Assembly: GCF_019884725.1 (NCBI RefSeq)
Contig: NZ_CP082322.1
Span: 1,116,001 to 1,180,000 of the forward strand
Reading direction: 5' to 3'
Length of the DNA: 64,000 bases
Origin: Leucobacter tenebrionis
Lineage (GTDB): Bacteria > Actinomycetota > Actinomycetes > Actinomycetales > Microbacteriaceae
Position numbers and translations under genes: made by a program. Under the pieces are notes generated by a model that did not search any database, had not been told where the DNA came from, and was given only the letters and a program-made list of their open reading frames with translations. Of this stretch, positions 1 through 64,000 are shown piece by piece (the stretch's first letter is position 1; the number at the start of each line of letters is the position of its first letter).

Positions 1-2
1 GC

Positions 3-179
3 ACGGCGAAGCGGTCGAAAGGCATGAGTCCGAGCCAAGTCGACATGGCCGCACGCCTCTATGAGTCTGGCCTCTCGCTCGCGAGTGTCGGCGCGCAGCT
101 CAATTTCGACGCAACAACGATCCGCACGATGCTTATACGAAGCGGCATAGCAATGCGTGACTCACATGGACGGTACTGA
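3..179 (+). CDS. C-terminal fragment of recombinase-like helix-turn-helix protein
   Basis: This is the 3' end of a plus-strand gene entering from the left edge; 58 codons are visible before TGA. The tail reads as an HTH of the kind found at the C-terminus of actinobacterial resolvase/recombinase proteins: a short Ser-Pro linker, then AARLYESGLSLASVGAQL as first helices, then DATTIRTMLIRSGIAMR. This domain normally lets the recombinase bind its site. The catalytic part is outside the window, so it could also be a small stand-alone HTH protein. It converges on the trlF-like gene with about 12 bases between stops. Confidence 0.5.
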   Translation, partial: TAKRSKGMSPSQVDMAARLYESGLSLASVGAQLNFDATTIRTMLIRSGIAMRDSHGRY

Positions 180-191
180 CCGGACTTCACG

Positions 192-2816
192 CTAGAACCC
201 GTAAAGATGCTGTCGAGCGTTGAAAGCTGCTGGCCCGCCCTCGAGCACGTTCTCAACGTGGGAACGAATGGTCACATCGTCCAGGGAACCGATGCCGTCC
301 GCTGCAGCTCGACCATTCTGACCATCCCCTTCGAGAGCCACGATCAACTCAGCATCGCCAAGCACTGGAACGTTCGCATTGTGAGTGCTCGCGATGATCT
401 GACGCTTACCCTTCAGAGTCCGAAGGTTGGTGACGATGCCGTCATAGACGAATCGGTTGTCCAGATCGTCCTCGGGCTGATCGATCACGAGCGGAGCGTT
501 CGATGCGCCGAGCAGGAGAAGGAGCAGGGCGGTCGCGCGCTGCCCCTTCGACAGATCGTCCATCTTCTTGAACTCGCGCGTGCCCGTTCCTGCCTGAACG
601 TCGAGTTGAACCTCCACCGCTTGCCCCACTGATTGCTCCTCGAGCTGTCGGAAAAGAGGCTCTCCGGCCTCAAGCAGAGACCGCGCCTGTGCACCGCTGA
701 TCGAGAACTGTGCGCTCAGTTCCGACTCTCCGGCTCGCGCCGCCTCTACGAAGGCTCGCGTTGAGAAGTTGTCCTGGTCGATAGCCGCCATGATGCGATT
801 GCGCTGACCGGAGATGGACTGCTCGATCAACGACTTGATGTGCTTCCGATCCGACGCGGGGACGGGCTTTACGATCACGACGCCGCCAGTCGCGGCGTTC
901 GCGGCACGGATCGCTTCGGTCAGTTCTCGTGCCCGATCGTTCTCGTGGCCTGCGAGCGCCTGCAGCAGGATGTCCCGCTCGGTTTGCAGGCCCCGAAGGC
1001 TCGTTGCAATACCGGCGCGTCGAGACTCCTTGGCCTTCAACGTCTCCAGTGCCCTGGTCGTGTCGAGGTACTTGTTGGGCTCCAGCCCCTCCTCCACGAG
1101 CTTGCGAAGCACCTCATCGTGCTCGTCGCGCTGCTCGCGAACTGCGTCTGACCATTCGGTCTTCGCTGTCTCGATCTCCAAAGATGCCGCGTCGAGCGCT
1201 GTGCGGGCCTCAGCCGCAAGGGCCGTCAGCTTGGCGGCAAGTGCCGTCGACGCAGCCTGAGCGCGCTTGAGATAGTCAGATCTGGGTGAGTCGTCAATGT
1301 TCTCGAACGCGGCCTCAAGCTTCGTGATCAGCTGCGGGTCGGTGAGCGCTGTTAGCGATTCCTGAGCTGTGGCCACGCGCGCCGTTGCTTCAGTGAATAC
1401 CGCTTCGTCCTGGGTGAGTCGCGTGACTTCCTTGAGGCGAGTCGGCACATCCGTGTCGGTGTAGTGCCGCACCTGCTCCTCGAGCCGAGGGACGTCCGCA
1501 AGCTCATCCTCGAGCTGGGTTCGCCCCTCCTCTGCACGAGTCAATTTCTCTCGGTTCAGCTTGAGCTTGGCCAAAGTCTCGATGTGCTCGGCCGTCAGTT
1601 CGCCACTCCCTTGGAACCGCTGCAGCATGCTCGCGACCTTCGAGCTGTCGTTCGTCAGTTCGGCAAGCTCGTGTTGCCCGAAGATCTCCACGTTTGCGAT
1701 GACGTCGACTGGCCGCAGGTTGGTGGCAGTACCGCTCTCGTCTTTCACTACCGGAAGGTTGTTGACAGAGCGCTCGATGGTGAACGTACGCACCGACGGC
1801 GAGGTGGTCTCGACGAGCAGCTTCACCACGGTGCCCGACTTGAGCACACCGCTCACGATGCCGTCATGGTCTCGCTTCGCCTCCGCACCGATCGGGGTGA
1901 GCCCCAGCACAAATCGGAGGCTCTCGATGGCCGTCGATTTCCCAGTGCCTCGTCCGCCAATGAGTGTCGTGAGATCGGTCGAAAGCGGAATCGTCACGCC
2001 ATCCAGAAAGCCGCCGACCCACGAGATTTCTTTCAGGGTGGGGCGCGGTTCGATTGCGGGATCCTCCAGCGAGACTCGAGTCTCAGGCGTTCGGACAGCG
2101 AGCTTGAGGCTGTCCACGGAGAGGCGACTGACCTTGAACCAGCAGCTCGCCCCCTCGCTCTGGAGGGCGCACGGCTTCGTCACATCGTCGGCATGGATCG
2201 CGGCAAGCGGGTGAGCCCTGTCATAGGGCTTGGTGCCGTTGAGGATCGCCGCCTGGTCTGTGCCATCGGGTTGGCTCGGTGTGATGCCGAGTGCATGAAG
2301 GTCCGGGTGCTTGATCTTGGTGACGAGTGGCTGTCCAGCGCGGCCAGTCAGGAGGCCGCTGTTCGGAACGTTGACGTGGGCAGGAATCACGAGGGCGCCC
2401 TGCGCGGTCATCTTCTCGAGGATGTCGGTAAACGGCTCGCCGGTTGTCCCGTTGGCGCAGCCAGGTGATACCCCGCACATCCCGATCGCGGCGTTGATCG
2501 TCGCTGCGCTGGTGCCCGCTTCGAAGATCACAAGGATGTGGATGCCCTCGTCGGAGTTCGCCTCGAAGCCGGGAAGGGCAACGATGCCCCGATCGGCTGC
2601 GTCGCGGATGAGCTGAAGTGCGGAGTCGACCTTCCAGTGATCCGTGATGGCGAACAGCTCGATACCCTGCGCTTCGCATTCGTCGAGCAGGGCCTTGTTG
2701 TAGTCCGCCTCCGTGTTGTACGTCGCCGACGGCGCGTTCTTCCCTTGGTATTCGTAGGGGTTCACCTGGAGTGCGGCTCGCACCCATCGTGCCCCGGGGC
2801 CAGTCTTATCGTTCAT
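192..2816 (-). CDS. TrlF-like PHP-domain/SMC-like ATPase
   Basis: 874-aa protein with an N-terminal PHP-like domain (about 1-250; FAITDH at 55-60, PGFEANSDEGIH near 85, PAHVN near 145) and an SMC/ABC-type ATPase. Walker A GGRGTGKS is near 290, a coiled-coil-like Glu/Arg/Leu-rich stretch spans about 390-640, the signature LSKGQ is near 757, Walker B LVIDQPEDD near 778 and the H-loop STHN near 810. This order fits the TrlF family of AAA-like ATPases often found in defence islands. The usual HxH of PHP motif I is not visible; the equivalent stretch is ALQVNPYEYQG. ATG 2816 is chosen because a GGGGGATGAG-type ribosome site precedes it; TTG 2828 is possible. It is the last gene of the defence operon, 128 bases after the ApeA-like gene. 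Its enzymatic substrate is unknown. Confidence 0.8.
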   Translation of the reverse strand: MNDKTGPGARWVRAALQVNPYEYQGKNAPSATYNTEADYNKALLDECEAQGIELFAITDHWKVDSALQLIRDAADRGIVALPGFEANSDEGIHILVIFEAGTSAATINAAIGMCGVSPGCANGTTGEPFTDILEKMTAQGALVIPAHVNVPNSGLLTGRAGQPLVTKIKHPDLHALGITPSQPDGTDQAAILNGTKPYDRAHPLAAIHADDVTKPCALQSEGASCWFKVSRLSVDSLKLAVRTPETRVSLEDPAIEPRPTLKEISWVGGFLDGVTIPLSTDLTTLIGGRGTGKSTAIESLRFVLGLTPIGAEAKRDHDGIVSGVLKSGTVVKLLVETTSPSVRTFTIERSVNNLPVVKDESGTATNLRPVDVIANVEIFGQHELAELTNDSSKVASMLQRFQGSGELTAEHIETLAKLKLNREKLTRAEEGRTQLEDELADVPRLEEQVRHYTDTDVPTRLKEVTRLTQDEAVFTEATARVATAQESLTALTDPQLITKLEAAFENIDDSPRSDYLKRAQAASTALAAKLTALAAEARTALDAASLEIETAKTEWSDAVREQRDEHDEVLRKLVEEGLEPNKYLDTTRALETLKAKESRRAGIATSLRGLQTERDILLQALAGHENDRARELTEAIRAANAATGGVVIVKPVPASDRKHIKSLIEQSISGQRNRIMAAIDQDNFSTRAFVEAARAGESELSAQFSISGAQARSLLEAGEPLFRQLEEQSVGQAVEVQLDVQAGTGTREFKKMDDLSKGQRATALLLLLLGASNAPLVIDQPEDDLDNRFVYDGIVTNLRTLKGKRQIIASTHNANVPVLGDAELIVALEGDGQNGRAAADGIGSLDDVTIRSHVENVLEGGPAAFNARQHLYGF

Positions 2817-2944
2817 CTCATCCCCCAAGCTTTCTCCGAGCTGACGGGCATCGTTGCCCGCGCTCGCGTTACCTGTCTAATCTGGCGGCAGACACCAGCC
2901 GATCGGTCGGCGGAATCCTGCAGTGTGAAGCCGCCACCATTCCC

Positions 2945-4402
2945 TCAGCGCTCCCCGTTCCTGGCTGCACGCTCCTGCGCGCCGAGCGGAGCACCAAGCA
3001 ATCGGATGGCCTCAGAACGCACCGCCCGTTCGAGGATGTCAGCCACGATCGCCAAGTGCTGGGGTTCGAATGAGCCTGAGCCGTGCGACAGTGTGTTTCG
3101 GGCTCTTGTGAGAGCAGTCTGGAGCGGGAGCGTTCCTTTACCGGTGTCTTCCTTGCGAACGGCCTTGATCAGTTCGGTCTTCGTGAGTTCCTCCGAGACT
3201 TCGTCCGGTAGTCGCTTCAGTAGATCTGAGAGCGCCGAGTCGAGGCCCTGCTGAGCCTCCCGACGGAGGTTCTTGTTGATGAATGTGAAGTCGGCCTTCT
3301 CGAGAAGTTGCTGGGCACGCGCAAGTATGCTCTCCCGCTTGAGGCCGTACTTCTCTTTGTTCGCCTCATGCTTGGCGCGGTTCTCGAAGCCGTATGATCC
3401 CTCCAGCGCTTGGAGCAGAAGTAGGAACCTCGAGCGGGGATGTTGGTCAGTAGCCGTTGCCATCGCACCGTAGGTCTCAAAGAGAGGGTGCCTAGCCGTG
3501 ATCTGTCGCTGCCAGGCATGTAGTAGGTCGAGCAGGCTCAGGTCGTCGTTCGCAAGGTTGACCGCCGAACGAATCTCCTCGACGGCAGCGCGGGTTGAGT
3601 TGACGGGCAGGTGGGTGATGTCCCAGCCGAACACTTGGTCGCGGTGCGAGCGCGGGGCGGCCTCATCGACCAGCGTGAGAAGGTACCGAAGCTCACGGGG
3701 AGCACCCGTCAGGAGTGAGATGAGCTGGCGGAGAGGGCGCACCCACTCAAGCCACCAATCGACAACCGTCAGTGGCTCGTCTGAGTTGAGGCGCAGGACA
3801 GGGCCGAAGGCCATCCTGAATTCGTAGCCGTCGAGCGCCCGCACGCTGTAGTCGTAGCTGAAAATCATCGACTGGCCGCCGACGCTCCAGGTGAACTTGG
3901 CGTCCTTGTCGACGGTGGCTTCCCAGACTGGCTCGTCGCCAGCCTTCATCGGCATTTTGACGCGAGAGATTGGGGCGACCCCCGCGACCGATTCCAGCCC
4001 CTCGATCTGGAGCTCGATGGAGGCGTACTTCCGGTGTTCCGCCGTGTCGAATGCGTCAAGTGACAGTGCTGCGAAGGCTCCCACGGCTCGGCCGCTTCCT
4101 GGGAAGCTGTAGCTGAGTTCGCCGTTCATCAGGGCCACGTAGGCCCCGCTTGAGAGTCGGCCTGTGAGGACGTCGAAGGCGTGGCGCTGTGGGAACGAGG
4201 CGACTCCCGTGGCTCCTTCGGACACCCACTCGATCGGCAGATCGCCGTACAGGATCCCGGTTGGGTACTTCCCCTGCTCAACGGTCAGAAGTCCCGGAAT
4301 CGCCAGATGGCCACCCCTACGGTCGGGCACCTGCCAGGTGATGAGGTACTCGCCGGTCTCAAACGGCAGCTTGACTGCTGAGGTCTCCTTGGCTGGTTTC
4401 AT
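2945..4402 (-). CDS. ApeA-like HEPN-domain defence protein
   Basis: 485-aa protein. The first ~270 residues form a beta-rich domain resembling the N-terminal domain of ApeA family proteins. The C-terminal ~180 residues are helical and contain ARNTLSHGSG near 437, which matches the RNxxxH motif (R-x4-H) of HEPN ribonucleases. ApeA proteins are anti-phage HEPN proteins thought to cleave RNA on infection and stop growth. The start overlaps the qatD stop by four bases (ATGA), so it is translationally coupled to the Qat genes. Family assignment rests on architecture and the HEPN motif; the exact RNA target cannot be read from sequence. Confidence 0.7.
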   Translation of the reverse strand: MKPAKETSAVKLPFETGEYLITWQVPDRRGGHLAIPGLLTVEQGKYPTGILYGDLPIEWVSEGATGVASFPQRHAFDVLTGRLSSGAYVALMNGELSYSFPGSGRAVGAFAALSLDAFDTAEHRKYASIELQIEGLESVAGVAPISRVKMPMKAGDEPVWEATVDKDAKFTWSVGGQSMIFSYDYSVRALDGYEFRMAFGPVLRLNSDEPLTVVDWWLEWVRPLRQLISLLTGAPRELRYLLTLVDEAAPRSHRDQVFGWDITHLPVNSTRAAVEEIRSAVNLANDDLSLLDLLHAWQRQITARHPLFETYGAMATATDQHPRSRFLLLLQALEGSYGFENRAKHEANKEKYGLKRESILARAQQLLEKADFTFINKNLRREAQQGLDSALSDLLKRLPDEVSEELTKTELIKAVRKEDTGKGTLPLQTALTRARNTLSHGSGSFEPQHLAIVADILERAVRSEAIRLLGAPLGAQERAARNGER

Positions 4403-5187
4403 CGCGGCGCTCCGTTCGCACGCGCGAAGGCGATCATCCGCCGAACAGCGGCAGGGAGAAGGCCGTCAACGTTCGTCTCACCCACAAGGCGGACCAGGTT
4501 CGCCCAGACCTGCCTGCGGACAGCTTGGACATCGAGACTGTAAATCCTCGCCAGCGCCTGTTCGACGTCGTCGACGGAACCCGGCTGTCGCGGCAAAGTG
4601 GATGTGCGATCACCGGACGGATGGTCGGTCTCGGTAAGAATCCGCTCGAGCGGGATCAGCGAGACGTCAGCCGGGTACTTCATCCCTGCGGCGTTGATCG
4701 AGAACCAGCAGTCGAGTTCGATCGCCCGCAACGTCTCGGCCTCGTTGCCGCGCCACCAGTGGAGCACAGCACCCTTGATCGGCGTTCGCTCCAGCGCGCC
4801 CAGAACGCGGCCCGACGCACCTGAACTGTGGATAGAGGCGACGCGGGGGGTCCTCTGAAGCGCGCTAAGCACCGAGGCGAACACCTGCTCCTGATCCGCA
4901 ATGGGCACCTTTGAGCGCCCGTCCAACCCGATCTCACTCACGAAGGCGGTCGACGCGAGCAATGAGCTAAACCTCGTTGCGTCGAAGTCCTGCTGCGCCT
5001 GCGCGACGCCTGGATGACAGCCGACGCCCCAGATCGTGACCTGATCGCGACGAGCTCTGACGGACTCGTACTCGTCCAACGATCGAGTCGCCGCGAACAC
5101 GACTGCGCCGAGCCGCTCGAGGTCGGCGGAGCGAGTCTTCGGGTTGATATGCGCATGCAGGTCGAGCGGGGGAAGCTGGGGTGCCAT
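4399..5187 (-). CDS. qatD: QatD: TatD-like metal-dependent DNase
   Basis: 262-aa TatD-family hydrolase of the TIM-barrel amidohydrolase fold. Metal-binding elements are visible in order: LHAH (His11/His13), GCHPG near 55, the SEIGLDG glutamate near 84, SIHSSGASG near 118, and TETDHPSGDR near 190. TatD enzymes are Mg-dependent 3'-5' exonucleases; in the Qat defence system the homologue is QatD. The gene overlaps qatC by one base and the ApeA-like gene by four, in the order qatA-B-C-D seen in described Qat systems. Identification as QatD comes from family plus context. Confidence 0.88.
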   Translation of the reverse strand: MAPQLPPLDLHAHINPKTRSADLERLGAVVFAATRSLDEYESVRARRDQVTIWGVGCHPGVAQAQQDFDATRFSSLLASTAFVSEIGLDGRSKVPIADQEQVFASVLSALQRTPRVASIHSSGASGRVLGALERTPIKGAVLHWWRGNEAETLRAIELDCWFSINAAGMKYPADVSLIPLERILTETDHPSGDRTSTLPRQPGSVDDVEQALARIYSLDVQAVRRQVWANLVRLVGETNVDGLLPAAVRRMIAFARANGAPR

Positions 5188-6485
5188 CAGAAGAGCCCCC
5201 GCAGTTCCTCAACTCCACGCCGGGACAGCGCGAGCGCGTCCTGCGCGGTGTATCCCTCCGGCAGTGACATCGCCATCACGTCGCGTGGCCGGATGCCTCG
5301 GTCGACGAAGTCGCGGAGCGGCTCAACGATCGACTTCTGCCGGACGAACGTGCCGTACCTGCCACTCGCATCTTCGGAGAGATAGGTCGTGGCGTCTGGA
5401 ATGCCGGCGGCGGTGAAAGCTGCTCGGCGGACGAGGCAGCCGAAGCAGACACCGCAGGAGGAACCAGCTGGCGCTCCGCTGTAGCGCCCATCGGTGTGCG
5501 AACAGGAGTTTGTGCTGCTGAGGTAGGCCGAGGCGGCGTCGATGCCAACGGCATCTGCCACACGGCGGAACATCTCGCCCTTCGTGAGCGTCTCGAAGGG
5601 GTTCTCGATAAGGCCATGACCGCCCACGCTGTGCATCAGCGCAGACAGTTCCCGTAGGAAGCGCGGATGGGTGGTGTGCGTCGACAGGCTGCCACGGCGA
5701 TCGGGGCCGAGCGGCGGGTTGAGCGAGGCAAAGCCGTTCTCGGCAATCCAGAGCGTCGAGCCAGCGCGCTCAGCGACGGCAAGCCCGAGCGCAAGGAAGA
5801 GCAGTGAGCGCGAGCGCGTCGACGTCTCGCTGCGGAACGATGAGCCGTCAAGGCGCCTCGATCCACGATGGAGGTGGAACTGATGATGCACCTGCCGGAT
5901 ACCGGGTATCAGCTCGTTAATCGCGCTGACGATGCCCTGTTGCACCGGGGAGATCGCGGTCGAGCTGTACTGAGACACCAGCGACTGGGAATGGTTCCCG
6001 CCCAGCTCGACTGCGGACAACAGTGCGCCAGCGGCCGAGTCAGCGCCCCCGCTCAGAAGCACCGTCCGGTCGTGGTGCTGCTCCTCGATCGGCAGTCCGG
6101 TCGCCTCAGCCAAAGGAGCCTGAGTGAAGGCGAATGCCCAGCTGTCACCCGAGAGGAACCCGACCGTGCGGGATAGCTGCTCGGCAAGCGGCGCCCAGAT
6201 TTCAGGATCGGTCACCTCAACGGTGAGGTCAAAGTCCCGTGCGTTCCAGCTCGAGCCTCCGGCCTCACGGTGCACTGATCGATCAGCGGCAAGAACACCG
6301 AGCGCAATCCGGACAAGGTCGACGTTGCGTGGGTTCACCACGCCAAGGCCGGCCAGGTGGGGATCGACACCGCCAGTGAAGGTGGTGCGGCCGTTGCGCG
6401 TCCAGAGGAAGACCTCGTCGAAGCCGCCTTCCTCAAGGCCGGCATCAGCAGCTGCCTCGGAGAGTGTGAGCAGCAGCCGGGTCAT
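5187..6485 (-). CDS. qatC: QatC: QueC-like 7-cyano-7-deazaguanine synthase-type protein
   Basis: 432-aa protein with a PP-loop ATP pyrophosphatase core: LLSGGADSAAG near 147 is the SGGxDS motif. The C-terminal half has a cysteine cluster (CSHTDGRY, then SSCGVCFGCLVRRAAF near 345) like the zinc site of QueC. QueC makes the deazaguanine precursor preQ0; QatC keeps the fold but its substrate in defence is not established. It is longer than QueC (about 220-230 aa) owing to an extra N-terminal region. It overlaps qatB by four bases (ATGA) and qatD by one. Confidence 0.9.
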   Translation of the reverse strand: MTRLLLTLSEAAADAGLEEGGFDEVFLWTRNGRTTFTGGVDPHLAGLGVVNPRNVDLVRIALGVLAADRSVHREAGGSSWNARDFDLTVEVTDPEIWAPLAEQLSRTVGFLSGDSWAFAFTQAPLAEATGLPIEEQHHDRTVLLSGGADSAAGALLSAVELGGNHSQSLVSQYSSTAISPVQQGIVSAINELIPGIRQVHHQFHLHRGSRRLDGSSFRSETSTRSRSLLFLALGLAVAERAGSTLWIAENGFASLNPPLGPDRRGSLSTHTTHPRFLRELSALMHSVGGHGLIENPFETLTKGEMFRRVADAVGIDAASAYLSSTNSCSHTDGRYSGAPAGSSCGVCFGCLVRRAAFTAAGIPDATTYLSEDASGRYGTFVRQKSIVEPLRDFVDRGIRPRDVMAMSLPEGYTAQDALALSRRGVEELRGLF

Positions 6486-7324
6486 GACGTGACTCCGAAG
6501 ATCTGCCCGATATCGCGGATGCCGTTCTCGATGGCCTGCGCCATCTGCTGCTCGGTCGCGCCTGCCGGGTTCAGGGTTGCCTGCGCCGCATACTCCGCTG
6601 CCACATCACGGATCTGGCGCTCCAAGCTACGGCGCTTCTCGAAGCTGGCGTCCTTGGCGTAGATCGTCGCTGACACCTCGGTCAACGCGGTCTCCGCGAT
6701 CGTTGTCTCGATCGACTTCCTGACGACATCCTCCGGCGTCGGCGGATGATCCGCAGGCTGCTCCAAGATCCACTCGACAACGGTCGCGACGATGTCGCGT
6801 TCCTCAGCATCCGCAACTGTGCTGTCGGCCTGGGACTCAAAGGTCGCCTCGATGATCTTGAGCCCGATAGCGACAGGGTCACCGAGCGACTGCAGCTCGT
6901 CGTAGTTGAGACCAGCCTCACGCAGGGCCTCCCGGTTGCCAGACGAGTAGGCAAGCGCAAGCCGCCCAGCTCGCCCAGCTGCCCGAGATACCCGACCGAC
7001 AGAGCGGGTGGCACCACCCGATGAACGGCCACCCCCTCCGCCTCGGGCACCGCCCCCGCCGCCACCACCCGGGCCGTCGCTGCGCCCACCGCGTCCGCGC
7101 GAGTTGAGCAGGACGCGAAGCGCCGGCCCGAGGTCTACACGCGGTTGCGCCGGAGTTCCGGGACGCGGCGGATCAGAAACGTGGTCGGCTCCGTCCGCGC
7201 CGCTCGTGTCAGCACCATCGGCGGCGCCTGGCCCACCTGCGGCATCAAGCCACGCCGCAATGTTGTCGCGCAGGTCGCCTGCGTCCTTGCCACCGCTGCC
7301 GCCGAATGAGCCGCTAGTTCCCAT
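6482..7324 (-). CDS. qatB: QatB: Qat anti-phage system component
   Basis: 280-aa protein. The N-terminal ~110 residues are Gly/Asp/Ala-rich with a run of glycines (about 85-105), suggesting a flexible segment. The rest is predicted helical (AGRAGRLALAY, then EQPADHPPTPEDVV and GIRDIGQIFG at the end). No catalytic motif is seen. It is called QatB from its place between a KAP ATPase (QatA) and a QueC-like protein (QatC); the helical domain with a Gly-rich N-terminus fits that family. ATG 7324 lies inside the end of qatA (11-base overlap). The open frame extends upstream, but that part is antisense-like and Arg/Ser-rich. Confidence 0.75.
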   Translation of the reverse strand: MGTSGSFGGSGGKDAGDLRDNIAAWLDAAGGPGAADGADTSGADGADHVSDPPRPGTPAQPRVDLGPALRVLLNSRGRGGRSDGPGGGGGGGARGGGGGRSSGGATRSVGRVSRAAGRAGRLALAYSSGNREALREAGLNYDELQSLGDPVAIGLKIIEATFESQADSTVADAEERDIVATVVEWILEQPADHPPTPEDVVRKSIETTIAETALTEVSATIYAKDASFEKRRSLERQIRDVAAEYAAQATLNPAGATEQQMAQAIENGIRDIGQIFGVTS

Positions 7325-9197
7325 TGCCGCTCCACGCCGTCTCGACGATGCCCACAGACTGCTGGAGTTGCTGGTCGTCTGACCCGTCCCGCCAGGCCTC
7401 AAGCACCGGCCGATAGACCGCCTGATCCAGCGGTCGAAGCTTGATGATCGTCGCCGGTTCGACGTGGGCGGCGGGAAGACTCTTCAGCGCCGCCACAACA
7501 CTCGGCTGGGTACTGGGCTGCTGCGCCGCGAGGCGAAGCAGGCTCTCGACGGTGAACTTCTGCAGAGCGGGCTGATCGCGAGTTCGGCGTCCGAGATGGC
7601 CGACCAAGATCTGGGCGTCGCCCTCTGGAAGCAGCTTCAAGGTTTCGTCGGTGACGCCTGCACGGTCGAGCTTGAGGCTCGAGGCCAGGGCAACCGCGAG
7701 GTCGCGGAGACGCTCGGGTAGCCCGGTGTCGATGACCTCGATCTTGGCGAATGAGGCAGCAAGGTAGAGGTACCCGGAGATGGCGGATGCATCAAGTACG
7801 GGCGGGAGTTTCGCCCAGCGGCGGAGAGTGTCGCTGAAGTCGTCATCACGAGCGGGCTCTGGCTCCGGCTCGGTAACGGCAGGCTTCTTTCTGGCGCCGC
7901 GCTCCTTCGGCGTCTCTTCCTCGGAAGTTTCAGACGCAGGTTCCTCAATCGTCTCTACGCGACCGTTCGCAGCAACGTCGAGCGCGTCAAGCTTGTCGCG
8001 CAGCTGGTTCGACGCGAGCCAGCCGAGCACGGTCTCAAAGTCATCGGTGAGGATGCGCTCCAGCACCATGAGCTTGGCAACCTCATCCGGCTCCAGCTCG
8101 AATCCACGACGCCGGGCAACGGCCTGGCGTACATTCAGGTCGTTGAGGAACCGCTTAATGCGGCGCGGATTGCCGTGGAACTTCTCATAGAGGATTGGCG
8201 TCAGGCGTGTGGCCGTGACAAGGTGCTCCGCCAGCACACTGCCATCCTCGACCTCCAGGTCGTCGAGGCTGCCGCCACCTATGCGCAGCTCGTCGCACTT
8301 CGTGACGAAGGACGCATATGCCGCCTCGTCTTCGCTCAGCTCGGACTTCGCGAGAAGGAGGAAAAGATACGCCTCGGTGTCGAATCGGCTCAGCGCGGGA
8401 AGAGGGATGGTCGTCTGGACGATCTTGTGCAGGTAGAGCTTGGCCGGATCCTCATCCTCGTTTTTCGGAGCCGCAGTCTTGAGCTTCTGCTGGATCGCCT
8501 CGGCGACGCGATCCTCATCGGCCGCGATGACGAAGGACATGCGCTTGGCCGAAAGGAACAGCCTGATCGCTTCAAGGGTCTCGACCACAGTGTCCGGCAG
8601 GCAGCGGTCGAGATCGTCGACGAGCACCACCACACGCGACAGGTGGGCCAGCGCGGGATCAGCCAACAACGTCTCGAACTCTTCGCGGAAGGCGGTCATG
8701 CCTTTCTCGCTGTCGAGGCTGTCAGGCTCGTCGCTCACCAGCCCGAAGACGTCATCGATGTTTGGCAGCTGCATGGTGATGGCGGTCTTCGCGGCCATCT
8801 TGACCGCCTTCGACCAGTTCACCTTGCGAACGAGCTTCTTAAAGGCTTCGAGGCCAGCCTTGCCAACCGGGTCTGACTCTTTGAACTCCTTGCTGAGTGC
8901 GCCGAGCACCTCAGCAAGGAGGCTCTCCTTCGGGCCGACTGCCGGGTCGTAAAGCCACGGCTGCGTCGAGATGACGAGCACCTTGCGATCGCTATCTTTG
9001 GAGCGCTCCGTGATCTCGGACTTGATCAACTCCAGCACACTGGTCTTGCCGCTGCCCCAAGCACCAGACAGACCGATTGCCACCGGGTCGAGTCCATCGT
9101 CGAAGATGGCGTCCGCGGCCGTCTCCGCCACGGCACGAAAGGCCAGCAGATCCTGGGTGGCGGGCTCATCCGACCAGAGCGGGTATGAGGAGGTCAT
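7314..9197 (-). CDS. qatA: QatA: KAP-family P-loop NTPase
   Basis: 627-aa KAP NTPase. Walker A GAWGSGKT lies at 45-52 and Walker B VVVLVDDLDRC near 190, the DDLDR form typical of KAP proteins. After about 440 there is a charged Glu/Thr/Lys-rich linker and a helical C-terminal domain. No clear transmembrane insert is visible, unlike many KAP proteins. QatA is the ATPase of the four-gene Qat anti-phage system. ATG 9197 overlaps the res stop (9194-9197, ATGA), so it is coupled to the restriction gene; its own end overlaps qatB. Confidence 0.88.
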   Translation of the reverse strand: MTSSYPLWSDEPATQDLLAFRAVAETAADAIFDDGLDPVAIGLSGAWGSGKTSVLELIKSEITERSKDSDRKVLVISTQPWLYDPAVGPKESLLAEVLGALSKEFKESDPVGKAGLEAFKKLVRKVNWSKAVKMAAKTAITMQLPNIDDVFGLVSDEPDSLDSEKGMTAFREEFETLLADPALAHLSRVVVLVDDLDRCLPDTVVETLEAIRLFLSAKRMSFVIAADEDRVAEAIQQKLKTAAPKNEDEDPAKLYLHKIVQTTIPLPALSRFDTEAYLFLLLAKSELSEDEAAYASFVTKCDELRIGGGSLDDLEVEDGSVLAEHLVTATRLTPILYEKFHGNPRRIKRFLNDLNVRQAVARRRGFELEPDEVAKLMVLERILTDDFETVLGWLASNQLRDKLDALDVAANGRVETIEEPASETSEEETPKERGARKKPAVTEPEPEPARDDDFSDTLRRWAKLPPVLDASAISGYLYLAASFAKIEVIDTGLPERLRDLAVALASSLKLDRAGVTDETLKLLPEGDAQILVGHLGRRTRDQPALQKFTVESLLRLAAQQPSTQPSVVAALKSLPAAHVEPATIIKLRPLDQAVYRPVLEAWRDGSDDQQLQQSVGIVETAWSGNGN

Positions 9198-12118
9198 AGC
9201 AGCCGCTCCTGGCGTGCCGTGGTGGTGCGACGAAGTCGCGCGTATTCGAGAAGATCGGTCACCGTGGCGTTCTTCTCGTGCCACTCGTTGACGATGGTCT
9301 CGCCCAGTAGCACGTATGCCCAATCCCTGCCGTCGCGCTCTTCCTCGGGTAGCTCATTGATCTGCTCGCACCATGCCAACGCCGCTTTCTGCTTGCGCTG
9401 CACATTCTCGTCGCTGAGCGCAGACTGCGCCTTCGTCTCGACAACGTAGATGGTGAACGGCGTGCGGATGAGGAAGTCTGGCGAGTACTGCGCGGGCATG
9501 CCATCGGCTTTCAGGTACGGCCGACGAAGGAAATCGTGCCGGTACTCGTGCACCTTGGCCAGGGCCTCGATGCCAGAGTCTTTGTCAGCCCAGCGGATGA
9601 AGCGTCGCTCAAGCCCGCCGCCTTGGGATGGGACTGGCAGTTTCGGGTAGATGCACTTGTTGACTTCTTCGGCGGTGCTACCGCGAACGGGGATCGTGGC
9701 GACTTCGGACAGTGAACGGTGCTGTACTTCGGCTGAGGCCACCAACTGGCTGTCCTGGAGCTCGACAAGCCTGGTGGCGAACGTTCCGGCGATACTGTGC
9801 GCGACGTCGTCAAGCAGCAGCACGCGCCAGTTCTCTTCGGCCAGCGGGTCAAACTCCTGACCAAATAGGCGGTGACGGATGTAGCTGTCGAGCCAACCGG
9901 TGAGCAGCGGACGGTACGCCTGGAGAATCGGGAACTTCGCGTTCTCGTTATACTTGCTCTGACTTTTCGTCATCGTCCGGCCAAGCGCCTCGGTGATGCG
10001 CGTCGTCATGCGGGAGAGGTAGTCGTTGTAGCCAGTGGCAGTCAGCACTCCGCCATCGACGCGGTAGTCACCGTACTGTGTACCAGTCTCGGCGTCGTGC
10101 GAAACGAACCGGTCACCCTTGCCGACGGTCTTGATGATCAGGTCAAGTGGGTACGGCGACGCCGCAAGCTCGAGCGGATTGATGCTCGGCTGACGTAGTT
10201 CCTCGTCGGCATCGCGCAAGATGACAGGAATCTCGAAGTCGTACGCTTGGTAGCCAGGTCTGAGATCAACGTGCTCCAGGTCGCCGGTTGCACCAGTACC
10301 GTCCGCGTCGTCGCCGGTTTCGACCATGAGTCCACCGCTGAGCAGTTCATCGTAGAAGTCGCTGAACGCTGGGTGTTCGACGATGAACAGCACGTCAAAG
10401 TAGTTGGTCGGCTCGAGCCCCTTACTGATTCGCTCCCGGGTCTCGGCCTTAAGCTCGTCGATCGAGGGGTCGCCGCGCCACATCAGGCGCAGACCGCGCC
10501 CGATCGTCTGCTCCAGCAGGATGGACGCCTTTGACGAGCGCAGCGGCACGATGACTGCGATATTGCTGACGTCGAATCCTTCACGGAGCATGAGCACCGA
10601 GACGATGACCTTGGGCTGCTTGTGCCGGTCGACGTCGAACAGCTTCTCTCGGATGGGCTCCCAGTCCTTCGGGCCAAGCTCGGCCTTGCGGCCGGAGTCG
10701 ACACGCAGGATGTCGTCCTCAGAAAGCCCAGTGCTCTGCAGGTACTCGACGACGTGCGGTGTGACGTTGGTGTCTTCGCAGACCACCAGCAGTTTCGGGT
10801 GTTTGTCGGGATCGGCGTCGGCGAACTGTTCTTCGAGGATCTGGAGCTTCTTCAGACCAGCCTGGAGCATGACGCGCTGACCGTTCGACAGGCCGGTGAC
10901 GCGCTTCTGCTCGTCGCGCTCCGCTTTGAAGTCCAGTGGTAGCGCCGCGATCTCCTTGCGCTTATCAAGCGCAAGCGACTTAACGAGTCCGGCACGCATG
11001 GCGGACTTGAGGTCGAAATCGACGACGATGTGAGGGAAGTAGGCCTTGCCCTTCGAGCGCCCCGATCCGACCTCGTTGTATGGGGTCGCGGAAAAGTCGA
11101 CCTGGGTGAAACGGCGTCCCTTTGTCGAGGCGATCTCACTCAGGCTCTTCTGCCACTCGACGTCGGTGACCTCATCGGACTTGCGCACCTCGTGGATGTG
11201 ATGTGCCTCGTCGTTGAACACGACGAGATCGGGCAGGTCTTTCAGCGCTTGGAGTGGGCCGCCCCGCAGGAACCGTCGGTCCAGCACATCGAGCGCGTTC
11301 CCAGCGCTCGTGCCAGGAGTGAGCGGGAAGAAACTCTCGACTGCGGCCTTCGGGTCGATCTCGGCGCCAGGCGCTTCGACCTCGTCATCGTCGAGAAAGT
11401 CGGGGTCTTCCTTGCCTGCGAGTAGATGCCAGTTTGTGATCGCGATCAGGCCCGATCCGGTGACCTTGCGACCGATCTCGGTCTTGGTGACGACGGAGGA
11501 CTGAAGGAACGTGAAGACCTGCGTGCGGTAGGTGTCCGGTATGAACAGATCCTGCTGACGGTAGATGTCGCTCGTGGAGAAGTCTCGCTCGCCATTCTGC
11601 TCCTTACCCTGGAACGAGTCGAGGAGCCGGTCGTACACGATGAGACCCGGTGCGACGAGCAGGAAGTTGCTGGAGAAGCGCGGATCCTGCGGGTTCGCGA
11701 GCTTGTTCAGGTACTGCCAGACCAGCAGCGCGTTCAGCACCCACGTTTTACCAGTGCCCGTGGCCATCTTCGCCGCGTACTTCGGGTGGTCGTGGCGGTC
11801 GCGCGTCACCTCGCCAAGTACGCCGCCCTCAAGCATCGCTTCCGGAGCGACTGCCTCGTAGAGATCACGGAGACGGGCCGTGCCGAGGACTTCGTGCGCG
11901 TAGATGATGTGGAGAATCGCGGCGCGCTGTCCGGCGTGGAAATTCAGCTCGCGGAGTTCGCAGTAGTCCTGCTGAAACCAGAAACGCAGTAGCTCGGCCG
12001 TCACCGGAGTGACCTGGTCGAGCAGCTTCGAACCGGTGCCATCGACGATCCCGGGGATCAGCGGGTCAACGACCGCAGAAAGCCCCTTGGCAAGCGGGAA
12101 GTCAGCAAAGCCGCTCAT
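9194..12118 (-). CDS. Type III-like restriction subunit Res (SF2 helicase-nuclease)
   Basis: 974-aa SF2 translocase. Walker A MATGTGKTWV is near 122 and the DEAH-type box FNDEAHHIHE near 302. Helicase domain 2 includes VSVLMLREGFDVSN and QTIGRGLRLMWRG (motif VI arginines, near 540). At the C-terminus YSPDFLIRTPFTIYVVETKA (about 876-895) gives the PD...ExK of a restriction nuclease. Such Res subunits work with a Mod subunit to find unmethylated sites and cleave after ATP-driven movement. It overlaps mod (12115-12118) and qatA (9194-9197) by four bases each. The pairing with Mod and the nuclease motif support a complete type III enzyme; recognition sequence unknown. Confidence 0.87.
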   Translation of the reverse strand: MSGFADFPLAKGLSAVVDPLIPGIVDGTGSKLLDQVTPVTAELLRFWFQQDYCELRELNFHAGQRAAILHIIYAHEVLGTARLRDLYEAVAPEAMLEGGVLGEVTRDRHDHPKYAAKMATGTGKTWVLNALLVWQYLNKLANPQDPRFSSNFLLVAPGLIVYDRLLDSFQGKEQNGERDFSTSDIYRQQDLFIPDTYRTQVFTFLQSSVVTKTEIGRKVTGSGLIAITNWHLLAGKEDPDFLDDDEVEAPGAEIDPKAAVESFFPLTPGTSAGNALDVLDRRFLRGGPLQALKDLPDLVVFNDEAHHIHEVRKSDEVTDVEWQKSLSEIASTKGRRFTQVDFSATPYNEVGSGRSKGKAYFPHIVVDFDLKSAMRAGLVKSLALDKRKEIAALPLDFKAERDEQKRVTGLSNGQRVMLQAGLKKLQILEEQFADADPDKHPKLLVVCEDTNVTPHVVEYLQSTGLSEDDILRVDSGRKAELGPKDWEPIREKLFDVDRHKQPKVIVSVLMLREGFDVSNIAVIVPLRSSKASILLEQTIGRGLRLMWRGDPSIDELKAETRERISKGLEPTNYFDVLFIVEHPAFSDFYDELLSGGLMVETGDDADGTGATGDLEHVDLRPGYQAYDFEIPVILRDADEELRQPSINPLELAASPYPLDLIIKTVGKGDRFVSHDAETGTQYGDYRVDGGVLTATGYNDYLSRMTTRITEALGRTMTKSQSKYNENAKFPILQAYRPLLTGWLDSYIRHRLFGQEFDPLAEENWRVLLLDDVAHSIAGTFATRLVELQDSQLVASAEVQHRSLSEVATIPVRGSTAEEVNKCIYPKLPVPSQGGGLERRFIRWADKDSGIEALAKVHEYRHDFLRRPYLKADGMPAQYSPDFLIRTPFTIYVVETKAQSALSDENVQRKQKAALAWCEQINELPEEERDGRDWAYVLLGETIVNEWHEKNATVTDLLEYARLRRTTTARQERLL

Positions 12119-13986
12119 GGCTGCACCTCCACACCTGAGATAACGACCTCAGACTCGAAACCGAACACGTCAACCGCACGAACACAGACTGTGCGCGGAT
12201 CATCCGCACGAGGCAGGTCGAGTACTGCGGTCGTGACGACCCGCAGCTCATCACCGTCGTTCTCGGTGTTGCCCCGGTAGTCCTGCCAGACCGAGCGGAA
12301 CACCTCGCCGTCGTAGTCGGGATCGACCGCCCAGTACTCAATGAGCGCTAGTGGCTCGGTGTTCATCACGTCCTGGAGCTTTGCTCGGTTTGCCTGATCG
12401 AGGTTGATCGCATCCGGTGACAGCAGCACGTAGTTCTGCAGGTTCACTGCCAAAGACTCACGTTCTCCGTCCGTGGTGCGCGCGGCAACCTCGGCCTGGA
12501 GGTACTGCAAGCTGGAGAAACGTACATCGGTAGCGAGCTTGTCCGCTCCCTTTTTCTTCAGACGATCAAGCAGATCCGGTGGGATCACCAGTACCTCGAG
12601 GTTCGGATCGTTGAGGTCAGTGATGTCTTGTCCGATACCGGCCGAGAAGTTCCAGCCGAGCACCACAACCTTGTCGAAGCCACCCATCTTGACCTCGCGA
12701 TAGCCCTGTGCACGCTTCAACGTCGAGATCGTGGTCAGGCGCGATGGGCTGTCCGCATAGACAAGCGTGCGCGTGCCGGGCAACCGGCCAAGGCTGCCGT
12801 TCACGTTCTCTTCGGGCGGCAGGGGAAGCGCACCGAAGAGGTCGAGCACCACCTTCGCAAGATCGCCGACACGGAACGAGCGCCCAAGCGTCGAACGTGC
12901 TTGCTCCACCTGGTAGTCGCCGATGGCCTGGTAGAGGAAGGGCTTAGCATCTTGGTCGATGAGGCGCTTGCGGGTGATCATGGCGGCGGGCTTTCCAAGG
13001 TCGCTGACTACCCAGCGGCGGCCAAGCTTTTCAGCGGCTGCAGCCGTCGTACCGGATCCAACAAAGAAGTCAGCGACAAGACCACCTTCAGGGCAGGAAG
13101 CCGTGATGATGCGTTCCAGGAGCGACTCATTCTTCTGGGTTGCGTACCCCACCTTTTCTTTTGAGAAGCTCATGATCTGGATGGAGTCGAGACGGTCCAT
13201 CTCTGACGAGTTCCACGTATCCTCGATCGGGTATCCCTGACCCGTTGGACGGTTCCCATCTCGCCGTACGTAGTCGTCGGGGTAAGGTATGTACTGCTTG
13301 TTGAAGTGGAAGCGATCACGATCCTTGACGTAAAAGTAGATGTCGTCGTGATTGCGGATCCAGTTTTTCGCCGCTGACTTATACCCCGATATCCAACCGA
13401 TCCGCCAAATGATCTCGCGTTGAAAGTTGCGCTTTCCGAATATCTCGTCGAGCACGATCTTGACGTAGTGGCCAACATTTGAGTCAAGGTGGACATAGAT
13501 CGACCCACGCTCCGACAGCAATTCCCGCATGAGAACCAGCCTCGGGGCAATCATCGCGAGATACGACGCCGTCCCGTCCGACCATGTGTCCGAGTAGGCG
13601 AACTGTTCCAGTACCGTCGGCTTCTGGTCGATCGTCGCGCCCGGCAGGGTGATCTTCGTCCGGTAGTCGGCCTTGGAGTCGAAGGGCGGGTCGATGTAGA
13701 TCAGATCGATCTTTCCGCGCAAACTCGGCGTGTCCTCATCGCCCGCGAGGAGTGCGGCCATCGCGAGGAGGTTGTCGCCGTAGATCAGACGGTTGGGTGT
13801 CTCGGTCGGGTCGGCACCGTCGTTACCCCAGAAGTTGAAGCCACCGCGATCCTTCGAAGGGATCACGAGCTCACGTGTCTGCAGACTGACGCGGTTCCGC
13901 CCCTCCAGTTGCTCCAGGATCTGTGCCGCTTGCCGCTTACCTGCGGCGACGATGCCGGGTAGCTGCTCCAGTAGGGACTTGCTCAT
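12115..13986 (-). CDS. Type III-like DNA methyltransferase Mod (beta class)
   Basis: 623-aa DNA amino-methyltransferase. Motif IV IDPPFDSK is near 98 and the SAM-binding FVGSGTT near 308, so the order (catalytic first) is that of beta-class N6-adenine/N4-cytosine enzymes such as type III Mod. The region between, and the C-terminal ~250 residues, probably hold target recognition and Res contacts. ATG 13986 is preceded by GGAGGAG about a dozen bases upstream. It is the first gene of the eight-gene defence operon, so the operon promoter should lie in 13987-14361. A lone protective methylase is unlikely because res follows directly. Confidence 0.87.
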   Translation of the reverse strand: MSKSLLEQLPGIVAAGKRQAAQILEQLEGRNRVSLQTRELVIPSKDRGGFNFWGNDGADPTETPNRLIYGDNLLAMAALLAGDEDTPSLRGKIDLIYIDPPFDSKADYRTKITLPGATIDQKPTVLEQFAYSDTWSDGTASYLAMIAPRLVLMRELLSERGSIYVHLDSNVGHYVKIVLDEIFGKRNFQREIIWRIGWISGYKSAAKNWIRNHDDIYFYVKDRDRFHFNKQYIPYPDDYVRRDGNRPTGQGYPIEDTWNSSEMDRLDSIQIMSFSKEKVGYATQKNESLLERIITASCPEGGLVADFFVGSGTTAAAAEKLGRRWVVSDLGKPAAMITRKRLIDQDAKPFLYQAIGDYQVEQARSTLGRSFRVGDLAKVVLDLFGALPLPPEENVNGSLGRLPGTRTLVYADSPSRLTTISTLKRAQGYREVKMGGFDKVVVLGWNFSAGIGQDITDLNDPNLEVLVIPPDLLDRLKKKGADKLATDVRFSSLQYLQAEVAARTTDGERESLAVNLQNYVLLSPDAINLDQANRAKLQDVMNTEPLALIEYWAVDPDYDGEVFRSVWQDYRGNTENDGDELRVVTTAVLDLPRADDPRTVCVRAVDVFGFESEVVISGVEVQP

Positions 13987-14361
13987 GCTGTGTGTGATCT
14001 CCTCCGCGCCGAGGGCGCGTCTTAAGTTGTGCTCATAGTGCCGTGTCCCACGGTACCGGCGGCCACCGACACTGCTAAGGTGCCGCGCCGCTCGGGCGGG
14101 TCATGCTGTCGCAGGCGGGAGCCGGACGGCTCGACCGGGACGCTGCGATCTACCTTCTATTCTCTCATAATCCTCAATTTGCCGGAATAGGAATATCGCA
14201 AAGCGAGAGATAAATGCTGACGAGAGGCGCTTTCAGTATTGTCTCAGCAAGTAATTCATGATATATTCCGAAGCAGTAATGCATCTGGCTTTCCACCACA
14301 CCATCTTCAAGTCTTTTTGCACCCTCGCTGTTCGAGGGGGTGATTTCGGAGCCGTCGCGTA
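13987..14361. other. Divergent intergenic region upstream of defence operon and glycosyltransferase
   Basis: 375 bases between mod (leftward) and the glycosyltransferase (rightward). The part near 14150-14300 is clearly AT-richer than its surroundings, as expected of promoter or recently acquired DNA. No perfect -35/-10 pair stood out for either side. A minus-strand frame at 14174-14386 is open for 70 codons but has no family signature. Confidence 0.35.
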
Positions 14362-15834
14362 GTGCGTCTGGTTCCGGATCTCTCACCAGTCGGCTGGTTC
14401 CTGCTCGGAGCGATGGTGCTCCTGATCTTCACCTATCTCTATTTCTGGTGGATGGTGATCAAAGCCAGCGTTCACAAGCATGTCTCACGTGAGAAGGTCA
14501 CCAACCGGAAGCTCACCGCATCCCTCGCTTATGCGAAGCGCAAAGGGAACACGCATCGCTTCCTGATCCAGATCACCACCAAGGGCGGTGCGCTCTCCGT
14601 CGTCCAACGCGGTATCGACAACGTCCTCGCGGGCGTCGCCCGCTATCCAGTGCTGCAGAAGGTCGTCTGGGTGGAGATCATCACCGAGGATGCCGACGAG
14701 GTCGCCGCACTCCAGACCCGCTATCGCAACGCCGTCATCCCGGTGACGCCGTACCTGCTGCCGACGGACTACCGCACACCGAAGGACACCCGTCTCAAGG
14801 CCCGCGCGTTGGAGTACATGGTCGAGCAGCACCGCGCCACCCCGACCGATTCCTACGTCGTGCACTACGACGAGGAATCCGTCTTTACCCCCGACAACCT
14901 CGCTCGCCTGGTGCATCGGCTGAGTCGTCATCCGGTCGGGATCTCGGAAGGCATGATCTCCTATGGTCTGGACTGGAACGAGACGACGCTGCTGAACAAG
15001 GCGATGGAATCGAACCGTCCCTTCGGCTGCCACGAGTGCTACTCCGTGATGACCAGCCCGCCGCCGATGCACCTGCACGGCTCGAACCTCGTCGTCCGTC
15101 AGGATCTGGAGAACCAGATCGGCTGGGACATCGGCAACCTCGATGGTTCCGCCCTCATCGCGGAAGACCTCGTCTTCGGGCTCGCCGCCTATCTCAAGTT
15201 CGGGAAGAACGTCTTCGGGTGGCATCACACCGAGATGATCGAGCAGCCGCCATTCACGTTGAAGGCCGCCTACAAGCAGCGTGAACGCTGGGTGTTCGGT
15301 GCGATGCAGGCCCTCGCGCACATTCGCCAGCAGCCCGACTGGATGCGTCTGTCGCGGAAGGATCGCTGGCACATCAACGTCGTCATCCGCCTGCGCGTGC
15401 TGACCTACGCCCTCGGCTTCCCCGTCTCGCTTCTCGCGCTCGGCTCCAACGTCGTTATCCTGCTCATCCTCGCTGCTGAGGCTGTCAGGGAGGGCACCAT
15501 CACGGTCGTCGCGCCCGAGCTGACCGTCTACGGCATCATCACCTCGATCGGGCTCGTCCTCTGGATGGCAGGTACACAGCTCGGCCTGTTCTACAACCTC
15601 CGCTACACCGGCATGAACCGTCTGCAGAAGCTCCGCGACCACGTCCTCGTACTCGTCGTCACGCCGTTCGCCGGTGTCATCGACACCGCCGGCCCACTCG
15701 TGGCCGTCCTGAAATGGCTCGCGGGCATCCGTGAGGTGGCGTGGAAGCCGACCCCGAAACTCGCCGCGGAGTCGAAACAGCAACCTAAGCGCGTCGCTGC
15801 CGCCGAAGTAGCAGCAGGAGAAAAAGCAGCATGA
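14362..15834 (+). CDS. Membrane glycosyltransferase family 2, egghead-like
   Basis: 490-aa membrane GT2 enzyme. An N-terminal hydrophobic helix (about 9-33) precedes the catalytic domain; EDLVFG near 268 gives the acidic catalytic element and QRERW near 305 the QxxRW motif of processive GT2 enzymes. Three or four membrane helices follow (about 345-370, 385-410, 425-450). The best resemblance is to egh-type beta-1,4-mannosyltransferases that transfer sugar from a nucleotide donor to lipid or polysaccharide. GTG 14362 is chosen because GGAG precedes it at 14348-14351 and a stop in frame lies at 14341. The stop overlaps the next start (ATGA). As ICE cargo it may alter the cell surface. Confidence 0.75.
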   Translation: MRLVPDLSPVGWFLLGAMVLLIFTYLYFWWMVIKASVHKHVSREKVTNRKLTASLAYAKRKGNTHRFLIQITTKGGALSVVQRGIDNVLAGVARYPVLQKVVWVEIITEDADEVAALQTRYRNAVIPVTPYLLPTDYRTPKDTRLKARALEYMVEQHRATPTDSYVVHYDEESVFTPDNLARLVHRLSRHPVGISEGMISYGLDWNETTLLNKAMESNRPFGCHECYSVMTSPPPMHLHGSNLVVRQDLENQIGWDIGNLDGSALIAEDLVFGLAAYLKFGKNVFGWHHTEMIEQPPFTLKAAYKQRERWVFGAMQALAHIRQQPDWMRLSRKDRWHINVVIRLRVLTYALGFPVSLLALGSNVVILLILAAEAVREGTITVVAPELTVYGIITSIGLVLWMAGTQLGLFYNLRYTGMNRLQKLRDHVLVLVVTPFAGVIDTAGPLVAVLKWLAGIREVAWKPTPKLAAESKQQPKRVAAAEVAAGEKAA

Positions 15835-16514
15835 GCAGCTACCAACAGCAACGAGAAACCCGCAGCCGGATCGTCTTCACCGTCCTGATCATCGCCGTCA
15901 CCGTCGGCATCACCTATGGCCTCATCCGGCTCACCCTGCCAAGCCTCACCGGCCAGACCACGACCACGAAGAACGACTCCGCCTCCCAGACCGCCGAAAA
16001 GCAGGAAGAGGAGAAGGATCTGCCTCGCGGCGACGCCAAGCGTGTTGCCGACCTCGACCGCCTCGCCGCAGCACTCAAGACCTACAAAGAACAGCACGGC
16101 GGGTATCCGATCAGCACCGGTACCTGCGCGGGCGGCAGCTTCGACAGCGACGCTGACCTCGGCTTCCTCGCCGACCTCGAACGCGAAGCCGTCATCGACG
16201 CCATCCCACGCGACCCCGCAGGCATCGCCAAGACCATCAAGGGAGAGCCGGGCGCGAGCACCACGGCCAGCACTGAGGACTGCGACACCATGTACGGCGC
16301 GAAGCACTACCTCTACTACTCCAACGGCACCAAGTTCGCCCTCATCGCCAGCGTCGACGACGCCGACGCCATCCCCGACGACGCCGCAGGCGTCTACCTC
16401 GCAGAAGGCGACCGCGAATGGTTCGACGGCTCAGCCCTCATCGCCGACTGGCACTGGAGCCGCAACGTCTACATAGTCAGCAACCAGAAACTCGCAGAAG
16501 CCGCGAAGAAGTAG
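15831..16514 (+). CDS. Single-pass membrane-anchored protein, partner of the glycosyltransferase
   Basis: 227-aa protein. Residues 14-35 form one membrane helix after a short Arg/Gln-rich cytoplasmic stretch (type II orientation). A Ser/Thr/Glu/Lys-rich linker then leads to an extracytoplasmic domain starting LDRLAAALKTYKEQHGGYP. That opening resembles the globular part of type II pseudopilins and related actinobacterial proteins, although no prepilin peptidase site is seen. Cysteines near 103 and 146 could pair outside the cell. The four-base overlap with the glycosyltransferase suggests the two work together at the membrane; the role is unknown. Confidence 0.7.
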   Translation: MSSYQQQRETRSRIVFTVLIIAVTVGITYGLIRLTLPSLTGQTTTTKNDSASQTAEKQEEEKDLPRGDAKRVADLDRLAAALKTYKEQHGGYPISTGTCAGGSFDSDADLGFLADLEREAVIDAIPRDPAGIAKTIKGEPGASTTASTEDCDTMYGAKHYLYYSNGTKFALIASVDDADAIPDDAAGVYLAEGDREWFDGSALIADWHWSRNVYIVSNQKLAEAAKK

Positions 16515-16669
16515 CACAGTCATACAGTCCCGCAGCGTAGCTCCCGCGAGAAGACGTCTTCTACGCACGCGCTGACACCATGCTTCGGGCAGGTAAAAGG
16601 CGGCACCCGCCGAGCGAGAGCGCATAGCACTCAAGCTCGGTCGGATGCCGCCAGGCACACGACGGTCGG

Positions 16670-17266
16670 TCAGTCCACCGGGGGCAGCGCGTCCATGAGG
16701 ATCTGCATGCGACGAGGGAGTTCCACGGCGGATACGACCCTCACGTTGACCGCATCAGTCCACCGCTCGCGGAAGACCACGGCCCATGCTGCGGCCGAGA
16801 AGTAGTCCTCATGCCGCGTCACGCTGAGGCACCAGCTCGGGTCGCCGTGAGTGAGTGGCAGCAGGATGCTGGACAGCTTGCCGTTCGATCCGCTGGACTC
16901 CGAGGCGCCGCCGATCTGTATGGCGACGGCGTACTCGCGAGCGACTGTCAGCAGATCGACGACTTCCCGTGGCATGTCGGTGCTGTCACCGTTCTCGTCG
17001 GGTAGTCCCACGATCACGGCGTTGCCGACGAGCATCGCCTGGTGCGCACCGGGGACGTGGAACCACCACAGGAACGAGGCCCTGGGGTTGAACGGCAGGT
17101 GCCGCAGCAACCCCTCCTCGTTGACGTAGATGGTGATGCCGAGGCTGGGCACATCGACCGCCTCGATCCAACCGTCCACAGCCGCCTGGTAGTCGTCGAG
17201 CGTCGCGAATTCGCGTTGTTCGAGCGGCTCACTCTCATCGACCGGGACATAGATTCCCTTGACCAT
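16670..17266 (-). CDS. DUF3846 domain-containing protein
   Basis: 198-aa protein whose N-terminal ~90 residues match the DUF3846 pattern found in actinobacterial mobile elements: MVKGIYVPVDE, then a DDYQAAVDGWIEAVDVP helix, then ITIYVNEEG and LPFNPRAS. The second half has no recognised domain. ATG 17266 is preceded by a very good ribosome site (GAAGGAGG). DUF3846 proteins sit among accessory genes of plasmids and ICEs, with no proven function. Confidence 0.75.
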   Translation of the reverse strand: MVKGIYVPVDESEPLEQREFATLDDYQAAVDGWIEAVDVPSLGITIYVNEEGLLRHLPFNPRASFLWWFHVPGAHQAMLVGNAVIVGLPDENGDSTDMPREVVDLLTVAREYAVAIQIGGASESSGSNGKLSSILLPLTHGDPSWCLSVTRHEDYFSAAAWAVVFRERWTDAVNVRVVSAVELPRRMQILMDALPPVD

Positions 17267-17437
17267 GATTCGCCTCCTTCGTGCGAGCGACCGGGAACCG
17301 AGATGGTTCCTGCTGCGGCCGCATGACACGGACGAGCCCGACATCGTGACGAGTGCAGAGTGATGCGGCGGCGGCCAGCCCGGAGGAGAGCGTGGAAGCT
17401 CTCGACTCCGGGCGGCCACCGCTGCATGGTGGGGTGA

Positions 17438-17770
17438 TCAGGCGTCGGAGGAAGCCGATGCCTGCTTGGTGGTGCGAGCCGATACCTTGGTGTCCTTGCC
17501 TCCAAGGACGGCGTTGATCGCGTTGCGCTTCGTCTCGGCGTCGCGCTCGATCTCGGCTCGCACTTGCTCAGCCCGCTTGAGCACCGCAGGGTCGGACTTG
17601 GACTGCTCGACCCAGTGCTCCAGCGCGATCCGAGTCTCCTCGGTCACGCTGCGCTCGTTGAGCAGGGCAAGGACTTCGAGCTGGGCTCGAGTATCCTCAC
17701 TGGTGCGCACCGACAGCACCTTGTAGGCGGCGCTGCCGTATGCCGACGTAGCGGGTGTCTGCTCGCTCAT
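17438..17770 (-). CDS. Ribbon-helix-helix-like small protein
   Basis: 110-aa protein. The segment from about 16 to 55 (YKVLSVRTSEDTRAQL, LALLNERSVTEETRIALEHW) looks like a ribbon-helix-helix DNA-binding fold of Arc/CopG type, one strand followed by two helices. A charged helical tail with Lys/Arg/Glu follows. Such proteins on ICEs are often small regulators or antitoxins, but no toxin partner is adjacent. ATG 17770 follows GAAGGAGG. A promoter is visible just upstream at 17853-17880. Confidence 0.55.
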   Translation of the reverse strand: MSEQTPATSAYGSAAYKVLSVRTSEDTRAQLEVLALLNERSVTEETRIALEHWVEQSKSDPAVLKRAEQVRAEIERDAETKRNAINAVLGGKDTKVSARTTKQASASSDA

Positions 17771-17852
17771 GGCGAGACCTCCTTCATGCGTGCGGCCCGC
17801 GATCCTGGATGGATCACGTTCAAGCCGCATGGCAGGAACGAGGTGATCGCTG

Positions 17853-17880
17853 ATTATGACGGGAATCTATATCGAGTCAA
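17853..17880 (-). promoter_or_regulatory. Sigma70-like promoter for the ribbon-helix-helix gene
   Basis: On the minus strand a TTGACT -35 (17875-17880) and a CATAAT -10 (17853-17858) are separated by 16 bases, about 80 bases upstream of the ATG at 17770. The surrounding DNA is AT-richer than average. Confidence 0.55.
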
Positions 17881-17916
17881 TGGTCCGTTCGGGACGTTGT
17901 AAAAACTACGGCACGA

Positions 17917-19602
17917 TCACAAACGCTCCTCCGCATGCGGAAGCAGTGGTCTGGCGTTCGAGAACAGCACCATCTTCAGCCCGGCGTTCTTGCTGCCGTT
18001 GTCGGTGAAGATCCTGACGAGCTTGTCCATCACCGGCCAGTAGATTCCCTGGCCGTAGTCGTAGAGCGATGGCTTCTGCGCCTTGATGCGGAACCGCACC
18101 AAGCATTCGCCCCCAGGCGCGTATGAGCCGAGCGAGTAGTAGCCGAAGCGGTCAGAGTCGGGCGTGAAGGTCTTCCATGCGCCGCCGGTCTTGCTGTTGC
18201 AGATCTCGATGGTGTTGCCGTAGTGGTGGAATGCCTTCGGCAGGCGGAGGAGTTCGACCCGGACGTTGTCTTGCTGCACGCTGCCCGTGTTCTTGTAGCG
18301 CACGCGTAGCTCGATCACATCGCCGGGTTCCAACTCCATCCGCTCCCGGTAGGGCTCCTGCACATCCTCACCTGGCATATATGGGCGCGCTTCCAGGGCC
18401 AATGTGAAGTCCGGTTTGTCGAGGACGAAGTCGAACGTCACAAAGGTAAGCGAGTCCTGCTCGGGTGGCAGCAGTCCGTCGGTTTTGCCGTCGATCCCAA
18501 TGCGCACGCCTTCAGCCTTGAAGAGTGCATGGGCGTCCAGCGGCGTGTGGCGCTGCATGTCCCGGCTCGACCATAGCGTGGCCGAGTTCGGGGCGATGCG
18601 CAGTGCCACGCTCGGATCGGGTGAGGGCAGGGCGATAACGCTCGAGTCCCAGATGAGTGTGTGTTCGGTGTTGTCCGCGCGTATCTCGGCTGTCAGGCGC
18701 GCCGATCCGTTGAAGCGGCCCTCGCCCTTGACGCGCACACGCACGTTTGTCGCGATGGCATCGGTGCGCGTCGGGTCGGCGTCGTTGCTGACCCAGATCA
18801 TGCCTCGGTAGATCCGGCCTGGTTCAACGACGACGTGCGGGGTCGGGATCGTCAGCAGATCGCCAGCCTCGCTCACCTCCGCGATCCGGAAGAAGTTCGT
18901 GCTGTCACCAAGCTGCGGGTGATCGTCGCGCGAGTTCAGCACCGGATGGTCTGGTCGCAGCGTGTGCAGCCATGTGTTGCGCGGTGGCCCCCAGCCTCCT
19001 GCGGCGGCAGGCATGAAGCGGCCCTCGGAGCCGTCCGCGCGTTCATGCTCATACTGTGTCCAGAGCTTGCGCATCGCGGGCTTCGAATCGAGCAGGGCGA
19101 CGAGTTCGTCGCGGAGCGTGTTCACGACCAGGGTGCGGTACTTGCCGCCTCTGCGGAACGTATTGCGTGAGGTCGCGAAGCCCGCAGCGATCCCCGCCAG
19201 CGCTCCACGGGCGCTCTTCGAACGGCCAAGGAACTCCTCAGGCGACTCCCCGCTATCGGGAGTGGTGCCCGCGCTCCTCAGGAAGATCTTCCAGGTGCGC
19301 CCCTTGAGTGCTTCTTCCAGCGCCGTGTCGTCGTAGTCGCCTAAGACCAGCAGGTGGCGGGCAGCGATGAGCGCCTCGACGTGTTCCGGCCTCTTCGGCG
19401 CTGTCCGCACGAGGTGGGCGATGAGGAACCAGGCGAAGCCGGGATCGTTGAGCACGCCGCCGCCCGAGGCCTCCCGAGCGCGCGCAGCAGCGAGCCGGTT
19501 GAGCGTTTCCATCCCGCTGGTGTCGCGGGGCACCTCGTCGGCGTCGAAGAGCAGGAGTTCCAGCTCGTTTCGGAGCGCTGCATTATCAGGGGCGGAGACC
19601 AT
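17917..19602 (-). CDS. Uncharacterised 561-aa protein with C-terminal beta-sandwich-like domains
   Basis: No family recognised. The N-terminal ~150 residues are helical. The middle (about 220-340) and C-terminal parts read as beta-rich domains: VEPGRIYRGMIWVSNDADP, then VALRIAPNSATLWSSRDM, then ELEPGDVIELRVRYKNTG near 455. The last phrase resembles DUF11/CARDB-like segments that start with a conflict-free beta strand and NTG turn. No signal peptide or membrane helix is visible, so it is probably cytoplasmic. ATG 19602 is divergent from the gene at 19687, sharing an AT-rich control region. Confidence 0.6.
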   Translation of the reverse strand: MVSAPDNAALRNELELLLFDADEVPRDTSGMETLNRLAAARAREASGGGVLNDPGFAWFLIAHLVRTAPKRPEHVEALIAARHLLVLGDYDDTALEEALKGRTWKIFLRSAGTTPDSGESPEEFLGRSKSARGALAGIAAGFATSRNTFRRGGKYRTLVVNTLRDELVALLDSKPAMRKLWTQYEHERADGSEGRFMPAAAGGWGPPRNTWLHTLRPDHPVLNSRDDHPQLGDSTNFFRIAEVSEAGDLLTIPTPHVVVEPGRIYRGMIWVSNDADPTRTDAIATNVRVRVKGEGRFNGSARLTAEIRADNTEHTLIWDSSVIALPSPDPSVALRIAPNSATLWSSRDMQRHTPLDAHALFKAEGVRIGIDGKTDGLLPPEQDSLTFVTFDFVLDKPDFTLALEARPYMPGEDVQEPYRERMELEPGDVIELRVRYKNTGSVQQDNVRVELLRLPKAFHHYGNTIEICNSKTGGAWKTFTPDSDRFGYYSLGSYAPGGECLVRFRIKAQKPSLYDYGQGIYWPVMDKLVRIFTDNGSKNAGLKMVLFSNARPLLPHAEERL

Positions 19603-19650
19603 ACGTCAATTATCAATCATTGACAAATGTCAATAATTGCTTTATAATAC
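19603..19650 (+). promoter_or_regulatory. Consensus sigma70 promoter with overlapping operator-like dyads
   Basis: TTGACA (19620-19625), a 17-base spacer and TATAAT (19643-19648) form a perfect consensus promoter for the gene at 19687. The -35 lies within ATTGACA-AA-TGTCAAT, a perfect 7+7 dyad (19619-19634). A second, offset dyad pairs CAATTAT (19607-19613) with ATAATTG (19633-19639). The position suggests repressor control of both divergent genes; that is inference. Confidence 0.7.
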
Positions 19651-19686
19651 GCTCCGGGTTGGCCCCCAATTGAAGGGAGGCCACCT

Positions 19687-20253
19687 ATGGCCCATCACTA
19701 TTCCATCCATTATGTCCCGACGGTGCGCGGCACCGTCATCGGATTCGACCATTTCACGAGCGACGCAGAATACGTCGCCCTGGCGCTCGAATCCCTCGAC
19801 GTTCTGGACGGCCGGGCTCCGAGCTGCACGCTCGACCTGGTCTATCTGTGGCTGGTCGCCTCCACGACCTCCGACTATGACCGCGAGGATTTCCTCAACC
19901 AGGGGAAAGCTTCGCAAGCGATGCCGTTCTACCTGTACTGCGAAACCTACGAAATGTTCCTGCAGGCAGCGCTCGTCATCAGCGACGCATGGTCGAACGG
20001 CGTGTTCAACCGTTCGCTCCTCGCCTCAGAGTTCCCAGGAATCGTGTCAGCGTTTCCCGCAGCTCCGGCATCTGAGGAGCCCACGCTCTTCGGCATGCCA
20101 TTCAGCAAGGCGTTCGACACGTTCGACACCCGTGCATGGAACGTCGACTACGACCACCCGGTGCTCCAACGCGAAACCTTCGAGCATTACCGCGACGAAG
20201 GGATCGCCCGCAAGCTCCCGTGGCACGACGCCTACACGCGCGAAACGACGTAG
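19687..20253 (+). CDS. Uncharacterised 188-aa protein
   Basis: No family recognised. The protein starts MAHHYSIHYVPTVRGTVIGF and is rich in aromatic and acidic residues, with no membrane helix or zinc motif. A GAAGGGAGG ribosome site precedes ATG 19687, a consensus promoter lies at 19620-19648 and an intrinsic terminator at 20300-20327 ends the unit. It is thus a strongly promoted single-gene transcript on the element, perhaps held down by the dyad over its promoter. Confidence 0.65.
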   Translation: MAHHYSIHYVPTVRGTVIGFDHFTSDAEYVALALESLDVLDGRAPSCTLDLVYLWLVASTTSDYDREDFLNQGKASQAMPFYLYCETYEMFLQAALVISDAWSNGVFNRSLLASEFPGIVSAFPAAPASEEPTLFGMPFSKAFDTFDTRAWNVDYDHPVLQRETFEHYRDEGIARKLPWHDAYTRETT

Positions 20254-20299
20254 CCAGCGACTCCGGTCGCAACCACCAGATACACCACTGGGCCACCCG

Positions 20300-20327
20300 C
20301 CCGCACTCAACCGAGTGCGGGCTTTTT
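20300..20327 (+). terminator. Intrinsic terminator after the 188-aa gene
   Basis: A 9-bp perfect stem (CCCGCACTC with GAGTGCGGG) with an AACC loop is followed by GC and five T. It lies 47 bases after the stop at 20253. Confidence 0.85.
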
Positions 20328-20356
20328 CCATGCCCTGAACAGCCAATTCACGCTCC

Positions 20357-20398
20357 GTACAGCCCTGTACAGCCCCTCGAATGCTGTACCGCCTGTAC
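20357..20398. repeat. Cluster of four GTAC-centred motifs, two direct and two inverted
   Basis: GTACAGCCC occurs at 20357 and 20367 (10 bases apart). GCTGTAC and CTGTACC follow in the reverse sense, with GTAC at 20386 and 20395. The near-helical spacing and head-to-head order suggest a regulator or partition-protein binding site upstream of the SprT-like operon. Confidence 0.45.
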
Positions 20399-20472
20399 CG
20401 GGTTCCACTTGATCTCGTCACCGCCGGACCCGCACCCGGGTTCCGGCTCTTCCTCTCTCGAAAGGAGACGAG

Positions 20473-21153
20473 ATGGATCATCGCAACCCGCCGCCACCCG
20501 GCTTCGGCGCACGCACCGATGCCTCCGTTGCCTCCCAACTCCTGCGCTCTGTCGCCGTCGACCTGGCCGCCCGCGTGGATCATCGTCTGCCCGGTACTGC
20601 GGAGACGGTTCGCCGCCGCGTTGTCGTCTGCGGCGACGGCGACCGTGTCGTTGGCTTGCTCGGCAGCTACACGTCCTGCGCGTGGAGCCTTGCGGGTGAG
20701 TTCTTCGACAAGCTGACCGTCGCGCTGCGCCACTCAGCGCATCAGAACCTCGACCCGGTGGTCTACGCACGGAGCGTCATCTCGACACTCACGCACGAGC
20801 TGGCGCACGCCATCACCCACCTCTACGGCATCGCTGGGACGAGCGGACCTGGCCGTATCCACCACACCGAGGACTTCGCGGCTGTCGCCACACGCCTCGG
20901 ACTCCGGGTGGTGCGCCGTCCGGAGCATCCCGCCGTCGTCTTCACTCCGGGCCTGTCCGAGCAGGGCAGGGCGGACTACGCCGACCTCATCCAGCGTGTC
21001 GCCCAGGGCCGGCTCCACCGCACGACCGGCACCGGGTACGCAGGCCCGGATCGCTTCCACGACCTGATCGACGCCGCTCTCGCGGCTGATCCGTCGCTCG
21101 GCCAGTCGGCGGCGTCCACGCCGTGGTCTTCCTCGTCCCCGTTCATCCACTGA
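20473..21153 (+). CDS. SprT-like zinc metalloprotease-domain protein
   Basis: 226-aa protein with STLTHELAHAITH near 108-120, giving HExxH, followed by HHTEDFAAVATRLGLRV (the H..F third-ligand region of SprT-like proteins) near 140. SprT/Spartan-type domains bind zinc and in some families cut DNA-protein crosslinks; here the role on the element is unknown. A GAAAGGAGACGAG ribosome site precedes ATG 20473. It is the first gene of a small rightward cluster with 21181 and 21509. Confidence 0.7.
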   Translation: MDHRNPPPPGFGARTDASVASQLLRSVAVDLAARVDHRLPGTAETVRRRVVVCGDGDRVVGLLGSYTSCAWSLAGEFFDKLTVALRHSAHQNLDPVVYARSVISTLTHELAHAITHLYGIAGTSGPGRIHHTEDFAAVATRLGLRVVRRPEHPAVVFTPGLSEQGRADYADLIQRVAQGRLHRTTGTGYAGPDRFHDLIDAALAADPSLGQSAASTPWSSSSPFIH

Positions 21154-21180
21154 CACCCATCCCGAAAGGCAGGAATCATC

Positions 21181-21507
21181 ATGTCCGCTCTCATCCCCTC
21201 CCAGAACAGCACTCCGAGCGGTGGCCTGTTCAGCATCTCGCCCGGTGCGGCCGCTGAGCGCCGCCAGAGCAACGCCCTGGCACGCCAGACCCGTCAGGAG
21301 ATCGAGCAAATCACCTCCCGGGTCGAGGTCGAGGCCACCGCCGAAAGCGCCCGCGCCTTCCTGGTCTCCCACGCGCTGACGAACGTCGCCACCCTCGTCT
21401 CCCAGGCCGAGGCCCACATGAAGGTCGCCCCGGCAGGTGGCCAGTTCTACGAGCAGCTCATCGCCAGCTACGCCATCTCGGCCGGACAGCGCATCGCGAG
21501 GCTCTGA
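21181..21507 (+). CDS. Small hypothetical ICE protein (108 aa)
   Basis: Soluble, Ala/Gln/Glu-rich and predicted helical (ALARQTRQEIEQITSRVEV, then FYEQLIASYAISAGQRIARL). No named family. It has a CGAAAGGCAGG ribosome site and is followed after one base by a membrane protein gene. Such pairs recur in conjugative backbones, which suggests but does not prove a transfer role. Confidence 0.6.
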   Translation: MSALIPSQNSTPSGGLFSISPGAAAERRQSNALARQTRQEIEQITSRVEVEATAESARAFLVSHALTNVATLVSQAEAHMKVAPAGGQFYEQLIASYAISAGQRIARL

Positions 21508-21508
21508 C

Positions 21509-21805
21509 ATGACCGCCATCGGGAGCGTTCTCAGCGCCGGCTGCTTCCTCGTCGCAGGTGCCTACATCTGCGTCGGTCTCTACCTGCTCGGCCAGATGCT
21601 CATCGAGAGCATCCGGGACCGGCTCGAGCGCCGTCGCCAGCGGCGCATCGCGAGGATCGAGGCCGAACTCGACGAGAAACAGGAACGACTCCGTCAGGCG
21701 ATCTTCTCCCTCGCTACTCAGCTCGCCGCCGAACGAGACGAAGCCTCCCGGCAGATGACACGCCAGGCGCGCCTCTCGGCCGAGAAGACCCCACCGACGA
21801 GCTGA
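21509..21805 (+). CDS. Small membrane-anchored coiled-coil protein (98 aa)
   Basis: Residues about 5-30 form one transmembrane helix (LSAGCFLVAGAYICVGLYLL). The rest is a basic then heptad-like helix (RRQRRIARIEAELDEKQERLR). ATG 21509 is 1 base after the previous stop, indicating coupling. No family recognised; the layout suits an inner-membrane scaffold. Confidence 0.6.
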   Translation: MTAIGSVLSAGCFLVAGAYICVGLYLLGQMLIESIRDRLERRRQRRIARIEAELDEKQERLRQAIFSLATQLAAERDEASRQMTRQARLSAEKTPPTS

Positions 21806-22051
21806 CCCGTGGCAACGGGAGGGCAGCACTTTCTCGTCCTCCCGTTGCCAATTCCACAACAACGAAATCCGCCCAAGAGAACGGGCAAGCCCGCCCCTGA
21901 ACGAGGCGATCCGTTCGGGATGCCGTCAGATGCACAACATCCCGAACGGACCATTGACGAAATCTTCTCAACCCTCCATAAACGTCCATCCGCCGCCCGT
22001 GAAGCCAAAAGCGCTTCAACAAATTCGGGCGGAGAAAGGAGCTTCACATCC

Positions 22052-22744
22052 ATGAACACCAACGCCATCGAGGACGCAAAAGACGCTTTCACCACCGACC
22101 CTCTGGAGGCGTCGATGCCCTCGACAACCAGCAACGTGGAAGCCGCCGAACCATATGACGCAGTGCTCGCCGACCCGCCGTGGCAGGGCATGGGCGGGGA
22201 GAAGCACTACCCGACGATGCCGCTCAGACGCATCGTCGGGATGGGCGACGCCATCCGTGCTCACACCAAGCCCGACTCGTGGCTGTTCCTCTGGACGACG
22301 AAGTCGCTCATCGAGGAAGCCAAGGACGTCATGAAGGCGTGGGGCTACGAACTGGGCGACTGGATCACCTGGGGGAAACTCAACCGCTACGGCTTCGGCA
22401 AGAAGCACATCGGCATCCGTCACGCCTCTGAGATCCTGCTCGTCGGCACGAGAGGCAACGTCGTCTCCGACTACCGCTCGCAGCCCGACTGGTTCGTCTC
22501 TCCATCCGGTCGTCACGCCGAGAAGCCGCTCGAGCAGTACGCCATCGCAGAAAGGATCGCGGGATCTGATGCCCGCATCCTCGAACTGTTCGCCCGTACC
22601 CGTCGCCCCGACCCCCGCTACGGCTTCTGGGGCAACGAGTTGGAGACCTGCGACGTGAACTTCGCGCCGTGGGGGTATCCGGTACCTGCCGACAAGACGT
22701 TTCGCCCCAAGAACGCGGCAGGCGGAGGGGCCGGTGATGCCTGA
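22052..22744 (+). CDS. MT-A70 family adenine methyltransferase
   Basis: 230-aa enzyme. AVLADPPWQGMGG near 33-45 carries the DPPW catalytic motif, followed by KHYPTMPLRRI. The C-terminal part contains the FARTRRPDPRYGFWGNE motif seen in MT-A70 proteins. These enzymes methylate adenine in DNA or RNA from SAM; on mobile elements they may protect against host restriction. ATG 22052 follows AAAGGAG; the frame is open upstream to a GTG at 21809, but that part is low-complexity. It overlaps the next gene by one base. Confidence 0.85.
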   Translation: MNTNAIEDAKDAFTTDPLEASMPSTTSNVEAAEPYDAVLADPPWQGMGGEKHYPTMPLRRIVGMGDAIRAHTKPDSWLFLWTTKSLIEEAKDVMKAWGYELGDWITWGKLNRYGFGKKHIGIRHASEILLVGTRGNVVSDYRSQPDWFVSPSGRHAEKPLEQYAIAERIAGSDARILELFARTRRPDPRYGFWGNELETCDVNFAPWGYPVPADKTFRPKNAAGGGAGDA

Positions 22745-22968
22745 TGTTCTCTCCCTCGAAACAGCCCGGCAAGAACGACAAGGAGCCAGCCACGGTGGCC
22801 TCACGCATCCTCGGATTCTGCTTCGCCGCGCTGCTCTGCGTGATCATGCTGACGCTCGCGCTCGAGTTGCTCGCGGCGATCTGGGGCTGGCTGCTGCTGA
22901 TCACCGGGATCGTCGGAGCCGTGTGGCTCGGAGCGCTGTTCTACCGCCGCTGGCGGGATCGCTGGTGA
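22744..22968 (+). CDS. Small membrane protein (74 aa)
   Basis: Two transmembrane helices (about 20-44 and 46-64) between a Lys/Pro-rich N-terminus and a basic C-terminus YRRWRDRW. Its ATG shares one base with the MT-A70 stop (TGATG). No family recognised. Confidence 0.6.
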   Translation: MFSPSKQPGKNDKEPATVASRILGFCFAALLCVIMLTLALELLAAIWGWLLLITGIVGAVWLGALFYRRWRDRW

Positions 22969-23021
22969 AAAGCACAGCCATGTTCACCACTGGAAAGTCG
23001 TTGTGGAATACACAATCCTCC

Positions 23022-23050
23022 TTGACAAAGGGAAATGAATACTTCGTAAT
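23022..23050 (+). promoter_or_regulatory. Probable promoter of the coupling-ATPase operon
   Basis: TTGACA (23022-23027), 17 bases, then CGTAAT (23045-23050), about 97 bases before ATG 23147. The 178-base gap 22969-23146 is AT-rich here and holds no convincing gene. Confidence 0.5.
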
Positions 23051-23146
23051 CATCCGAAACCCGCGTCAAGCGGAATCCGCACGACCTTCTGCGACTGCAC
23101 GTAGCAAACGTAAGCCGGTAACTCGCCGGAAGGAGGTGTGTGTTGT

Positions 23147-23371
23147 ATGAGTCGGAAATCTCAACGTCGCTACCGCAAACGTCCTGATCGCAGGGTCTGG
23201 GTCTTTAGCGAACTGAATCACGATCTGCGTCCTGAGCAGATCGCGAACATTCTCACCGCCGCAGGCCTCGAACAGGCCCGCCTGGAAGCGGAAGCCGCCC
23301 AAGAACACGAACGGCAGCACACCCGCCACAACTCGGCGGGAACGGCCACGAAGGAGGTGCCTGATGCCTGA
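23147..23371 (+). CDS. Small hypothetical protein upstream of coupling ATPase (74 aa)
   Basis: Basic N-terminus (MSRKSQRRYRKRPDRRVW) followed by an acidic/Gln-rich helix. A strong GGAAGGAGG site precedes ATG 23147, and its end overlaps the coupling ATPase by eight bases. The phrase LRPEQIANILTAAGLEQARLEAE suits a short DNA-binding or accessory protein of the transfer operon. No family recognised. Confidence 0.6.
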   Translation: MSRKSQRRYRKRPDRRVWVFSELNHDLRPEQIANILTAAGLEQARLEAEAAQEHERQHTRHNSAGTATKEVPDA

Positions 23372-25535
23372 GCAGATCCACTACACGAGGCTGCTGCCGA
23401 GCACTGACCTGACCGTGACGCAGGTGCAGCGGCTGCTCGAACGGCTCAGCACCCCGGAGTCGCCCCGTCCCCTGGTCTTCGAGACCTGGGCGAACGACGA
23501 CGGCATCACGCACCTGGTCGGCCGGGCCGAGTCCGGCAAGCCGACAATTCGGACCCTGCTGCGTTCGTACCTTCCCGAGGCCAGAGCCCTCCGGGGTACC
23601 CGACCCGAGGCCCCGGAGCGGGTAGCGCGCCTGACGCTCGCCCCGAGGGCGATGCCGCTGCGAGACGACGCCATCGAGGACGTGCTGCACGGCATCTACA
23701 GCGTGCTGGCGGGACGCCGGAAGGGTGAGACGCTCGCGCTCCAGGTGGTGCTCGGCCGGGGCCGCAGGCCGGCCGTAGTGCCTGCGAAGATTCACGACCC
23801 GAGCACGTCCATACCCGAGTTGCTGCTGCGCGGCGCGGGGTCTGCGCCGTCCGAGACGCGACGCCGGCTGGCGCAGAACGCGGGGCAGGCTCGGATCGAC
23901 GTGACGGTGCGCATCGGCGTCACCGCTGCCGTTCCCGAGCGCCGCCAGCAGCTCCGTGGCCAGTTCCTCTCCGCCCTCGAACAGCTCGAAGCCCCCGGCG
24001 CACGGATCTCCCTGACGAACGAAACGCCCGCGAAGTGGCAGGCCGCGACGACCTCACCGTGGCGGGCGCTCCCGCTGACCGCCCCGCAGCTCATCGGGCT
24101 GCTGGCGTGGCCGGTCGACGAGCTGGAGCTGCCCGGCCTGCCACCCCGGCACCCGAAGCTCATCCCGCCGCCCAGCGGCGTCACGGAGGAGGTGTCGGTG
24201 TTCGCCAGGAGCACCGCCCCTGGGATCGAGAGGTACATCGGGATGACGCCGGAGGCCCGGCTGCTCCATACGGCAATCACGGGCGGAACCGGGTCGGGCA
24301 AGAGCGAAATCTTCGCCCACCTGGCGCTGTCGGACATCCAGGCAGGGCGTCCGCTGGTGCTCATCGAGCCCAAGCGGCAACTGGTCGACGCCATCGTCAG
24401 GCGTGCGCCGAAAGACGCTGCCGGACGAATCGTGGTTATCGACGCGGCCGAGCCGAACCCGGTTGGTTTCAACCCGCTCGACATCGGGGATCGTGATCCC
24501 GGCCCGGTCGTCGATGGCATCCTTGAAGTCTTCAAGACCGTCTTCAGCGACGGGTGGGGGCCGAGAACCGAAGACCTCATGCTCGCCGGTCTCCTCACCC
24601 TCGTCGCCGACGGGCAGCGACGAGGCGTCCCGCACACACTGCTGGATCTGCCGACGCTGCTGTCGGACGACGGGTATCGCCGGAGCGTCATCGGCGCCGT
24701 CTCTGGTGACCCGGTACTGGCTGGCTACTGGGCGACGTTCAACGAGCTTTCCCCGGCGAACCGGGCGAACATCGTGGCGGCGCCGCTGAACAAGCTGCGC
24801 AAGTACGTGCTCAGAAAGAACGTCGCGGCGGTGCTGGGCCAGTCGAGCCCGAAGTTCCGGCTCCGCGACATCTGGCGTGACCCGGAGCCGAAGGCGGTGC
24901 TTGTCCCGCTGAACGATGCGCTGATCGGGCCGGGTGCTTCCCAGTTGCTCGGCGGCCTCATCGTCGCCAGCATCTGGATCGCCACCCAGGAACGCGCCAC
25001 CGAGGACGACCCGAGAAAGCGCCCCGGCTTCGTCTTCGTCGACGAGGTGCAGCGCTACCTGCACATCCCGACCAGCATCGAGGACGCCTACGCCACCAGC
25101 CGCAGCTACGGCATCGGCTGGCACACCGCCTTCCAGGGACGCGGCCAGGTGCCGGCCTCCCTCGTCGACGCCATCGAGCTGAACGCCCGCAACCTCATCA
25201 CCTTCGCCGCCAGCCCAAAAGACGCCACCGCACTGGCGAGGACCACCACCAAGCTGAAGGCTGAGGACTTCCAGGCCCTCGCGCTCCGGCACATCTACTG
25301 CAACCTCGTCACCGACGGCGCCCCGGCAGGCTGGTTCTCCGCCAAGACAGAACCGCCCGCACCGGATGCCGGCCACGCCGAGAAGATCCGTGCCGCCTAC
25401 CGCGAGCGGTTCGCAGGCGACGGCGCAGCAGCCCAATCTGCCAAGAGCACGGAGAGCCCGTCACCTGACGGGGTCTCGCTGACCACAGGCGAGCTGCCCG
25501 AGGCGCCGTCGCATCAGCGCAGGAGGCGATCATGA
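23364..25535 (+). CDS. HerA/TraD-type conjugative coupling ATPase
   Basis: 723-aa ATPase of type IV coupling-protein style. Walker A GGTGSGKS is near 309 and is followed by LVLIEPKRQLVD; Walker B FVFVDEVQ is near 555. The N-terminal ~280 residues are a variable, mostly soluble domain; no clear membrane helices are seen, so it resembles actinobacterial coupling ATPases that dock at the membrane through partners. Its role would be to motor the element's DNA into the transfer channel. It overlaps the 74-aa gene before it and has an ATGA overlap with the small frame after it. Confidence 0.8.
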   Translation: MPEQIHYTRLLPSTDLTVTQVQRLLERLSTPESPRPLVFETWANDDGITHLVGRAESGKPTIRTLLRSYLPEARALRGTRPEAPERVARLTLAPRAMPLRDDAIEDVLHGIYSVLAGRRKGETLALQVVLGRGRRPAVVPAKIHDPSTSIPELLLRGAGSAPSETRRRLAQNAGQARIDVTVRIGVTAAVPERRQQLRGQFLSALEQLEAPGARISLTNETPAKWQAATTSPWRALPLTAPQLIGLLAWPVDELELPGLPPRHPKLIPPPSGVTEEVSVFARSTAPGIERYIGMTPEARLLHTAITGGTGSGKSEIFAHLALSDIQAGRPLVLIEPKRQLVDAIVRRAPKDAAGRIVVIDAAEPNPVGFNPLDIGDRDPGPVVDGILEVFKTVFSDGWGPRTEDLMLAGLLTLVADGQRRGVPHTLLDLPTLLSDDGYRRSVIGAVSGDPVLAGYWATFNELSPANRANIVAAPLNKLRKYVLRKNVAAVLGQSSPKFRLRDIWRDPEPKAVLVPLNDALIGPGASQLLGGLIVASIWIATQERATEDDPRKRPGFVFVDEVQRYLHIPTSIEDAYATSRSYGIGWHTAFQGRGQVPASLVDAIELNARNLITFAASPKDATALARTTTKLKAEDFQALALRHIYCNLVTDGAPAGWFSAKTEPPAPDAGHAEKIRAAYRERFAGDGAAAQSAKSTESPSPDGVSLTTGELPEAPSHQRRRRS

Positions 25536-25777
25536 CGATGATCACGACGTTCACGGGAGGCACGAGTGGGCGTTCGAGCAGCAGTGTCGTTCCTGATCCG
25601 TTCCGTGATCCGTTCGATGCTCCGTTCGCTCTGCTGACACGTCCCCCTGTCGGCCACTGTTCCGGCGTTCCCCTGCCGAACAGGGATGGGACTCCCGCTC
25701 ATTCGAGCGGAGTGAGGGACCGCGCCCCGAGCCACGGTTCAGCCCACCACCGGAGGCAGCCGGGAGGTGCCGCATGA
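25532..25777 (+). CDS. Short coupled reading frame with DPF repeats (81 aa)
   Basis: Both ends overlap neighbours by ATGA (25532-25535 with the ATPase stop, 25774-25777 with the next start), which is the pattern of translated operon genes. The protein is short, Ser/Pro/Gly-rich and contains DPFRDPFDAPFA, from a GATCCGTTC-like DNA repeat. No family recognised. It could be a real linker gene or simply an open spacer. Confidence 0.4.
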   Translation: MTMITTFTGGTSGRSSSSVVPDPFRDPFDAPFALLTRPPVGHCSGVPLPNRDGTPAHSSGVRDRAPSHGSAHHRRQPGGAA

Positions 25778-26631
25778 CGCCGCGCACCCCCTACAAGATC
25801 GACGACCTGCTGCTGCACCTGACCGACCGTGATCTGCGGGTACTGGAAGACCTGGAACAGTTCCGGCTCCTCGACACTCGTCTCATCCAGCGCCTCGAGT
25901 TTCCCGTCGGCTCCCAATCGGATGGGCGACCGGGGTTCGCCACCCAGGGGACGGCGACCCGGCTCACGCTCCGGGTGTTGTACCGGCTCGAGGAGCACGG
26001 TGTCATCGCCCGTGTCGGACGCCGTGTCGGCGGCAAAGGCCACGGCTCGGGCCAAACCGTATGGCAACTCGCCGCCGCCGGAGAACGCCTCCTACGGGCC
26101 CGACGTGGCGAGAGCGGCAGGCGGCGCTACGTCGACCCCGGAGCCGGGTTCCTGGCCCACACGCTTGAGGTCGCCCGGTACGCCGCGACCCTTCACGAGA
26201 AGGCACGTTCGCACGGCTTCGACATCCTCGACCTGCAGGCCGAGCCCGCCTCCTGGCGGTCGTTCCAGGCCGCACACGGCGGAGGGCTGACCCTCAAGCC
26301 GGATCTCGCTATCGTCACGGCCGACACCGAGAGCGAGACGCACAGCTTCGTCGAGATCGACCGCGACACCGAGCACCTGCCTGCGGTGCTGCGCAAGTCC
26401 GGGCTGTACCAGCGGTACTGGGAGTCCGGCGCGGAGCAGGCGAACCAGGATGGGCTGTTCCCGCTCGTCGTCTGGACAACCCCGACCACTGAGCGCGCCG
26501 ACAAGATCCGGCGCGCCATCCAGGAAGACCGCCGCCTCAACGCCGCGCTCTTCCACGCGGCCACCGCAGAGCAGTCTCTCGCCGTGGTCGCCCCCTACAC
26601 ATCACCTAATCCGAAAGGAGGTTCACTATGA
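25774..26631 (+). CDS. Replication-relaxation family protein
   Basis: 285-aa protein of the Replic_Relax type. The N-terminal part reads as a winged helix (LTDRDLRVLEDLEQFRLLDTRLI, then RLTLRVLYRLEEHGVIARVGR). The C-terminal half has a nuclease-like core with LKPDLAIVT near 178 and SFVEIDRDTEHL near 195, of the PD-(D/E)xK-like form without an obvious Lys. These proteins sit next to coupling ATPases in actinobacterial ICEs and plasmids and are thought to act at the transfer/replication origin. A ribosome site GGGAGGTGCC precedes ATG 25774. Confidence 0.8.
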   Translation: MTPRTPYKIDDLLLHLTDRDLRVLEDLEQFRLLDTRLIQRLEFPVGSQSDGRPGFATQGTATRLTLRVLYRLEEHGVIARVGRRVGGKGHGSGQTVWQLAAAGERLLRARRGESGRRRYVDPGAGFLAHTLEVARYAATLHEKARSHGFDILDLQAEPASWRSFQAAHGGGLTLKPDLAIVTADTESETHSFVEIDRDTEHLPAVLRKSGLYQRYWESGAEQANQDGLFPLVVWTTPTTERADKIRRAIQEDRRLNAALFHAATAEQSLAVVAPYTSPNPKGGSL

Positions 26632-26939
26632 CTTCACCAACAACAACTTCACCATCAACGGCTAGCAACAACGCCACGCCGTCTACCCGAACGCGCCGAG
26701 CGGTAGAGAACATGCTCGCGCTTGACAGGGAAGCCCTTCAGGTCGCGTTCGCTCGAACGGTGGCAGCGATGCTGCATGACGGCCCCGGCACCGCACTCGA
26801 ACGTTTCGCCTTCACCGGGGAACTGGATGCCGAGGCTCTCCTGGATGAGCTTGACCGGGTCGAGGTTCCGTTCGAGGAGGAGGCCTGGGTCGATGCGCTC
26901 GCGCGCTACGTGCTGTTCACCAGCGGAGGCCGATCATGA
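26628..26939 (+). CDS. Hypothetical ICE protein (103 aa)
   Basis: Thr/Ser/Asn-rich N-terminus, then a helical segment (ALDREALQVAFARTVAAML) and an acidic C-terminus (LLDELDRVEVPFEEEAW). ATGA overlaps link it to genes on both sides. No family recognised. Confidence 0.55.
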   Translation: MTSPTTTSPSTASNNATPSTRTRRAVENMLALDREALQVAFARTVAAMLHDGPGTALERFAFTGELDAEALLDELDRVEVPFEEEAWVDALARYVLFTSGGRS

Positions 26940-27382
26940 CCGAGCACAGCTATCCCGCACCGCCACCAGACCAGACGCCGGGCGACGAAGACGAGCGCTC
27001 CAAGGCCGCCCGCTACTACGACGAAGCCGCCACGCTCTACCGCGCGCATCTGCAGTCCGTTGAACACGCCGCAGAGCCGCTGGAGCCGCTCACCGAGTCC
27101 TGGCTCGACTTCGAGACCAGCTACGCGGGCAGTTTCGAGGGGCGCCTGGCGTTCGTCGAGCACGTCGCGGACGAGCTCGGCTGGTTCCAAATCATCCACA
27201 AGATGACCACGCACATGGGCATCCCCATAGCCGCTGTACGACTCGACCACGCGGCCATCTATGACTATCTCAGCCGCTACTTCCACATCTTCAACACCCC
27301 CGAAGGCATCCTGCACGTCTTCACCCGGGACGGCATCAAGCCGATGGCCGCCGACATCACCTGGAGAGGAGGGCGGTTGTGA
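26936..27382 (+). CDS. Hypothetical ICE protein (148 aa)
   Basis: Soluble acidic protein of unknown family; predicted helices at KAARYYDEAATLYRAHLQS and near LAFVEHVADELGWFQ. It starts with an ATGA overlap and its stop overlaps the next start. The position in an unbroken string of coupled genes from 23147 to 28245 suggests a backbone function. Confidence 0.55.
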   Translation: MTEHSYPAPPPDQTPGDEDERSKAARYYDEAATLYRAHLQSVEHAAEPLEPLTESWLDFETSYAGSFEGRLAFVEHVADELGWFQIIHKMTTHMGIPIAAVRLDHAAIYDYLSRYFHIFNTPEGILHVFTRDGIKPMAADITWRGGRL

Positions 27383-28245
27383 TGAGCGAACGACAGCTCC
27401 CGACCCCGGGGCAGGGTGAACAACTTTCTTGCTCACCCGACCGAGCAGGCATGCCTCGTCCTGTACAAGAAAGTGGAACACCCGACTGGCGACGTTACGA
27501 GGTCGCCGCGCGCCGCTTCGGTGAACTCATCGCCTCCGGCATCGCCGAGGCGATGGAGCAGAAGCGCGACGTCGATCAAGGCACCGCGCGCTGCATCGCG
27601 CACGTGCTCGGACGCGGTCTCGGCCGCGAGAGTGCGCTGGCGAACTTCGCCCGCACCGGCGAAGGCAACTACGAAGCCCTGCGCGAGGAGTACCTCAGCC
27701 TGCACAATCACGAAGAGGTCAATGCCTCGACGCAGGAACTCATCGACTGGCTCGGTGTCCACCTCATCCGCCAGAAACACCCCGATGCGAAATCTGTGCT
27801 CTACGTCGAGGCCTACCCGCCACGACTCGACAACATCCTTGTCCCCACAGGGGTCGAGGTGGGCGACTGGTACCTGCGCGTCAACGTCCCCGGCATCTAC
27901 GGCGCGAAAGACATCCAGGAGCTGACCGAGACACTCGGGGAACTCGCCGTCGACAGGGATGTAGCACTCCGCGCTTACCTCAGCCTGCCGGATACCAACG
28001 CGATGAGCGGCGACATCATGGAGGACTTCCATGACTGCTACCTCGGCGTCTTCACGACCTTCGAGGAAGCAATCCACGAACTCACGGAAGTCGACGAACG
28101 CGAACGCGACGTCTTCACCTACGCCGAGGACCGCCAACTCGTCATCGAACAGATGAACCCCGACTACGAGGCACTCCGCGAAGAAGTCGCGGACGCCTTC
28201 GACCTCGTCGAGGAGGAGGGCCGGGTCTATGTCTTCCACAAATAG
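27382..28245 (+). CDS. ArdA-like antirestriction protein
   Basis: 287-aa acidic protein. The C-terminal half (about 145-287) resembles ArdA: VEVGDWYLRVNVPGIYG, DIMEDFHDCYLGVFTTFEEA and an Asp/Glu-rich end. ArdA mimics the shape and charge of B-form DNA and blocks type I restriction enzymes during transfer. The N-terminal ~130 residues are extra and unrecognised. GTG 27379 is an alternative start. The assignment is a resemblance from motif and context rather than a firm match. Confidence 0.55.
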   Translation: MSERQLPTPGQGEQLSCSPDRAGMPRPVQESGTPDWRRYEVAARRFGELIASGIAEAMEQKRDVDQGTARCIAHVLGRGLGRESALANFARTGEGNYEALREEYLSLHNHEEVNASTQELIDWLGVHLIRQKHPDAKSVLYVEAYPPRLDNILVPTGVEVGDWYLRVNVPGIYGAKDIQELTETLGELAVDRDVALRAYLSLPDTNAMSGDIMEDFHDCYLGVFTTFEEAIHELTEVDERERDVFTYAEDRQLVIEQMNPDYEALREEVADAFDLVEEEGRVYVFHK

Positions 28246-28506
28246 CCGAGCCGTCTCCCGTCGCGATGGGGCGGTGTTCTCGGAGGGCAGACGGAAAGCG
28301 ATGCGGAATAGTCAACAACGGCAAAATACCTGGTCAAGCGAGGTAAAATGGGAAGGTAAACGGAGACCGCAGCCGATGGCAATTCATGCTTCGGGCTTGC
28401 GCCCCGGCCCGATCAATATCGGGGCGCCGCTCCCACAACACCACTCTCTCAAGCCGCGACACACCACTCGCGTCGGAGAGCTGCTCTCACTGGAAGGAGG
28501 GCAGCC
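28246..28506. other. Intergenic region before serine recombinase
   Basis: 261 bases. A locally AT-richer stretch (about 28305-28360) may contain the recombinase promoter, but no good -35/-10 pair was found. A GAAGGAGGG ribosome site immediately precedes ATG 28507. Confidence 0.35.
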
Positions 28507-30459
28507 ATGAGCCTGCCTGATACCGACCTCGCACCGTTCGCCTTCGACGGGATACCGCCCGCACTCGCCCCGGTCGAGAAGGAGGACGACGCCCGCACCG
28601 ATGAGGGCACGGTCTCGTCGCTGCCGACCGGAGCGGTCGACGCACCACCCGGCAGTCGGGCCGTGATCTACCTGCGCGTGTCATCCAAGGGGCAGGTGAA
28701 CACCGACTACGACCCTGAAGGCATCTCCATCCCCGCGCAGCGCATCTCCTGCCAGCGCAAGGCCGAAGCGCTCGGGCTGACGATTGTGCACGAGTACATC
28801 GAGCCCGGCCGGTCAGCCACCGAAATGACCAAGCGGGTTGCGTTCCAGGAGATGTTAGAGCGCATCCGCCGCGACCGCGACGTGGACTACGTCATCGTCT
28901 ACAAGCTCTCCCGCTTCGCCCGTAACCGCACCGACGACGCGATCGTCATGGCCGATCTGCAAAAACGCGGAGTCACCCTGATCTCCGCGACCGAGCAGAT
29001 CGACGCCACCCCGGTCGGGCAGCTCATGCACGGCATCCTCGCCGCGTTCAACGAGTACCGCTCCCGTGAGGACGGTGCCGATATCGCCTACAAGATGGGC
29101 CAGAAGGCCAAGAACGGCGGCACCCTTGGCCGCGCGCCCATCGGGTACCTCAACGTCACCGAGAACATCGACGGGCGGAAGATCAACACCGTCCACGTCG
29201 ACCCCGAACGCGCACCGTTCGTGAAACTCGCGTTCGAGCTGTACGCCGCACGCGACAAAACGTTCCAGGACATCGCAGAAGAACTCACCGACCGAGGGCT
29301 GCGCACCCGGGCCACCCAGCGACGTCCGGCCGGGCCGATCTCCGACTCGAAGATCCAACAAATGCTCCGCGACCGCTACTACCTGGGAGAAGTCCGCTAC
29401 AAAGGCGAGACCTACCCCGGCAGGCACGAACCGCTCATCTCCGAGGAGCTGTTCAACCAGGTACAGCAGCTCATGGACGAACGCGGCTACGCCCGCGAAC
29501 GCCGCAAGCGCCACGACCACTACCTCAAGGGCACCATCTGGTGCGGGCAGTGCCGCCTCGAACAGCACGTCAACCGACGCATGATCCTCATGCGCAGCAC
29601 CGGCAGGCACGGCAACGCCGACTACGGCTACTTCTTCTGCCGCGGCGTGCAAGACCACCTCTGCGACGCCCCATACTCCTCAATCGACCGCGTCGAAGAC
29701 GCCGTCGCCGAGCACTACAAGACCATCCGGCTCAGCCCCGCGTTCGTCGCCGCCGTGCGCAACCACATCGAAAGCGCCCTGAACGACCAGGTCGCCGCGC
29801 AGCAACTGCTCCGCAAGAACCTCGAAGACCAGCTCGCACAGCTCACCGTCAAAGAAGACAACCTCCTCGACCTCGCCGCCGACGGCTCGCTCCCGCAAGA
29901 ACGCATCCGCCAGCGCCTCCGCGAGATCGCCCGCGACCGGCAACGCGTCACCGAACAACTCAGCCAAGTCCACGGCGGCCTCTCCAGCGGCAGAGCGTTC
30001 CTCGACGCGCACCTCGATCTGCTCGAGAACCCCTACGAGCTGTACCTCCACGCCAGCGAAGCCACCCGCCGCAAACTCAACCAGGCCATCTTCGCCCACG
30101 TCTACATCGCCCACGACGAAGTCGTTGGTGACGACATCCGCTCACCGCTACGGGAGCTCCTCGCCGCCGAACGCGGCTGGGAAGCCCTCACAGCAGGCGC
30201 GACGCCCGAGGAGGCCCGTACCGCCACACAAGCCGCGACAGCGCGCCACAGCGGACCAGAAACGCCAAACGCCGCCCCGAAGGGCGGCCTGGCCGAAATA
30301 ACGAACCTCTGGCTCGACCTGCCTAGCGGCGTTTACGAGGACGCCGATTGCAGTAAGCCTCTTATGGTGGATCTGAGGGGAATCGAACCCCTGACCTTCT
30401 CATTGCGAACGAGACGCGCTACCAACTGCGCCACAGACCCTGACAGCGATCTACTCTAG
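28507..30459 (+). CDS. Large serine recombinase (element integrase)
   Basis: 650-aa large serine recombinase. The resolvase domain starts near 51 (AVIYLRVSSKGQ, catalytic Ser near 59), with VYKLSRFARN near 133. The recombinase domain (about 230-330) contains LRDRYYLGEVRYKG; a zinc-ribbon segment has IWCGQCRLEQ and later FFCRG near 378; a coiled coil follows (about 420-500). It catalyses site-specific integration/excision. The last ~25 codons (from about 30365) run antisense through tRNA-Ala(CGC), so the frame's natural end was replaced at the integration junction. An N-terminal ~50-residue Asp/Pro-rich extension precedes the catalytic domain. Confidence 0.92.
   Translation: MSLPDTDLAPFAFDGIPPALAPVEKEDDARTDEGTVSSLPTGAVDAPPGSRAVIYLRVSSKGQVNTDYDPEGISIPAQRISCQRKAEALGLTIVHEYIEPGRSATEMTKRVAFQEMLERIRRDRDVDYVIVYKLSRFARNRTDDAIVMADLQKRGVTLISATEQIDATPVGQLMHGILAAFNEYRSREDGADIAYKMGQKAKNGGTLGRAPIGYLNVTENIDGRKINTVHVDPERAPFVKLAFELYAARDKTFQDIAEELTDRGLRTRATQRRPAGPISDSKIQQMLRDRYYLGEVRYKGETYPGRHEPLISEELFNQVQQLMDERGYARERRKRHDHYLKGTIWCGQCRLEQHVNRRMILMRSTGRHGNADYGYFFCRGVQDHLCDAPYSSIDRVEDAVAEHYKTIRLSPAFVAAVRNHIESALNDQVAAQQLLRKNLEDQLAQLTVKEDNLLDLAADGSLPQERIRQRLREIARDRQRVTEQLSQVHGGLSSGRAFLDAHLDLLENPYELYLHASEATRRKLNQAIFAHVYIAHDEVVGDDIRSPLRELLAAERGWEALTAGATPEEARTATQAATARHSGPETPNAAPKGGLAEITNLWLDLPSGVYEDADCSKPLMVDLRGIEPLTFSLRTRRATNCATDPDSDLL
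30365..30440 (-). tRNA. tRNA-Ala (anticodon CGC)
   Basis: Folds as a full cloverleaf on the minus strand: acceptor GGGTCTG/CAGATCC (one G-U), D arm with GTTGGTA loop, anticodon stem TCTCG/TGAGA with loop TTCGCAA (anticodon CGC, reading GCG), T arm AGGGG/CCCCT with TTCGATT, discriminator A and an encoded CCA. Length is 76 with CCA. Its 3' end faces the mobile element at the left and is the integration site. Confidence 0.93.
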
Positions 30460-30606
30460 CAGCCGCACCGCCCGGAAGTGAAATCGACGGCCCACGCCCA
30501 TTCCGGGGAGGAGATCCTGTTCTGTGCGGGCGCTTCTCCGTGGTTACTCCCGCTTGGACGGGGATCTCCTGCCTGGAGGGCGCTCGGATGAGCACCCGCG
30601 ACCGCC

Positions 30607-31710
30607 TCAGCCGGCGTTGCGGCGGCGACGCAGGGCCGCGTCGAGGTCGGGCAACCCGCTGCTCGTATCGCCGATCACACCCATCTGCCGCAGGCGTTCG
30701 CGGGCGGCGTTCTCCTGCGCGCTCACGGCGGCGCCGGGCGCGCGGCGTGCGGCACGGCGGGCGTCTCCGGCTTCCCGCGCGTTCGCGGGTGCCGCGGGCC
30801 TGGCGGGGATCGGAGCATTCGAAGGCCGGTCGGCCGGCGTTCCGGCTGCGCGACTCGGGTCGGAGGCGGGGTCCGCAGCCTTGGCTGCCCCGGCGCGCGC
30901 GGCCCCGACCTGCGCTCGGGCCTCCCGCAGCAGGATCGAGTCGGTCTGGTTCTCGCGCGCGACGGGACGCTCGGCGCGCGCGCGAGCCATGGCGCGGGCC
31001 CGATCGATCCGTTCGGCAGCCGCGCGCTGGGCGGCGGCGTGGGCCTCTGCCGTGCGCTCGGTCTCCCCCGTCGCGATCGGCTCGTCCTCGACCGGGACGG
31101 CGGCGACGGGCCGCTCCTGCATCGCGACGCGCTCGGCCTCGATCGAGCGTACGCGCACGCGGCCCGGCGCGAGCAGCACGAGGGCACCCATCGAGGTGAC
31201 GAACACCAGCACGCTCCAGCCGAGGAGCGCCGGCCCGCTTCCGGCGACGGCGAAGCCCGCGCCCACGAGCGCGCCGACCAGCCCGAGCAGTGCGCCGAGC
31301 GCCGAGAGCGCGCGAACACGGCGCGCCACGGGCCTGCGCAGCTTGGCCGCGCGCTGAGCTGCGGCCTGCTTGCGACGCATCTGCTGGGCGCGGATCTCGG
31401 CGCGCACCTGCTCGGCCCGCGCCTCGGCGAGCTGCGCCTCGCGTTCGGCTTCCTGCCGCTTCTGCGCGGTGCGCAGCAGCTTCTCCTGTGCCAGAGCCTC
31501 GCGCGCGGTCGCTTCGATACGCATTTCCTGGGGCACCTCCGTCGTCTCGGCCAGCACACGCAGGGTGCGCTGCAGCCTCGCGGCATTCCGCTCGGCCGCG
31601 CGGAACTCCCTGCGGCGGATCCACGCGGGCACCAGCACGGCTGCCCAGAGCAGCGCCGCCACCACGAAGATCACGCCGCCTCCGAGTACTCCGCCGCCAG
31701 TCATGGGCAT
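30607..31710 (-). CDS. SepX/GlpR-like divisome membrane protein
   Basis: 367-aa membrane protein. An N-terminal helix (about 12-28) ends in VPAWIRRREF, the WxRRR-type start of SepX/GlpR. A basic coiled-coil region (about 30-130) leads to two more helices (about 135-155 and 160-180), then a long Ala/Arg-rich tail. SepX helps FtsZ-ring function in Streptomyces and GlpR in corynebacteria acts at the septum. The order galU, rimJ-like, sepX-like on one strand matches actinobacterial synteny. Function is inferred from that and the topology. Confidence 0.65.
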   Translation of the reverse strand: MPMTGGGVLGGGVIFVVAALLWAAVLVPAWIRRREFRAAERNAARLQRTLRVLAETTEVPQEMRIEATAREALAQEKLLRTAQKRQEAEREAQLAEARAEQVRAEIRAQQMRRKQAAAQRAAKLRRPVARRVRALSALGALLGLVGALVGAGFAVAGSGPALLGWSVLVFVTSMGALVLLAPGRVRVRSIEAERVAMQERPVAAVPVEDEPIATGETERTAEAHAAAQRAAAERIDRARAMARARAERPVARENQTDSILLREARAQVGAARAGAAKAADPASDPSRAAGTPADRPSNAPIPARPAAPANAREAGDARRAARRAPGAAVSAQENAARERLRQMGVIGDTSSGLPDLDAALRRRRNAG

Positions 31711-31733
31711 CACTGTACGGCCTCGACGCGCGC

Positions 31734-32357
31734 CTACGCTCCCGGCACGCCGCGATCTCGCAAGCGGGCGAGCATCCCGGCGCCGGCTTCTTCACGCGTT
31801 ACGACATAGCACTCGTGATCCCGCCACGCACCGTCGATGTGGATGTACGATTCCCGCTTGCCCTCGTAGCGCAGTCCGAGCTTCTCGACCACGCGCAGGG
31901 AGGCGGCGTTCTCGGGGCGGATGCAGATCTCCACGCGGTGCAGCCCGAGTTCCGCGAACAGGTAGTCGATGGCCAGAGCGACTGCCACCGGCGTCACGCC
32001 CTGTCCGGCCACGTGCTCGGATACCCAGTACCCGATCTGCGCCGACTGCAGCGCTCCGCCGCTCAACTCCGAGACGCTCAGCTGCCCCACGACCTCGCCG
32101 TCGAGCATCACGACGAAGGGCACCCCCGACCCCGCCCGCAGTTGCCGGCGCAGGGCTTTCACCGTCGGCTTCATCGAGACGCTTCCCGGCGTCACGCTCC
32201 TACCCGACGGATGCGTCGCCTCCCAGCGCTGCAGCCACCCCCGGTTTCTGGAGAGCAGAGCGCGCAGCGGATCGGCGTCGCGGCCGCGGATGACCCGCAG
32301 CTCGACGCGACCGGCGCGCAGCGGCGCGGGCTCCTCGATCGGGCGGCCGAGGGGCAT
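31734..32357 (-). CDS. GNAT N-acetyltransferase, RimJ/RimL type
   Basis: 207-aa acetyltransferase. The GNAT core is seen in IGYWVSEHVAGQGVTPVAVA near 107-126 (acetyl-CoA loop) and NAASLRVVEKLGLRYEGK near 153-170, the order typical of RimJ-type protein N-alanine acetyltransferases that acetylate ribosomal protein S5. It starts three bases after galU ends, so the two are co-transcribed. The true substrate may differ because this family is broad. Confidence 0.82.
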   Translation of the reverse strand: MPLGRPIEEPAPLRAGRVELRVIRGRDADPLRALLSRNRGWLQRWEATHPSGRSVTPGSVSMKPTVKALRRQLRAGSGVPFVVMLDGEVVGQLSVSELSGGALQSAQIGYWVSEHVAGQGVTPVAVALAIDYLFAELGLHRVEICIRPENAASLRVVEKLGLRYEGKRESYIHIDGAWRDHECYVVTREEAGAGMLARLRDRGVPGA

Positions 32358-32360
32358 GCC

Positions 32361-33287
32361 TCAGCCGTCGGAGCGGCGCGCGCGCAGTTGCTCGGCGAAG
32401 TCGATGATCCAGTCGGAGATCTCCTCGCCCAGCTCGTCGTGATCCACTCCGAGCAGCACGTTCGCCTTGATCCAGTCGGCGCGATCGCCGGTGTCGTAGC
32501 GGCGGCCGCGGAACACGACGCCGTACACGGGGCCGTCTCCCTTGCCCTCCGCGAGCTGGTTGAGCGCGTCGGTGAGCTGGATCTCGCCGCCCCGGCCGGG
32601 CTCGAGGTCGTCGAGAATGTCGAAGATCTCGGGCCGCAGCACGTACCGCCCGATCACCGCGAGGTTGGACGGGGCCTCCTCGGCCGACGGCTTCTCCACG
32701 AGCCCGGTCACCCGCACCACGTCGGGATCGTCGGTCGGTTCGACCGCCGCGCAGCCGTACAGGTGGATCGACTCCTGCGGCACCTCCATGAGCGCGATGA
32801 CGGTCGCCCCCCTGGCGTCGTGCTCGGCGATCATGCGATCGAGCAGCGGATCGCGGTCGTCGATGAGGTCGTCGCCGAGCAGCACGGCGAACGATTCGTC
32901 GCCGACATGGCGGCGAGCGCACGCGACGGCGTGACCGAGGCCCGCCGGCTTGCCCTGGCGCAGCAGGTGCACCTCGGCAAGATTGCTCGACTCGCGCACC
33001 TTCGCGAGCTTGCCCTCGTCGCCCTTCCTCTCGAGCGCGTACTCGAGCTCGGGAACGCTGTCGAAGTGATTCGAGATATTCGACTTGTTGCGCCCGGTGA
33101 TGATGAGCACGTCGCTCAGGCCGGCCGAGGCGGCCTCCTCGACGACGTACTGGATCGCCGGCTTGTCTACGATCGGCAGCATCTCCTTCGGCATCGCCTT
33201 CGTGGCGGGGAGAAAGCGCGTGCCGAGACCGGCCGCGGGGATGACCGCCTTGGCCACCGAACTACGAACGGGCTGAGTGTCTGTCAT
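32361..33287 (-). CDS. galU: UTP--glucose-1-phosphate uridylyltransferase
   Basis: 308-aa nucleotidyltransferase that makes UDP-glucose from UTP and glucose-1-phosphate. PAAGLGTRFLPATKAMPKEM (residues 17-36) is the G-x-G-T-R nucleotide loop with the catalytic Lys; LGDDLIDD near 137 and GRGGEIQLTDAL near 225 are typical. ATG 33287 sits before the conserved start; the frame continues upstream but is non-homologous. UDP-glucose supplies cell-envelope polysaccharide and trehalose synthesis. Confidence 0.93.
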   Translation of the reverse strand: MTDTQPVRSSVAKAVIPAAGLGTRFLPATKAMPKEMLPIVDKPAIQYVVEEAASAGLSDVLIITGRNKSNISNHFDSVPELEYALERKGDEGKLAKVRESSNLAEVHLLRQGKPAGLGHAVACARRHVGDESFAVLLGDDLIDDRDPLLDRMIAEHDARGATVIALMEVPQESIHLYGCAAVEPTDDPDVVRVTGLVEKPSAEEAPSNLAVIGRYVLRPEIFDILDDLEPGRGGEIQLTDALNQLAEGKGDGPVYGVVFRGRRYDTGDRADWIKANVLLGVDHDELGEEISDWIIDFAEQLRARRSDG

Positions 33288-33357
33288 GGCGACCAGCCTA
33301 GTCTGCGTCGTGTGCGCCTCCAAGCTGCTCGGACCGGTTCGTCGTAGGCTGTCTCGC

Positions 33358-33996
33358 ATGGAGAGCGGGCGCGACGAGGGCTGGATCGAGGCGCCGCCCG
33401 CGGTCGACGCCTCCCCGGAGGGCGTCGCTGCGCTGAAGCGGCACTTGCGCGACGAGGTGCGCAGCAGGCGCGCGGCGATGAGCGACAAGGAGCGGCGCGC
33501 GGCGGCGGTCGCGCTCACCGAGCGGCTGATCTCACTGGTTCGGGATCGTGGCGCGGAGTCCGTCTCCTGCTACGCGTCGCTGCTCGGGGAGCCCGACACC
33601 TCGGCGTTCCTGACCTGGGCGCATCGCACGGGCGTCGAGGTGCTGCTGCCGATCTCGCTGCCGGGGAGCAGGCTCGCGTGGAGGCGCTTCGACGGCGAGC
33701 AGATGGTACCGGGAAGGCACGGCATACCCGAGCCGGGGGGCGAACTCGTGCCGGTCTCCGCGATCGCGTCGGTCGACCTCATGCTGGTACCGGCCTGCGC
33801 CGTCGATCTGCGGGGCACGCGCCTGGGATGGGGGCTGGGCTACTTCGATCGGATGCTCTCCGCGGCGGATCGGCTGCCGCCCGTCTTCGCCGTCGTGCAC
33901 GATCGCGACGTACTGCCCGAGCTGCCGCGCGAGCCTCATGATGTGCCGGTCGACGGGGTGGTCACGCCCTCCGCGATCCGTACCTTCTCCCGGTGA
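33358..33996 (+). CDS. 5-formyltetrahydrofolate cyclo-ligase
   Basis: 212-aa enzyme converting 5-formyl-THF to 5,10-methenyl-THF with ATP. KRHLRDEVRSRRAAMS at the start gives the Lys/Arg ATP-binding helix, and GTRLGWGLGYFDRML near 157 is the GxGxGYYDR family motif. ATG 33358 is divergent from galU with 70 bases between. Length is near the usual 190-210. Confidence 0.9.
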   Translation: MESGRDEGWIEAPPAVDASPEGVAALKRHLRDEVRSRRAAMSDKERRAAAVALTERLISLVRDRGAESVSCYASLLGEPDTSAFLTWAHRTGVEVLLPISLPGSRLAWRRFDGEQMVPGRHGIPEPGGELVPVSAIASVDLMLVPACAVDLRGTRLGWGLGYFDRMLSAADRLPPVFAVVHDRDVLPELPREPHDVPVDGVVTPSAIRTFSR

Positions 33997-34013
33997 CTCG
34001 CGGCGCTGGCGGA

Positions 34014-34104
34014 GATTCTGCGACTCCCCCATCGCGCAGAATGACGGAGAGGCGCGGCACAGTCGCGGATTCTGCGGCTCCTCCATCGCGCAGGGTGACG
34101 GAGA
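34014..34104. repeat. Two copies of a 37-bp REP-like repeat
   Basis: Copies at 34014-34050 and 34068-34104 share GATTCTGCG, TCCATCGCGCAG and TGACGGAGA with five differences. The first contains ATTCTGCG and CGCAGAAT as perfect 8-bp inverted arms. They lie between the cyclo-ligase and fmdB-like genes and look like a dispersed palindromic element. Confidence 0.7.
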
Positions 34105-34140
34105 AGTGGGTCACCCGCGCGAGCGGTAGAATCTTGTCTC

Positions 34141-34419
34141 GTGCCTACCTATGCTTACCGCTGTGCCGCCTGCGAGCACGCGTTCGACATCTACCAGTCC
34201 TTCTCCGACGATGCGCTGACCGAGTGCCCGGAGTGCGGCGGCAAGCTGCGCAAGGTGTTCGGTTCGCTGGGCGTCACCTTCAACGGATCGGGCTTCTACC
34301 GCACCGACTCGCGCTCGGGCGGCTCCGGTTCGAAGCCCTCGGGTGATTCGGGATCGGGATCCGCGTCCTCGAGCAGTTCCTCGTCTTCCGCGCCGTCGAA
34401 GTCCCCAGCGGCCTCCTGA
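34141..34419 (+). CDS. FmdB-family zinc-ribbon protein
   Basis: 92-aa protein with the FmdB zinc ribbon: PTYAYRCAACEHAFDIYQSF then LTECPECGGKLRKVF, two CxxC pairs. The tail after about 62 is Gly/Ser-rich and disordered. FmdB proteins are thought to regulate or bind nucleic acid; function unknown. GTG 34141 is the only start that keeps the conserved first residues. Confidence 0.88.
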   Translation: MPTYAYRCAACEHAFDIYQSFSDDALTECPECGGKLRKVFGSLGVTFNGSGFYRTDSRSGGSGSKPSGDSGSGSASSSSSSSSAPSKSPAAS

Positions 34420-34443
34420 CCCCGCGTTCCCCGTTCCGGGAGC

Positions 34444-34698
34444 TCACCCCCAGTGAGGCGGGCGATCACCGAGCAGGCGGTCGTCGTTCTCGGCCTCTGA
34501 GCGCCTCTCGACGGGCGGGTCGTAGGGTTCGGGATCGCTGCCCGCGGGAGCGGGCAGGCTCGCCCGACGCGGCCTGCGCGGAACACGCGCCCGACGTTCG
34601 GCACCGTCGCTAATCCGCTCACCCGCACGCGCACCGGAACCCTCACCCCGGGCGCCCGGGAGCGATCCCGAACTGCCCGACGGGGCCTCCCCGGTCAC
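34444..34698 (-). CDS. Small hypothetical protein coupled to helicase-like gene (84 aa)
   Basis: GTG 34698 overlaps the stop of the helicase-like gene (GTGA). The protein is Arg/Gly/Pro-rich, then ends NDDRLLGDRPPHWG, a tail that resembles small Microbacteriaceae proteins ending in (D/K)PPHW. Probably real because of the overlap and this ending; no function known. The same frame is open far upstream, but only as a shadow of the helicase-like gene. Confidence 0.55.
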   Translation of the reverse strand: MTGEAPSGSSGSLPGARGEGSGARAGERISDGAERRARVPRRPRRASLPAPAGSDPEPYDPPVERRSEAENDDRLLGDRPPHWG

Positions 34699-37600
34699 GC
34701 CTGCTCCGCCTCCGCGTCGCCCGCCTCGTCGTAGCCGACGATGCGCGCGATCCGCAGCGCGACCTCGTCGGGGTCGGCGAAGAGATCGAAGCTGTGCACG
34801 CGGTGGTAGTGCCAGCCGAGGCGCCGCAGCACGGCGGGGCGCAGACGCAGCGTGTCGCGCAGACTGTCGCCGCCGTCGACGCCGCCCAGGTCGAGGTCGA
34901 TGGCGATCGCACGATCCCCGAGCGAGGCCGCGAGCGGGATCGCTCCCCGGTAGTCGATCGCGACGGTGAGGCCCATCGCCTCCAGCCGGTCGGCGAGCTC
35001 GCCGATCATCGGATCGCGCTCCGCGGGCAGGGCCGGGGGTTCGGGCGCCGGATGCTCGAAGGCCAGCAGTTCGGCCAGCTCGACCACGCCGTGCTTGATG
35101 CGTCCGGTGTCGAGGTGCTCGGGCTTGAAGCAGCTGACGATCGTCATGGCACGACGGGCGCGGGTCATCGCGACCGCGAGCAGACGCTCCCCGCCGGGGC
35201 GGCCGAGACCGCCGAAGTTCGACAGCACCCGTCCGTGCGGGGTGCGCCCGTATCCGATCGAGAAGATCACCCGGTCGCGGCTCTGCGCGGTCGCCTGCTC
35301 GAGGGTGAGCACGGCGAACGGCTCCGCGCGCTCCCCCAGCAGGAACTCGCGGTACTGCGGAAACTTCGAGAAGGCCTGCAGCACCGCCTGGTAGACGCGC
35401 ACCGCGTGCCGCTCGCTCGCGGTGATCACCATGAGCGATTCGCGCGGTCGGTCGCTCGCGTGCTCGAGCACGAGCTGCACCACGCGGTCGACCTCTGCGT
35501 CGGTGCTCTCGACCGCGCCCGTGTGCTGGTCGGGAAGCCCCTGGCCGCCGGGCACGAACTCGTAGGTCAGGCTCGAGTGGCCCAGGAAGCTGCCCGCCCA
35601 CGGCAGCGTCTGGATCGCACCGTCGTAGAAGCGGTTGTTGACGAGGTTCGTGAGATCCTCGCCGCCCGCGCGATAGCTCCGGGTCAGGGTGAGCGTCGGC
35701 AGCACCTCGCTCAACTGCGCGAAAGCCGAACTGCGATGCAGGGCGTCGACGTCGACGGGATCCTCCTCGCCCTCGTCGAGCGAGCCGCCCACCGAGATGT
35801 CGAACGGCGCCGGGGTCTGCGTCATGGTGTCGCCGAACGCGATCACCTGGTCGGCTCGGCGGATCGCCCCCAGGTTCTCCACGAGCGTGGTAGCGCCCGC
35901 GTCGACGAGCAGCGCCGCGTCGAAGCGCATGGTGTCGGGCAGCTGCGCGACCTCGTACGGCGACATCACCCAGACGGGGGCGAGCACCGCCATCAGGTTG
36001 GGCGAGCGCTGGGCGAGCACCGCGGGCGAGACGTATCCGCTGCGCAGGGCCTCGCGCAGTGCGAGGGCCTCCTCCTTGTGGTCGAGCACCGCCACTCGCC
36101 AGGCGTCGGCGAGGGAGCTCGCGAGCAGCGCTCCGTTCGCACCGGCGTGGGCGTCGTCGACGAGCCTGAAGTCGGCCTCGAGACGCTCGATCACGCTGGT
36201 GTTGGCGCTCAGCAGCGCCTGGTTGGTCTGCAGCATGCGCTCCAGCACCGACTGCCACCAGGCCAGCTCGAGTTCCGCGGCGACGTCCTCGGCCGGCACG
36301 TGGCGCGCCGAGAGGTCGTCGAGCAGTGGCTCGAGGTGGGCTGCACGCATGCGCTCCACGACCGTGGTGCGCTCCTGGATGTTCTGCAGCACCTCCGACT
36401 CGCGAGCGAGATCGGAGACGCGGTGAGCGAGCTTGCCGAGCGACAGGTTCTTGAGGCGATCCGCGTCGCCCGCCGTGCCGAGCACCCGGTCGAGCTCGTC
36501 GAGATCCTGATAGGCCGCCTGGAAGGCCACCACCACATCGGCGATCCCGAGCGGCACCTCCGGCCTGGCGCCGACGACGGTCGTGTACCGCTGCCAGAGC
36601 ACGCGCTGCTGCTGGATCTGCACGAGCCGCGAGTACATATCGGTGATGTGCACGCCGGGGCGCACGTACTCGCGCGCGAGCTTGCGCAGCCGGCGCTTGT
36701 TGGCCGACGACATCTCGTCTCCGCCGCGCGGCGCGTGGGCGGCGATGACCTCGGTGAGCGAGCGGTCGTACACCTCCGGGGTGAAGCGGTCGAGGGTGTC
36801 GCGGATCCCCATGAGCAGCCGCAGGTACACGCCCAGCTCGGCGATCGTCTCGTAGGGGCGCATCGAGGTCTGCCCGATGACCTCGTTCGCCATCGAGATG
36901 AGCCGTGGCAGCTGCGACTCGGCGAGATCGACCGCGAGACCGTAGGCGTTGCGCGCCTCCTCGGTGGTGCTGAAGCTCACGCCGTACCACGGCGAATCCT
37001 CGGGGCCGTACTGGAACTGGCCGAGCCGGGCCACCTCGGTGAGCGCTTCCGCGACCGAGGACCGGTCGAGCGTGAGCTGTCCCAGGGCCTGGTCGTCGAG
37101 GCGCACCGTCGTGCTCGGCGGCCGCTCGTCGAGGGCGAGCACGGTGAGCTTGCGCAGGGCGTCGAGCGGAGAGACGCCGTAGCGCTCGTCGGGCGTCGAG
37201 AGCGCCTTCTGGTAGTCGAGCAGCACGCCCCGCAGGCGGATGAGGGCCTCGTCGACGTCGCGCAGCTGCTCGCCGCGCGCGTTCTCGTTGCGACTGATCG
37301 CCTCGACCAGGTTGCGGCGCAGGCGCCGCGGCGTCACGGCGAGACCCGCGAGGCCCGCGCGCGTGAGGCGGTGCGTGATGCCGTCGAGCGCCGCTCGGCG
37401 CGGCGACACCACCAGCACGCGCTTGCCCGCGCGCACCAGATTGCCGATGGCGTTGACCACGGTCTGCGTGCCGCCGGTGCCGGGGAGCGTGTGCACCACG
37501 AGGGAGTGCCCGGCATCGATCTGCGCCAGCACGTCGTCTTGCTCGACGTCGGCGTCGTAGAGGTTGCGGTCGGTGTCGGGCGAGCGCTCGTCGGGCGGGG

Positions 37601-38498
37601 TCGGGCTCACGGGGCGGTACGTCTCGGAGAGCCGCCGGCGAGCCGGTTCGTTGCCGCAGATGGCCTCGAGGATCGGCGAATCGAGATCCTTCGCGTCGGC
37701 GACCATGCGCTCGGAGACGTTGTGGAACGACGACACCACGAGCCGGGGCTGCACCACGAAGCCCGGCACGCCCGCGGCCATCTGGCGCAGTCGGTCGATC
37801 ACGGGCTGCGGCTTGAAGACGCCCTCGGACTGCGAGAGCTCGATGAGGGCGCGGGCGTCGACCGAGATCCCGAACTGCTCGCGCAGAGCGCGGATCAGCT
37901 CGGAGTTGACGACGGGGAACTGCTTGAGCTTGAGCTCGAAGTCGCGTCCGTAGCGGCGGATTGCGAGCGGGCGCAGCAGGATCGGCGCGCAGAACTCCTC
38001 GCCCTCGAAACTCCACTTGGCGATCCCGACGCCCAGGTTGACGGTCTCGAGGCCGCGCACCGTGCGCATCTCGATGGCCTTGTCCGTGACGCGGCCGGCC
38101 GCGGCCCGAGCGTGGCGCAGCGCGAGATCGTCGCGGATCAGGGCCGACAGCAGGATCTTGTTGCCGGTGATGAACTGGGGCAGGCCGCCCGGGTGCGTGG
38201 TCGAGAGCTCGATGCGGTTGGCGGGGCGGTCGTCGAAGTGCAGCAGGGGGTTGCGGCCGCCGATGCGCGCGAGTTCGCGCCGCCATTCGGCGTGCTCGTC
38301 GGCGTAGGCGTCCACGAGCGAGACGGGTCCGGCCAGCTGCGCGGCGAGATCCTTCTCCTGCTTCTGGGGCGCAGCATCGGGAGCCTTCGCGAGGGAGCCT
38401 TCGTTCTGAGGCAGCACGACATCGGTGACCGCCTCTTCCGGCGCAACCTTGTCGCGATCATTGGCACTGTTCTGCCGTCGCCGATCTACACTCCACAC
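34695..38498 (-). CDS. Large SF1 helicase-like protein with degenerate Walker motifs
   Basis: 1267-aa protein of the DUF4011/SF1 helicase-like architecture. A N-terminal ~330 residues domain precedes HTLPGTGGTQTVVNAIG near 335, where the expected GxGK(S/T) lysine is Gly. The expected DE box reads AALLVDAGATTL near 865. A motif VI-like LLAVAMTRARRAMTIV near 1120 is kept, and the C-terminal ~130 residues (AIAIDLDLGG, RRLGWHYHRVHSF) look like a restriction-endonuclease-like fold. Active relatives unwind or move on DNA; here ATP hydrolysis seems doubtful. GTG 38498 is a possible start, uncertain. It is followed by the coupled 84-aa gene. Confidence 0.75.
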   Translation of the reverse strand: MWSVDRRRQNSANDRDKVAPEEAVTDVVLPQNEGSLAKAPDAAPQKQEKDLAAQLAGPVSLVDAYADEHAEWRRELARIGGRNPLLHFDDRPANRIELSTTHPGGLPQFITGNKILLSALIRDDLALRHARAAAGRVTDKAIEMRTVRGLETVNLGVGIAKWSFEGEEFCAPILLRPLAIRRYGRDFELKLKQFPVVNSELIRALREQFGISVDARALIELSQSEGVFKPQPVIDRLRQMAAGVPGFVVQPRLVVSSFHNVSERMVADAKDLDSPILEAICGNEPARRRLSETYRPVSPTPPDERSPDTDRNLYDADVEQDDVLAQIDAGHSLVVHTLPGTGGTQTVVNAIGNLVRAGKRVLVVSPRRAALDGITHRLTRAGLAGLAVTPRRLRRNLVEAISRNENARGEQLRDVDEALIRLRGVLLDYQKALSTPDERYGVSPLDALRKLTVLALDERPPSTTVRLDDQALGQLTLDRSSVAEALTEVARLGQFQYGPEDSPWYGVSFSTTEEARNAYGLAVDLAESQLPRLISMANEVIGQTSMRPYETIAELGVYLRLLMGIRDTLDRFTPEVYDRSLTEVIAAHAPRGGDEMSSANKRRLRKLAREYVRPGVHITDMYSRLVQIQQQRVLWQRYTTVVGARPEVPLGIADVVVAFQAAYQDLDELDRVLGTAGDADRLKNLSLGKLAHRVSDLARESEVLQNIQERTTVVERMRAAHLEPLLDDLSARHVPAEDVAAELELAWWQSVLERMLQTNQALLSANTSVIERLEADFRLVDDAHAGANGALLASSLADAWRVAVLDHKEEALALREALRSGYVSPAVLAQRSPNLMAVLAPVWVMSPYEVAQLPDTMRFDAALLVDAGATTLVENLGAIRRADQVIAFGDTMTQTPAPFDISVGGSLDEGEEDPVDVDALHRSSAFAQLSEVLPTLTLTRSYRAGGEDLTNLVNNRFYDGAIQTLPWAGSFLGHSSLTYEFVPGGQGLPDQHTGAVESTDAEVDRVVQLVLEHASDRPRESLMVITASERHAVRVYQAVLQAFSKFPQYREFLLGERAEPFAVLTLEQATAQSRDRVIFSIGYGRTPHGRVLSNFGGLGRPGGERLLAVAMTRARRAMTIVSCFKPEHLDTGRIKHGVVELAELLAFEHPAPEPPALPAERDPMIGELADRLEAMGLTVAIDYRGAIPLAASLGDRAIAIDLDLGGVDGGDSLRDTLRLRPAVLRRLGWHYHRVHSFDLFADPDEVALRIARIVGYDEAGDAEAEQA

Positions 38499-38567
38499 AC
38501 GGCCACCCTAAGCCGCCAGCCCGAAAATCACCGCAACGCCGGCGGTGTTTCGCCGGGTGTCCGCCGA

Positions 38568-39932
38568 CTACCCGTCGGCCGGTACTCGCGTCGTCCCGGT
38601 CTCGGCGGTCACCACCGGGTCCGCGACCTGCACCTCTCCGCCGCGCAGCCGCGACAGACCGCTCATGAAGTGGTAGACCGCGACCGCCGCGATCGTGCCG
38701 AGCGCGATCCCGTTGAACACGACCGAGCCGAGCTGCAGCGTGAAGTCGGCGATGCCGATGATGAGCGCCACCGCGGCGGTGAACTGGTTGACGGGCTTGC
38801 CGAAGTCGACACGGTTGTCGATCCAGATCTTCACGCCGATGAGGCCGATGAGGCCGTAGAGGGCGACGGTCACGCCCGCGAGCACACCCGCGGGGATGGT
38901 GTTGATGAGGGCGCCGATCTTCGGCGAGAAGCTGAGCAGCACCGCGATGACGCCGGCGACCCAGTAGGCCGCGGTCGAGTAGACGCGCGTCGCGGCCATC
39001 ACGCCGATGTTCTCGCCGTAGGTGGTGGTGCCGGATCCGCCGCCGAAGCCCGCGAGCACCGTCGATACGCCGTCCGCGAGCAGCGCCCGCCCCGTGACAG
39101 GATCGAGGTCGCGGTCGATCATGAGCCCCACGCTCTTCACGTGGCCGACGTTCTCGGCGATGAGCACGAGCACCACGGGCAGGAAGGCGGGCAGCAGCCC
39201 CCACAGGGTCGGGTCGGCGAAGGGGTTGCCGACGGCGTGGAAGGCGGGGAGCCCGATCCAGGCGGCCTCGTTCACGGTCGAGAAGTCGACCTCGCCCATC
39301 GCCACCGCGGCGATGTACCCGACGACCACGCCGAGCACGATCGAGAGACGGCCGATGAGCCCGCGGAACAGCACCGTGATGAGCAGCATCGCGACGAGGG
39401 TGATGAGCGCGACCCAGCCCGACAGCTCGGTCGCGTTCCAGTTGTTCTTGACGGCGGGGCCGAGGTTGAAGCCGATGAGCGCCACGATGGCGCCCATCAC
39501 CACGGGCGGCATGAGGGCGTTGATCCAGCCCGTGCCCCACTTCGTGACGACGATGCCGACGATCGCCATGAGCACGCCGATCGAGAGGATCCCGAACGAC
39601 GCTCGTGCCAGACCGGCCGCGCTGTCGTCCCCGCCGCTCGCGGTCGCGGCCATGATGGGCGCGATGAAGGCGAACGACGAGCCGAGGTAGCTCGGCAGCC
39701 GGTTGCCGGTGATGAGCAGGAAGAGCAGGGTGCCGAGGCCCGAGAAGAACAGGGTCGCGGTCGGGCTGAAGCCCGTGATCAGCGGCACCAGGAAGGTCGC
39801 GCCGAACATCGCCACGACGTGCTGGGCGCCGAAGCCGATGGTGCGCGGCCAGGTCATGCGCTCCTCCGGCAGCACGATCGCGTCGGAAGAGACGTGCTTG
39901 CCGTCTCGGTGCAGCTTCCAGGGCAGCGCCAT
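38568..39932 (-). CDS. NCS2 uracil/xanthine permease
   Basis: 454-aa permease with about 14 hydrophobic segments. The family signatures appear in QHVVAMFGATFLVPLITG near 39-56 and ENVGHVKSVG near 270, followed by GGSGTTTYGENIG. This is the NCS2 family, closest to UraA-type uracil transporters; xanthine or another base is possible. ATG 39932 follows GAAGGAGCC; the open frame reaches 40043 but without homology. A CGCATTA-TCT-TAATGCG dyad lies 41 bases upstream. Confidence 0.88.
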   Translation of the reverse strand: MALPWKLHRDGKHVSSDAIVLPEERMTWPRTIGFGAQHVVAMFGATFLVPLITGFSPTATLFFSGLGTLLFLLITGNRLPSYLGSSFAFIAPIMAATASGGDDSAAGLARASFGILSIGVLMAIVGIVVTKWGTGWINALMPPVVMGAIVALIGFNLGPAVKNNWNATELSGWVALITLVAMLLITVLFRGLIGRLSIVLGVVVGYIAAVAMGEVDFSTVNEAAWIGLPAFHAVGNPFADPTLWGLLPAFLPVVLVLIAENVGHVKSVGLMIDRDLDPVTGRALLADGVSTVLAGFGGGSGTTTYGENIGVMAATRVYSTAAYWVAGVIAVLLSFSPKIGALINTIPAGVLAGVTVALYGLIGLIGVKIWIDNRVDFGKPVNQFTAAVALIIGIADFTLQLGSVVFNGIALGTIAAVAVYHFMSGLSRLRGGEVQVADPVVTAETGTTRVPADG

Positions 39933-39972
39933 GGTGGCTCCTTCGGGTTCGGGTTCGACGCGCTCGCGCCAA

Positions 39973-39989
39973 CGCATTATCTTAATGCG
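39973..39989. promoter_or_regulatory. Dyad upstream of the permease
   Basis: CGCATTA-TCT-TAATGCG is a perfect 7+7 inverted repeat, 41 bases before the permease ATG. It is placed where a repressor would overlap a promoter. The regulator is unknown. Confidence 0.45.
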
Positions 39990-40030
39990 CCTGGCGCCGG
40001 CGCGGCGAGCTGCACCGCTCTTACCGTCGC

Positions 40031-40114
40031 AGACCTCCGGCACCGATGGAGACCTCCCGCACTGGAGTAGACCTCTCGCACGGTTCGAGAGGTCTCCATC
40101 GGTGCCGGAGGTCT
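40031..40114. repeat. Three tandem 19-bp repeats plus an inverted copy
   Basis: Units begin AGACCTC at 40031, 40050 and 40069 with the pattern AGACCTCnnGCAC; 40096-40114 is the exact reverse complement of unit 1. The first 26 bases (40031-40056) pair perfectly with 40089-40114, so the whole forms one long stem. It lies between the cupin stop and the permease start on the same strand. Confidence 0.85.
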
Positions 40115-40150
40115 ACATCGGCGGCGGTCTCAGAAGCCCTCCGAGCATCG

Positions 40151-40531
40151 CTACTCCGCTGCGATGTAGACCTTGCGGATGTGGTCCTCGACCGACCACC
40201 GGGTGCGGGTGCCCGCGACGAGGCGCATCACGTCGCCGGGGCCGACCTCGACCGTGCGGCCCGTCTCCTCCGGATGGCCCGGCACCTCGAGCAGCTCGAT
40301 CCTCGCCCCGCCCGACAGCACGACGAACAACTCGTCGGTCTCCGTATCGGTGACCACTCCCCCGCGCAGCTCCCAGATGCCGGTCTCGACCCCGCCGATG
40401 CCTCCGAGCTCGGTGATGCCCTGCCGGGGCTCGCCCGAGACGACATCGTCGGCCGGCACCGCCTCGAGCTCGACATCGAGCGAAAGACCGCGAACCGCCT
40501 CGTTGCGCCCCTCGGGCAGCACGCCGCTCAC
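40151..40531 (-). CDS. Cupin-domain protein
   Basis: 126-aa cupin: DELFVVLSGGARIELLE near 62-78 and VEVGPGDVMRLVAGTRTRW near 92-110 are the two cupin motifs, giving a one-barrel metal or ligand binding fold. GTG 40531 overlaps the oxidoreductase stop by four bases (GTGA). Cupins paired with PuuB-like oxidases often serve putrescine catabolism. Confidence 0.8.
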   Translation of the reverse strand: MSGVLPEGRNEAVRGLSLDVELEAVPADDVVSGEPRQGITELGGIGGVETGIWELRGGVVTDTETDELFVVLSGGARIELLEVPGHPEETGRTVEVGPGDVMRLVAGTRTRWSVEDHIRKVYIAAE

Positions 40532-41949
40532 GAGTCGAACCCCAGCCCCAGCGCGTCGAGCGTCTTCAGCAGCACGTTGCGCTTGCCGTCGTTGTGATCG
40601 GCTCGGTCGAGCGACCAGCGCGTCAGGTTGATGCCGATCGACGCGGCCGGCTCGGGCGGGAACGGCAGCGGCACCTGCTTGACCATCTCGAGCTCCGTAC
40701 GCTCGGTGACGCGTCCCTCGAAGCGGTCGACCAGCACGTCGGCCGCGAAGTGCGTCGCCCCGACCCCCAGTCCGGTGAAGCCCGCGACGTACTGCACTCG
40801 ACCCCCGTGAGCCTGGCCGAAGAACGCGCAGAAACGGGTCGAGGTGTCGATCACGCCCGCCCAGCGGTGCGTGAACTTGACGCCGGCGAGCTGCGGGAAC
40901 GTGGTGAAGAAGTGGCTGGCGAGCTTGCGGTGGCTCTCCATGCGGTCCTCGTGCTCCCGCTTGATGCGCCCGCCCGCGAAGTACACGGCGTCGTAGCCGC
41001 CCCAGAGGATGCGGTTGTCGGCGGTGAGCCGCGAGTAGTGGAACTGGTTGGCCATGTCGGCGAGGCCCTCTCGCCCCTCCCAGCCGATCGAGGCCAGCTG
41101 CTCGTCGGTGAGCGGCTCTGTCATCAGCACGTAGTCGTACACGGGCACCGTGTGGAAGCGGTAGCGCTTGAGCAGCGAGGGGAAGACGTTGGTGCAGAGC
41201 GCGACCCGCTCCGCGAACACGGTGCCGCGGTCGGTGGTGAGCTGGATCGGAGCGTCGGCCGACCCCGCGAGGCTCGTCACCGGGCTCTGCTCGTGGATCT
41301 CGACTCCGATGGAGGCGGCGTGGCGCGCCAGCTCGGCCGCCAGCTTGGCGGGGTGGAGATTCGCGTTCTCGAGCGGCGAGAACTCGCCGCCGAGGAAGGT
41401 GGGCGACTTGATGCGCTGCTGCACCTGCTCGCGGTCGAGCGTGATGACGTGCGGGTCCTCGCTCTCGCCGAGCCACTCGGTCTGATAGGGCTCGTTCGCG
41501 ACCGCGAGCTGGCCGGTGCGCTCGAAATCGACGTCGAGCTCGTTCTGCTCGATGAAGCGCTGGATCGCGTCGAGGTTCTCGTAGCCGAGACGACGCAGTG
41601 TGCCCGTCTCGTCGGGCCACCGCGACTCGGCGTTCGGCTCGCCGTGCGTGATGCTCGCCTCGCAGAAACCGCCGTTGCGTCCGGATGCCGCCCAGCCGAC
41701 CCGCACGGCCTCGAGCAGCACGACGCGGCGGTCGGGGTGCTCGGTCTTCAGCTTGATCGCGGTCCACAGTCCGGCGTACCCGCCTCCCACGACGGCGTCG
41801 TCGACGCGCTGATCGCCGTCGAGCGCGGGATAACGCGCCGCGGAGTCGGCGACGTCCTCGGTCCAGAAGACTGCGAGCTTCGTATCGGCCAGCGAGTCGT
41901 CGATGATCTTCGCGGCGGGGCGGTTGGTTTCGAAAATGGTGGGTTGCAT
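40528..41949 (-). CDS. FAD-dependent amine oxidoreductase, PuuB-like
   Basis: 473-aa DAO-type flavoprotein. DDAVVGGGYAGLWTAIKLK near 49-67 is the Rossmann FAD motif (GxGxxG) and ASGRNGGFCEASITHGEP near 88-105 is the conserved FAD-contact loop. The C-terminal QYVAGFTGLGVGATHFAADV near 395 gives the second FAD contact. Closest in form to gamma-glutamylputrescine oxidase (PuuB), which oxidises putrescine derivatives. Substrate is uncertain. The cupin follows it directly. Confidence 0.82.
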   Translation of the reverse strand: MQPTIFETNRPAAKIIDDSLADTKLAVFWTEDVADSAARYPALDGDQRVDDAVVGGGYAGLWTAIKLKTEHPDRRVVLLEAVRVGWAASGRNGGFCEASITHGEPNAESRWPDETGTLRRLGYENLDAIQRFIEQNELDVDFERTGQLAVANEPYQTEWLGESEDPHVITLDREQVQQRIKSPTFLGGEFSPLENANLHPAKLAAELARHAASIGVEIHEQSPVTSLAGSADAPIQLTTDRGTVFAERVALCTNVFPSLLKRYRFHTVPVYDYVLMTEPLTDEQLASIGWEGREGLADMANQFHYSRLTADNRILWGGYDAVYFAGGRIKREHEDRMESHRKLASHFFTTFPQLAGVKFTHRWAGVIDTSTRFCAFFGQAHGGRVQYVAGFTGLGVGATHFAADVLVDRFEGRVTERTELEMVKQVPLPFPPEPAASIGINLTRWSLDRADHNDGKRNVLLKTLDALGLGFDS

Positions 41950-42000
41950 GGGATCCTCGTCCTCGATTTCCTGATCGATCCTCGCACATCGCCGTCACAA

Positions 42001-42029
42001 TGTAAATGCGAATGTCAACGACGTTTACA
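42001..42029. promoter_or_regulatory. TGTAAA-N17-TTTACA dyad upstream of the oxidoreductase
   Basis: TGTAAA (42001-42006) and TTTACA (42024-42029) are inverted 6-mers 52-80 bases upstream of ATG 41949, in an AT-rich pocket. A minus-strand TTGACA lies within. Operator role inferred. Confidence 0.45.
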
Positions 42030-42124
42030 AGCGAGGCGCTTCGGCATCCACGAAACTGCGGCGATCCGCACGGTACCGGTCGTTTCTAGCTGACCACCGC
42101 CGCGCTCGCGCCGATCGCCGGGGT

Positions 42125-42334
42125 TTAGTCGCTCGGCGGCTTCATGATCGCGCCCGTCGCGAGACCCATCGCGAGACCCGCGGGCAGCCACAGCCAGAAC
42201 TCGGTGAGCGCGCTGATCACCACTCCGACCACGGCCCCGATCACCAGCGCGACGATGATCTGCTTGCGACGCGCCCGCGCCGCGGCCTCGTCCTGCTTTC
42301 CCGACTGCTTCCGCGACTTCGATCCGCTGCTCAT
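42125..42334 (-). CDS. Small membrane protein (69 aa)
   Basis: Basic N-terminus (about 1-24) and two close hydrophobic segments (about 25-45 and 48-62: IIVALVIGAVVGVVISAL, WLPAGLAMGLATGAIM). Its start overlaps the CYTH stop by four bases (ATGA 42331-42334). No family recognised. Confidence 0.65.
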   Translation of the reverse strand: MSSGSKSRKQSGKQDEAAARARRKQIIVALVIGAVVGVVISALTEFWLWLPAGLAMGLATGAIMKPPSD

Positions 42335-43101
42335 GCCTCCAGCGTACGCGCCGCCTCCTGATCGGAGGCGTCGAGCCGTTCGAGCGCCGCGATCCGATCC
42401 TCCCCGGCTCCCTTCGACCGCGCGACGGCGACCAGTTGCCCGGTCGCCCGCGCGATCTTCGCGAAGCTCAGCGAGGGAGTCGCCCCCGCGGCGATGAGCA
42501 CCGGCTCCACGCGATCCAGCACCTCGGCCGCGCCCGCCGCACCGCCTTCCGCGTGGGCGTCGGGCAGCGCCTCGGCCTCCCACTCCCGCCACGCGCGCCG
42601 CACCCGGCTCTCACCTGCGACGGCGCGCACTCGATCGTCGGCCAGCTCGATCAGTTCGCGGCCGGCGGTGTCGCGCAGCACCACCGTCGTACGCTCGGTC
42701 TCGAGCTCGGCGATCGGCACGAGCCGCGAGGCCGGCACGCCGACCCGGGTCTCGATCTCGGCCCGGAGCGCCTCCGGCATCGCGTCGGGCCCCGGCATCC
42801 CCTCGGTCGCCGGATCGAGAGGCCATAGCAGCTCTCGGTTGCCCTGCTCGGTGCGCTGCTTCAGGTGCCACCCGGAGTCCTTGCCCCCGCGGCGCACCCT
42901 CACGGCGAACCCCAGGCGCGCGAGATCGGCCGCGGCGGTATCGAAGTATCGCGCCGAGAGATGCTGGACAGCGGGCGGATCGGCCGTGAGGCCGACCGTC
43001 AGAAACGCCTCTGCGGGCGGCAGCGTCAGACCGACCGCTGCCTCGTACTTCCGTTCGATCTCGAGCGATCCGGCGGCCTGCGCATCTGCCTGTTCAGTCA
43101 C
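42331..43101 (-). CDS. CYTH-domain protein
   Basis: 256-aa protein with the CYTH (adenylate cyclase IV/thiamine triphosphatase) fold: LEIERKYEAA near 13-22 is the ExExK metal motif, and GFAVRVRRGGKDSGWHLKQR near 63-82 gives the Arg/Lys strand. These enzymes act on triphosphates with Mg2+; inorganic triphosphatase activity is common. The CHAD domain that follows in some relatives is not clear here. The downstream small membrane gene overlaps its stop. Confidence 0.85.
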   Translation of the reverse strand: MTEQADAQAAGSLEIERKYEAAVGLTLPPAEAFLTVGLTADPPAVQHLSARYFDTAAADLARLGFAVRVRRGGKDSGWHLKQRTEQGNRELLWPLDPATEGMPGPDAMPEALRAEIETRVGVPASRLVPIAELETERTTVVLRDTAGRELIELADDRVRAVAGESRVRRAWREWEAEALPDAHAEGGAAGAAEVLDRVEPVLIAAGATPSLSFAKIARATGQLVAVARSKGAGEDRIAALERLDASDQEAARTLEA

Positions 43102-43145
43102 ACCGACAGCATACGGGCTCTACTGACGCCGGATACACTGGCCGG

Positions 43146-43673
43146 ATGGCAGAGGAGGTCGCAGCCGCGGAGCGCGCACAGCGGGCGTGCGCCGAGACCG
43201 TGTCGAGGCTGCGCGCCGCGGGTGTCCCGACCGAGGCGCTCGCCGAGTACGTCCCCCCGCGCCGCGTGCTGCTCTGGACGCGCCCCGCGACCATGCAGCG
43301 ACTCGGCGAGGTCTGGCGACTCGGCTCTCTCCTGCTCGGCACCGACGGCGGCCTGTACGCGGTGGGGCGGGCGACCCGCGCGGCGGAGCGAGGACGACCG
43401 GGCTACCAGTCGGTCTCCCGGGAGGAACGCAGGGAACTCGCGGCGGCCGCGCTGCGCGGCGGATTCGAGGTCGGATCGCCCGTCAACTACGATGCCGCCC
43501 CGATTCCACTCGATGCGAGTGCGCTGGCCTCGCTGCCCCCGGAGTGCCCGGTGGGGTTCGCCGACGGCGAGGTGCGCGTGCGCTGGCGGGCCGGAGCCGA
43601 TCTGAACGGGGCTCCCCCGCTCTCGGAGTTCCTGGCGGAACGCGCCGGGTTGCTCATCGACCCGCCGGTGTAG
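43146..43673 (+). CDS. Hypothetical protein (175 aa)
   Basis: Soluble Ala/Arg-rich protein, no family recognised. It has RLGEVWRLGSLLLGTDGGLYAVG near 57-79 and ends in an aromatic/acidic segment. It is divergent from the CYTH gene with 44 bases between and is the last gene before the prophage att region. Confidence 0.6.
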   Translation: MAEEVAAAERAQRACAETVSRLRAAGVPTEALAEYVPPRRVLLWTRPATMQRLGEVWRLGSLLLGTDGGLYAVGRATRAAERGRPGYQSVSREERRELAAAALRGGFEVGSPVNYDAAPIPLDASALASLPPECPVGFADGEVRVRWRAGADLNGAPPLSEFLAERAGLLIDPPV

Positions 43674-43820
43674 CAGTGGACGCCGGGCCGATACTTCGGC
43701 TCACGCTGTTCTTTCGGAGCTGACCCTGGTGATCCGGTCCGAAAGAACGGTCTGATCCGAAATAAGGGACTCCGGATCCGGGCAGGATCCGCGGCAGGCT
43801 TCGCCTGCCACGCCAATGCT

Positions 43821-43840
43821 GTGCCCTGGAGAGGAATCGA
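43821..43840. repeat. Attachment-site repeat, outer copy
   Basis: GTGCCCTGGAGAGGAATCGA, identical to 43964-43983. Read on the minus strand it is the T-loop, T-stem and acceptor 3' end of a tRNA with an expected GCCCTGG acceptor start. The bases on the 5' side do not complete a T-stem, so no intact tRNA is here. Confidence 0.7.
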
Positions 43841-43963
43841 ACCCGGCCGGCCGCTGAAAGCAACGCGCCAGCGTTGCGCGGCCACGCCGCGTGACGAGCC
43901 TGCGAGTCACGTTCAAGGTTCAGCATGACGCCTCGACAGGGCGCGAAGGAGCGAAGCGACTGA

Positions 43964-43983
43964 GTGCCCTGGAGAGGAATCGA
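43964..43983. repeat. Attachment-site repeat, inner copy (candidate prophage attL)
   Basis: Second identical 20-bp copy, seven bases before the integrase stop at 43990. It is placed where the attL of the prophage would be; the matching attR and rebuilt tRNA should lie beyond base 64000. Confidence 0.7.
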
Positions 43984-43989
43984 TTAGCC

Positions 43990-45210
43990 TCAGGCCCCAG
44001 TAGTAGCCTCAACTTCCGCATAATCCTGCGGGAGTTGAGGGGCGTGAAGGGGCGTCGCGGGTCGCTGTGGGCGGTCGGGTGTGGGCAAAATGTGGGCACG
44101 CCGAGCGTCATCCATCGCTGCCCCAACTGCGTCGAGATCGTCTTCGAAGAGGTCTGCGTAGACGTCGAGGGTCATCGCAGCGGAGGCGTGCCCGAGCATC
44201 CGCTGTACCGCTTTCACGTTCGCGCCCGTCTGGATCGCGAGCGAGGCGGCGGTGTGGCGGAGATCGTGCGGTGTGATAGCTGGAAAAGTGCCGTCGACCG
44301 CTCGGCATCGCTTCACCGCGCCGGAGAACCAGTTGCGGCCCGCAGCCGGTGCCGCTTGATAGGTCACACCGTCGCCGACGACGAGCGCGTCGGGCCCGCG
44401 CCCTTCGATGTGTTCGAGCAGGTCTGCAAGGAGGAAGGCCGGTACGGGCACCGTTCGGGCGCGGTGGGTCTTCGGGCTGCCAGGGATGATCTTCCCTGCG
44501 ACGGTAACGGCGTTGCGGGATACTCGCAGGCGCTTCCGCATCTGGTCGATGTCCTCGACGCGCAGCGCGGTCGCTTCTCCCCACCGAAGGCCGGTGTAGG
44601 CGAGCAGGTTGACCAGCAGGGCGTGCTCTTTGGCTTCGCGGGCGAGGTGCGCGACCTGCGCGTGCGAGAGGTAGGCGTGGCGCCGACGCCCTTTGCGTGG
44701 GAGCTTCACACCTCGGGCGGGGTTCGAAGCGATGAGCCTGTCGCGTGCTGCCGTGTCGAGTATCGCGGAGAGGACGCTGTGGGCGCGGTGCACGGTCGTG
44801 GCACTCTTCGGCTTCCGCTTCCATTCGCCTTCTTTGACGCCGGGGATTCCTGCGGTGAGGTCTGCCACCCATGCCTGGATCTCGGAGTAGGTAATCGACG
44901 CGACCTGGCGGTCGCCCCACTGAGGTTCGACGTGCGTGCGCCATGACCCCGCGAACGCGGCAGCAGAGGATGGCTTGAGGTGCGTCTGCCCGGCGAGCCA
45001 CGTCTCGCCGAGCGCACTGATAGTGGTGCGCCCTGCCTGCGGGTCGATGTAGTCCCCGGTGGCTTTCGAGATCGTCGTCGAGGCGAGGAACAGCTCGGCT
45101 TCGCGCTTCGTCTTGAAACCGCGCTTGTCGGTCTGGGAGCCGTCGGGCTTCCGGTACCGGACTCGGTATCGTTTGCCGGATGCGGTGGTGTACGGCTTGA
45201 TCGTAGCCAT
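43990..45210 (-). CDS. int: Tyrosine site-specific integrase of the prophage
   Basis: 406-aa tyrosine recombinase. The N-terminal SAM-like/AP2-type arm-binding region starts YRVRYRKPDGSQTDKRGF. The core-binding domain spans about 60-170. Catalytic residues are TGLRWGEA (Arg near 204), HDLRHTAAS (HxxR near 314), LGHAS near 338 and Tyr in TLDVYADLF near 350. It integrates the phage at the nearby att repeat. ATG 45210 overlaps the stop of a 14-codon leader (TGATG), and the ribosome site belongs to the leader. Confidence 0.92.
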   Translation of the reverse strand: MATIKPYTTASGKRYRVRYRKPDGSQTDKRGFKTKREAELFLASTTISKATGDYIDPQAGRTTISALGETWLAGQTHLKPSSAAAFAGSWRTHVEPQWGDRQVASITYSEIQAWVADLTAGIPGVKEGEWKRKPKSATTVHRAHSVLSAILDTAARDRLIASNPARGVKLPRKGRRRHAYLSHAQVAHLAREAKEHALLVNLLAYTGLRWGEATALRVEDIDQMRKRLRVSRNAVTVAGKIIPGSPKTHRARTVPVPAFLLADLLEHIEGRGPDALVVGDGVTYQAAPAAGRNWFSGAVKRCRAVDGTFPAITPHDLRHTAASLAIQTGANVKAVQRMLGHASAAMTLDVYADLFEDDLDAVGAAMDDARRAHILPTPDRPQRPATPLHAPQLPQDYAEVEATTGA

Positions 45211-45254
45211 CAGCGCGACCTGTTTCGGGCGCGCTCGACTATCGTGTTGTTCAT
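45210..45254 (-). CDS. 14-codon leader peptide upstream of the integrase
   Basis: Starts at ATG 45254 with a good ribosome site (AAAGGAG) eight bases before; encodes MNNTIVERARNRSR and stops so that TGA overlaps the integrase ATG by one base. The integrase start has no own ribosome site, so it probably depends on re-initiation from the leader. Confidence 0.5.
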   Translation of the reverse strand: MNNTIVERARNRSR

Positions 45255-45350
45255 CGGATCTCCTTTCATGAGGTTCGGTGTGTGCCCCCGTGGCGCGGTT
45301 CTTGCTTGCCGGCGGAACGCGCTGCGGGGGCCTTTTGCGTTGGCTCGCTT

Positions 45351-46022
45351 CTACATGCGAGCGAGGATCTCGGTCTTCTTCGCTTCGAACTCTGCTTCGC
45401 TGAGGATCCCCGCGTCGCGGAGGCCGGCGAGCTGCTGCAACTGCGCGGCGGCGTCCGGTGCCGCAGGAGCTGCAGTCGTGGTCTGCTGCGCGACGTTGAC
45501 GTTCACCTGGGTAGACGATCCGGCCTTGTGCTCCTGGATCGCGCTGAGGATCGCCTGACGGAACTGCGCTGCTTCGTCTCGGCTGACGCGGAAGGCGATG
45601 GTGTTGATGGCGCCGCCGGATGCGGTCTGCACCTCGACGAGGTGGTAGAGCATCCCGTCCTTGCGATTCGAGACGTTGGTGATGTGCTCGAGCAGCACCA
45701 TGTCGTAGGCGTCCTTGCCGCCCTTCACTCCTGTCGCGAGCATGGAGAGTCCCGCGGTCATGACGCCAGCGGTGACCTTCGCGCCGGAGACGCCACGCTT
45801 GCGTTCCCATTCGATGCGGTCGGGCCAGAGTCGCACCGTTGCGTTCTTGCCGTCGATGTGGCTCACCGCCTCGTAGAGCGGCTGGGGGCCGGCGGTGACG
45901 ACCGTAGTGGGTTCGGCGTCGCGGGACTCCGCAACCATGTCGGCGCGGGTCTTGGCGACGGCCTGCTTGGCATCGGACATCGCTTGTGTGGCGGTGTCTT
46001 TCATCTTGTCGAAGAGTCCCAT
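45351..46022 (-). CDS. SHOCT-domain phage protein
   Basis: 223-aa protein. Residues about 45-160 look like a PH-like/DUF4429 domain (LYEAVSHIDGKNATVRLWPD, then HITNVSNRKDGMLYHLVE). After a Gln/Ala/Thr linker the end QLQQLAGLRDAGILSEAEF EAKK is a SHOCT domain, a short oligomerisation-linked motif. Such proteins lie in lysogeny modules of actinophages; function is not known. It is 18 bases after the ImmA-like gene on the same strand. Confidence 0.75.
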   Translation of the reverse strand: MGLFDKMKDTATQAMSDAKQAVAKTRADMVAESRDAEPTTVVTAGPQPLYEAVSHIDGKNATVRLWPDRIEWERKRGVSGAKVTAGVMTAGLSMLATGVKGGKDAYDMVLLEHITNVSNRKDGMLYHLVEVQTASGGAINTIAFRVSRDEAAQFRQAILSAIQEHKAGSSTQVNVNVAQQTTTAAPAAPDAAAQLQQLAGLRDAGILSEAEFEAKKTEILARM

Positions 46023-46040
46023 TCTCGGTTTCCTTTCGTT

Positions 46041-46439
46041 TCAGGCAGCCTTGGTGAGTAGCTGGCTGCCGTGGTGCCTTTGCCATTCGATGATGATGTT
46101 GGTGGTGAGGTCGAGGTCTTGGGCGATCGATGCGGGGTGGGGGTTGATCCGCTCGGATCGTGCGTACTCGTCGACGTTGACGAGGAAGTTGGAGGCCCAG
46201 CGCCAGGCTTGCGCTTCGGTGTGTGGGTCGGTGCATCCGTGGCCGTGTACTGCGTGTCCGATCTCGTGGCCGCAGGTTTCGAGGTACTGCGGTAGGACGA
46301 GCGCTTGGTCGACGATGATGAGGTCGAGTGCGGGGACGCTCGCGCCGCGAAGTGGTGGCTCGAGTGGTGCGCGCTTGATGGTGAGGCCGAGGCGTTCGGC
46401 TTCGGCGTGTAGGCGGCGCGCGATCGGGTGACGATCCAT
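46041..46439 (-). CDS. ImmA/IrrE-type metalloprotease
   Basis: 132-aa protein with ETCGHEIGHAVHGHG near 54-68, the HExxH of ImmA/IrrE metallopeptidases. These proteases cleave the adjacent XRE repressor (as ImmA does ImmR in ICEBs1) to induce the element. It begins 11 bases after the repressor gene stop, as expected for that pair. Shorter than IrrE, so one domain only. Confidence 0.85.
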   Translation of the reverse strand: MDRHPIARRLHAEAERLGLTIKRAPLEPPLRGASVPALDLIIVDQALVLPQYLETCGHEIGHAVHGHGCTDPHTEAQAWRWASNFLVNVDEYARSERINPHPASIAQDLDLTTNIIIEWQRHHGSQLLTKAA

Positions 46440-46450
46440 AGTGCTCCGTT

Positions 46451-46924
46451 CTACGGGTGGCGGTCGGCTTCTTGTTCTTCGTCGCGGCCGGGGCGGCTGT
46501 CGGCTGCGTGGGGGTAGGTTCTGAGGATTTCGGCGGCTTCCTCGGCGGTGAGGTCGCGGTCTGTGGGGATGGGTGTCACGGTGGCAGTCTGCTCCGGGCC
46601 ACTGACATTCTCGGCTTCGGAGTCTGTGCGGCGGTAGTCGCTCATGTTCACTACGGCGCGCGGTGCTGCGGCCTGACGGACAGAGTTCTCTGCCTGTTCG
46701 AGAATCACGATCACATCGAGGTTCAGGGCGTCGGCAATGTCGTCGAGGTCGTTCAGGTCGAAGGAGCGTTTGCCGCTTAGGCGCTCCCTCAGGTAGGTCT
46801 CCCCCTTGTTGATGCGCTCGGCGAGCTGGCGGCCCGAAACGCGCTGAGCGCCCATCTCGCGACGGATCAACTCAGCTACTGCCTGAGCGGCGGGGCCGGC
46901 TTCATCTTTCGTTCCTCTTGGCAT
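46451..46924 (-). CDS. XRE-family phage repressor
   Basis: 157-aa protein with an XRE helix-turn-helix at about 26-72 (VSGRQLAERINKGETYLRE, FDLNDLDDIADALNLD). The C-terminal half is acidic and lacks the LexA-type peptidase, fitting control by the ImmA-like protease next door. ATG 46924 is chosen; GTG 46933 adds three residues. Divergent from the Cro-like gene across an operator region. Confidence 0.82.
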   Translation of the reverse strand: MPRGTKDEAGPAAQAVAELIRREMGAQRVSGRQLAERINKGETYLRERLSGKRSFDLNDLDDIADALNLDVIVILEQAENSVRQAAAPRAVVNMSDYRRTDSEAENVSGPEQTATVTPIPTDRDLTAEEAAEILRTYPHAADSRPGRDEEQEADRHP

Positions 46925-46971
46925 GGAGCCCACAGTACACGCAGAGGCGGGAATCTGCCACTAGATGAGCG

Positions 46972-47034
46972 TTATGCGCGCGAAAAAGCGCGTACAACGT
47001 ATTTGCGAGTTGCACCTGCGCGTTTAAACGCGCA
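46972..47034. promoter_or_regulatory. Repressor/Cro operator region with two palindromic sites
   Basis: TGCGCGTTTAAACGCGCA (47017-47034) is a perfect 18-bp palindrome. A related site TGCGCGCGAAAAAGCGCGTA lies at about 46975-46994, with half-sites TGCGCG and CGCGTA. They sit between the repressor and the Cro-like gene, and the first one reaches the Cro-like start codon. Confidence 0.75.
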
Positions 47035-47285
47035 TGATGGATGCCATGAGACAGAAACACGATACACAGGGTCAGGTAGCCGCCAACGTGCGGGCCGAAG
47101 TTGCCGCCAACGGCATGACTATCAAGCAGCTCGGGGAGGTGCTCGGGCTCGGTGAGCGGGCGGCGTCGCGTCGCTGGCATGGCGAGGTCGCGTACACGCT
47201 CGATGAGCTCGCGAAGCTTGGTGAGCACTTCGGTATTCCGTGGTCGGAGTTCGCAAAGCCGCGTCGTCTGGCCGTGGCGTCGTGA
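47034..47285 (+). CDS. Cro-like small HTH protein
   Basis: 83-aa protein with a helix-turn-helix at about 30-65 (MTIKQLGEVLGLGERAASRRW, then YTLDELAKLGEHFGIP). It is divergent from the repressor, as Cro is from CI. Start 47034 (ATG) has no Shine-Dalgarno and lies at the operator palindrome; ATG 47046 is equally possible, perhaps from a leaderless message. Confidence 0.75.
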   Translation: MMDAMRQKHDTQGQVAANVRAEVAANGMTIKQLGEVLGLGERAASRRWHGEVAYTLDELAKLGEHFGIPWSEFAKPRRLAVAS

Positions 47286-47563
47286 GCGCGCGGAAGCCGA
47301 CCCCGGCAGAGCTCGACGCGGCGCACCTGCAGCTTGAGGCTGACTACCTGGCGGCGCGGATCGCGTATCGGGCAGCGCAGGAGCGTGCTGACCGGCTCGG
47401 CGACGAGTACCTCAAGGCGCAGTGCGGTACCGAGATCCGGCGTTCGAATACGCGGGCATTCGATGGTCGGAGCGTGGTGCGTGTGACCCGGTGCAACCTA
47501 CGAAAGGGGCACACCGGGGGCCACCGGAACACGTTCGCCGACCGTGAGGCGGTGGGAGCATGA
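47282..47563 (+). CDS. Small phage protein with C-terminal CxL-GH-GxH motif, paralog 1
   Basis: 93-aa protein. A helical Glu/Ala-rich N-terminus (TPAELDAAHLQLEADYLAAR) is followed by VTRCNLRKGHTGGHRNTFADREA. This Cys/His/Gly-His tail is shared with the gene at 50922, so they are paralogs. Cys and His may bind zinc; function unknown. GTG 47282 overlaps the Cro-like stop. Confidence 0.65.
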   Translation: MSARKPTPAELDAAHLQLEADYLAARIAYRAAQERADRLGDEYLKAQCGTEIRRSNTRAFDGRSVVRVTRCNLRKGHTGGHRNTFADREAVGA

Positions 47564-47748
47564 TCGAGTTGTTGGTCGCGTTTCTCGGGTGGCTCGCATC
47601 ATTCATCGTCGCCGCCATCATCGTCGGCTTGCTGTGGGTGATCCTGACGCTCTGCGGGGTGGTCTTGCCCCATGAGGCTTGGATCATCATCGCAGTCGCA
47701 GTCGGACTTACCGTCTCGACTATCGCTGTTGGTCTGGTGATGAGCTGA
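47560..47748 (+). CDS. Small two-helix membrane protein (62 aa)
   Basis: Two hydrophobic helices (about 2-30 and 38-60: AFLGWLASFIVAAIIVGLLW; IIIAVAVGLTVSTIAVGLV). ATGA overlap with the gene before it. No family recognised. Confidence 0.6.
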   Translation: MIELLVAFLGWLASFIVAAIIVGLLWVILTLCGVVLPHEAWIIIAVAVGLTVSTIAVGLVMS

Positions 47749-48190
47749 TGTCCGCCTTTGCTAACTTGCGGGCCTTCCATCTCGCGATCCATACGTGGCC
47801 GTTAGCCCACAGTCGCAGCATCTCAAACTTTGGATCATCCGGCTTGCGGAAGGACCAGCCATCGAAGGCGACCTTCTCGACGGTCTTGTCGAATAGCCCG
47901 AAGCTCGAGCGCAGGGCTGTAACCGCCGCGTTCGCCTCTTTGTTCTGTGAGTCGATGTCGCGCTGCCTCTCCTCGGCATCGGTGGCGGGAGTTCGGAAGT
48001 TGTCTCGGACATTTGTGACGAACATTCTCTCGAAGAGTTCGCGTCTGCGGTTCTTCAGGTCGCGTCGCGCCTCGAGCCAGGCGCTTGCCAGAGAGGTCAC
48101 CCAGGGGATGACAGTGCTGGCGAGTATCGCCAAGAGGATTCCGACCACCAGGTCCGACATGCCTGTCTTCTCGTCGATGAAATTCGACAT
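47720..48190 (-). CDS. Counter-strand membrane-anchored protein (156 aa)
   Basis: Encoded against the surrounding early genes, between a small membrane gene (ends overlap by 29 bases) and the antirepressor. An N-terminal membrane helix (about 15-38) precedes a basic, helical cytoplasmic segment (EARRDLKNRRRELFERMF) and a Trp-rich end (WANGHVWIARWK). A duplicated stretch at 48154-48190 (GACGAGA...GGCATGTCG twice) gives two start candidates, ATG 48190 and ATG 48160. Lysogen-expressed (moron-like) role is an inference. Confidence 0.55.
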   Translation of the reverse strand: MSNFIDEKTGMSDLVVGILLAILASTVIPWVTSLASAWLEARRDLKNRRRELFERMFVTNVRDNFRTPATDAEERQRDIDSQNKEANAAVTALRSSFGLFDKTVEKVAFDGWSFRKPDDPKFEMLRLWANGHVWIARWKARKLAKADISSSPDQQR

Positions 48191-48262
48191 GCCCACCCTC
48201 TCGTCAACGAAAGATGCCCCGCACTGCCATGCGGGGCCAGACATCAGGAAGTAGGAAACCCA

Positions 48263-49039
48263 ATGTCCAGTCAGATCGTACCGTTCGACTTCGGCGAGCA
48301 CCACGTGCGCGTCGTGCTCGTGGAGGGTGAGCCGTGGTTCGTGCTCACCGACCTCGCGAGGGTCCTCGATATCGCCGCCGTAGGCCGACTCGCTTCGCGT
48401 CTCGACGAGGGTGTGCGCCAGACGCATACCCTTCCCACTCCGGGTGGTGCCCAAAAGATGATCCTCGTCAGCGAGGCGGGCATGTACGAGGTCGTGATCC
48501 GCTCCGACAAGCCCGAGGCAGCAGCGTTCCGTCGGTGGATCACGTCGGAGGTGCTCCCCCAGATCCGCCGCACCGGTTCCTACAACGCGCAGCCGGCGCT
48601 CACGGAGGATGAGATCGTGCACCAGGCGCTCGCGATCACCGCGCGCCGGGTCGAGCAGCTCGAGGCGAAGATCACGGCAGACGCTCCGAAGGTGCACTTC
48701 GCGGAGGCTGTGGCGGCGTCGCCGTCGACGATCCTCGTGGGGGATCTCGCGAAGATCCTCCGCGCGAACGGTGCCGCGTTCGGCGCCAACCGCCTGTTCG
48801 AGAAGCTCCGTGCCGACGGGTACCTGATCCGGCGCCGCGGCTCGGACTGGAACATGCCGACGCAGAAGTCGATGGAGCTGGGCCTGTTTGAGATCAAGGA
48901 GTCCACCAGGCAGCATCCGGACGGGCACGTGCTGCTCACGAAGACGCCGAAGGTCACCGGCAAGGGGCAGCAGTACTTCATCGAGAAGTACGCGCCGCAG
49001 GACCAGCTCGCGCTCGACCTGGGCGGGGCCGCAGCATGA
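48263..49039 (+). CDS. Phage antirepressor (BRO-N + KilA-C)
   Basis: 258-aa protein. The N-terminal ~105 residues are a BRO-N domain (PWFVLTDLARVLDIA, GMYEVVIRSDKPEAAAFRRW, EVLPQIRRTGSY). The C-terminal ~120 residues are an Ant/KilA-C type domain (VGDLAKILRANGAAFGANRL, LRADGYLIRRRGSDWNMPTQ). Antirepressors bind or displace repressors to favour lytic growth. Its end overlaps the excisionase-like gene (ATGA). Confidence 0.9.
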   Translation: MSSQIVPFDFGEHHVRVVLVEGEPWFVLTDLARVLDIAAVGRLASRLDEGVRQTHTLPTPGGAQKMILVSEAGMYEVVIRSDKPEAAAFRRWITSEVLPQIRRTGSYNAQPALTEDEIVHQALAITARRVEQLEAKITADAPKVHFAEAVAASPSTILVGDLAKILRANGAAFGANRLFEKLRADGYLIRRRGSDWNMPTQKSMELGLFEIKESTRQHPDGHVLLTKTPKVTGKGQQYFIEKYAPQDQLALDLGGAAA

Positions 49040-49275
49040 GCGCCACCGTCTCCCCGCTGCGGCCCGTGAAGGGGGCCACGCGCGAGCCGGTGTGGCTCTC
49101 TCCCGAGATGGTCTGTGAGCGCGTGCCCGGCTTGACGGTAGAGATCCTCACGGATCGCAGGAAGAAGGGTCTTCGCCCGGACTGGCGGAAGCCGTCGCAG
49201 AAGACCGTGATCTACGAGCAGCAGGAGATCGACGACTGGGTCGAATCGACTCGTCACGTCGGCCGAGCTTCCTAA
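49036..49275 (+). CDS. Excisionase-like HTH protein (79 aa)
   Basis: Basic protein with a winged-HTH-like segment LSPEMVCERVPGLTVEILTDRRKKGLRPDW and a C-terminal YEQQEIDDWVESTR, the typical ending of Xis/MerR-type DNA-binding proteins. Could be the recombination directionality factor for the integrase or a small transcription factor. Confidence 0.65.
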   Translation: MSATVSPLRPVKGATREPVWLSPEMVCERVPGLTVEILTDRRKKGLRPDWRKPSQKTVIYEQQEIDDWVESTRHVGRAS

Positions 49276-49359
49276 CCGCCGCTCTTCTCCCAGCCCAAAT
49301 TTTGCGCCCTCGCTGGGGAGGGCCAGCTACAGCATTGCCAATTTCGGAAGGAAACCATC

Positions 49360-49662
49360 ATGGAAGCATTCGCCCTCACCGCGTCGGTCGCGGTGGTGAT
49401 CGTGTCGGGCACGTATCTCGTGCTCACGCTGCGCGCGGAGGCTCAGCGTCGGAAGCGTGAGCGTGTGCTCGCGAAGATGCTCGAGCTCGCGAGCGACGCG
49501 ATGGAGAACGAGATCCGTCGCAGCGGTCGCACCGGGATCGCGGTCGATTCGCCTGAGGGTCGGGCGATCCTCGACCGGATCCGCCTGGGCTGCACGTGCC
49601 CGAACTGCGAGGAAGAGCGCCGGATCGCGCACGCTGAGCAGCAGAAGCGGGGCGAGCGGTGA
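49360..49662 (+). CDS. Membrane-anchored protein with cysteine pair (100 aa)
   Basis: N-terminal helix (about 5-25), then a basic coiled segment and GCTCPNCEEERR near 78-89 with a CTCPNC pattern. A GGAAGGAAACC ribosome site precedes ATG 49360. No family recognised. Confidence 0.6.
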   Translation: MEAFALTASVAVVIVSGTYLVLTLRAEAQRRKRERVLAKMLELASDAMENEIRRSGRTGIAVDSPEGRAILDRIRLGCTCPNCEEERRIAHAEQQKRGER

Positions 49663-49884
49663 ATGCGGGCCGTGTCCCGGAGACGAAGGTGCTCCCCGTC
49701 GCTCCTGATCTGGCGGTGCCTGTGTCTGCTCGCGACCATGTCGGTGCTCGGCACGCTGGCGGGACTGATCCCGTACGGGTGGGGGCCCGTCGCCGCGGTG
49801 CCGGTGTGGGTCGTCGCGGGCGTACTCCTGCTGGGTGGTGGGGGTGGCTCGTCCGCCTCTCACACCGCATCGACCAGGCGGTGA
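49663..49884 (+). CDS. Small membrane protein (73 aa)
   Basis: Two hydrophobic helices (LLATMSVLGTLAGLIPYGW; VAAVPVWVVAGVLLLGGG) after an Arg/Cys-rich N-terminus. An overlapping frame (GTG 49659 to 49892) is also open and is linked by GTGA overlaps to both neighbours, but its middle is Arg/Gly shadow-like. The membrane version fits better. Confidence 0.5.
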   Translation: MRAVSRRRRCSPSLLIWRCLCLLATMSVLGTLAGLIPYGWGPVAAVPVWVVAGVLLLGGGGGSSASHTASTRR

Positions 49885-49888
49885 AGCA

Positions 49889-50488
49889 GTGACCGCGCCC
49901 CGTTACTCGGTCGGTCTCGACCTCAGCCTCACGGGCACCGGTGTCGCCGTCATCGGCCTCGAGACCGGGCAGGTGCGCCTCGGTCTCGTCGAGACGAAAC
50001 CCGCCCCTGACCCGAGCCTGTCCGGCACTCTCGACCGCCTCCACACCGCACTCGAGGGGATAGTCGCGCACATCCCCATCACGCGCTGCCTGATCGTCGT
50101 GGAGGCACCCTCGCTCGGCTCTCGGAACGGGAAGGCGCACGAGCGTGCGGGCTTGTGGTGGCGCACCGTCGCCTACCTCCACTCCCGCGGCCACGACGTC
50201 GCCCAGGCCTACCCGCGCACCCGGGCGAAGTACGCCGCCGGCCACCAGCCCGTGAAGAACACCAGGAAGGGCCCGGACAAGCGGGAGGTGGTGGCTGCGC
50301 TCGCCGCCGAGCACCCGCACCTGACGCTCGGCAATGACAACGTCGCAGACGGGTTCGCGCTCGCCTGCATGGGCGCCCGGCACTTGGGCTCCCCCATCGA
50401 CTCCTCCACGCGGCAACGCGCGGAGGCCGTGGCCGCCGTCCGGTGGCCGCACCGCACGACCAACCCGGAAGGTACCCCCACATCATGA
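49889..50488 (+). CDS. RuvC-like Holliday-junction resolvase
   Basis: 199-aa RNase H-fold protein. YSVGLDLSLTGTGVAVIG near 6-23 holds the first catalytic Asp (GLDLSL), LIVVEAPSLGSR near 65-76 the second Glu, and HLTLGNDNVADGFALACMGA near 148 the final Asp motif. Phage RuvC homologues resolve replication/recombination junctions. GTG 49889 is chosen because it starts just before the core and overlaps the neighbouring frame; the upstream open part lacks homology. Confidence 0.85.
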   Translation: MTAPRYSVGLDLSLTGTGVAVIGLETGQVRLGLVETKPAPDPSLSGTLDRLHTALEGIVAHIPITRCLIVVEAPSLGSRNGKAHERAGLWWRTVAYLHSRGHDVAQAYPRTRAKYAAGHQPVKNTRKGPDKREVVAALAAEHPHLTLGNDNVADGFALACMGARHLGSPIDSSTRQRAEAVAAVRWPHRTTNPEGTPTS

Positions 50489-50925
50489 CTGTGAAGCTCG
50501 CTTCGGCGCTGCCGAAGGATGACAAGAACGGGCTCGCCGCGATCGCGCCGGCGCTCGTCGACCGATACCGGTCGCAGGACCACACCGTCGCGATCGTCGT
50601 CTTGAAGACCGCGAAGATCACGCAGGACGAGGACTACCAGCTCATCCCCGAGGTGAAGGTGCTCCGCATCGAGCCCGTCTCCGGTGATCTCGAGGACGAC
50701 GCCCGCGATCTGCTGCAGGACGCCACCGAGCAGCGTCTCGGCCGAAAGCCCGACACCCTCGACCTGAACGGCGACGACGGCGAGGAGTTCGCCGATGTCG
50801 CTGAGGTGGCGCCGCTCGAGCTCGAGGCCGGTGTCGAGGATGCCGAGATCGTCGACGAGGACACCGAGCCGGCGCCGGTAACCCCACTGTCCCCGCTCGC
50901 CCCCTCGGGTGGAGATGCAGCATGA
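50485..50925 (+). CDS. Acidic phage protein of unknown function (146 aa)
   Basis: Residues 1-75 look folded (VKLASALPKDDKNGLAAIAP, VAIVVLKTAKITQDEDYQL), the rest is Asp/Glu/Ala/Pro-rich. ATGA overlaps join it to the resolvase and to the next gene. It may be a recombination accessory; no family recognised. Confidence 0.6.
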   Translation: MTVKLASALPKDDKNGLAAIAPALVDRYRSQDHTVAIVVLKTAKITQDEDYQLIPEVKVLRIEPVSGDLEDDARDLLQDATEQRLGRKPDTLDLNGDDGEEFADVAEVAPLELEAGVEDAEIVDEDTEPAPVTPLSPLAPSGGDAA

Positions 50926-51194
50926 GCGCGAACATGACCCCCGCCCAACTGGATGCCGAGCACCGTCGACTCGAGCACGACTACCGCAAGGCGGTGACCG
51001 CCTACGAGGCCGCGGAGGAACGCCTGAAAGTGGCCGCGACGGCGTTCCGCGAGTCGCAATGCAAATTCGAGATCAGGTGGGACGGCGTACTCGACGCATT
51101 CGACAGCGTGATCACGGTGACGTTGTGCACCCTGCGTAAAGGTCACAGCGGAGAGCACCGGAACACCTTCGCGGATCGCGAGGCCACGAGATGA
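50922..51194 (+). CDS. Small phage protein with CxL-GH-GxH motif, paralog 2
   Basis: 90-aa protein sharing with the gene at 47282 both the helical start (TPAQLDAEHRRLEHDYRKA) and the end (VTLCTLRKGHSGEHRNTFADREA). Also starts and ends with ATGA overlaps. Zinc binding by Cys and His is possible. Confidence 0.65.
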   Translation: MSANMTPAQLDAEHRRLEHDYRKAVTAYEAAEERLKVAATAFRESQCKFEIRWDGVLDAFDSVITVTLCTLRKGHSGEHRNTFADREATR

Positions 51195-51547
51195 GCGCTC
51201 GAGCCTTCGGAGCCGCCGCGATCGTACGCGCGCTCCTCGATGACGGCCCCGGCGACACTGTCCAGTCGAGCACGATCACCGGCCTTACGACGCCGCTTGG
51301 GCAGTCGATTGTCGTGACCGTGTTTCCGGATCCCGTGAGCTCGGCCGAGCACCAGGACATGCGCCTCGAGATCGCCGAAGTGAACCGCGGCGACGCGGAC
51401 GCCGACCTCGGCGTCGTGGTCGCCCCCACCGGGCTCGCCGGCATCGACCGTGCCGCCCCCGAAGCGTGGAACGTCACCCTGACGCTCCCCACCCTGCTCC
51501 GACTCCTCGGACAGGACCACACCACCCAGGAAGGAACCCCCTCATGA
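51191..51547 (+). CDS. Hypothetical phage protein (118 aa)
   Basis: Small mixed alpha/beta protein (VQSSTITGLTTPLGQSIVVTVFPDP; APEAWNVTLTLPTLLRLLG). Coupled by ATGA overlaps to both sides. No family recognised. Confidence 0.55.
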   Translation: MSARAFGAAAIVRALLDDGPGDTVQSSTITGLTTPLGQSIVVTVFPDPVSSAEHQDMRLEIAEVNRGDADADLGVVVAPTGLAGIDRAAPEAWNVTLTLPTLLRLLGQDHTTQEGTPS

Positions 51548-51891
51548 ACACCACCATCGAACAGGCCACCGACGCGCACGTCGGTGAGTGGATCCTGCGC
51601 CTCGCCGAGCTCAAGGCGATGGCCGAGCGCATCAAGGAGGAGAAGGAGACCCTCGACGCGCGTCTGGTCGAAGCGCTCGGCGAGGGTACGCATAAGCACG
51701 AGCACGCCACTGTCACGATCTCGCGCCGCGGCACCGTCGATAAGAAGCGTCTCGCCGCCGACTACCCCGCCGAGAGCTTCCCCACTCTGTACGAGCCGGT
51801 GATCTCGACCGACGCGATGAAGCAGCAGTTCGCGCCAGCCGCGCTCGAACCGTACAAGACGTACTCGGCGCCGTCCGTGACGATCCGATAG
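51544..51891 (+). CDS. Hypothetical phage early protein (115 aa)
   Basis: N-terminal helix (AELKAMAERIKEEKETLDAR, coiled-coil like), then a beta segment ATVTISRRGTVDKKRLAADY and the ending LEPYKTYSAPSVTIR. ATG 51544 overlaps the preceding stop; the open frame extends upstream to 51466 in His/Pro-rich non-coding style. Such proteins occur beside phage RecB-like nucleases; function unknown. Confidence 0.6.
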   Translation: MNTTIEQATDAHVGEWILRLAELKAMAERIKEEKETLDARLVEALGEGTHKHEHATVTISRRGTVDKKRLAADYPAESFPTLYEPVISTDAMKQQFAPAALEPYKTYSAPSVTIR

Positions 51892-51900
51892 GCGTCCCCG

Positions 51901-52773
51901 ATGTCCGAGCATCCCACCGTCGAAGCCCTCTACTTGGGGGTGATCGAAGCCGCGATCGCCGCGCACCCGCGCAGCCTGCAGAAGCGGATCGGCCCCAGCG
52001 AGATCGGTATCGAATGCGACCGCCGCATCCTGTACAAGCTCGCCGGTGTCGACGAACCACCCCGCCCGCCTGCGTGGAAGCCCGCCGTGGGTACCGCGGT
52101 GCACGACCAGCTCGAGCGCTGGTTCGACGCGACGAACCCGTCCGGGGACGTCGCCCGCTCCGACTGGGTGACGGAGTGGGAGATCACGGTCGGGATGCTC
52201 GGCACCGGCCCCGACGCGATCCCCATCACCGGGCACTCCGACCTGTTCCATGTGCCCTCGGGGACCGTGATCGATCACAAGGTCGTCGGCCCGAAGCAGC
52301 TCACGAAGTACCGCCTCCACGGCCCCTCCCGCCAGTACCGGGTGCAGGCCCACCTCTACGGCAAGGGCTTCACCGAGACCGGAGGGTGGGGTGACGCGAA
52401 GCACGTCGCGATCTCGTTCCTCCCCCGCGACGGCGAACTGTCGAAGGCGTACTGGTGGCACGAGCCCTACAACCCGCACATCGCCGCCGAGGCCCTCAAC
52501 CGCCTCAATGCGCTCTGGGGGTTGCTGCAGATCGTCGGCCTCGAGGCCGCGCTGCGCGCGAAGCCGCTCTGCGACGACGAGTGGTGCCCGTGGTGCTCCC
52601 GCGAGCGCCCCGCCCCGGAGCGCCGCAACGTGTTCGAGCCCGGTCACGGTCCCGTCACCCCGCGCCCCCTCACCCCGGCGCCGGCCCCCAGTCCTGCGCT
52701 CCCCCAACCTCTGCCCGGCCTCGGGCAGTACCCCCAGACCCCGCAACCGCGGCGGTCGAACCTCTTCCAGTAA
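51901..52773 (+). CDS. PD-(D/E)XK phage nuclease (RecB/Cas4-like)
   Basis: 290-aa nuclease. Core motifs are PITGHSDLFHVPSGTVIDHK near 108-127 (GHSD plus DHK) and SRQYRVQAHLYGKGF near 140-154 (QxxxY), with the entry SEIGIECDRRILYKL near 38-52. The C-terminal part has CDDEWCPWC near 222-230 and a Pro-rich tail. It is expected to process DNA ends in phage recombination or replication. It precedes an unknown 210-aa protein and the primase. Confidence 0.85.
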   Translation: MSEHPTVEALYLGVIEAAIAAHPRSLQKRIGPSEIGIECDRRILYKLAGVDEPPRPPAWKPAVGTAVHDQLERWFDATNPSGDVARSDWVTEWEITVGMLGTGPDAIPITGHSDLFHVPSGTVIDHKVVGPKQLTKYRLHGPSRQYRVQAHLYGKGFTETGGWGDAKHVAISFLPRDGELSKAYWWHEPYNPHIAAEALNRLNALWGLLQIVGLEAALRAKPLCDDEWCPWCSRERPAPERRNVFEPGHGPVTPRPLTPAPAPSPALPQPLPGLGQYPQTPQPRRSNLFQ

Positions 52774-52824
52774 CCCCGCAGCACCGAGCAACCGAAGTAC
52801 TGCACAACCAGAAAGAAGAAACCC

Positions 52825-53457
52825 ATGTCTCTGTTCGCACCCAGCGGCGGCCGCGCCGCGAAGTTCCTCCAGGTCGGTACCACCGTCACCGGCAAGATCG
52901 CGCAGATGCCGTTCGAGAAGCAGGCCACGAAGTTCGGATCCCAGGACCTCGACTTCTGGCCCAACGGCGACCCGAAGATGGACATCGTCGTACCCCTCGA
53001 GGACACGAACGTGCCCCACGAGGACGCCAACGACGACGGCGCCCGCACCATCTACGTGTCGTCGAAGAACATGCGAACCGCGATCGCGCAGGCGATCCAG
53101 GCCGCCGGCCAGCAGGACGTCGCGATCGGTGGCCTGCTCACCGTCACCTACGTCGGGAACGATCCGAACTCGAAGAACCCGGCGAACCCGGCGAAGCTGT
53201 ACCAGGCGCAGTACACGCCGCCCGCGTCCGGCCTCGCCGCGTCCGCCCCGGCGGCCGCGCAGCAGGCTCCCGCACCCCAGCAGCCGCCCGCACCCCAGGC
53301 AGACGGGTTCAATGCGCTCCCCGCCGGCGTCACCCAGGAGCAGGCCGACAAGGCCAAGCAGCTCCTCGCGATCGGAGCCCTCGACCACGCCCAGATCGGG
53401 GCAGCGCTCGGCATCACCGCCGAGCAGGTCGGACACATCGCCGCCGGCACCTTCTAA
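52825..53457 (+). CDS. Phage DNA-associated protein, possibly ssDNA-binding-like (210 aa)
   Basis: Residues 1-125 read as a beta-rich folded domain (AKFLQVGTTVTGKIAQMPFE, MDIVVPLEDT, GGLLTVTYVGND) of possible OB-fold type. An Ala/Pro/Gln linker (about 135-165) leads to a small helical C-terminal domain (QEQADKAKQLLAIGALDHAQ). Placement between nuclease and primase suggests a single-stranded-DNA binding or recombination role; not proven. Confidence 0.55.
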   Translation: MSLFAPSGGRAAKFLQVGTTVTGKIAQMPFEKQATKFGSQDLDFWPNGDPKMDIVVPLEDTNVPHEDANDDGARTIYVSSKNMRTAIAQAIQAAGQQDVAIGGLLTVTYVGNDPNSKNPANPAKLYQAQYTPPASGLAASAPAAAQQAPAPQQPPAPQADGFNALPAGVTQEQADKAKQLLAIGALDHAQIGAALGITAEQVGHIAAGTF

Positions 53458-53519
53458 CCCACCCCACCGGGCCGCCGTTGCAACGCGGCGGCGGCCCGGC
53501 CCCAACCCCGGGAGCCACC

Positions 53520-53708
53520 ATGCCCGCACCACGCCCCCTCACCGTCGGAGAGATCATCCGCATCAACGGCGACACCGACCTCTGGAAGATCCTCACCATC
53601 CGCCCCCGCGGACGCGGCCACCAGATCACCGCGACCAGCCTCAACGCCTACCCCCGCATCGACACCACCGTCCCCGCCACACGCGTCACCCGACGCGACC
53701 AGGAGTAG
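53520..53708 (+). CDS. Small phage protein (62 aa)
   Basis: Short beta-rich basic protein (VGEIIRINGDTDLWKILTI, ATSLNAYPRIDTTVPATRVT), SH3- or OB-like in flavour. GGGAG precedes ATG 53520. Four bases separate its stop from the primase start. Confidence 0.55.
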   Translation: MPAPRPLTVGEIIRINGDTDLWKILTIRPRGRGHQITATSLNAYPRIDTTVPATRVTRRDQE

Positions 53709-53712
53709 CCCC

Positions 53713-56178
53713 GTGCACACCGCCGAAACCATAGCGCAGCTCTACCAGGCCGGCATCTCCGTCGTCCCCGTCGCCACCGACGGCACGAAGCGGCCTGCGA
53801 TCGCCTGGAAGCCGTACACGCTCGAGCGCGCCGACGTCGACCAACTCGACGCCTGGTTCATGCGCGACACCCAGCACGGCGTCGGCATGATCACCGGCGC
53901 CGTGTCCGGCGGCGTGGAAATGCTCGAACTCGAAGGGCGCGCAGCCCACCACCTTCCCGAACTCGCGCAGCTCGCCGAAGCCTCCGGCCTCGCAGACTTG
54001 TGGCAGCGCATCAACACCGGCTGGCTCGAACTCAGCCCCTCCGGCGGCGTGCACTGGTTCTACCGCCTCGACGGCATGGCGGTACCCGGCAACACGAAGC
54101 TCGCCGCCGCCCCCGACAAGACCACCCTCGCCGAGACTCGCGGCGAAGGCGGATTCGTCGTGCTCGCCCCCACCGGCGGCACCGCCCACCCCACCGGGAA
54201 GCCGTGGGCGCGCCTCGCCGGCGGCCCCACCACCATCCCCACCCTCACCGCAGCCGAGCGCGACACCCTCCACGCGCTCGTGCGCACCCTCGACGAAACC
54301 CCCGACCCGGTCGCACCCGCACCCGCCGGACCCGTCGCCGACCTCTGGAAGACATACCGCCACCAGGACGGCGACATCACCCCCGGCGACGACTACGAAC
54401 AGCGCACCGACTGGGCCGAAATCCTCACCCCCCACGGGTGGACCCTCATCCACCAGCGCGGCCAACTGCGCTACTGGTGCCGCCCCGGCAAGAAGCACGG
54501 CATCAGCGCATCCACCGGCAAGGCATCGGACCGCGACCGCCTCTACGTCTTCACCAGCTCCACCGAATTCGACCCGGAAACCCCATACACGAAGTTCGGC
54601 GCCTACGCCCTCCTCGAGCACCGCGGCGACCACACCGCCGCCGCAAAGCAGCTCGCCGCCGACGGATACGGGCACCGCGCACCCCGCGTCCTCACCCCCG
54701 CCCGCCACCTCACCGCCGTCCCCAACCCCGACAACCACAGCGCCGAGGCGACCGGCACCGACACCCCCACCCCCGCGGCCGCCGGGTCGGCGCTCGTCGG
54801 ATCCGACCCCAGCGCCCTCACCGACGCCGGCAACGCCCGCCTCCTCGCCGCCGAATACTCCGCCCGCCTCCGCTTCATCCCCGACGCCGGACGCTGGGCC
54901 GAATGGACCGGCACCCGATGGGAATGGGCGCCCGACGACGCCCCCGCACTGCAGGCCGCCCTCGACATCGCCGACCGCCTCCCCACCGACTACGAACAGA
55001 TACGCAAGCACCGCATCAAATCGCTCGGCACCCGCCAACTCACCAACGTCGTGCGCCTCGCCCGCGCCCTCCCCGAACTACGCACCCCCGCCGCCGAATT
55101 CGACACCCACCCCTGGCAACTCAACACCCCCGACGGCGTCGTCGACCTCACCACCGGCGCCATCACCCCCGCCACCCCGCACCTCTACCACTCGAAACAA
55201 ACCACCATCGCACCCGCCGCGCAGGCGACGCCGCTCTGGGACCGCTTCCTGCAAACCACCTTCGGAGACGACCAGCCCATGATCACCTACGTCCAACGCC
55301 TCGCCGGCCTCTCCCTCGCCGGCCAAGTCGTCGAGCACGTGCTCCCCTTCCTCCACGGCGCCGGCGGCAACGGCAAAACCGTGTTCCTCGAAACCATCAC
55401 CACGCTCCTCGGCGACTACGCCACCGAAGCCCCGCACGGGTTCCTCCTCGCCGGCCGCGACCGCCACGAAACCGAACTCGCCTCACTCCAGGGCCGCCGC
55501 TTCGTCGTCGCCGCCGAAATCAACGAAGGCACCCGATTCGACGAAGCCAAGGTGAAAGCCCTCACCGGCGGCGACAAGATCACCGCCCGCTTCATGCGAC
55601 AGGACTTCTTCACGTTCAACCCGTCGCACACGCTCTGGTTGATGGGCAACAACCAGCCCAAGGTCGAGTCCGGCGGCAACAGCTTCTGGCGCAGGCTACG
55701 CCTCATCCCGTTCACCCGCATCATCCCCGAAACCGAGCGCATCGAAAACCTTCAACAGCGCCTCGTCGACGAAGAAGGCCCCGGCATCCTCGCCTGGCTC
55801 ATCCAAGGCTGCGTCGACTACGTGAAGAGCGGCCTCACCGAGCCCGCCTCCGTGCGCGCCGCGACCGCCACCTACCAGCAGGAGGAAGACCACCTCGCCC
55901 GTTTCGTCGAAGACCGGTGCCTGCTCGGCGGCGGCGAACACGCCCGCGTCGCGACCTCGGAGTTGCGCCGCGTCTACGACCAGTGGTGCCGCGACGAGAA
56001 CGAGCACGAGCTCTCTGGCCAGTCATTCGGCCGGCAGCTCCGTCAGAAGTTCGACATCGACGTCGTGCGCTCCAACGGGCGCCGCTACTACACCGGCGTC
56101 ATGCTCACCACCCCCGACGACCCCGCCGACGAGGAGACAGAAGGTCGCCTGTTCGGCACCCACTGGAGCGACCGATGA
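53713..56178 (+). CDS. Bifunctional primase/polymerase - SF3 helicase (P4 type)
   Basis: 821-aa replication protein. N-terminal prim-pol domain (about 1-200): QLYQAGISVVPVATDGTKRP, then MEMLELEGR-like strand and SPSGGVHWFYR. A linker domain follows, then the SF3 helicase with Walker A GAGGNGKTVFLE near 550, RRFVVAAEINEG near 595 and NPSHTLWLMGNNQPKVE near 636 (Walker B/C region). A D5-like C-terminal helical domain ends it. It should initiate and unwind phage DNA. GTG 53713 is the start; GTGCCCGA repeats follow right after its stop. Confidence 0.9.
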   Translation: MHTAETIAQLYQAGISVVPVATDGTKRPAIAWKPYTLERADVDQLDAWFMRDTQHGVGMITGAVSGGVEMLELEGRAAHHLPELAQLAEASGLADLWQRINTGWLELSPSGGVHWFYRLDGMAVPGNTKLAAAPDKTTLAETRGEGGFVVLAPTGGTAHPTGKPWARLAGGPTTIPTLTAAERDTLHALVRTLDETPDPVAPAPAGPVADLWKTYRHQDGDITPGDDYEQRTDWAEILTPHGWTLIHQRGQLRYWCRPGKKHGISASTGKASDRDRLYVFTSSTEFDPETPYTKFGAYALLEHRGDHTAAAKQLAADGYGHRAPRVLTPARHLTAVPNPDNHSAEATGTDTPTPAAAGSALVGSDPSALTDAGNARLLAAEYSARLRFIPDAGRWAEWTGTRWEWAPDDAPALQAALDIADRLPTDYEQIRKHRIKSLGTRQLTNVVRLARALPELRTPAAEFDTHPWQLNTPDGVVDLTTGAITPATPHLYHSKQTTIAPAAQATPLWDRFLQTTFGDDQPMITYVQRLAGLSLAGQVVEHVLPFLHGAGGNGKTVFLETITTLLGDYATEAPHGFLLAGRDRHETELASLQGRRFVVAAEINEGTRFDEAKVKALTGGDKITARFMRQDFFTFNPSHTLWLMGNNQPKVESGGNSFWRRLRLIPFTRIIPETERIENLQQRLVDEEGPGILAWLIQGCVDYVKSGLTEPASVRAATATYQQEEDHLARFVEDRCLLGGGEHARVATSELRRVYDQWCRDENEHELSGQSFGRQLRQKFDIDVVRSNGRRYYTGVMLTTPDDPADEETEGRLFGTHWSDR

Positions 56179-56453
56179 GCACCCCTGGGGCGGTCCGCAA
56201 GATCGGGCACTGTGTCACCGAAGCTCAGTGCCCGATAGTGCCCGATAGTGCCCGATCAATTCGAGGCTCGGGCACTCGCGAAAACCGCGAGATCATGCGG
56301 AGAACCGGGGCACAGTGCCCGATAGTGCCCAACTTTTCCAGTTGCCCCAGCTCATTGATAGGTAACAGGGTGACTGGGTTATACGCGCGCACGACACGTT
56401 CAACTGAGATTCCGGTGCTATCGGGCACTCGTCGCCTCGGAGGTGTCCGATGA
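56175..56453 (+). CDS. Coupled reading frame that covers the iteron-like repeats (92 aa)
   Basis: Both ends have ATGA overlaps, with the primase stop and with the next start, as in translated phage genes. The protein is Arg/Ser-rich and low in hydrophobic core, with AQCPIVP twice because of the DNA repeats. No family. It may be a real gene holding the origin, as in lambda O, or an open spacer. Confidence 0.4.
   Translation: MSTPGAVRKIGHCVTEAQCPIVPDSARSIRGSGTRENREIMRRTGAQCPIVPNFSSCPSSLIGNRVTGLYARTTRSTEIPVLSGTRRLGGVR
56203..56428. repeat. GTGCCCGA iteron cluster, candidate phage origin
   Basis: Perfect GTGCCCGA at 56228, 56238, 56248 and 56315; the reverse (TCGGGCAC) at 56203, 56268 and 56421; a variant GTGCCCAA at 56325. 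Three direct copies have 10-base spacing. An AT-richer stretch (56330-56395) follows. Location right after the primase-helicase gene suits an origin. Confidence 0.65.
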
Positions 56454-56815
56454 AGCGGCACGCCTTCCCCGCTACCTGTCCCCGCTGCAGCGCACCCGTC
56501 ATCGAAGCCGAATACGACCTCGCCGCCGCAGTCGGCGTCCCCCTCATGCGCGCCGACCCCACCCACATCAGCCCCGGCGTCGAAAGCTCCTGCGTCATCC
56601 TCGACCGCCCCGTCTACAACCTCCACACCCGCCAACGCACCCCACGGCTCTCGCTCCGCGACCACTACTGGCACCGATACCACTACTGCGGCCCACCCGA
56701 CCAGATCCTCCCCGCCCACCAATGCAACGTCCGCCTCCCCGGCACCCCCATCACCATCCCCGACCCCGACGACACCGCACCAGAGGCGCCGTCGCCCGAC
56801 ACGACCCCGTTCTGA
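56450..56815 (+). CDS. Zinc-ribbon phage protein (121 aa)
   Basis: The start has ATCPRCSAP (CxxC), and a second Cys/His set HYCGPPDQ, HQCN near 78-92, giving a possible zinc site. The tail is Asp/Thr/Pro-rich. ATG 56450 overlaps the frame before it. No family named. Confidence 0.6.
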   Translation: MKRHAFPATCPRCSAPVIEAEYDLAAAVGVPLMRADPTHISPGVESSCVILDRPVYNLHTRQRTPRLSLRDHYWHRYHYCGPPDQILPAHQCNVRLPGTPITIPDPDDTAPEAPSPDTTPF

Positions 56816-56828
56816 AAGGACCATCTGC

Positions 56829-57062
56829 ATGACGAAGATCAGCCCCCGACTCCTCGAAGAAACCATCACCACCGCCGGCTACCGCAGCACCCGCACCGGC
56901 ACCATCATCCACATCACCAGCCCCGACGGCACCACCGTCGGCGAAGGCACCCACACCAGCACCGGCCGCCTCCGCATCTTCATCACCCCGCTCAAACGGC
57001 ACATCACCACAATCACCGAACTCGGCCAGGCCCTCGACGACATCAAGGAGCACAACCGATGA
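56829..57062 (+). CDS. Small phage protein (77 aa)
   Basis: Predicted beta-rich with Thr/Ile strands (GTIIHITSPDGTTVGEGTH, LRIFITPLK). AAAGGACC precedes ATG 56829, and ATGA overlap joins it to the next gene. No family recognised. Confidence 0.55.
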   Translation: MTKISPRLLEETITTAGYRSTRTGTIIHITSPDGTTVGEGTHTSTGRLRIFITPLKRHITTITELGQALDDIKEHNR

Positions 57063-57193
57063 GCAGCCACGGCAAGCCCATCCCCTGCGTCCGCTGCGGG
57101 ATCCCCCGCACGCCCGGCTCCAACATCAAAGCCCTCTGCCGAGACTGCAGCGCCGTGCTCACCGCCCCTGAACTCGAGGCATGGGCGGCATGA
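57059..57193 (+). CDS. Tiny zinc-ribbon protein (44 aa)
   Basis: PCVRCGIP and LCRDCSAV give two CxxC pairs 14 residues apart, a zinc ribbon. Starts and ends by ATGA overlap. A short but convincing phage gene; function unknown. Confidence 0.6.
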   Translation: MSSHGKPIPCVRCGIPRTPGSNIKALCRDCSAVLTAPELEAWAA

Positions 57194-57294
57194 GCACCCT
57201 CCGCAACCTCACCGCCGTCGAGATCGACGCGCTCGCTCGTCTCGGTGTCACCGAAACCGACCTGACAGGAGAACACCATGAGCACCACACCTGA
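57190..57294 (+). CDS. Very short coupled frame (34 aa)
   Basis: Starts in the stop of the zinc-ribbon gene (ATGA) and overlaps the start of the next gene by 17 bases; encodes LTAVEIDALARLGVTETDLTG, then His-rich end. Could be a real micro-protein or a coupling relay. Confidence 0.35.
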   Translation: MSTLRNLTAVEIDALARLGVTETDLTGEHHEHHT

Positions 57295-57580
57295 AACCCC
57301 GGAGGCGACGCGCCGCCGAGAGAAGGTCCAGATGATGAAACGCAATCTGGCATGGGAACTCGGAACCGGCATCCGCGGCTTGGCCGGCTTGCTCCTCATC
57401 AGCATCGTGATCCGCTGGCAGCCGGAGGACGGCTTCTGGAACAACGTCTTGTGGTCGGGCATGCTCATTGCTGCCCTTGAGCTGTTAGTGGTGAGCGTGC
57501 TCCGTGATCGCGAGAAACGCGAGCACCGGACCTCGCGATCCGTACACCGCCACCTCCGAGGGGGCTCGAATGTTCGATAA
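57278..57580 (+). CDS. Phage membrane protein (100 aa)
   Basis: Basic N-terminus, two hydrophobic helices (about 33-48 and 55-77: GLAGLLLISIVIRW; VLWSGMLIAALELLVVSVL), then a basic tail. AGGAGAACACC before ATG 57278. Position and form are compatible with a small accessory membrane protein. No family. Confidence 0.6.
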   Translation: MSTTPETPEATRRREKVQMMKRNLAWELGTGIRGLAGLLLISIVIRWQPEDGFWNNVLWSGMLIAALELLVVSVLRDREKREHRTSRSVHRHLRGGSNVR

Positions 57581-58223
57581 CTGGGCCGCCTGGCTGAAGT
57601 GGCACCTGGATCAGGTCCCGTTCCAGATCCTGCACATGCGCGAACTCGTCGAGAACACCATCAAGGCGCAGGACACCGAGGCCGTCAGGGTCTCGGGCGG
57701 CAGCGACCCGGCACGCCTCCCCTACAACGCCACCGCGGCCGACGACGCCGACGCCCTCTACGTCGAACTCGTGCTCTTCGCAAGGGAGGTTGCAGACCGC
57801 ACCGGGCTGCCCTCTCCCCGCCCCGTACGCACCGGACTCTGGCAAGGACGATACGAACCCCAGGGCCTCCCCTCCTGTCGCCCTGACGAGGCGTACGCGT
57901 GGGCCAGCGAGATCCGCACATGGCTCGTCACCCTCCTCCCCGACCTCGAACAACTCGCTGCAGACGGGAAGCTCGGCGACGCACCCGACCACCTCGCCGC
58001 ATCGGTACGCAAAATGCGGGGCCGCTACCCGCGCGCCGAGCCGAAGTTCAAGGCATACCGGCCGAGGCCTTGCCCGATCCCCGCCTGCGGTGAGAGCACT
58101 ATCGCCCCCGTCTACGACGCAGAAGGTCTCGCCGGCTACCGGTGTGACACCTGCGAAGCCCAATGGGACCGCGCCGGCGCCCCAGTCGAGAAGATCCCTA
58201 TCCGAGAGCGAGACAGCCCGTGA
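57570..58223 (+). CDS. Phage protein with C-terminal zinc-finger-like motif (217 aa)
   Basis: N-terminal ~160 residues are helical (WLKWHLDQVPFQILHMREL, LVTLLPDLEQLAADGKLG). The C-terminal segment has PCPIPACGES and YRCDTCEAQWDR, four Cys in two pairs. ATG 57570 is chosen within a longer open frame because AGGGGGC precedes it. Such proteins occur in actinophages; function unknown. Confidence 0.65.
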   Translation: MFDNWAAWLKWHLDQVPFQILHMRELVENTIKAQDTEAVRVSGGSDPARLPYNATAADDADALYVELVLFAREVADRTGLPSPRPVRTGLWQGRYEPQGLPSCRPDEAYAWASEIRTWLVTLLPDLEQLAADGKLGDAPDHLAASVRKMRGRYPRAEPKFKAYRPRPCPIPACGESTIAPVYDAEGLAGYRCDTCEAQWDRAGAPVEKIPIRERDSP

Positions 58224-58459
58224 TCGAGAATCGCGATTGGTACACCTACCGGGAAGCCGCCGCCCGCGTGCGACGCCACCCCCAGACCATCAGGAAGTGG
58301 CGCAAGCGCGGCCTGCCGATGGAATGGGACGACCAGGGCCGCCGCATCGTCGCGCACACGGACCTCCTGAGATGGTGGCGAGAGGCCAGTCTCCGCGACC
58401 TCAGAAACCGCGAAAACAAAGGCGACACGCCGTCAGCACCTCACCTCTTGCAGGGGTAA
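58220..58459 (+). CDS. MerR-like/excisionase-type HTH protein (79 aa)
   Basis: YTYREAAARVRRHPQTIRKW is a helix-turn-helix, and VAHTDLLRWWREASLRD the recognisable end of this class of helix-turn-helix proteins. GTG 58220 overlaps the preceding stop (GTGA). It may regulate late genes or act in excision. Confidence 0.7.
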   Translation: MIENRDWYTYREAAARVRRHPQTIRKWRKRGLPMEWDDQGRRIVAHTDLLRWWREASLRDLRNRENKGDTPSAPHLLQG

Positions 58460-58665
58460 AGGGGGTTGACCCTACTGTGATGGTTGAGCAAATGGGCCGG
58501 AACGCGAAACACCTCGCGGCACCGGCCCTTACTCATTCCTTCCGAACCACGGTGCGCGTCGGGCCAGGGCGCCCACAGCCCGCGCACACCGCTCGGGATA
58601 ACCAAATCATCACGGAATCCCGAAAGCAGCGCTTGTAAGCGACGGGCGTCTGCCATGATCTGCTC
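58460..58665. other. Non-coding gap before the moron gene
   Basis: 206 bases with no gene seen. An extended -10 like TGCCATGAT (58651-58659) ends six bases before ATG 58666, with TTGTAA at 58633-58638 only 15 bases away; promoter quality is moderate and would give a leaderless transcript. Confidence 0.35.
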
Positions 58666-59379
58666 ATGAGCACACCGAACGGCGAACAGCCGCCCCACAT
58701 CCAACCCACCTACGCGCCGCCTCCACCGCAGTACGCTCCCCCGCAGCCACAACCTTCTGCGCCGAAGGGGCTCGCCGTCACGGCCCTCGTGATCGGTATC
58801 GTCGCCTTCCTCCTCGGCCTAGTCCCGGTACTCGGCATCATTCTCGGACTGACCGGCGTGGTATTCGGAATCGTTGCGCTCGCAATGAAGCAGCCGAGAG
58901 CCTTCGCCCTGACCGGCTTGATTCTCGCCGCGTTGGCTCTCATCACGTCCTGTTTCACCACGGCGGGTCTCGGCGCCGCAGTCGAATCTGTGGCGAAGGA
59001 ATCGGCCGCATCCCAAGGTGCCGAACAGAGCGGAGCCGAGCCGTCTGAATCGGCAACAACTGCTCCCGAACCGGAAGAAGAAGCTCCGCCAGCACCTAGG
59101 GAGCGCCTCACTCTTGACGAGGGATGGAGTGCTGCAGCTGACGAGTACGGATTCTCTGCGGTCGTCACTGGCTACGTCTCCAACAACAGCGACAAAGCGA
59201 TAACGAACTACGTACAGATCACTTTCGATACCTACGATGCCGCAGGAGCAAACCTCGGCACTTGCCTTGCGAATACGAACACGATTGACGCCAACGGCAA
59301 GTGGAAGTTCGAAGCTCACTGTTTCGATGCGATAGATGAAATCGCTGAGGTCCGGTTCAAGGAGATCACTGGCTTCTAA
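58666..59379 (+). CDS. DUF4190/FxLYD-like membrane protein, probable moron
   Basis: 237-aa protein. Pro/Gln-rich N-terminus (about 1-33), two or three hydrophobic helices of DUF4190 type (about 36-62, 64-80, 85-105: VTALVIGIVAFLLGLVPVLG, ALTGLILAALALITSC), an acidic linker, and a C-terminal domain with FSAVVTGYVSNNSDKAITNY and EVRFKEITGF of FxLYD form. It faces out of the cell. Its own gap, possible promoter and following hairpin suggest lysogenic expression; superinfection exclusion is a guess. Confidence 0.75.
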   Translation: MSTPNGEQPPHIQPTYAPPPPQYAPPQPQPSAPKGLAVTALVIGIVAFLLGLVPVLGIILGLTGVVFGIVALAMKQPRAFALTGLILAALALITSCFTTAGLGAAVESVAKESAASQGAEQSGAEPSESATTAPEPEEEAPPAPRERLTLDEGWSAAADEYGFSAVVTGYVSNNSDKAITNYVQITFDTYDAAGANLGTCLANTNTIDANGKWKFEAHCFDAIDEIAEVRFKEITGF

Positions 59380-59402
59380 CCGTCCATTAACATCATCACT
59401 GC

Positions 59403-59437
59403 CTGAGCCCCGGAGCCCGACTGGCCTCGGGGCTCAG
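59403..59437. terminator. Strong hairpin after the moron gene
   Basis: CTGAGCCCCG (59403-59412) pairs with CGGGGCTCAG (59428-59437) perfectly. No T-run follows, so it may be a weak terminator or insulator 24 bases after the stop. Confidence 0.55.
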
Positions 59438-59456
59438 TCATTCCCGGGAGGTGACC

Positions 59457-59756
59457 GTGGGCACGCAGCAGATCCGCAACGGCAAGGGTCACCGCGCATA
59501 CCGCCGGAAGCAGGCTGCTCTCAAGCGCCGCACGGCCCGCGAGAACCTGCCCTGCGGTTGGGGCAGCGACTACGGCTGCGGTGAACTGATCGACACCACA
59601 CTCCCCCACACGGATCCCATGAGCTTCACCGCGGATCATCCGACCGCGCTCGCGAACGGCGGCCACCTCGTGAAGCAGGACCTCAGCCCGTTCCATCGTC
59701 GGTGTAACAGCATGAAGGGCGACGTGGCACCCGTCGAGATCTGGGCGGCAACGTGA
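59457..59756 (+). CDS. HNH endonuclease
   Basis: 99-aa protein with the HNH fold: PCGWGSDYGCGEL (Cys pair), SFTADHPTALANGGHLVKQD with the DH...H core, and PFHRRCNSMKGD with the third motif. Located just upstream of the terminase genes as in many siphoviruses, where HNH proteins help terminase cleavage and packaging. GTG 59457 is chosen because GGGAGG precedes it by six bases. Confidence 0.85.
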   Translation: MGTQQIRNGKGHRAYRRKQAALKRRTARENLPCGWGSDYGCGELIDTTLPHTDPMSFTADHPTALANGGHLVKQDLSPFHRRCNSMKGDVAPVEIWAAT

Positions 59757-59761
59757 TCTAC

Positions 59762-60256
59762 TTAGCCTGACACCTTGCGAGGGAAGGGCTCCGAGTAAGT
59801 GACTCTCTCGCTGCGAAGCGAGGGAATCCGATGCTCGATACGCACCCATCCCAAACTGTCCCAGAAGCCCCGAGACTTCTCGTTATCGTTCAACGCCGTC
59901 AACCTCGGCAGCGGGTACGCCGCACGGATCGCCGCAACAGTATCGCGCCCTACACCCTTGCCGCGTGCCGACACAGCCACCTCGAACGCAAGGATGTCTA
60001 ACTGACCATGCGGCATATCGCCCAACTGCGGATGGGAAACAACCCCCTCATCGAGGGTGAACTTACAGCGCCCCACTTCCGAGCCATCGTGCTGTACTGA
60101 GAGCCAGTGCTCTCTATCCGAGACCGTCTCCTCTGGTCGCCACCACGGCTTCTCGAACTCATCTGACGGTTCAAACACATACCAGTACACACGCTTCTTG
60201 CGCGGACGAAGCTCAACAAGCGACAGCGGCGAATCCTCCATAGGAAGACCGTACAT
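59762..60256 (-). CDS. GNAT-family acetyltransferase on the opposite strand
   Basis: 164-aa protein. FEVAVSARGKGVGRDTVAAI near 90-109 has the R/Q-x-x-G-x-G/A acetyl-CoA loop, and NDNEKSRGFWDSLGWVRIEH near 122-141 the end of the fold. It is encoded against the late genes between HNH and terminase, so it looks like an extra gene with its own promoter. Substrate unknown. Confidence 0.75.
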   Translation of the reverse strand: MYGLPMEDSPLSLVELRPRKKRVYWYVFEPSDEFEKPWWRPEETVSDREHWLSVQHDGSEVGRCKFTLDEGVVSHPQLGDMPHGQLDILAFEVAVSARGKGVGRDTVAAIRAAYPLPRLTALNDNEKSRGFWDSLGWVRIEHRIPSLRSERVTYSEPFPRKVSG

Positions 60257-60369
60257 GCCCCCGGAAAAATCCAGGAGCCCTCATCCGTTGCCAGCTTCCC
60301 GCGCGGGCGTGGCGAAAATCCCCCCGTGCGAATTCGTGTGGGGTGCGAATTGAGTTGAGGGGGTGCGAT

Positions 60370-60828
60370 ATGGCGCGTCCGAAGGCTCCGTGCGGGACGT
60401 ACGCGGCGTATCGGCGCCATCTGAGGGAGAAGACGCCGGTCTGTGACGCTTGCCGGGATGCGAAGCGGCAGAACTCGCGGGACCGGTCGAACTCGGCCGA
60501 GTCGCGGCGCGAGAAGCAAGTGGAGCGCGAGGCCGCGAAGGCCGCGGCTGCGGTTCCGCCGGCGCCGCGCACCGACGACGGGCACGTCTCCCGGCTAGAG
60601 ACGCTGCGGGACATGCTCGAGCAGTCGCGCGAGCTCGTCGCGGCGTTGAAGGTGTCGGATCCGGCGCGCGCGTACCTGCAGATGCGGGAACAGCGGGAGA
60701 TTCTGCGCGAGATCGCGGAGATCCAGGGCAACGGCCAGTCGACGAAGGGGGTCACCCTTGGCGACCAGCTTGCTGCTGCCAGAGCAGAGCGGGAGCAGCG
60801 GGAAGCTGCTCGGGCTGCAGGAGCCTAG
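60370..60828 (+). CDS. Terminase small subunit
   Basis: 152-aa protein. MARPKAPCGTYAAYRRHLRE and PVCDACRDAKRQNSRD at the start form the zinc/DNA-binding head seen in actinophage small terminases, then a helix-rich Arg/Ala middle and an oligomerisation part (LREIAEIQGNGQSTKG). It selects the packaging site. ATG 60370 follows GAGGGGGTG. Its end overlaps the large subunit by 71 bases. Confidence 0.75.
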   Translation: MARPKAPCGTYAAYRRHLREKTPVCDACRDAKRQNSRDRSNSAESRREKQVEREAAKAAAAVPPAPRTDDGHVSRLETLRDMLEQSRELVAALKVSDPARAYLQMREQREILREIAEIQGNGQSTKGVTLGDQLAAARAEREQREAARAAGA

Positions 60829-62341
60829 CCTCCTCCGCATCCCCGAGCGTGCCGGCTCGCGCGCGGGTGAGGCGCTCGACCTCGCCGCGGTTGCGGGTCT
60901 GCGTGAGGATCCTTGGCAGGAGCTTACGCTCGATGCGATCCTCTCGATCGATGCCGCCGAGCGGTGGGTGTGCACGGAGTTCGGTGTGCTCGTCAGCCGT
61001 CAGAACGGCAAGGGCAACATCATCTTGCCGTACGAGCTCGCGCACCTCTTCCTGTGGCCGAAGGCTGACGGGGAGCCGAAGACGATCCTGCACTCCGCGC
61101 ACGAGGTGAAGACCGCGGTCGAGGCGTTCCGACGTCTGAAACGGGTGATCACGGCGTCGCCGCTGCTGATGGGTGAGCTGCTCGGCGGAGAGCGTGGCAT
61201 CAAGGACAACAACCAGTGGCGCGGCTTCGAGCTCGCCAACGGGAACCGCCTGATGTTCATGGCGCGCTCGCGCAACGCCGGCGTCGGCTTCACGGTTGAC
61301 GTGCTCGTGGTCGATGAGGCGCAGGAGACGCCGCAGGCGGCCATGGATGCGCTACTGCCGACGATGTCGGCGGTGGACAACACGCAGGTGCTCTTCACCG
61401 GCACCGTGCCCGACGAGCTCAACAACGCCGAGTACTGGGAGGGCGTGCGCGACCGTGGCCGGTCCGGCACCGATCCCCGCACCGGGTGGGCGGAGTTCAA
61501 CCCGAAGGGCTCGCACGATCCCGACGTCGCCGCGAAGATCAACATCCGCGACCCGCAGGTGTGGCGCGCCGGCAACCCTGGCCTGGGGTACCGGCCTGGC
61601 CTGACGCGCGCGACCATCGAGGATGAGATCTCGCGTCTCGACCCGGAAGCCGTGAAGCGTCTGCGGTTCTCGATCTGGCCGAATCGCCGCGAGGAGGAAG
61701 CCGAGAAGCTCTCCGAGCTCGACATCGCGGTGTGGAAGCGCGTCGCGGGCGACTACCCGGTGCATGGCGACGGCGGCGTGATCGCGATCGCGGTCGGCCG
61801 GGGCGGTGGATACGCGACGATCTCGAAGGCAATTCGCGTCGACGAGGATCACATCGCGGTCGAGCATCACAAGACGGACCGCAAGGTGCGGTGGGTCGCC
61901 GACGAAGTGAAGGCGCTGAAAGCGGAGCTCGGGAACGCGCTCGTCGTCGTCGACCCGAAGAACGCGGCCATGATCCTCGCGGACCTTGACCGCGTCGGCG
62001 TGAAGTACCTCGCGATGAACCTCGACGAGATCGCCGCCGCGCACTCGATCTTCATCGAGCTATCGAATGACGGCTTGGTGCTGCACCGTGATCAGCGCGA
62101 GGTGACGCGCTCGCTCGAGCTCGCGACCACGCGCGCGATTGGGCGGGCCGGCTTCACGTGGGAGCCGTCCGATCCAACGAAACCGATCTCGCACGCCCAA
62201 TCCGTCACGTGGGCGGTGTGGGGCGTCATCAAGTCCGAGGCGTCACCGAAGAAGCGAACGCCGCCGCCGCCGAAGGCCGCGGTCCTGACCCGCGACAGCG
62301 TCGCACGAGATGAAGTGGACCTCCGATCTGCGGGGTTCTGA
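60758..62341 (+). CDS. Terminase large subunit
   Basis: 527-aa DNA-packaging motor. The ATPase has VSRQNGKGNIILPYELAH near 80-97 (Walker A-like) and VLVVDEAQETPQAAMDAL near 182-199 (Walker B and motif III). A nuclease domain follows with VIAIAVGRGGG and VVVDPKNAAM near 400; the canonical first acidic residue may be replaced. TTG 60758 is the start, preceded by AAGGGGG, overlapping the small subunit. Confidence 0.9.
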   Translation: MATSLLLPEQSGSSGKLLGLQEPSLLRIPERAGSRAGEALDLAAVAGLREDPWQELTLDAILSIDAAERWVCTEFGVLVSRQNGKGNIILPYELAHLFLWPKADGEPKTILHSAHEVKTAVEAFRRLKRVITASPLLMGELLGGERGIKDNNQWRGFELANGNRLMFMARSRNAGVGFTVDVLVVDEAQETPQAAMDALLPTMSAVDNTQVLFTGTVPDELNNAEYWEGVRDRGRSGTDPRTGWAEFNPKGSHDPDVAAKINIRDPQVWRAGNPGLGYRPGLTRATIEDEISRLDPEAVKRLRFSIWPNRREEEAEKLSELDIAVWKRVAGDYPVHGDGGVIAIAVGRGGGYATISKAIRVDEDHIAVEHHKTDRKVRWVADEVKALKAELGNALVVVDPKNAAMILADLDRVGVKYLAMNLDEIAAAHSIFIELSNDGLVLHRDQREVTRSLELATTRAIGRAGFTWEPSDPTKPISHAQSVTWAVWGVIKSEASPKKRTPPPPKAAVLTRDSVARDEVDLRSAGF

Positions 62342-62354
62342 GAGGGGGTCCGCC

Positions 62355-63797
62355 TTGGCTGAGATCGGATACCAGGCGGACGCCGGGGTTCTCGGATGGG
62401 GGAAGCTCACGGCGGAGACGCACGAGGAGAACCCGGACCTGCAGTGGCCGCATTCCATCGACGTGTTCGACCGGATGCGCCGTGAGGACCCGCAGGTGAA
62501 GTCGGTGCTGCGCGCCGTCACGCTCCCGATCATGCGCACCGAGTGGGTCATCGACGGCACGGGCTGCCGGCCGGAGGTCGTCGCCCACGTCGCTGGCGAC
62601 CTCGGTCTTCCGGTGAAGGGCGAGCCGTTCGTCGCTCCGCTACGGACGAAGGGCCGGTTCTCGTTCAAGGAGTTCCTGCGGCTCGCGCTGCTCGAGCTGG
62701 TCTACGGCCACAGCTTCTTCGAGCAGGTGTACGACCAGAGCTCTGGCGCGACGCATCTCGGGAAGCTCGCGTGGCGGCCCCCGCGGACGATCGCCGACGT
62801 CGAGGTGGCGAAGGACGGCGGCCTCGTCGCGATCAAGCAGCACGGCCGCGATGGGCGCGCCGAGGTCGAGATCCCGGTCGATCGTCTCGTCGCGTTCGTC
62901 AACGAGCGCGAGGGCGCGAACTGGATAGGTGAGTCGCTGCTGCGGTCGGCGTACAAGATGTGGATCCTCAAGGACCGCGTGCTTCGGATCCAGGCGCTCG
63001 CCGCGGAGCGGAACGGGCTCGGCCTGCCGGTGTTCACCGCGGCCCCTCCTCCCGAGGGCGCCTCCTACGAGGAGATCGTCGCCTGGGCGGATCAGGAGAT
63101 CGCGCGCGGGCTGGACATCGCGAAGGGCGCGCGCGCGGGTGACGCCGCCGGCGCATCTCTCGCGCACGGCTCCACGCTGCAGTTCGTCGGCGTCACCGGG
63201 AAGATCCCCGACCTAGACAAGCCGATCCGGTACTACGACGAGCAGATCGCTCGAGCGGTGCTCGCGCACTTCCTGAACCTCGGCACCGAGACCGGGTCCT
63301 GGGCGCTGGGGTCGACGTTCGCCAACTTCTTCACGGACTCCCTGAACGCCGTCGCCCAGCACATCGCGGATGTGACCAACCAGCACGTCATCGAGGACCT
63401 CGTCGACCTGAACTGGGGAACCTCGGAGCCGGCGCCGCGTCTCGTGCCGGCGGCGATCGGCGAGCAGCAGCCGGTCACTGCCGAAGCGATCCGGGCCCTC
63501 ATCGACTGCGGAGCGATCGAGGTCGACGAGCCGCTCGAGGCGTGGATCCGGGAACGCTTCGGCGCCCCCGTCAAGGCGGCGCCAACCGCGGGCCGCGAAG
63601 AGGACTCGGACGCCGATGCCGCCGCGCGAGCACGCGCCGCGGCGGAGATCGCGCAGAAGGTGTACCTCGCGACGGACAAGGTCCCGCTGCGGCAGGACGA
63701 AGCGCGCGAGCTTATCCGGCTCGCCGGCGCGGACCTGACAGGAGACGGTCCAGACGCGAGTCGGATCCCGAACAACGAGCCCGAGGAGGCCGCATGA
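62355..63797 (+). CDS. Portal protein (DUF935-like)
   Basis: 480-aa phage portal. N-terminal LQWPHSIDVFDRMRREDPQV, then LTLPIMRTEWVIDGT-type strand and GHSFFEQVYD are of the DUF935 portal class, and PDLDKPIRYYDEQIARAVLA, then FADFF-like segment near 345 are typical. It forms the capsid vertex ring through which DNA passes. TTG 62355 is preceded by GAGAGGGGG; ATG 62310 is an alternative that overlaps the terminase. Confidence 0.8.
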   Translation: MAEIGYQADAGVLGWGKLTAETHEENPDLQWPHSIDVFDRMRREDPQVKSVLRAVTLPIMRTEWVIDGTGCRPEVVAHVAGDLGLPVKGEPFVAPLRTKGRFSFKEFLRLALLELVYGHSFFEQVYDQSSGATHLGKLAWRPPRTIADVEVAKDGGLVAIKQHGRDGRAEVEIPVDRLVAFVNEREGANWIGESLLRSAYKMWILKDRVLRIQALAAERNGLGLPVFTAAPPPEGASYEEIVAWADQEIARGLDIAKGARAGDAAGASLAHGSTLQFVGVTGKIPDLDKPIRYYDEQIARAVLAHFLNLGTETGSWALGSTFANFFTDSLNAVAQHIADVTNQHVIEDLVDLNWGTSEPAPRLVPAAIGEQQPVTAEAIRALIDCGAIEVDEPLEAWIRERFGAPVKAAPTAGREEDSDADAAARARAAAEIAQKVYLATDKVPLRQDEARELIRLAGADLTGDGPDASRIPNNEPEEAA

Positions 63798-64000
63798 ACC
63801 CCTTCCGACACGCTGCCCGTGGAGACGTGCAGCGCACCCCCATCCGCGCCGAGGCGCCGACGTCGCGCTCCGACGGGACCGTCGCGACGCTCCGCCTCTA
63901 CGACCCCATCGACAGCTGGGGCGAGTGGTGGGGCGTATCCGCGAAGGAGTTCGCGCGCGTCCTCGACGAACTCCCGCCGGAGACGACCGAGATCCGGCTC
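63794..64000 (+). CDS. Prohead protease, ClpP-like (5' part)
   Basis: First 69 codons of a gene cut by the window end. ATLRLYDPIDSWGEWWGVSA then EFARVLDELPPETTEIRL matches the start of ClpP-like (S14) head maturation proteases. The catalytic Ser/His lie outside the window. ATGA overlap with the portal stop. Confidence 0.8.
   Translation, partial: MNPFRHAARGDVQRTPIRAEAPTSRSDGTVATLRLYDPIDSWGEWWGVSAKEFARVLDELPPETTEIRL

Follow-up and report, generated by a model that had tools for sequence, protein, structure and literature searches.

The layering of restriction-modification (R-M) with HEPN proteins is known, and the ApeA and AbiJ families are listed in R-M operons in the accessible part of PMC3710099. 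The PrrI-PrrC-type operons treated there combine an R-M first line with a HEPN RNase second line in one operon, and the locus described here, if it is one operon, would resemble them in this. A second relative is the RptR-controlled RRDM island, with DarTG2 within a type I R-M operon, where the accessible text of PMC12255303 describes one regulated promoter for R-M and toxin-type defence. The third is qatABCD, which, in the available portion of PMC13279940, shares with our locus the A-B-C-D gene order, the QatB MGTS terminus and the QueC-like motifs of QatC; the MGTS N-terminus is described there as a QatB motif, and QatB MGTS together with the QatC SGGxDS and Cys-cluster motifs in the accessible text of that paper and of PMC13329287. 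Among the matches listed, no description was found in the open literature of an R-M-Qat-ApeA-TrlF operon, nor of a shared leader RNA with exchangeable modules behind R-M.

The window analysed here is a 64,000-nucleotide stretch of Leucobacter tenebrionis DNA (contig NZ_CP082322.1). Its positions 192-13986 hold eight genes, each with a frame open from ATG to stop, and on recheck the frames and coordinates of these genes and of all seven junctions agreed with those first described in a sequence-only reading. The row and its surroundings, in the direction of the operon, are as follows.

14362..15834, plus strand: divergent glycosyltransferase-like gene (Pfam Glyco_trans_2_3); this left flank is conserved in several relatives
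14159..14167, minus strand: extended -10 promoter-like element TGAGAGAAT, pattern TGN(1-2)GANAAT
13999..14151, minus strand: conserved structured leader of approximately 153 nt, ending with Shine-Dalgarno GGAGGAG; putative 5' UTR, its start predicted
12115..13986, minus strand: mod, type III-like DNA methyltransferase, 623 aa (PADLOC MTase_III, 239 bits)
13125..13423, minus strand: region of mod exchanged in L015 (no DNA match to it), probable target recognition domain
9194..12118, minus strand: res, BPTD_3080-like helicase-nuclease, 974 aa (ResIII; PADLOC REase_III, 79 bits)
7314..9197, minus strand: qatA, KAP-type ATPase, 627 aa (PADLOC and NCBIfam Qat models; Walker A)
6482..7324, minus strand: qatB, 280 aa, N-terminus MGTS (named by position, tblastn with relatives and the MGTS start)
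5187..6485, minus strand: qatC, QueC-like, 432 aa (PADLOC and NCBIfam Qat models; SGGADS and Cys cluster)
4399..5187, minus strand: qatD, TatD-like nuclease, 262 aa (PADLOC and NCBIfam Qat models)
2945..4402, minus strand: apeA-like HEPN gene, 485 aa (Pfam ApeA_NTD1, PF18862, 41.6 bits, cut-off 25.5)
2817..2944: apeA-trlF spacer, 128 bases
192..2816, minus strand: trlF, PHP/SMC-like ATPase, 874 aa (NF045780 TrlF_fam_ATP, 468 bits, cut-off 350; Walker A)
1..179, plus strand: C-terminal part of a convergent double helix-turn-helix gene, the rest of which lies beyond the left edge of the window

Neighbouring genes overlap by 4 bases at mod/res, res/qatA, qatB/qatC and qatD/apeA, by 11 at qatA/qatB and by a single base at qatC/qatD; the R-M and apeA genes lie on the same strand within this one overlapping row, and the spacer before trlF is conserved in two relatives (84% in L013, 79% over three quarters of it in L020; L numbers denote the loci compared). 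This layout suggests that all eight genes would be transcribed as one unit. A sigma-70 consensus scan of positions 1-15000 found nothing promoter-like on the strand of the operon; as the same scan missed the extended -10 element that precedes the leader, it decides little.

Active-site motifs are present in those window proteins that were checked. At the head of the row, Mod (DPPF and FxGxG, with a variable central domain) adjoins Res, whose helicase motifs (Walker A, DEAH) are accompanied by a TnsA-like nuclease match just below threshold (26.2 bits against a Pfam cut-off of 26.5), and on this combination the pair is classed as type III R-M; Res scores 204 bits with the curated BPTD_3080-family model, short of its cut-off of 800. 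The Mod of L015 is nearly identical to that of the window except over approximately residues 176-309, where protein identity falls to 24-56%. Exchange of the central region of a Mod protein is the usual sign of an altered recognition sequence.

The four Qat genes are adjacent and in order, with the MGTS start in QatB and SGGxDS plus the Cys cluster in QatC, but the system is filed as Qat-like and divergent because its proteins score below the NCBIfam equivalog cut-offs (QatA 316 against 600, QatC 248 against 280 and QatD 134 against 230 bits). QatB had no meaningful family match in three profile libraries; an xGTS start is found in 15 of the 16 relatives examined. An R-M or Hma gene lies directly upstream on the same strand in 10 of 21 non-redundant Actinomycete Qat loci (QatC approximately 45% identical or more), a count that takes three Rhodococcus plasmids as one, leaves out L019 (upstream cut) and includes L013, with only a Res remnant, and L014, with an apparently frameshifted Res. 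Only 1 of 11 more distant Qat loci has such a gene (type IV-like, 395 bases off), L050 and L051 being left out as no qatA was found in them. A special tie of Qat to R-M was not adopted on these figures, which are suggestive only because the upstream genes of the distant loci are incompletely annotated. Three large proteins upstream of Qat (L016:3-2216, L021:4768-7119 and L023:1495-4068) are without PADLOC match, that of L016 also without a Pfam match, and are possible new defence heads. In L017 (2-7252), the stretch directly upstream of Qat includes another ApeA-type gene, matched by Pfam HEPN_Apea and flanked by an HmaB methylase gene and a DUF499/Swt1-HEPN gene.

Window ApeA is assigned on its N-terminal domain and a HEPN R-x4-H motif, R435-x4-H440, whose R435 and H440 are invariant in all seven aligned proteins; the Pfam HEPN_Apea domain gave no match in it. 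An intact TrlF, 96% identical as protein, is placed behind a different operon in L097. Elsewhere trlF is decaying at the row end, broken in L020 (13640-16270) and internally deleted in L013 (12084-14026), where apeA is frameshifted too; the Qat genes there are still open.

The region before mod was first spotted as approximately 97 bases alike in L012 despite a different mod and res, and alignment revealed a conserved leader common to the window, L015, L038 and L012. A 19-base motif from it, with one mismatch allowed, occurs in 5 of 297 genomes, the window's own included (the reversed control gave none among the matches listed), and all four new places head R-M operons; a viral match, L064, was set aside as chance, there being no other leader sequence around it. 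A covariance model of the leader's 3' 90 nt (R1, built from eight loci and covering 13990-14079) was applied to three families, represented by 249, 139 and 121 genomes, and matched 5, 5 and 3 of these (E 0.001, 1e-6 and 1e-6), giving seven further loci at no less than 55 bits, from which G1394, the L012 record, is excluded. All seven head a defence operon, six of them an R-M operon. The leader loci now number sixteen, with R1 scores of 31-110 bits: the window, L012 (= L090), L015, L038, L065, L066, L067, L068, L077, L078, L080, L091, L092, L093, L094 and L095. The one weak member, L080 at 31 bits, was retained because a type I-like operon follows, while L079 and L081 (33 and 28 bits), situated inside long reading frames, were dropped.

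Whatever gene comes next, leader homology stops at the Shine-Dalgarno or a few bases from the first start codon. Of the 14 leaders tested, all but L093 and L080 have the pattern TGN(1-2)GANAAT at a constant position, making 12, against a background of 0.52 per 10 kb of fetched loci; the leaders of L067 and L068 are partial, comprising only the last 73-84 bases without the 5' half and promoter. An identity with a known RNA was discarded, Rfam 15 having no match at the leader. No leader was found in a search of plasmids, and a second leader pattern had no matches on plasmids and viral contigs. Eight Qat genomes tested held no clear leader (best 19.6 bits, E 0.096), and L014, likewise without a clear one, still has SNF2-Mod-Res-Qat-ApeA, so that leader and Qat are separable. 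A conserved mini-ORF within the leader (ATG AGC ACA ACT TAA) was considered and rejected, its start or stop being lost in several loci. The first reading frame after the leader is a peptide of approximately 20-35 codons in L012, L038, L065, L067, L078, L091, L093 and L094 and the R-M gene itself in the other eight loci. Three of these peptides are related and 28 residues long (MTxFSTRWSHGP... in L038 and L078, a diverged form in L012); the defence genes that come next are unrelated, being Mod in L038 and L012 and HamA in L078. Another short peptide family (MKRR... or MRRS...) precedes SNF2 in L067, L091, L093 and L094.

The leader structure, assessed on 14 sequences, comprises four helices and 19 pairs. 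Related sequences can beat shuffles without structure, and the structure was derived from the same alignment; read in that light, 93.6% of cells are paired against 89.8 +/- 0.6 in shuffled alignments (none of 500 as high), the covariation score is 0.237 against 0.173 +/- 0.013 (again none of 500, and also above six slid controls), and six pairs are changed on both sides, a number that 4 of 500 shuffles reached. Further pair types did not exceed shuffles (201 of 500 as high), and the leader sequence by itself folded no better than its shuffled versions (z -0.49). A single clade of three loci accounts for the two clearest double changes; helix 1 passes from A-U/G-C to G-C/A-U jointly in L077, L092 and L095, probably as one event, and alignment A5 misplaces part of the 5' stem in these three. 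The helix immediately before the Shine-Dalgarno shows 100% pairing, is kept in 14 of 14 and is mostly invariant.

Behind the leader, type I or type III-like R-M comes first in 15 of 16 loci and Hachiman in one, HsdM/S/R and SNF2-Mod-Res being named by similarity to scanned genes of L018 and L014. The gene orders are:

Window: Mod-Res, Qat, ApeA, TrlF
L015: Mod-Res, Qat, Abi_C
L038: Mod-Res of another kind, Qat (QatC only 48% alike), Abi_C
L012: Mod-Res (a different type III pair), Qat
L093: SNF2-Mod-Res, Qat, ApeA
L067 (scanned) and L094 (by DNA identity): SNF2-Mod-Res, OLD-like
L091: SNF2-Mod-Res
L065: HsdM-S-x-R-YgjP, HamAB
L066: HsdM-S-R, Tmn-like, TrlF
L077 and L092: HsdM-S-x-R, Tmn-like, Abi_C, AbiH (Tmn and AbiH scanned in L092; L077 is 94% identical DNA there)
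L095: HsdM-S-x-R, 118-base gap, IetA-like, DUF6414
L068: HsdM-S-Ymh-R, Schlafen AlbA_2, PDC-S53
L080: HsdM-S-x-R, 315 aa, PDC-S53
L078: Hachiman HamAB, without R-M

The exchangeable modules after R-M are of Qat, Tmn, OLD, Hachiman, PDC-S53 or IetA types, followed by ApeA, Abi_C, AbiH or TrlF; the AbiH frame of L077 itself had no PADLOC match. In L068 (6811-7551) a Hypoth_Ymh protein of approximately 245 residues lies between HsdS and HsdR and overlaps both, with a weak PADLOC similarity to PD-Lambda-3/HEPN (scored in L068 only); genes of like size and place occur in L065, L077, L092 and L095.

A homologue of the convergent helix-turn-helix gene lies downstream in 12 of the 16 leader loci; the gene also occurs in some leaderless loci. 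It is 31% identical and approximately 2 kb off in L068/L099, has a stop within the aligned range in L093, and was not found in L067/L098, L078, L080/L101 and L091. Pfam scans of three copies returned helix-turn-helix or similar DNA-binding models and, among the matches listed, no catalytic recombinase model. On the other flank, the glycosyltransferase-like protein is 93-98% identical over the matched parts in L015, L038, L066 (in pieces) and L094. Leftward of the window, L056 (18512-19615) has, shortly past the helix-turn-helix gene, a frame that by eye is IS transposase-like.

Relatives of the row were collected by a contig scan with QatC, which yielded 14 loci, and from overlapping sets of 149, 396, 396 and 245 genomes, of which 6, 8, 6 and 2 matched at the thresholds applied. 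A tblastn search of their loci with all eight window proteins found partial copies only: mod-res-qatABCD in L015, qatABCD-apeA in L014, the same with a broken trlF in L020, and qatABCD with damaged apeA and trlF in L013. The qatABCD-apeA block is present in five loci (window, L014, L020, L093 and, with its frameshifted apeA, L013), and other heads before Qat are SNF2-Mod-Res (L014, L093), type I HsdMSR with a YgjP-like gene (L018, and similarly L037) and Hma (L017). The outcome named beforehand as refuting the original proposal, modules mainly separate in relatives, was half borne out. Mod-Res occurs without Qat on plasmids L052 and L053, Qat without R-M immediately upstream on plasmids L007-L010, and L054 and L055 each carry an ApeA-like gene by itself (33% and 28% identical), but there is also the conserved frame.

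Direct comparisons demonstrate that the layers are exchanged as blocks at or near gene boundaries. Between the window and L066/L097, W 4500-6017 is common at 90% and W 17182-20267 at 92%, with no homology in the 11 kb between; the match of left flank and leader includes the first start codon, breaks off there and resumes 3 bases before the trlF start, to cover trlF and the convergent helix-turn-helix gene behind it. Eleven comparisons involve loci whose genes before Qat are different; in 9 of them (L009, L012, L013, L014, L016, L018, L020, L037 and L093) homology to the window starts at most 15 bases from the qatA start codon, the exceptions being L017 (+44) and L007, whose qatA is IS-interrupted. 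L094 has leader, SNF2, Mod and Res in common with L093, except for the central part of Mod, up to 11 bases before the L093 qatA start; it has the same SNF2-Mod-Res gene set, without the leader region, in common with L014 up to 11 bases before qatA, and carries an OLD-like gene where both have qatA. L092 and L066 are common from HsdR to Tmn until 2 bases before the L092 Tmn stop and then differ, the L066 Tmn frame stopping 26 codons earlier. The 3' edges are looser: they precede the apeA start by 138 bases in L015, by 96 in L012 and by 33 in L016. After exchange most junctions still overlap, and some have gaps of 56-128 bases.

Taken alone, the row is an unusual but understandable defence cluster; with the shared leader, the R-M-first order of 15 of 16 leader loci, and the block exchange, it offers a view onto a modular platform. 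We think it likely that it is one of a group of multi-layered anti-phage operons, each headed by R-M, with a regulatory front end in common. In our model, the promoter and structured leader RNA would govern a long mRNA; the leader would set translation of the first gene and the overlapping stop and start codons would pass this setting down the row. The R-M head would act on incoming DNA, cutting unmodified phage DNA. Qat would form the second line, with the QatB terminus modified according to the QatB-QatC model in the accessible part of PMC13279940, and in the third ApeA HEPN would cleave RNA and TrlF would act through its PHP/ATPase pair. That Qat, and then ApeA and TrlF, would deal with phages escaping R-M, possibly in synergy, is suggested by the PrrI-PrrC-type layering in the accessible part of PMC3710099. 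Whole gene blocks would be swapped, presumably by recombination, between the leader on the left and, in most members, the convergent helix-turn-helix gene on the right, most junctions staying coupled. More tentatively, and with slightly less than even confidence, we suggest an Actinomycete defence-operon platform in which a new class of structured leader RNA, with its promoter, would define a slot for exchangeable coupled blocks, and one RNA-level switch would set the whole immunity stack.

It is unlikely that the family reflects plain accretion in a defence island, with promoter and leader as part of a mobile element end, the defence genes that land behind it simply kept, and no RNA regulation or cooperation. 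Such a process would explain modules found separately, broken trlF and apeA copies, and a left flank whose DNA, glycosyltransferase gene included, is 89-94% identical among several loci, as would be the case after recent horizontal transfer; yet the leader is conserved without an adjoining glycosyltransferase match in L065, L068, L077, L092 and L095, its helices covary, R-M keeps the first place in 15 of 16, and overlaps mostly survive exchange. Accidental accretion, which the sequence-only reading had allowed for, is real, but it takes place within a frame that is conserved, and for the most part where genes meet. Palindromic operators covary too, and the frequent downstream helix-turn-helix protein, with no catalytic domain match in the three scanned copies, might bind the upstream element as a DNA operator or recombination site. 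We nonetheless consider a DNA site unlikely as well: in the more diverged L065, L077 and L091 the matched stretch opens at the -10 element or directly behind it and extends no further than the Shine-Dalgarno, a nested hairpin separates the helix arms, and the helix preceding the Shine-Dalgarno is kept in all 14 leaders. A dedicated machine of type III R-M, Qat, ApeA and TrlF that evolved as one is highly improbable and was rejected, since the genes do form one coupled row but no second copy of the full mod-res-qatABCD-apeA-trlF order was found in the genomes and contigs searched, and each module is replaced by unrelated ones in relatives.

The reading we prefer is thus of probably co-expressed layers on a platform that is modular, not of a system fixed at four modules. 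From the original proposal of one layered system, the layered arrangement has gained support, in that there is one leader, seven genes overlap, and an order with R-M first and abortive types last recurs; the fixed set of four modules has not. The same front end followed by different layers amounts to a natural experiment on whether co-located defence systems act together: the leader marks genes that may belong to one regulated stack, and layer exchange provides a test of synergy. The leader can also guide the search for new defence genes, several slot genes being without a family match, and if it senses infection or sets the balance of Mod and Res it would represent a new form of immune regulation.

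In integrons, gene blocks are exchanged behind one promoter. The window differs from these in that no integrase was seen among the genes annotated, and in that its blocks are multi-gene and mostly translationally coupled. Unlike the PrrI-PrrC type, as far as the accessible part of PMC3710099 describes it, the window adds whole systems, Qat and TrlF, in a coupled row, its modules are exchanged, and the shared leader heads different R-M types. The RRDM island, in the accessible text of PMC12255303, encodes a small repressor protein first, whereas the window leader directly precedes mod and is common to many module combinations. Finally, compared with the qatABCD of the available portion of PMC13279940, the window Qat scores below the NCBIfam equivalog cut-offs and is embedded in a longer coupled row.
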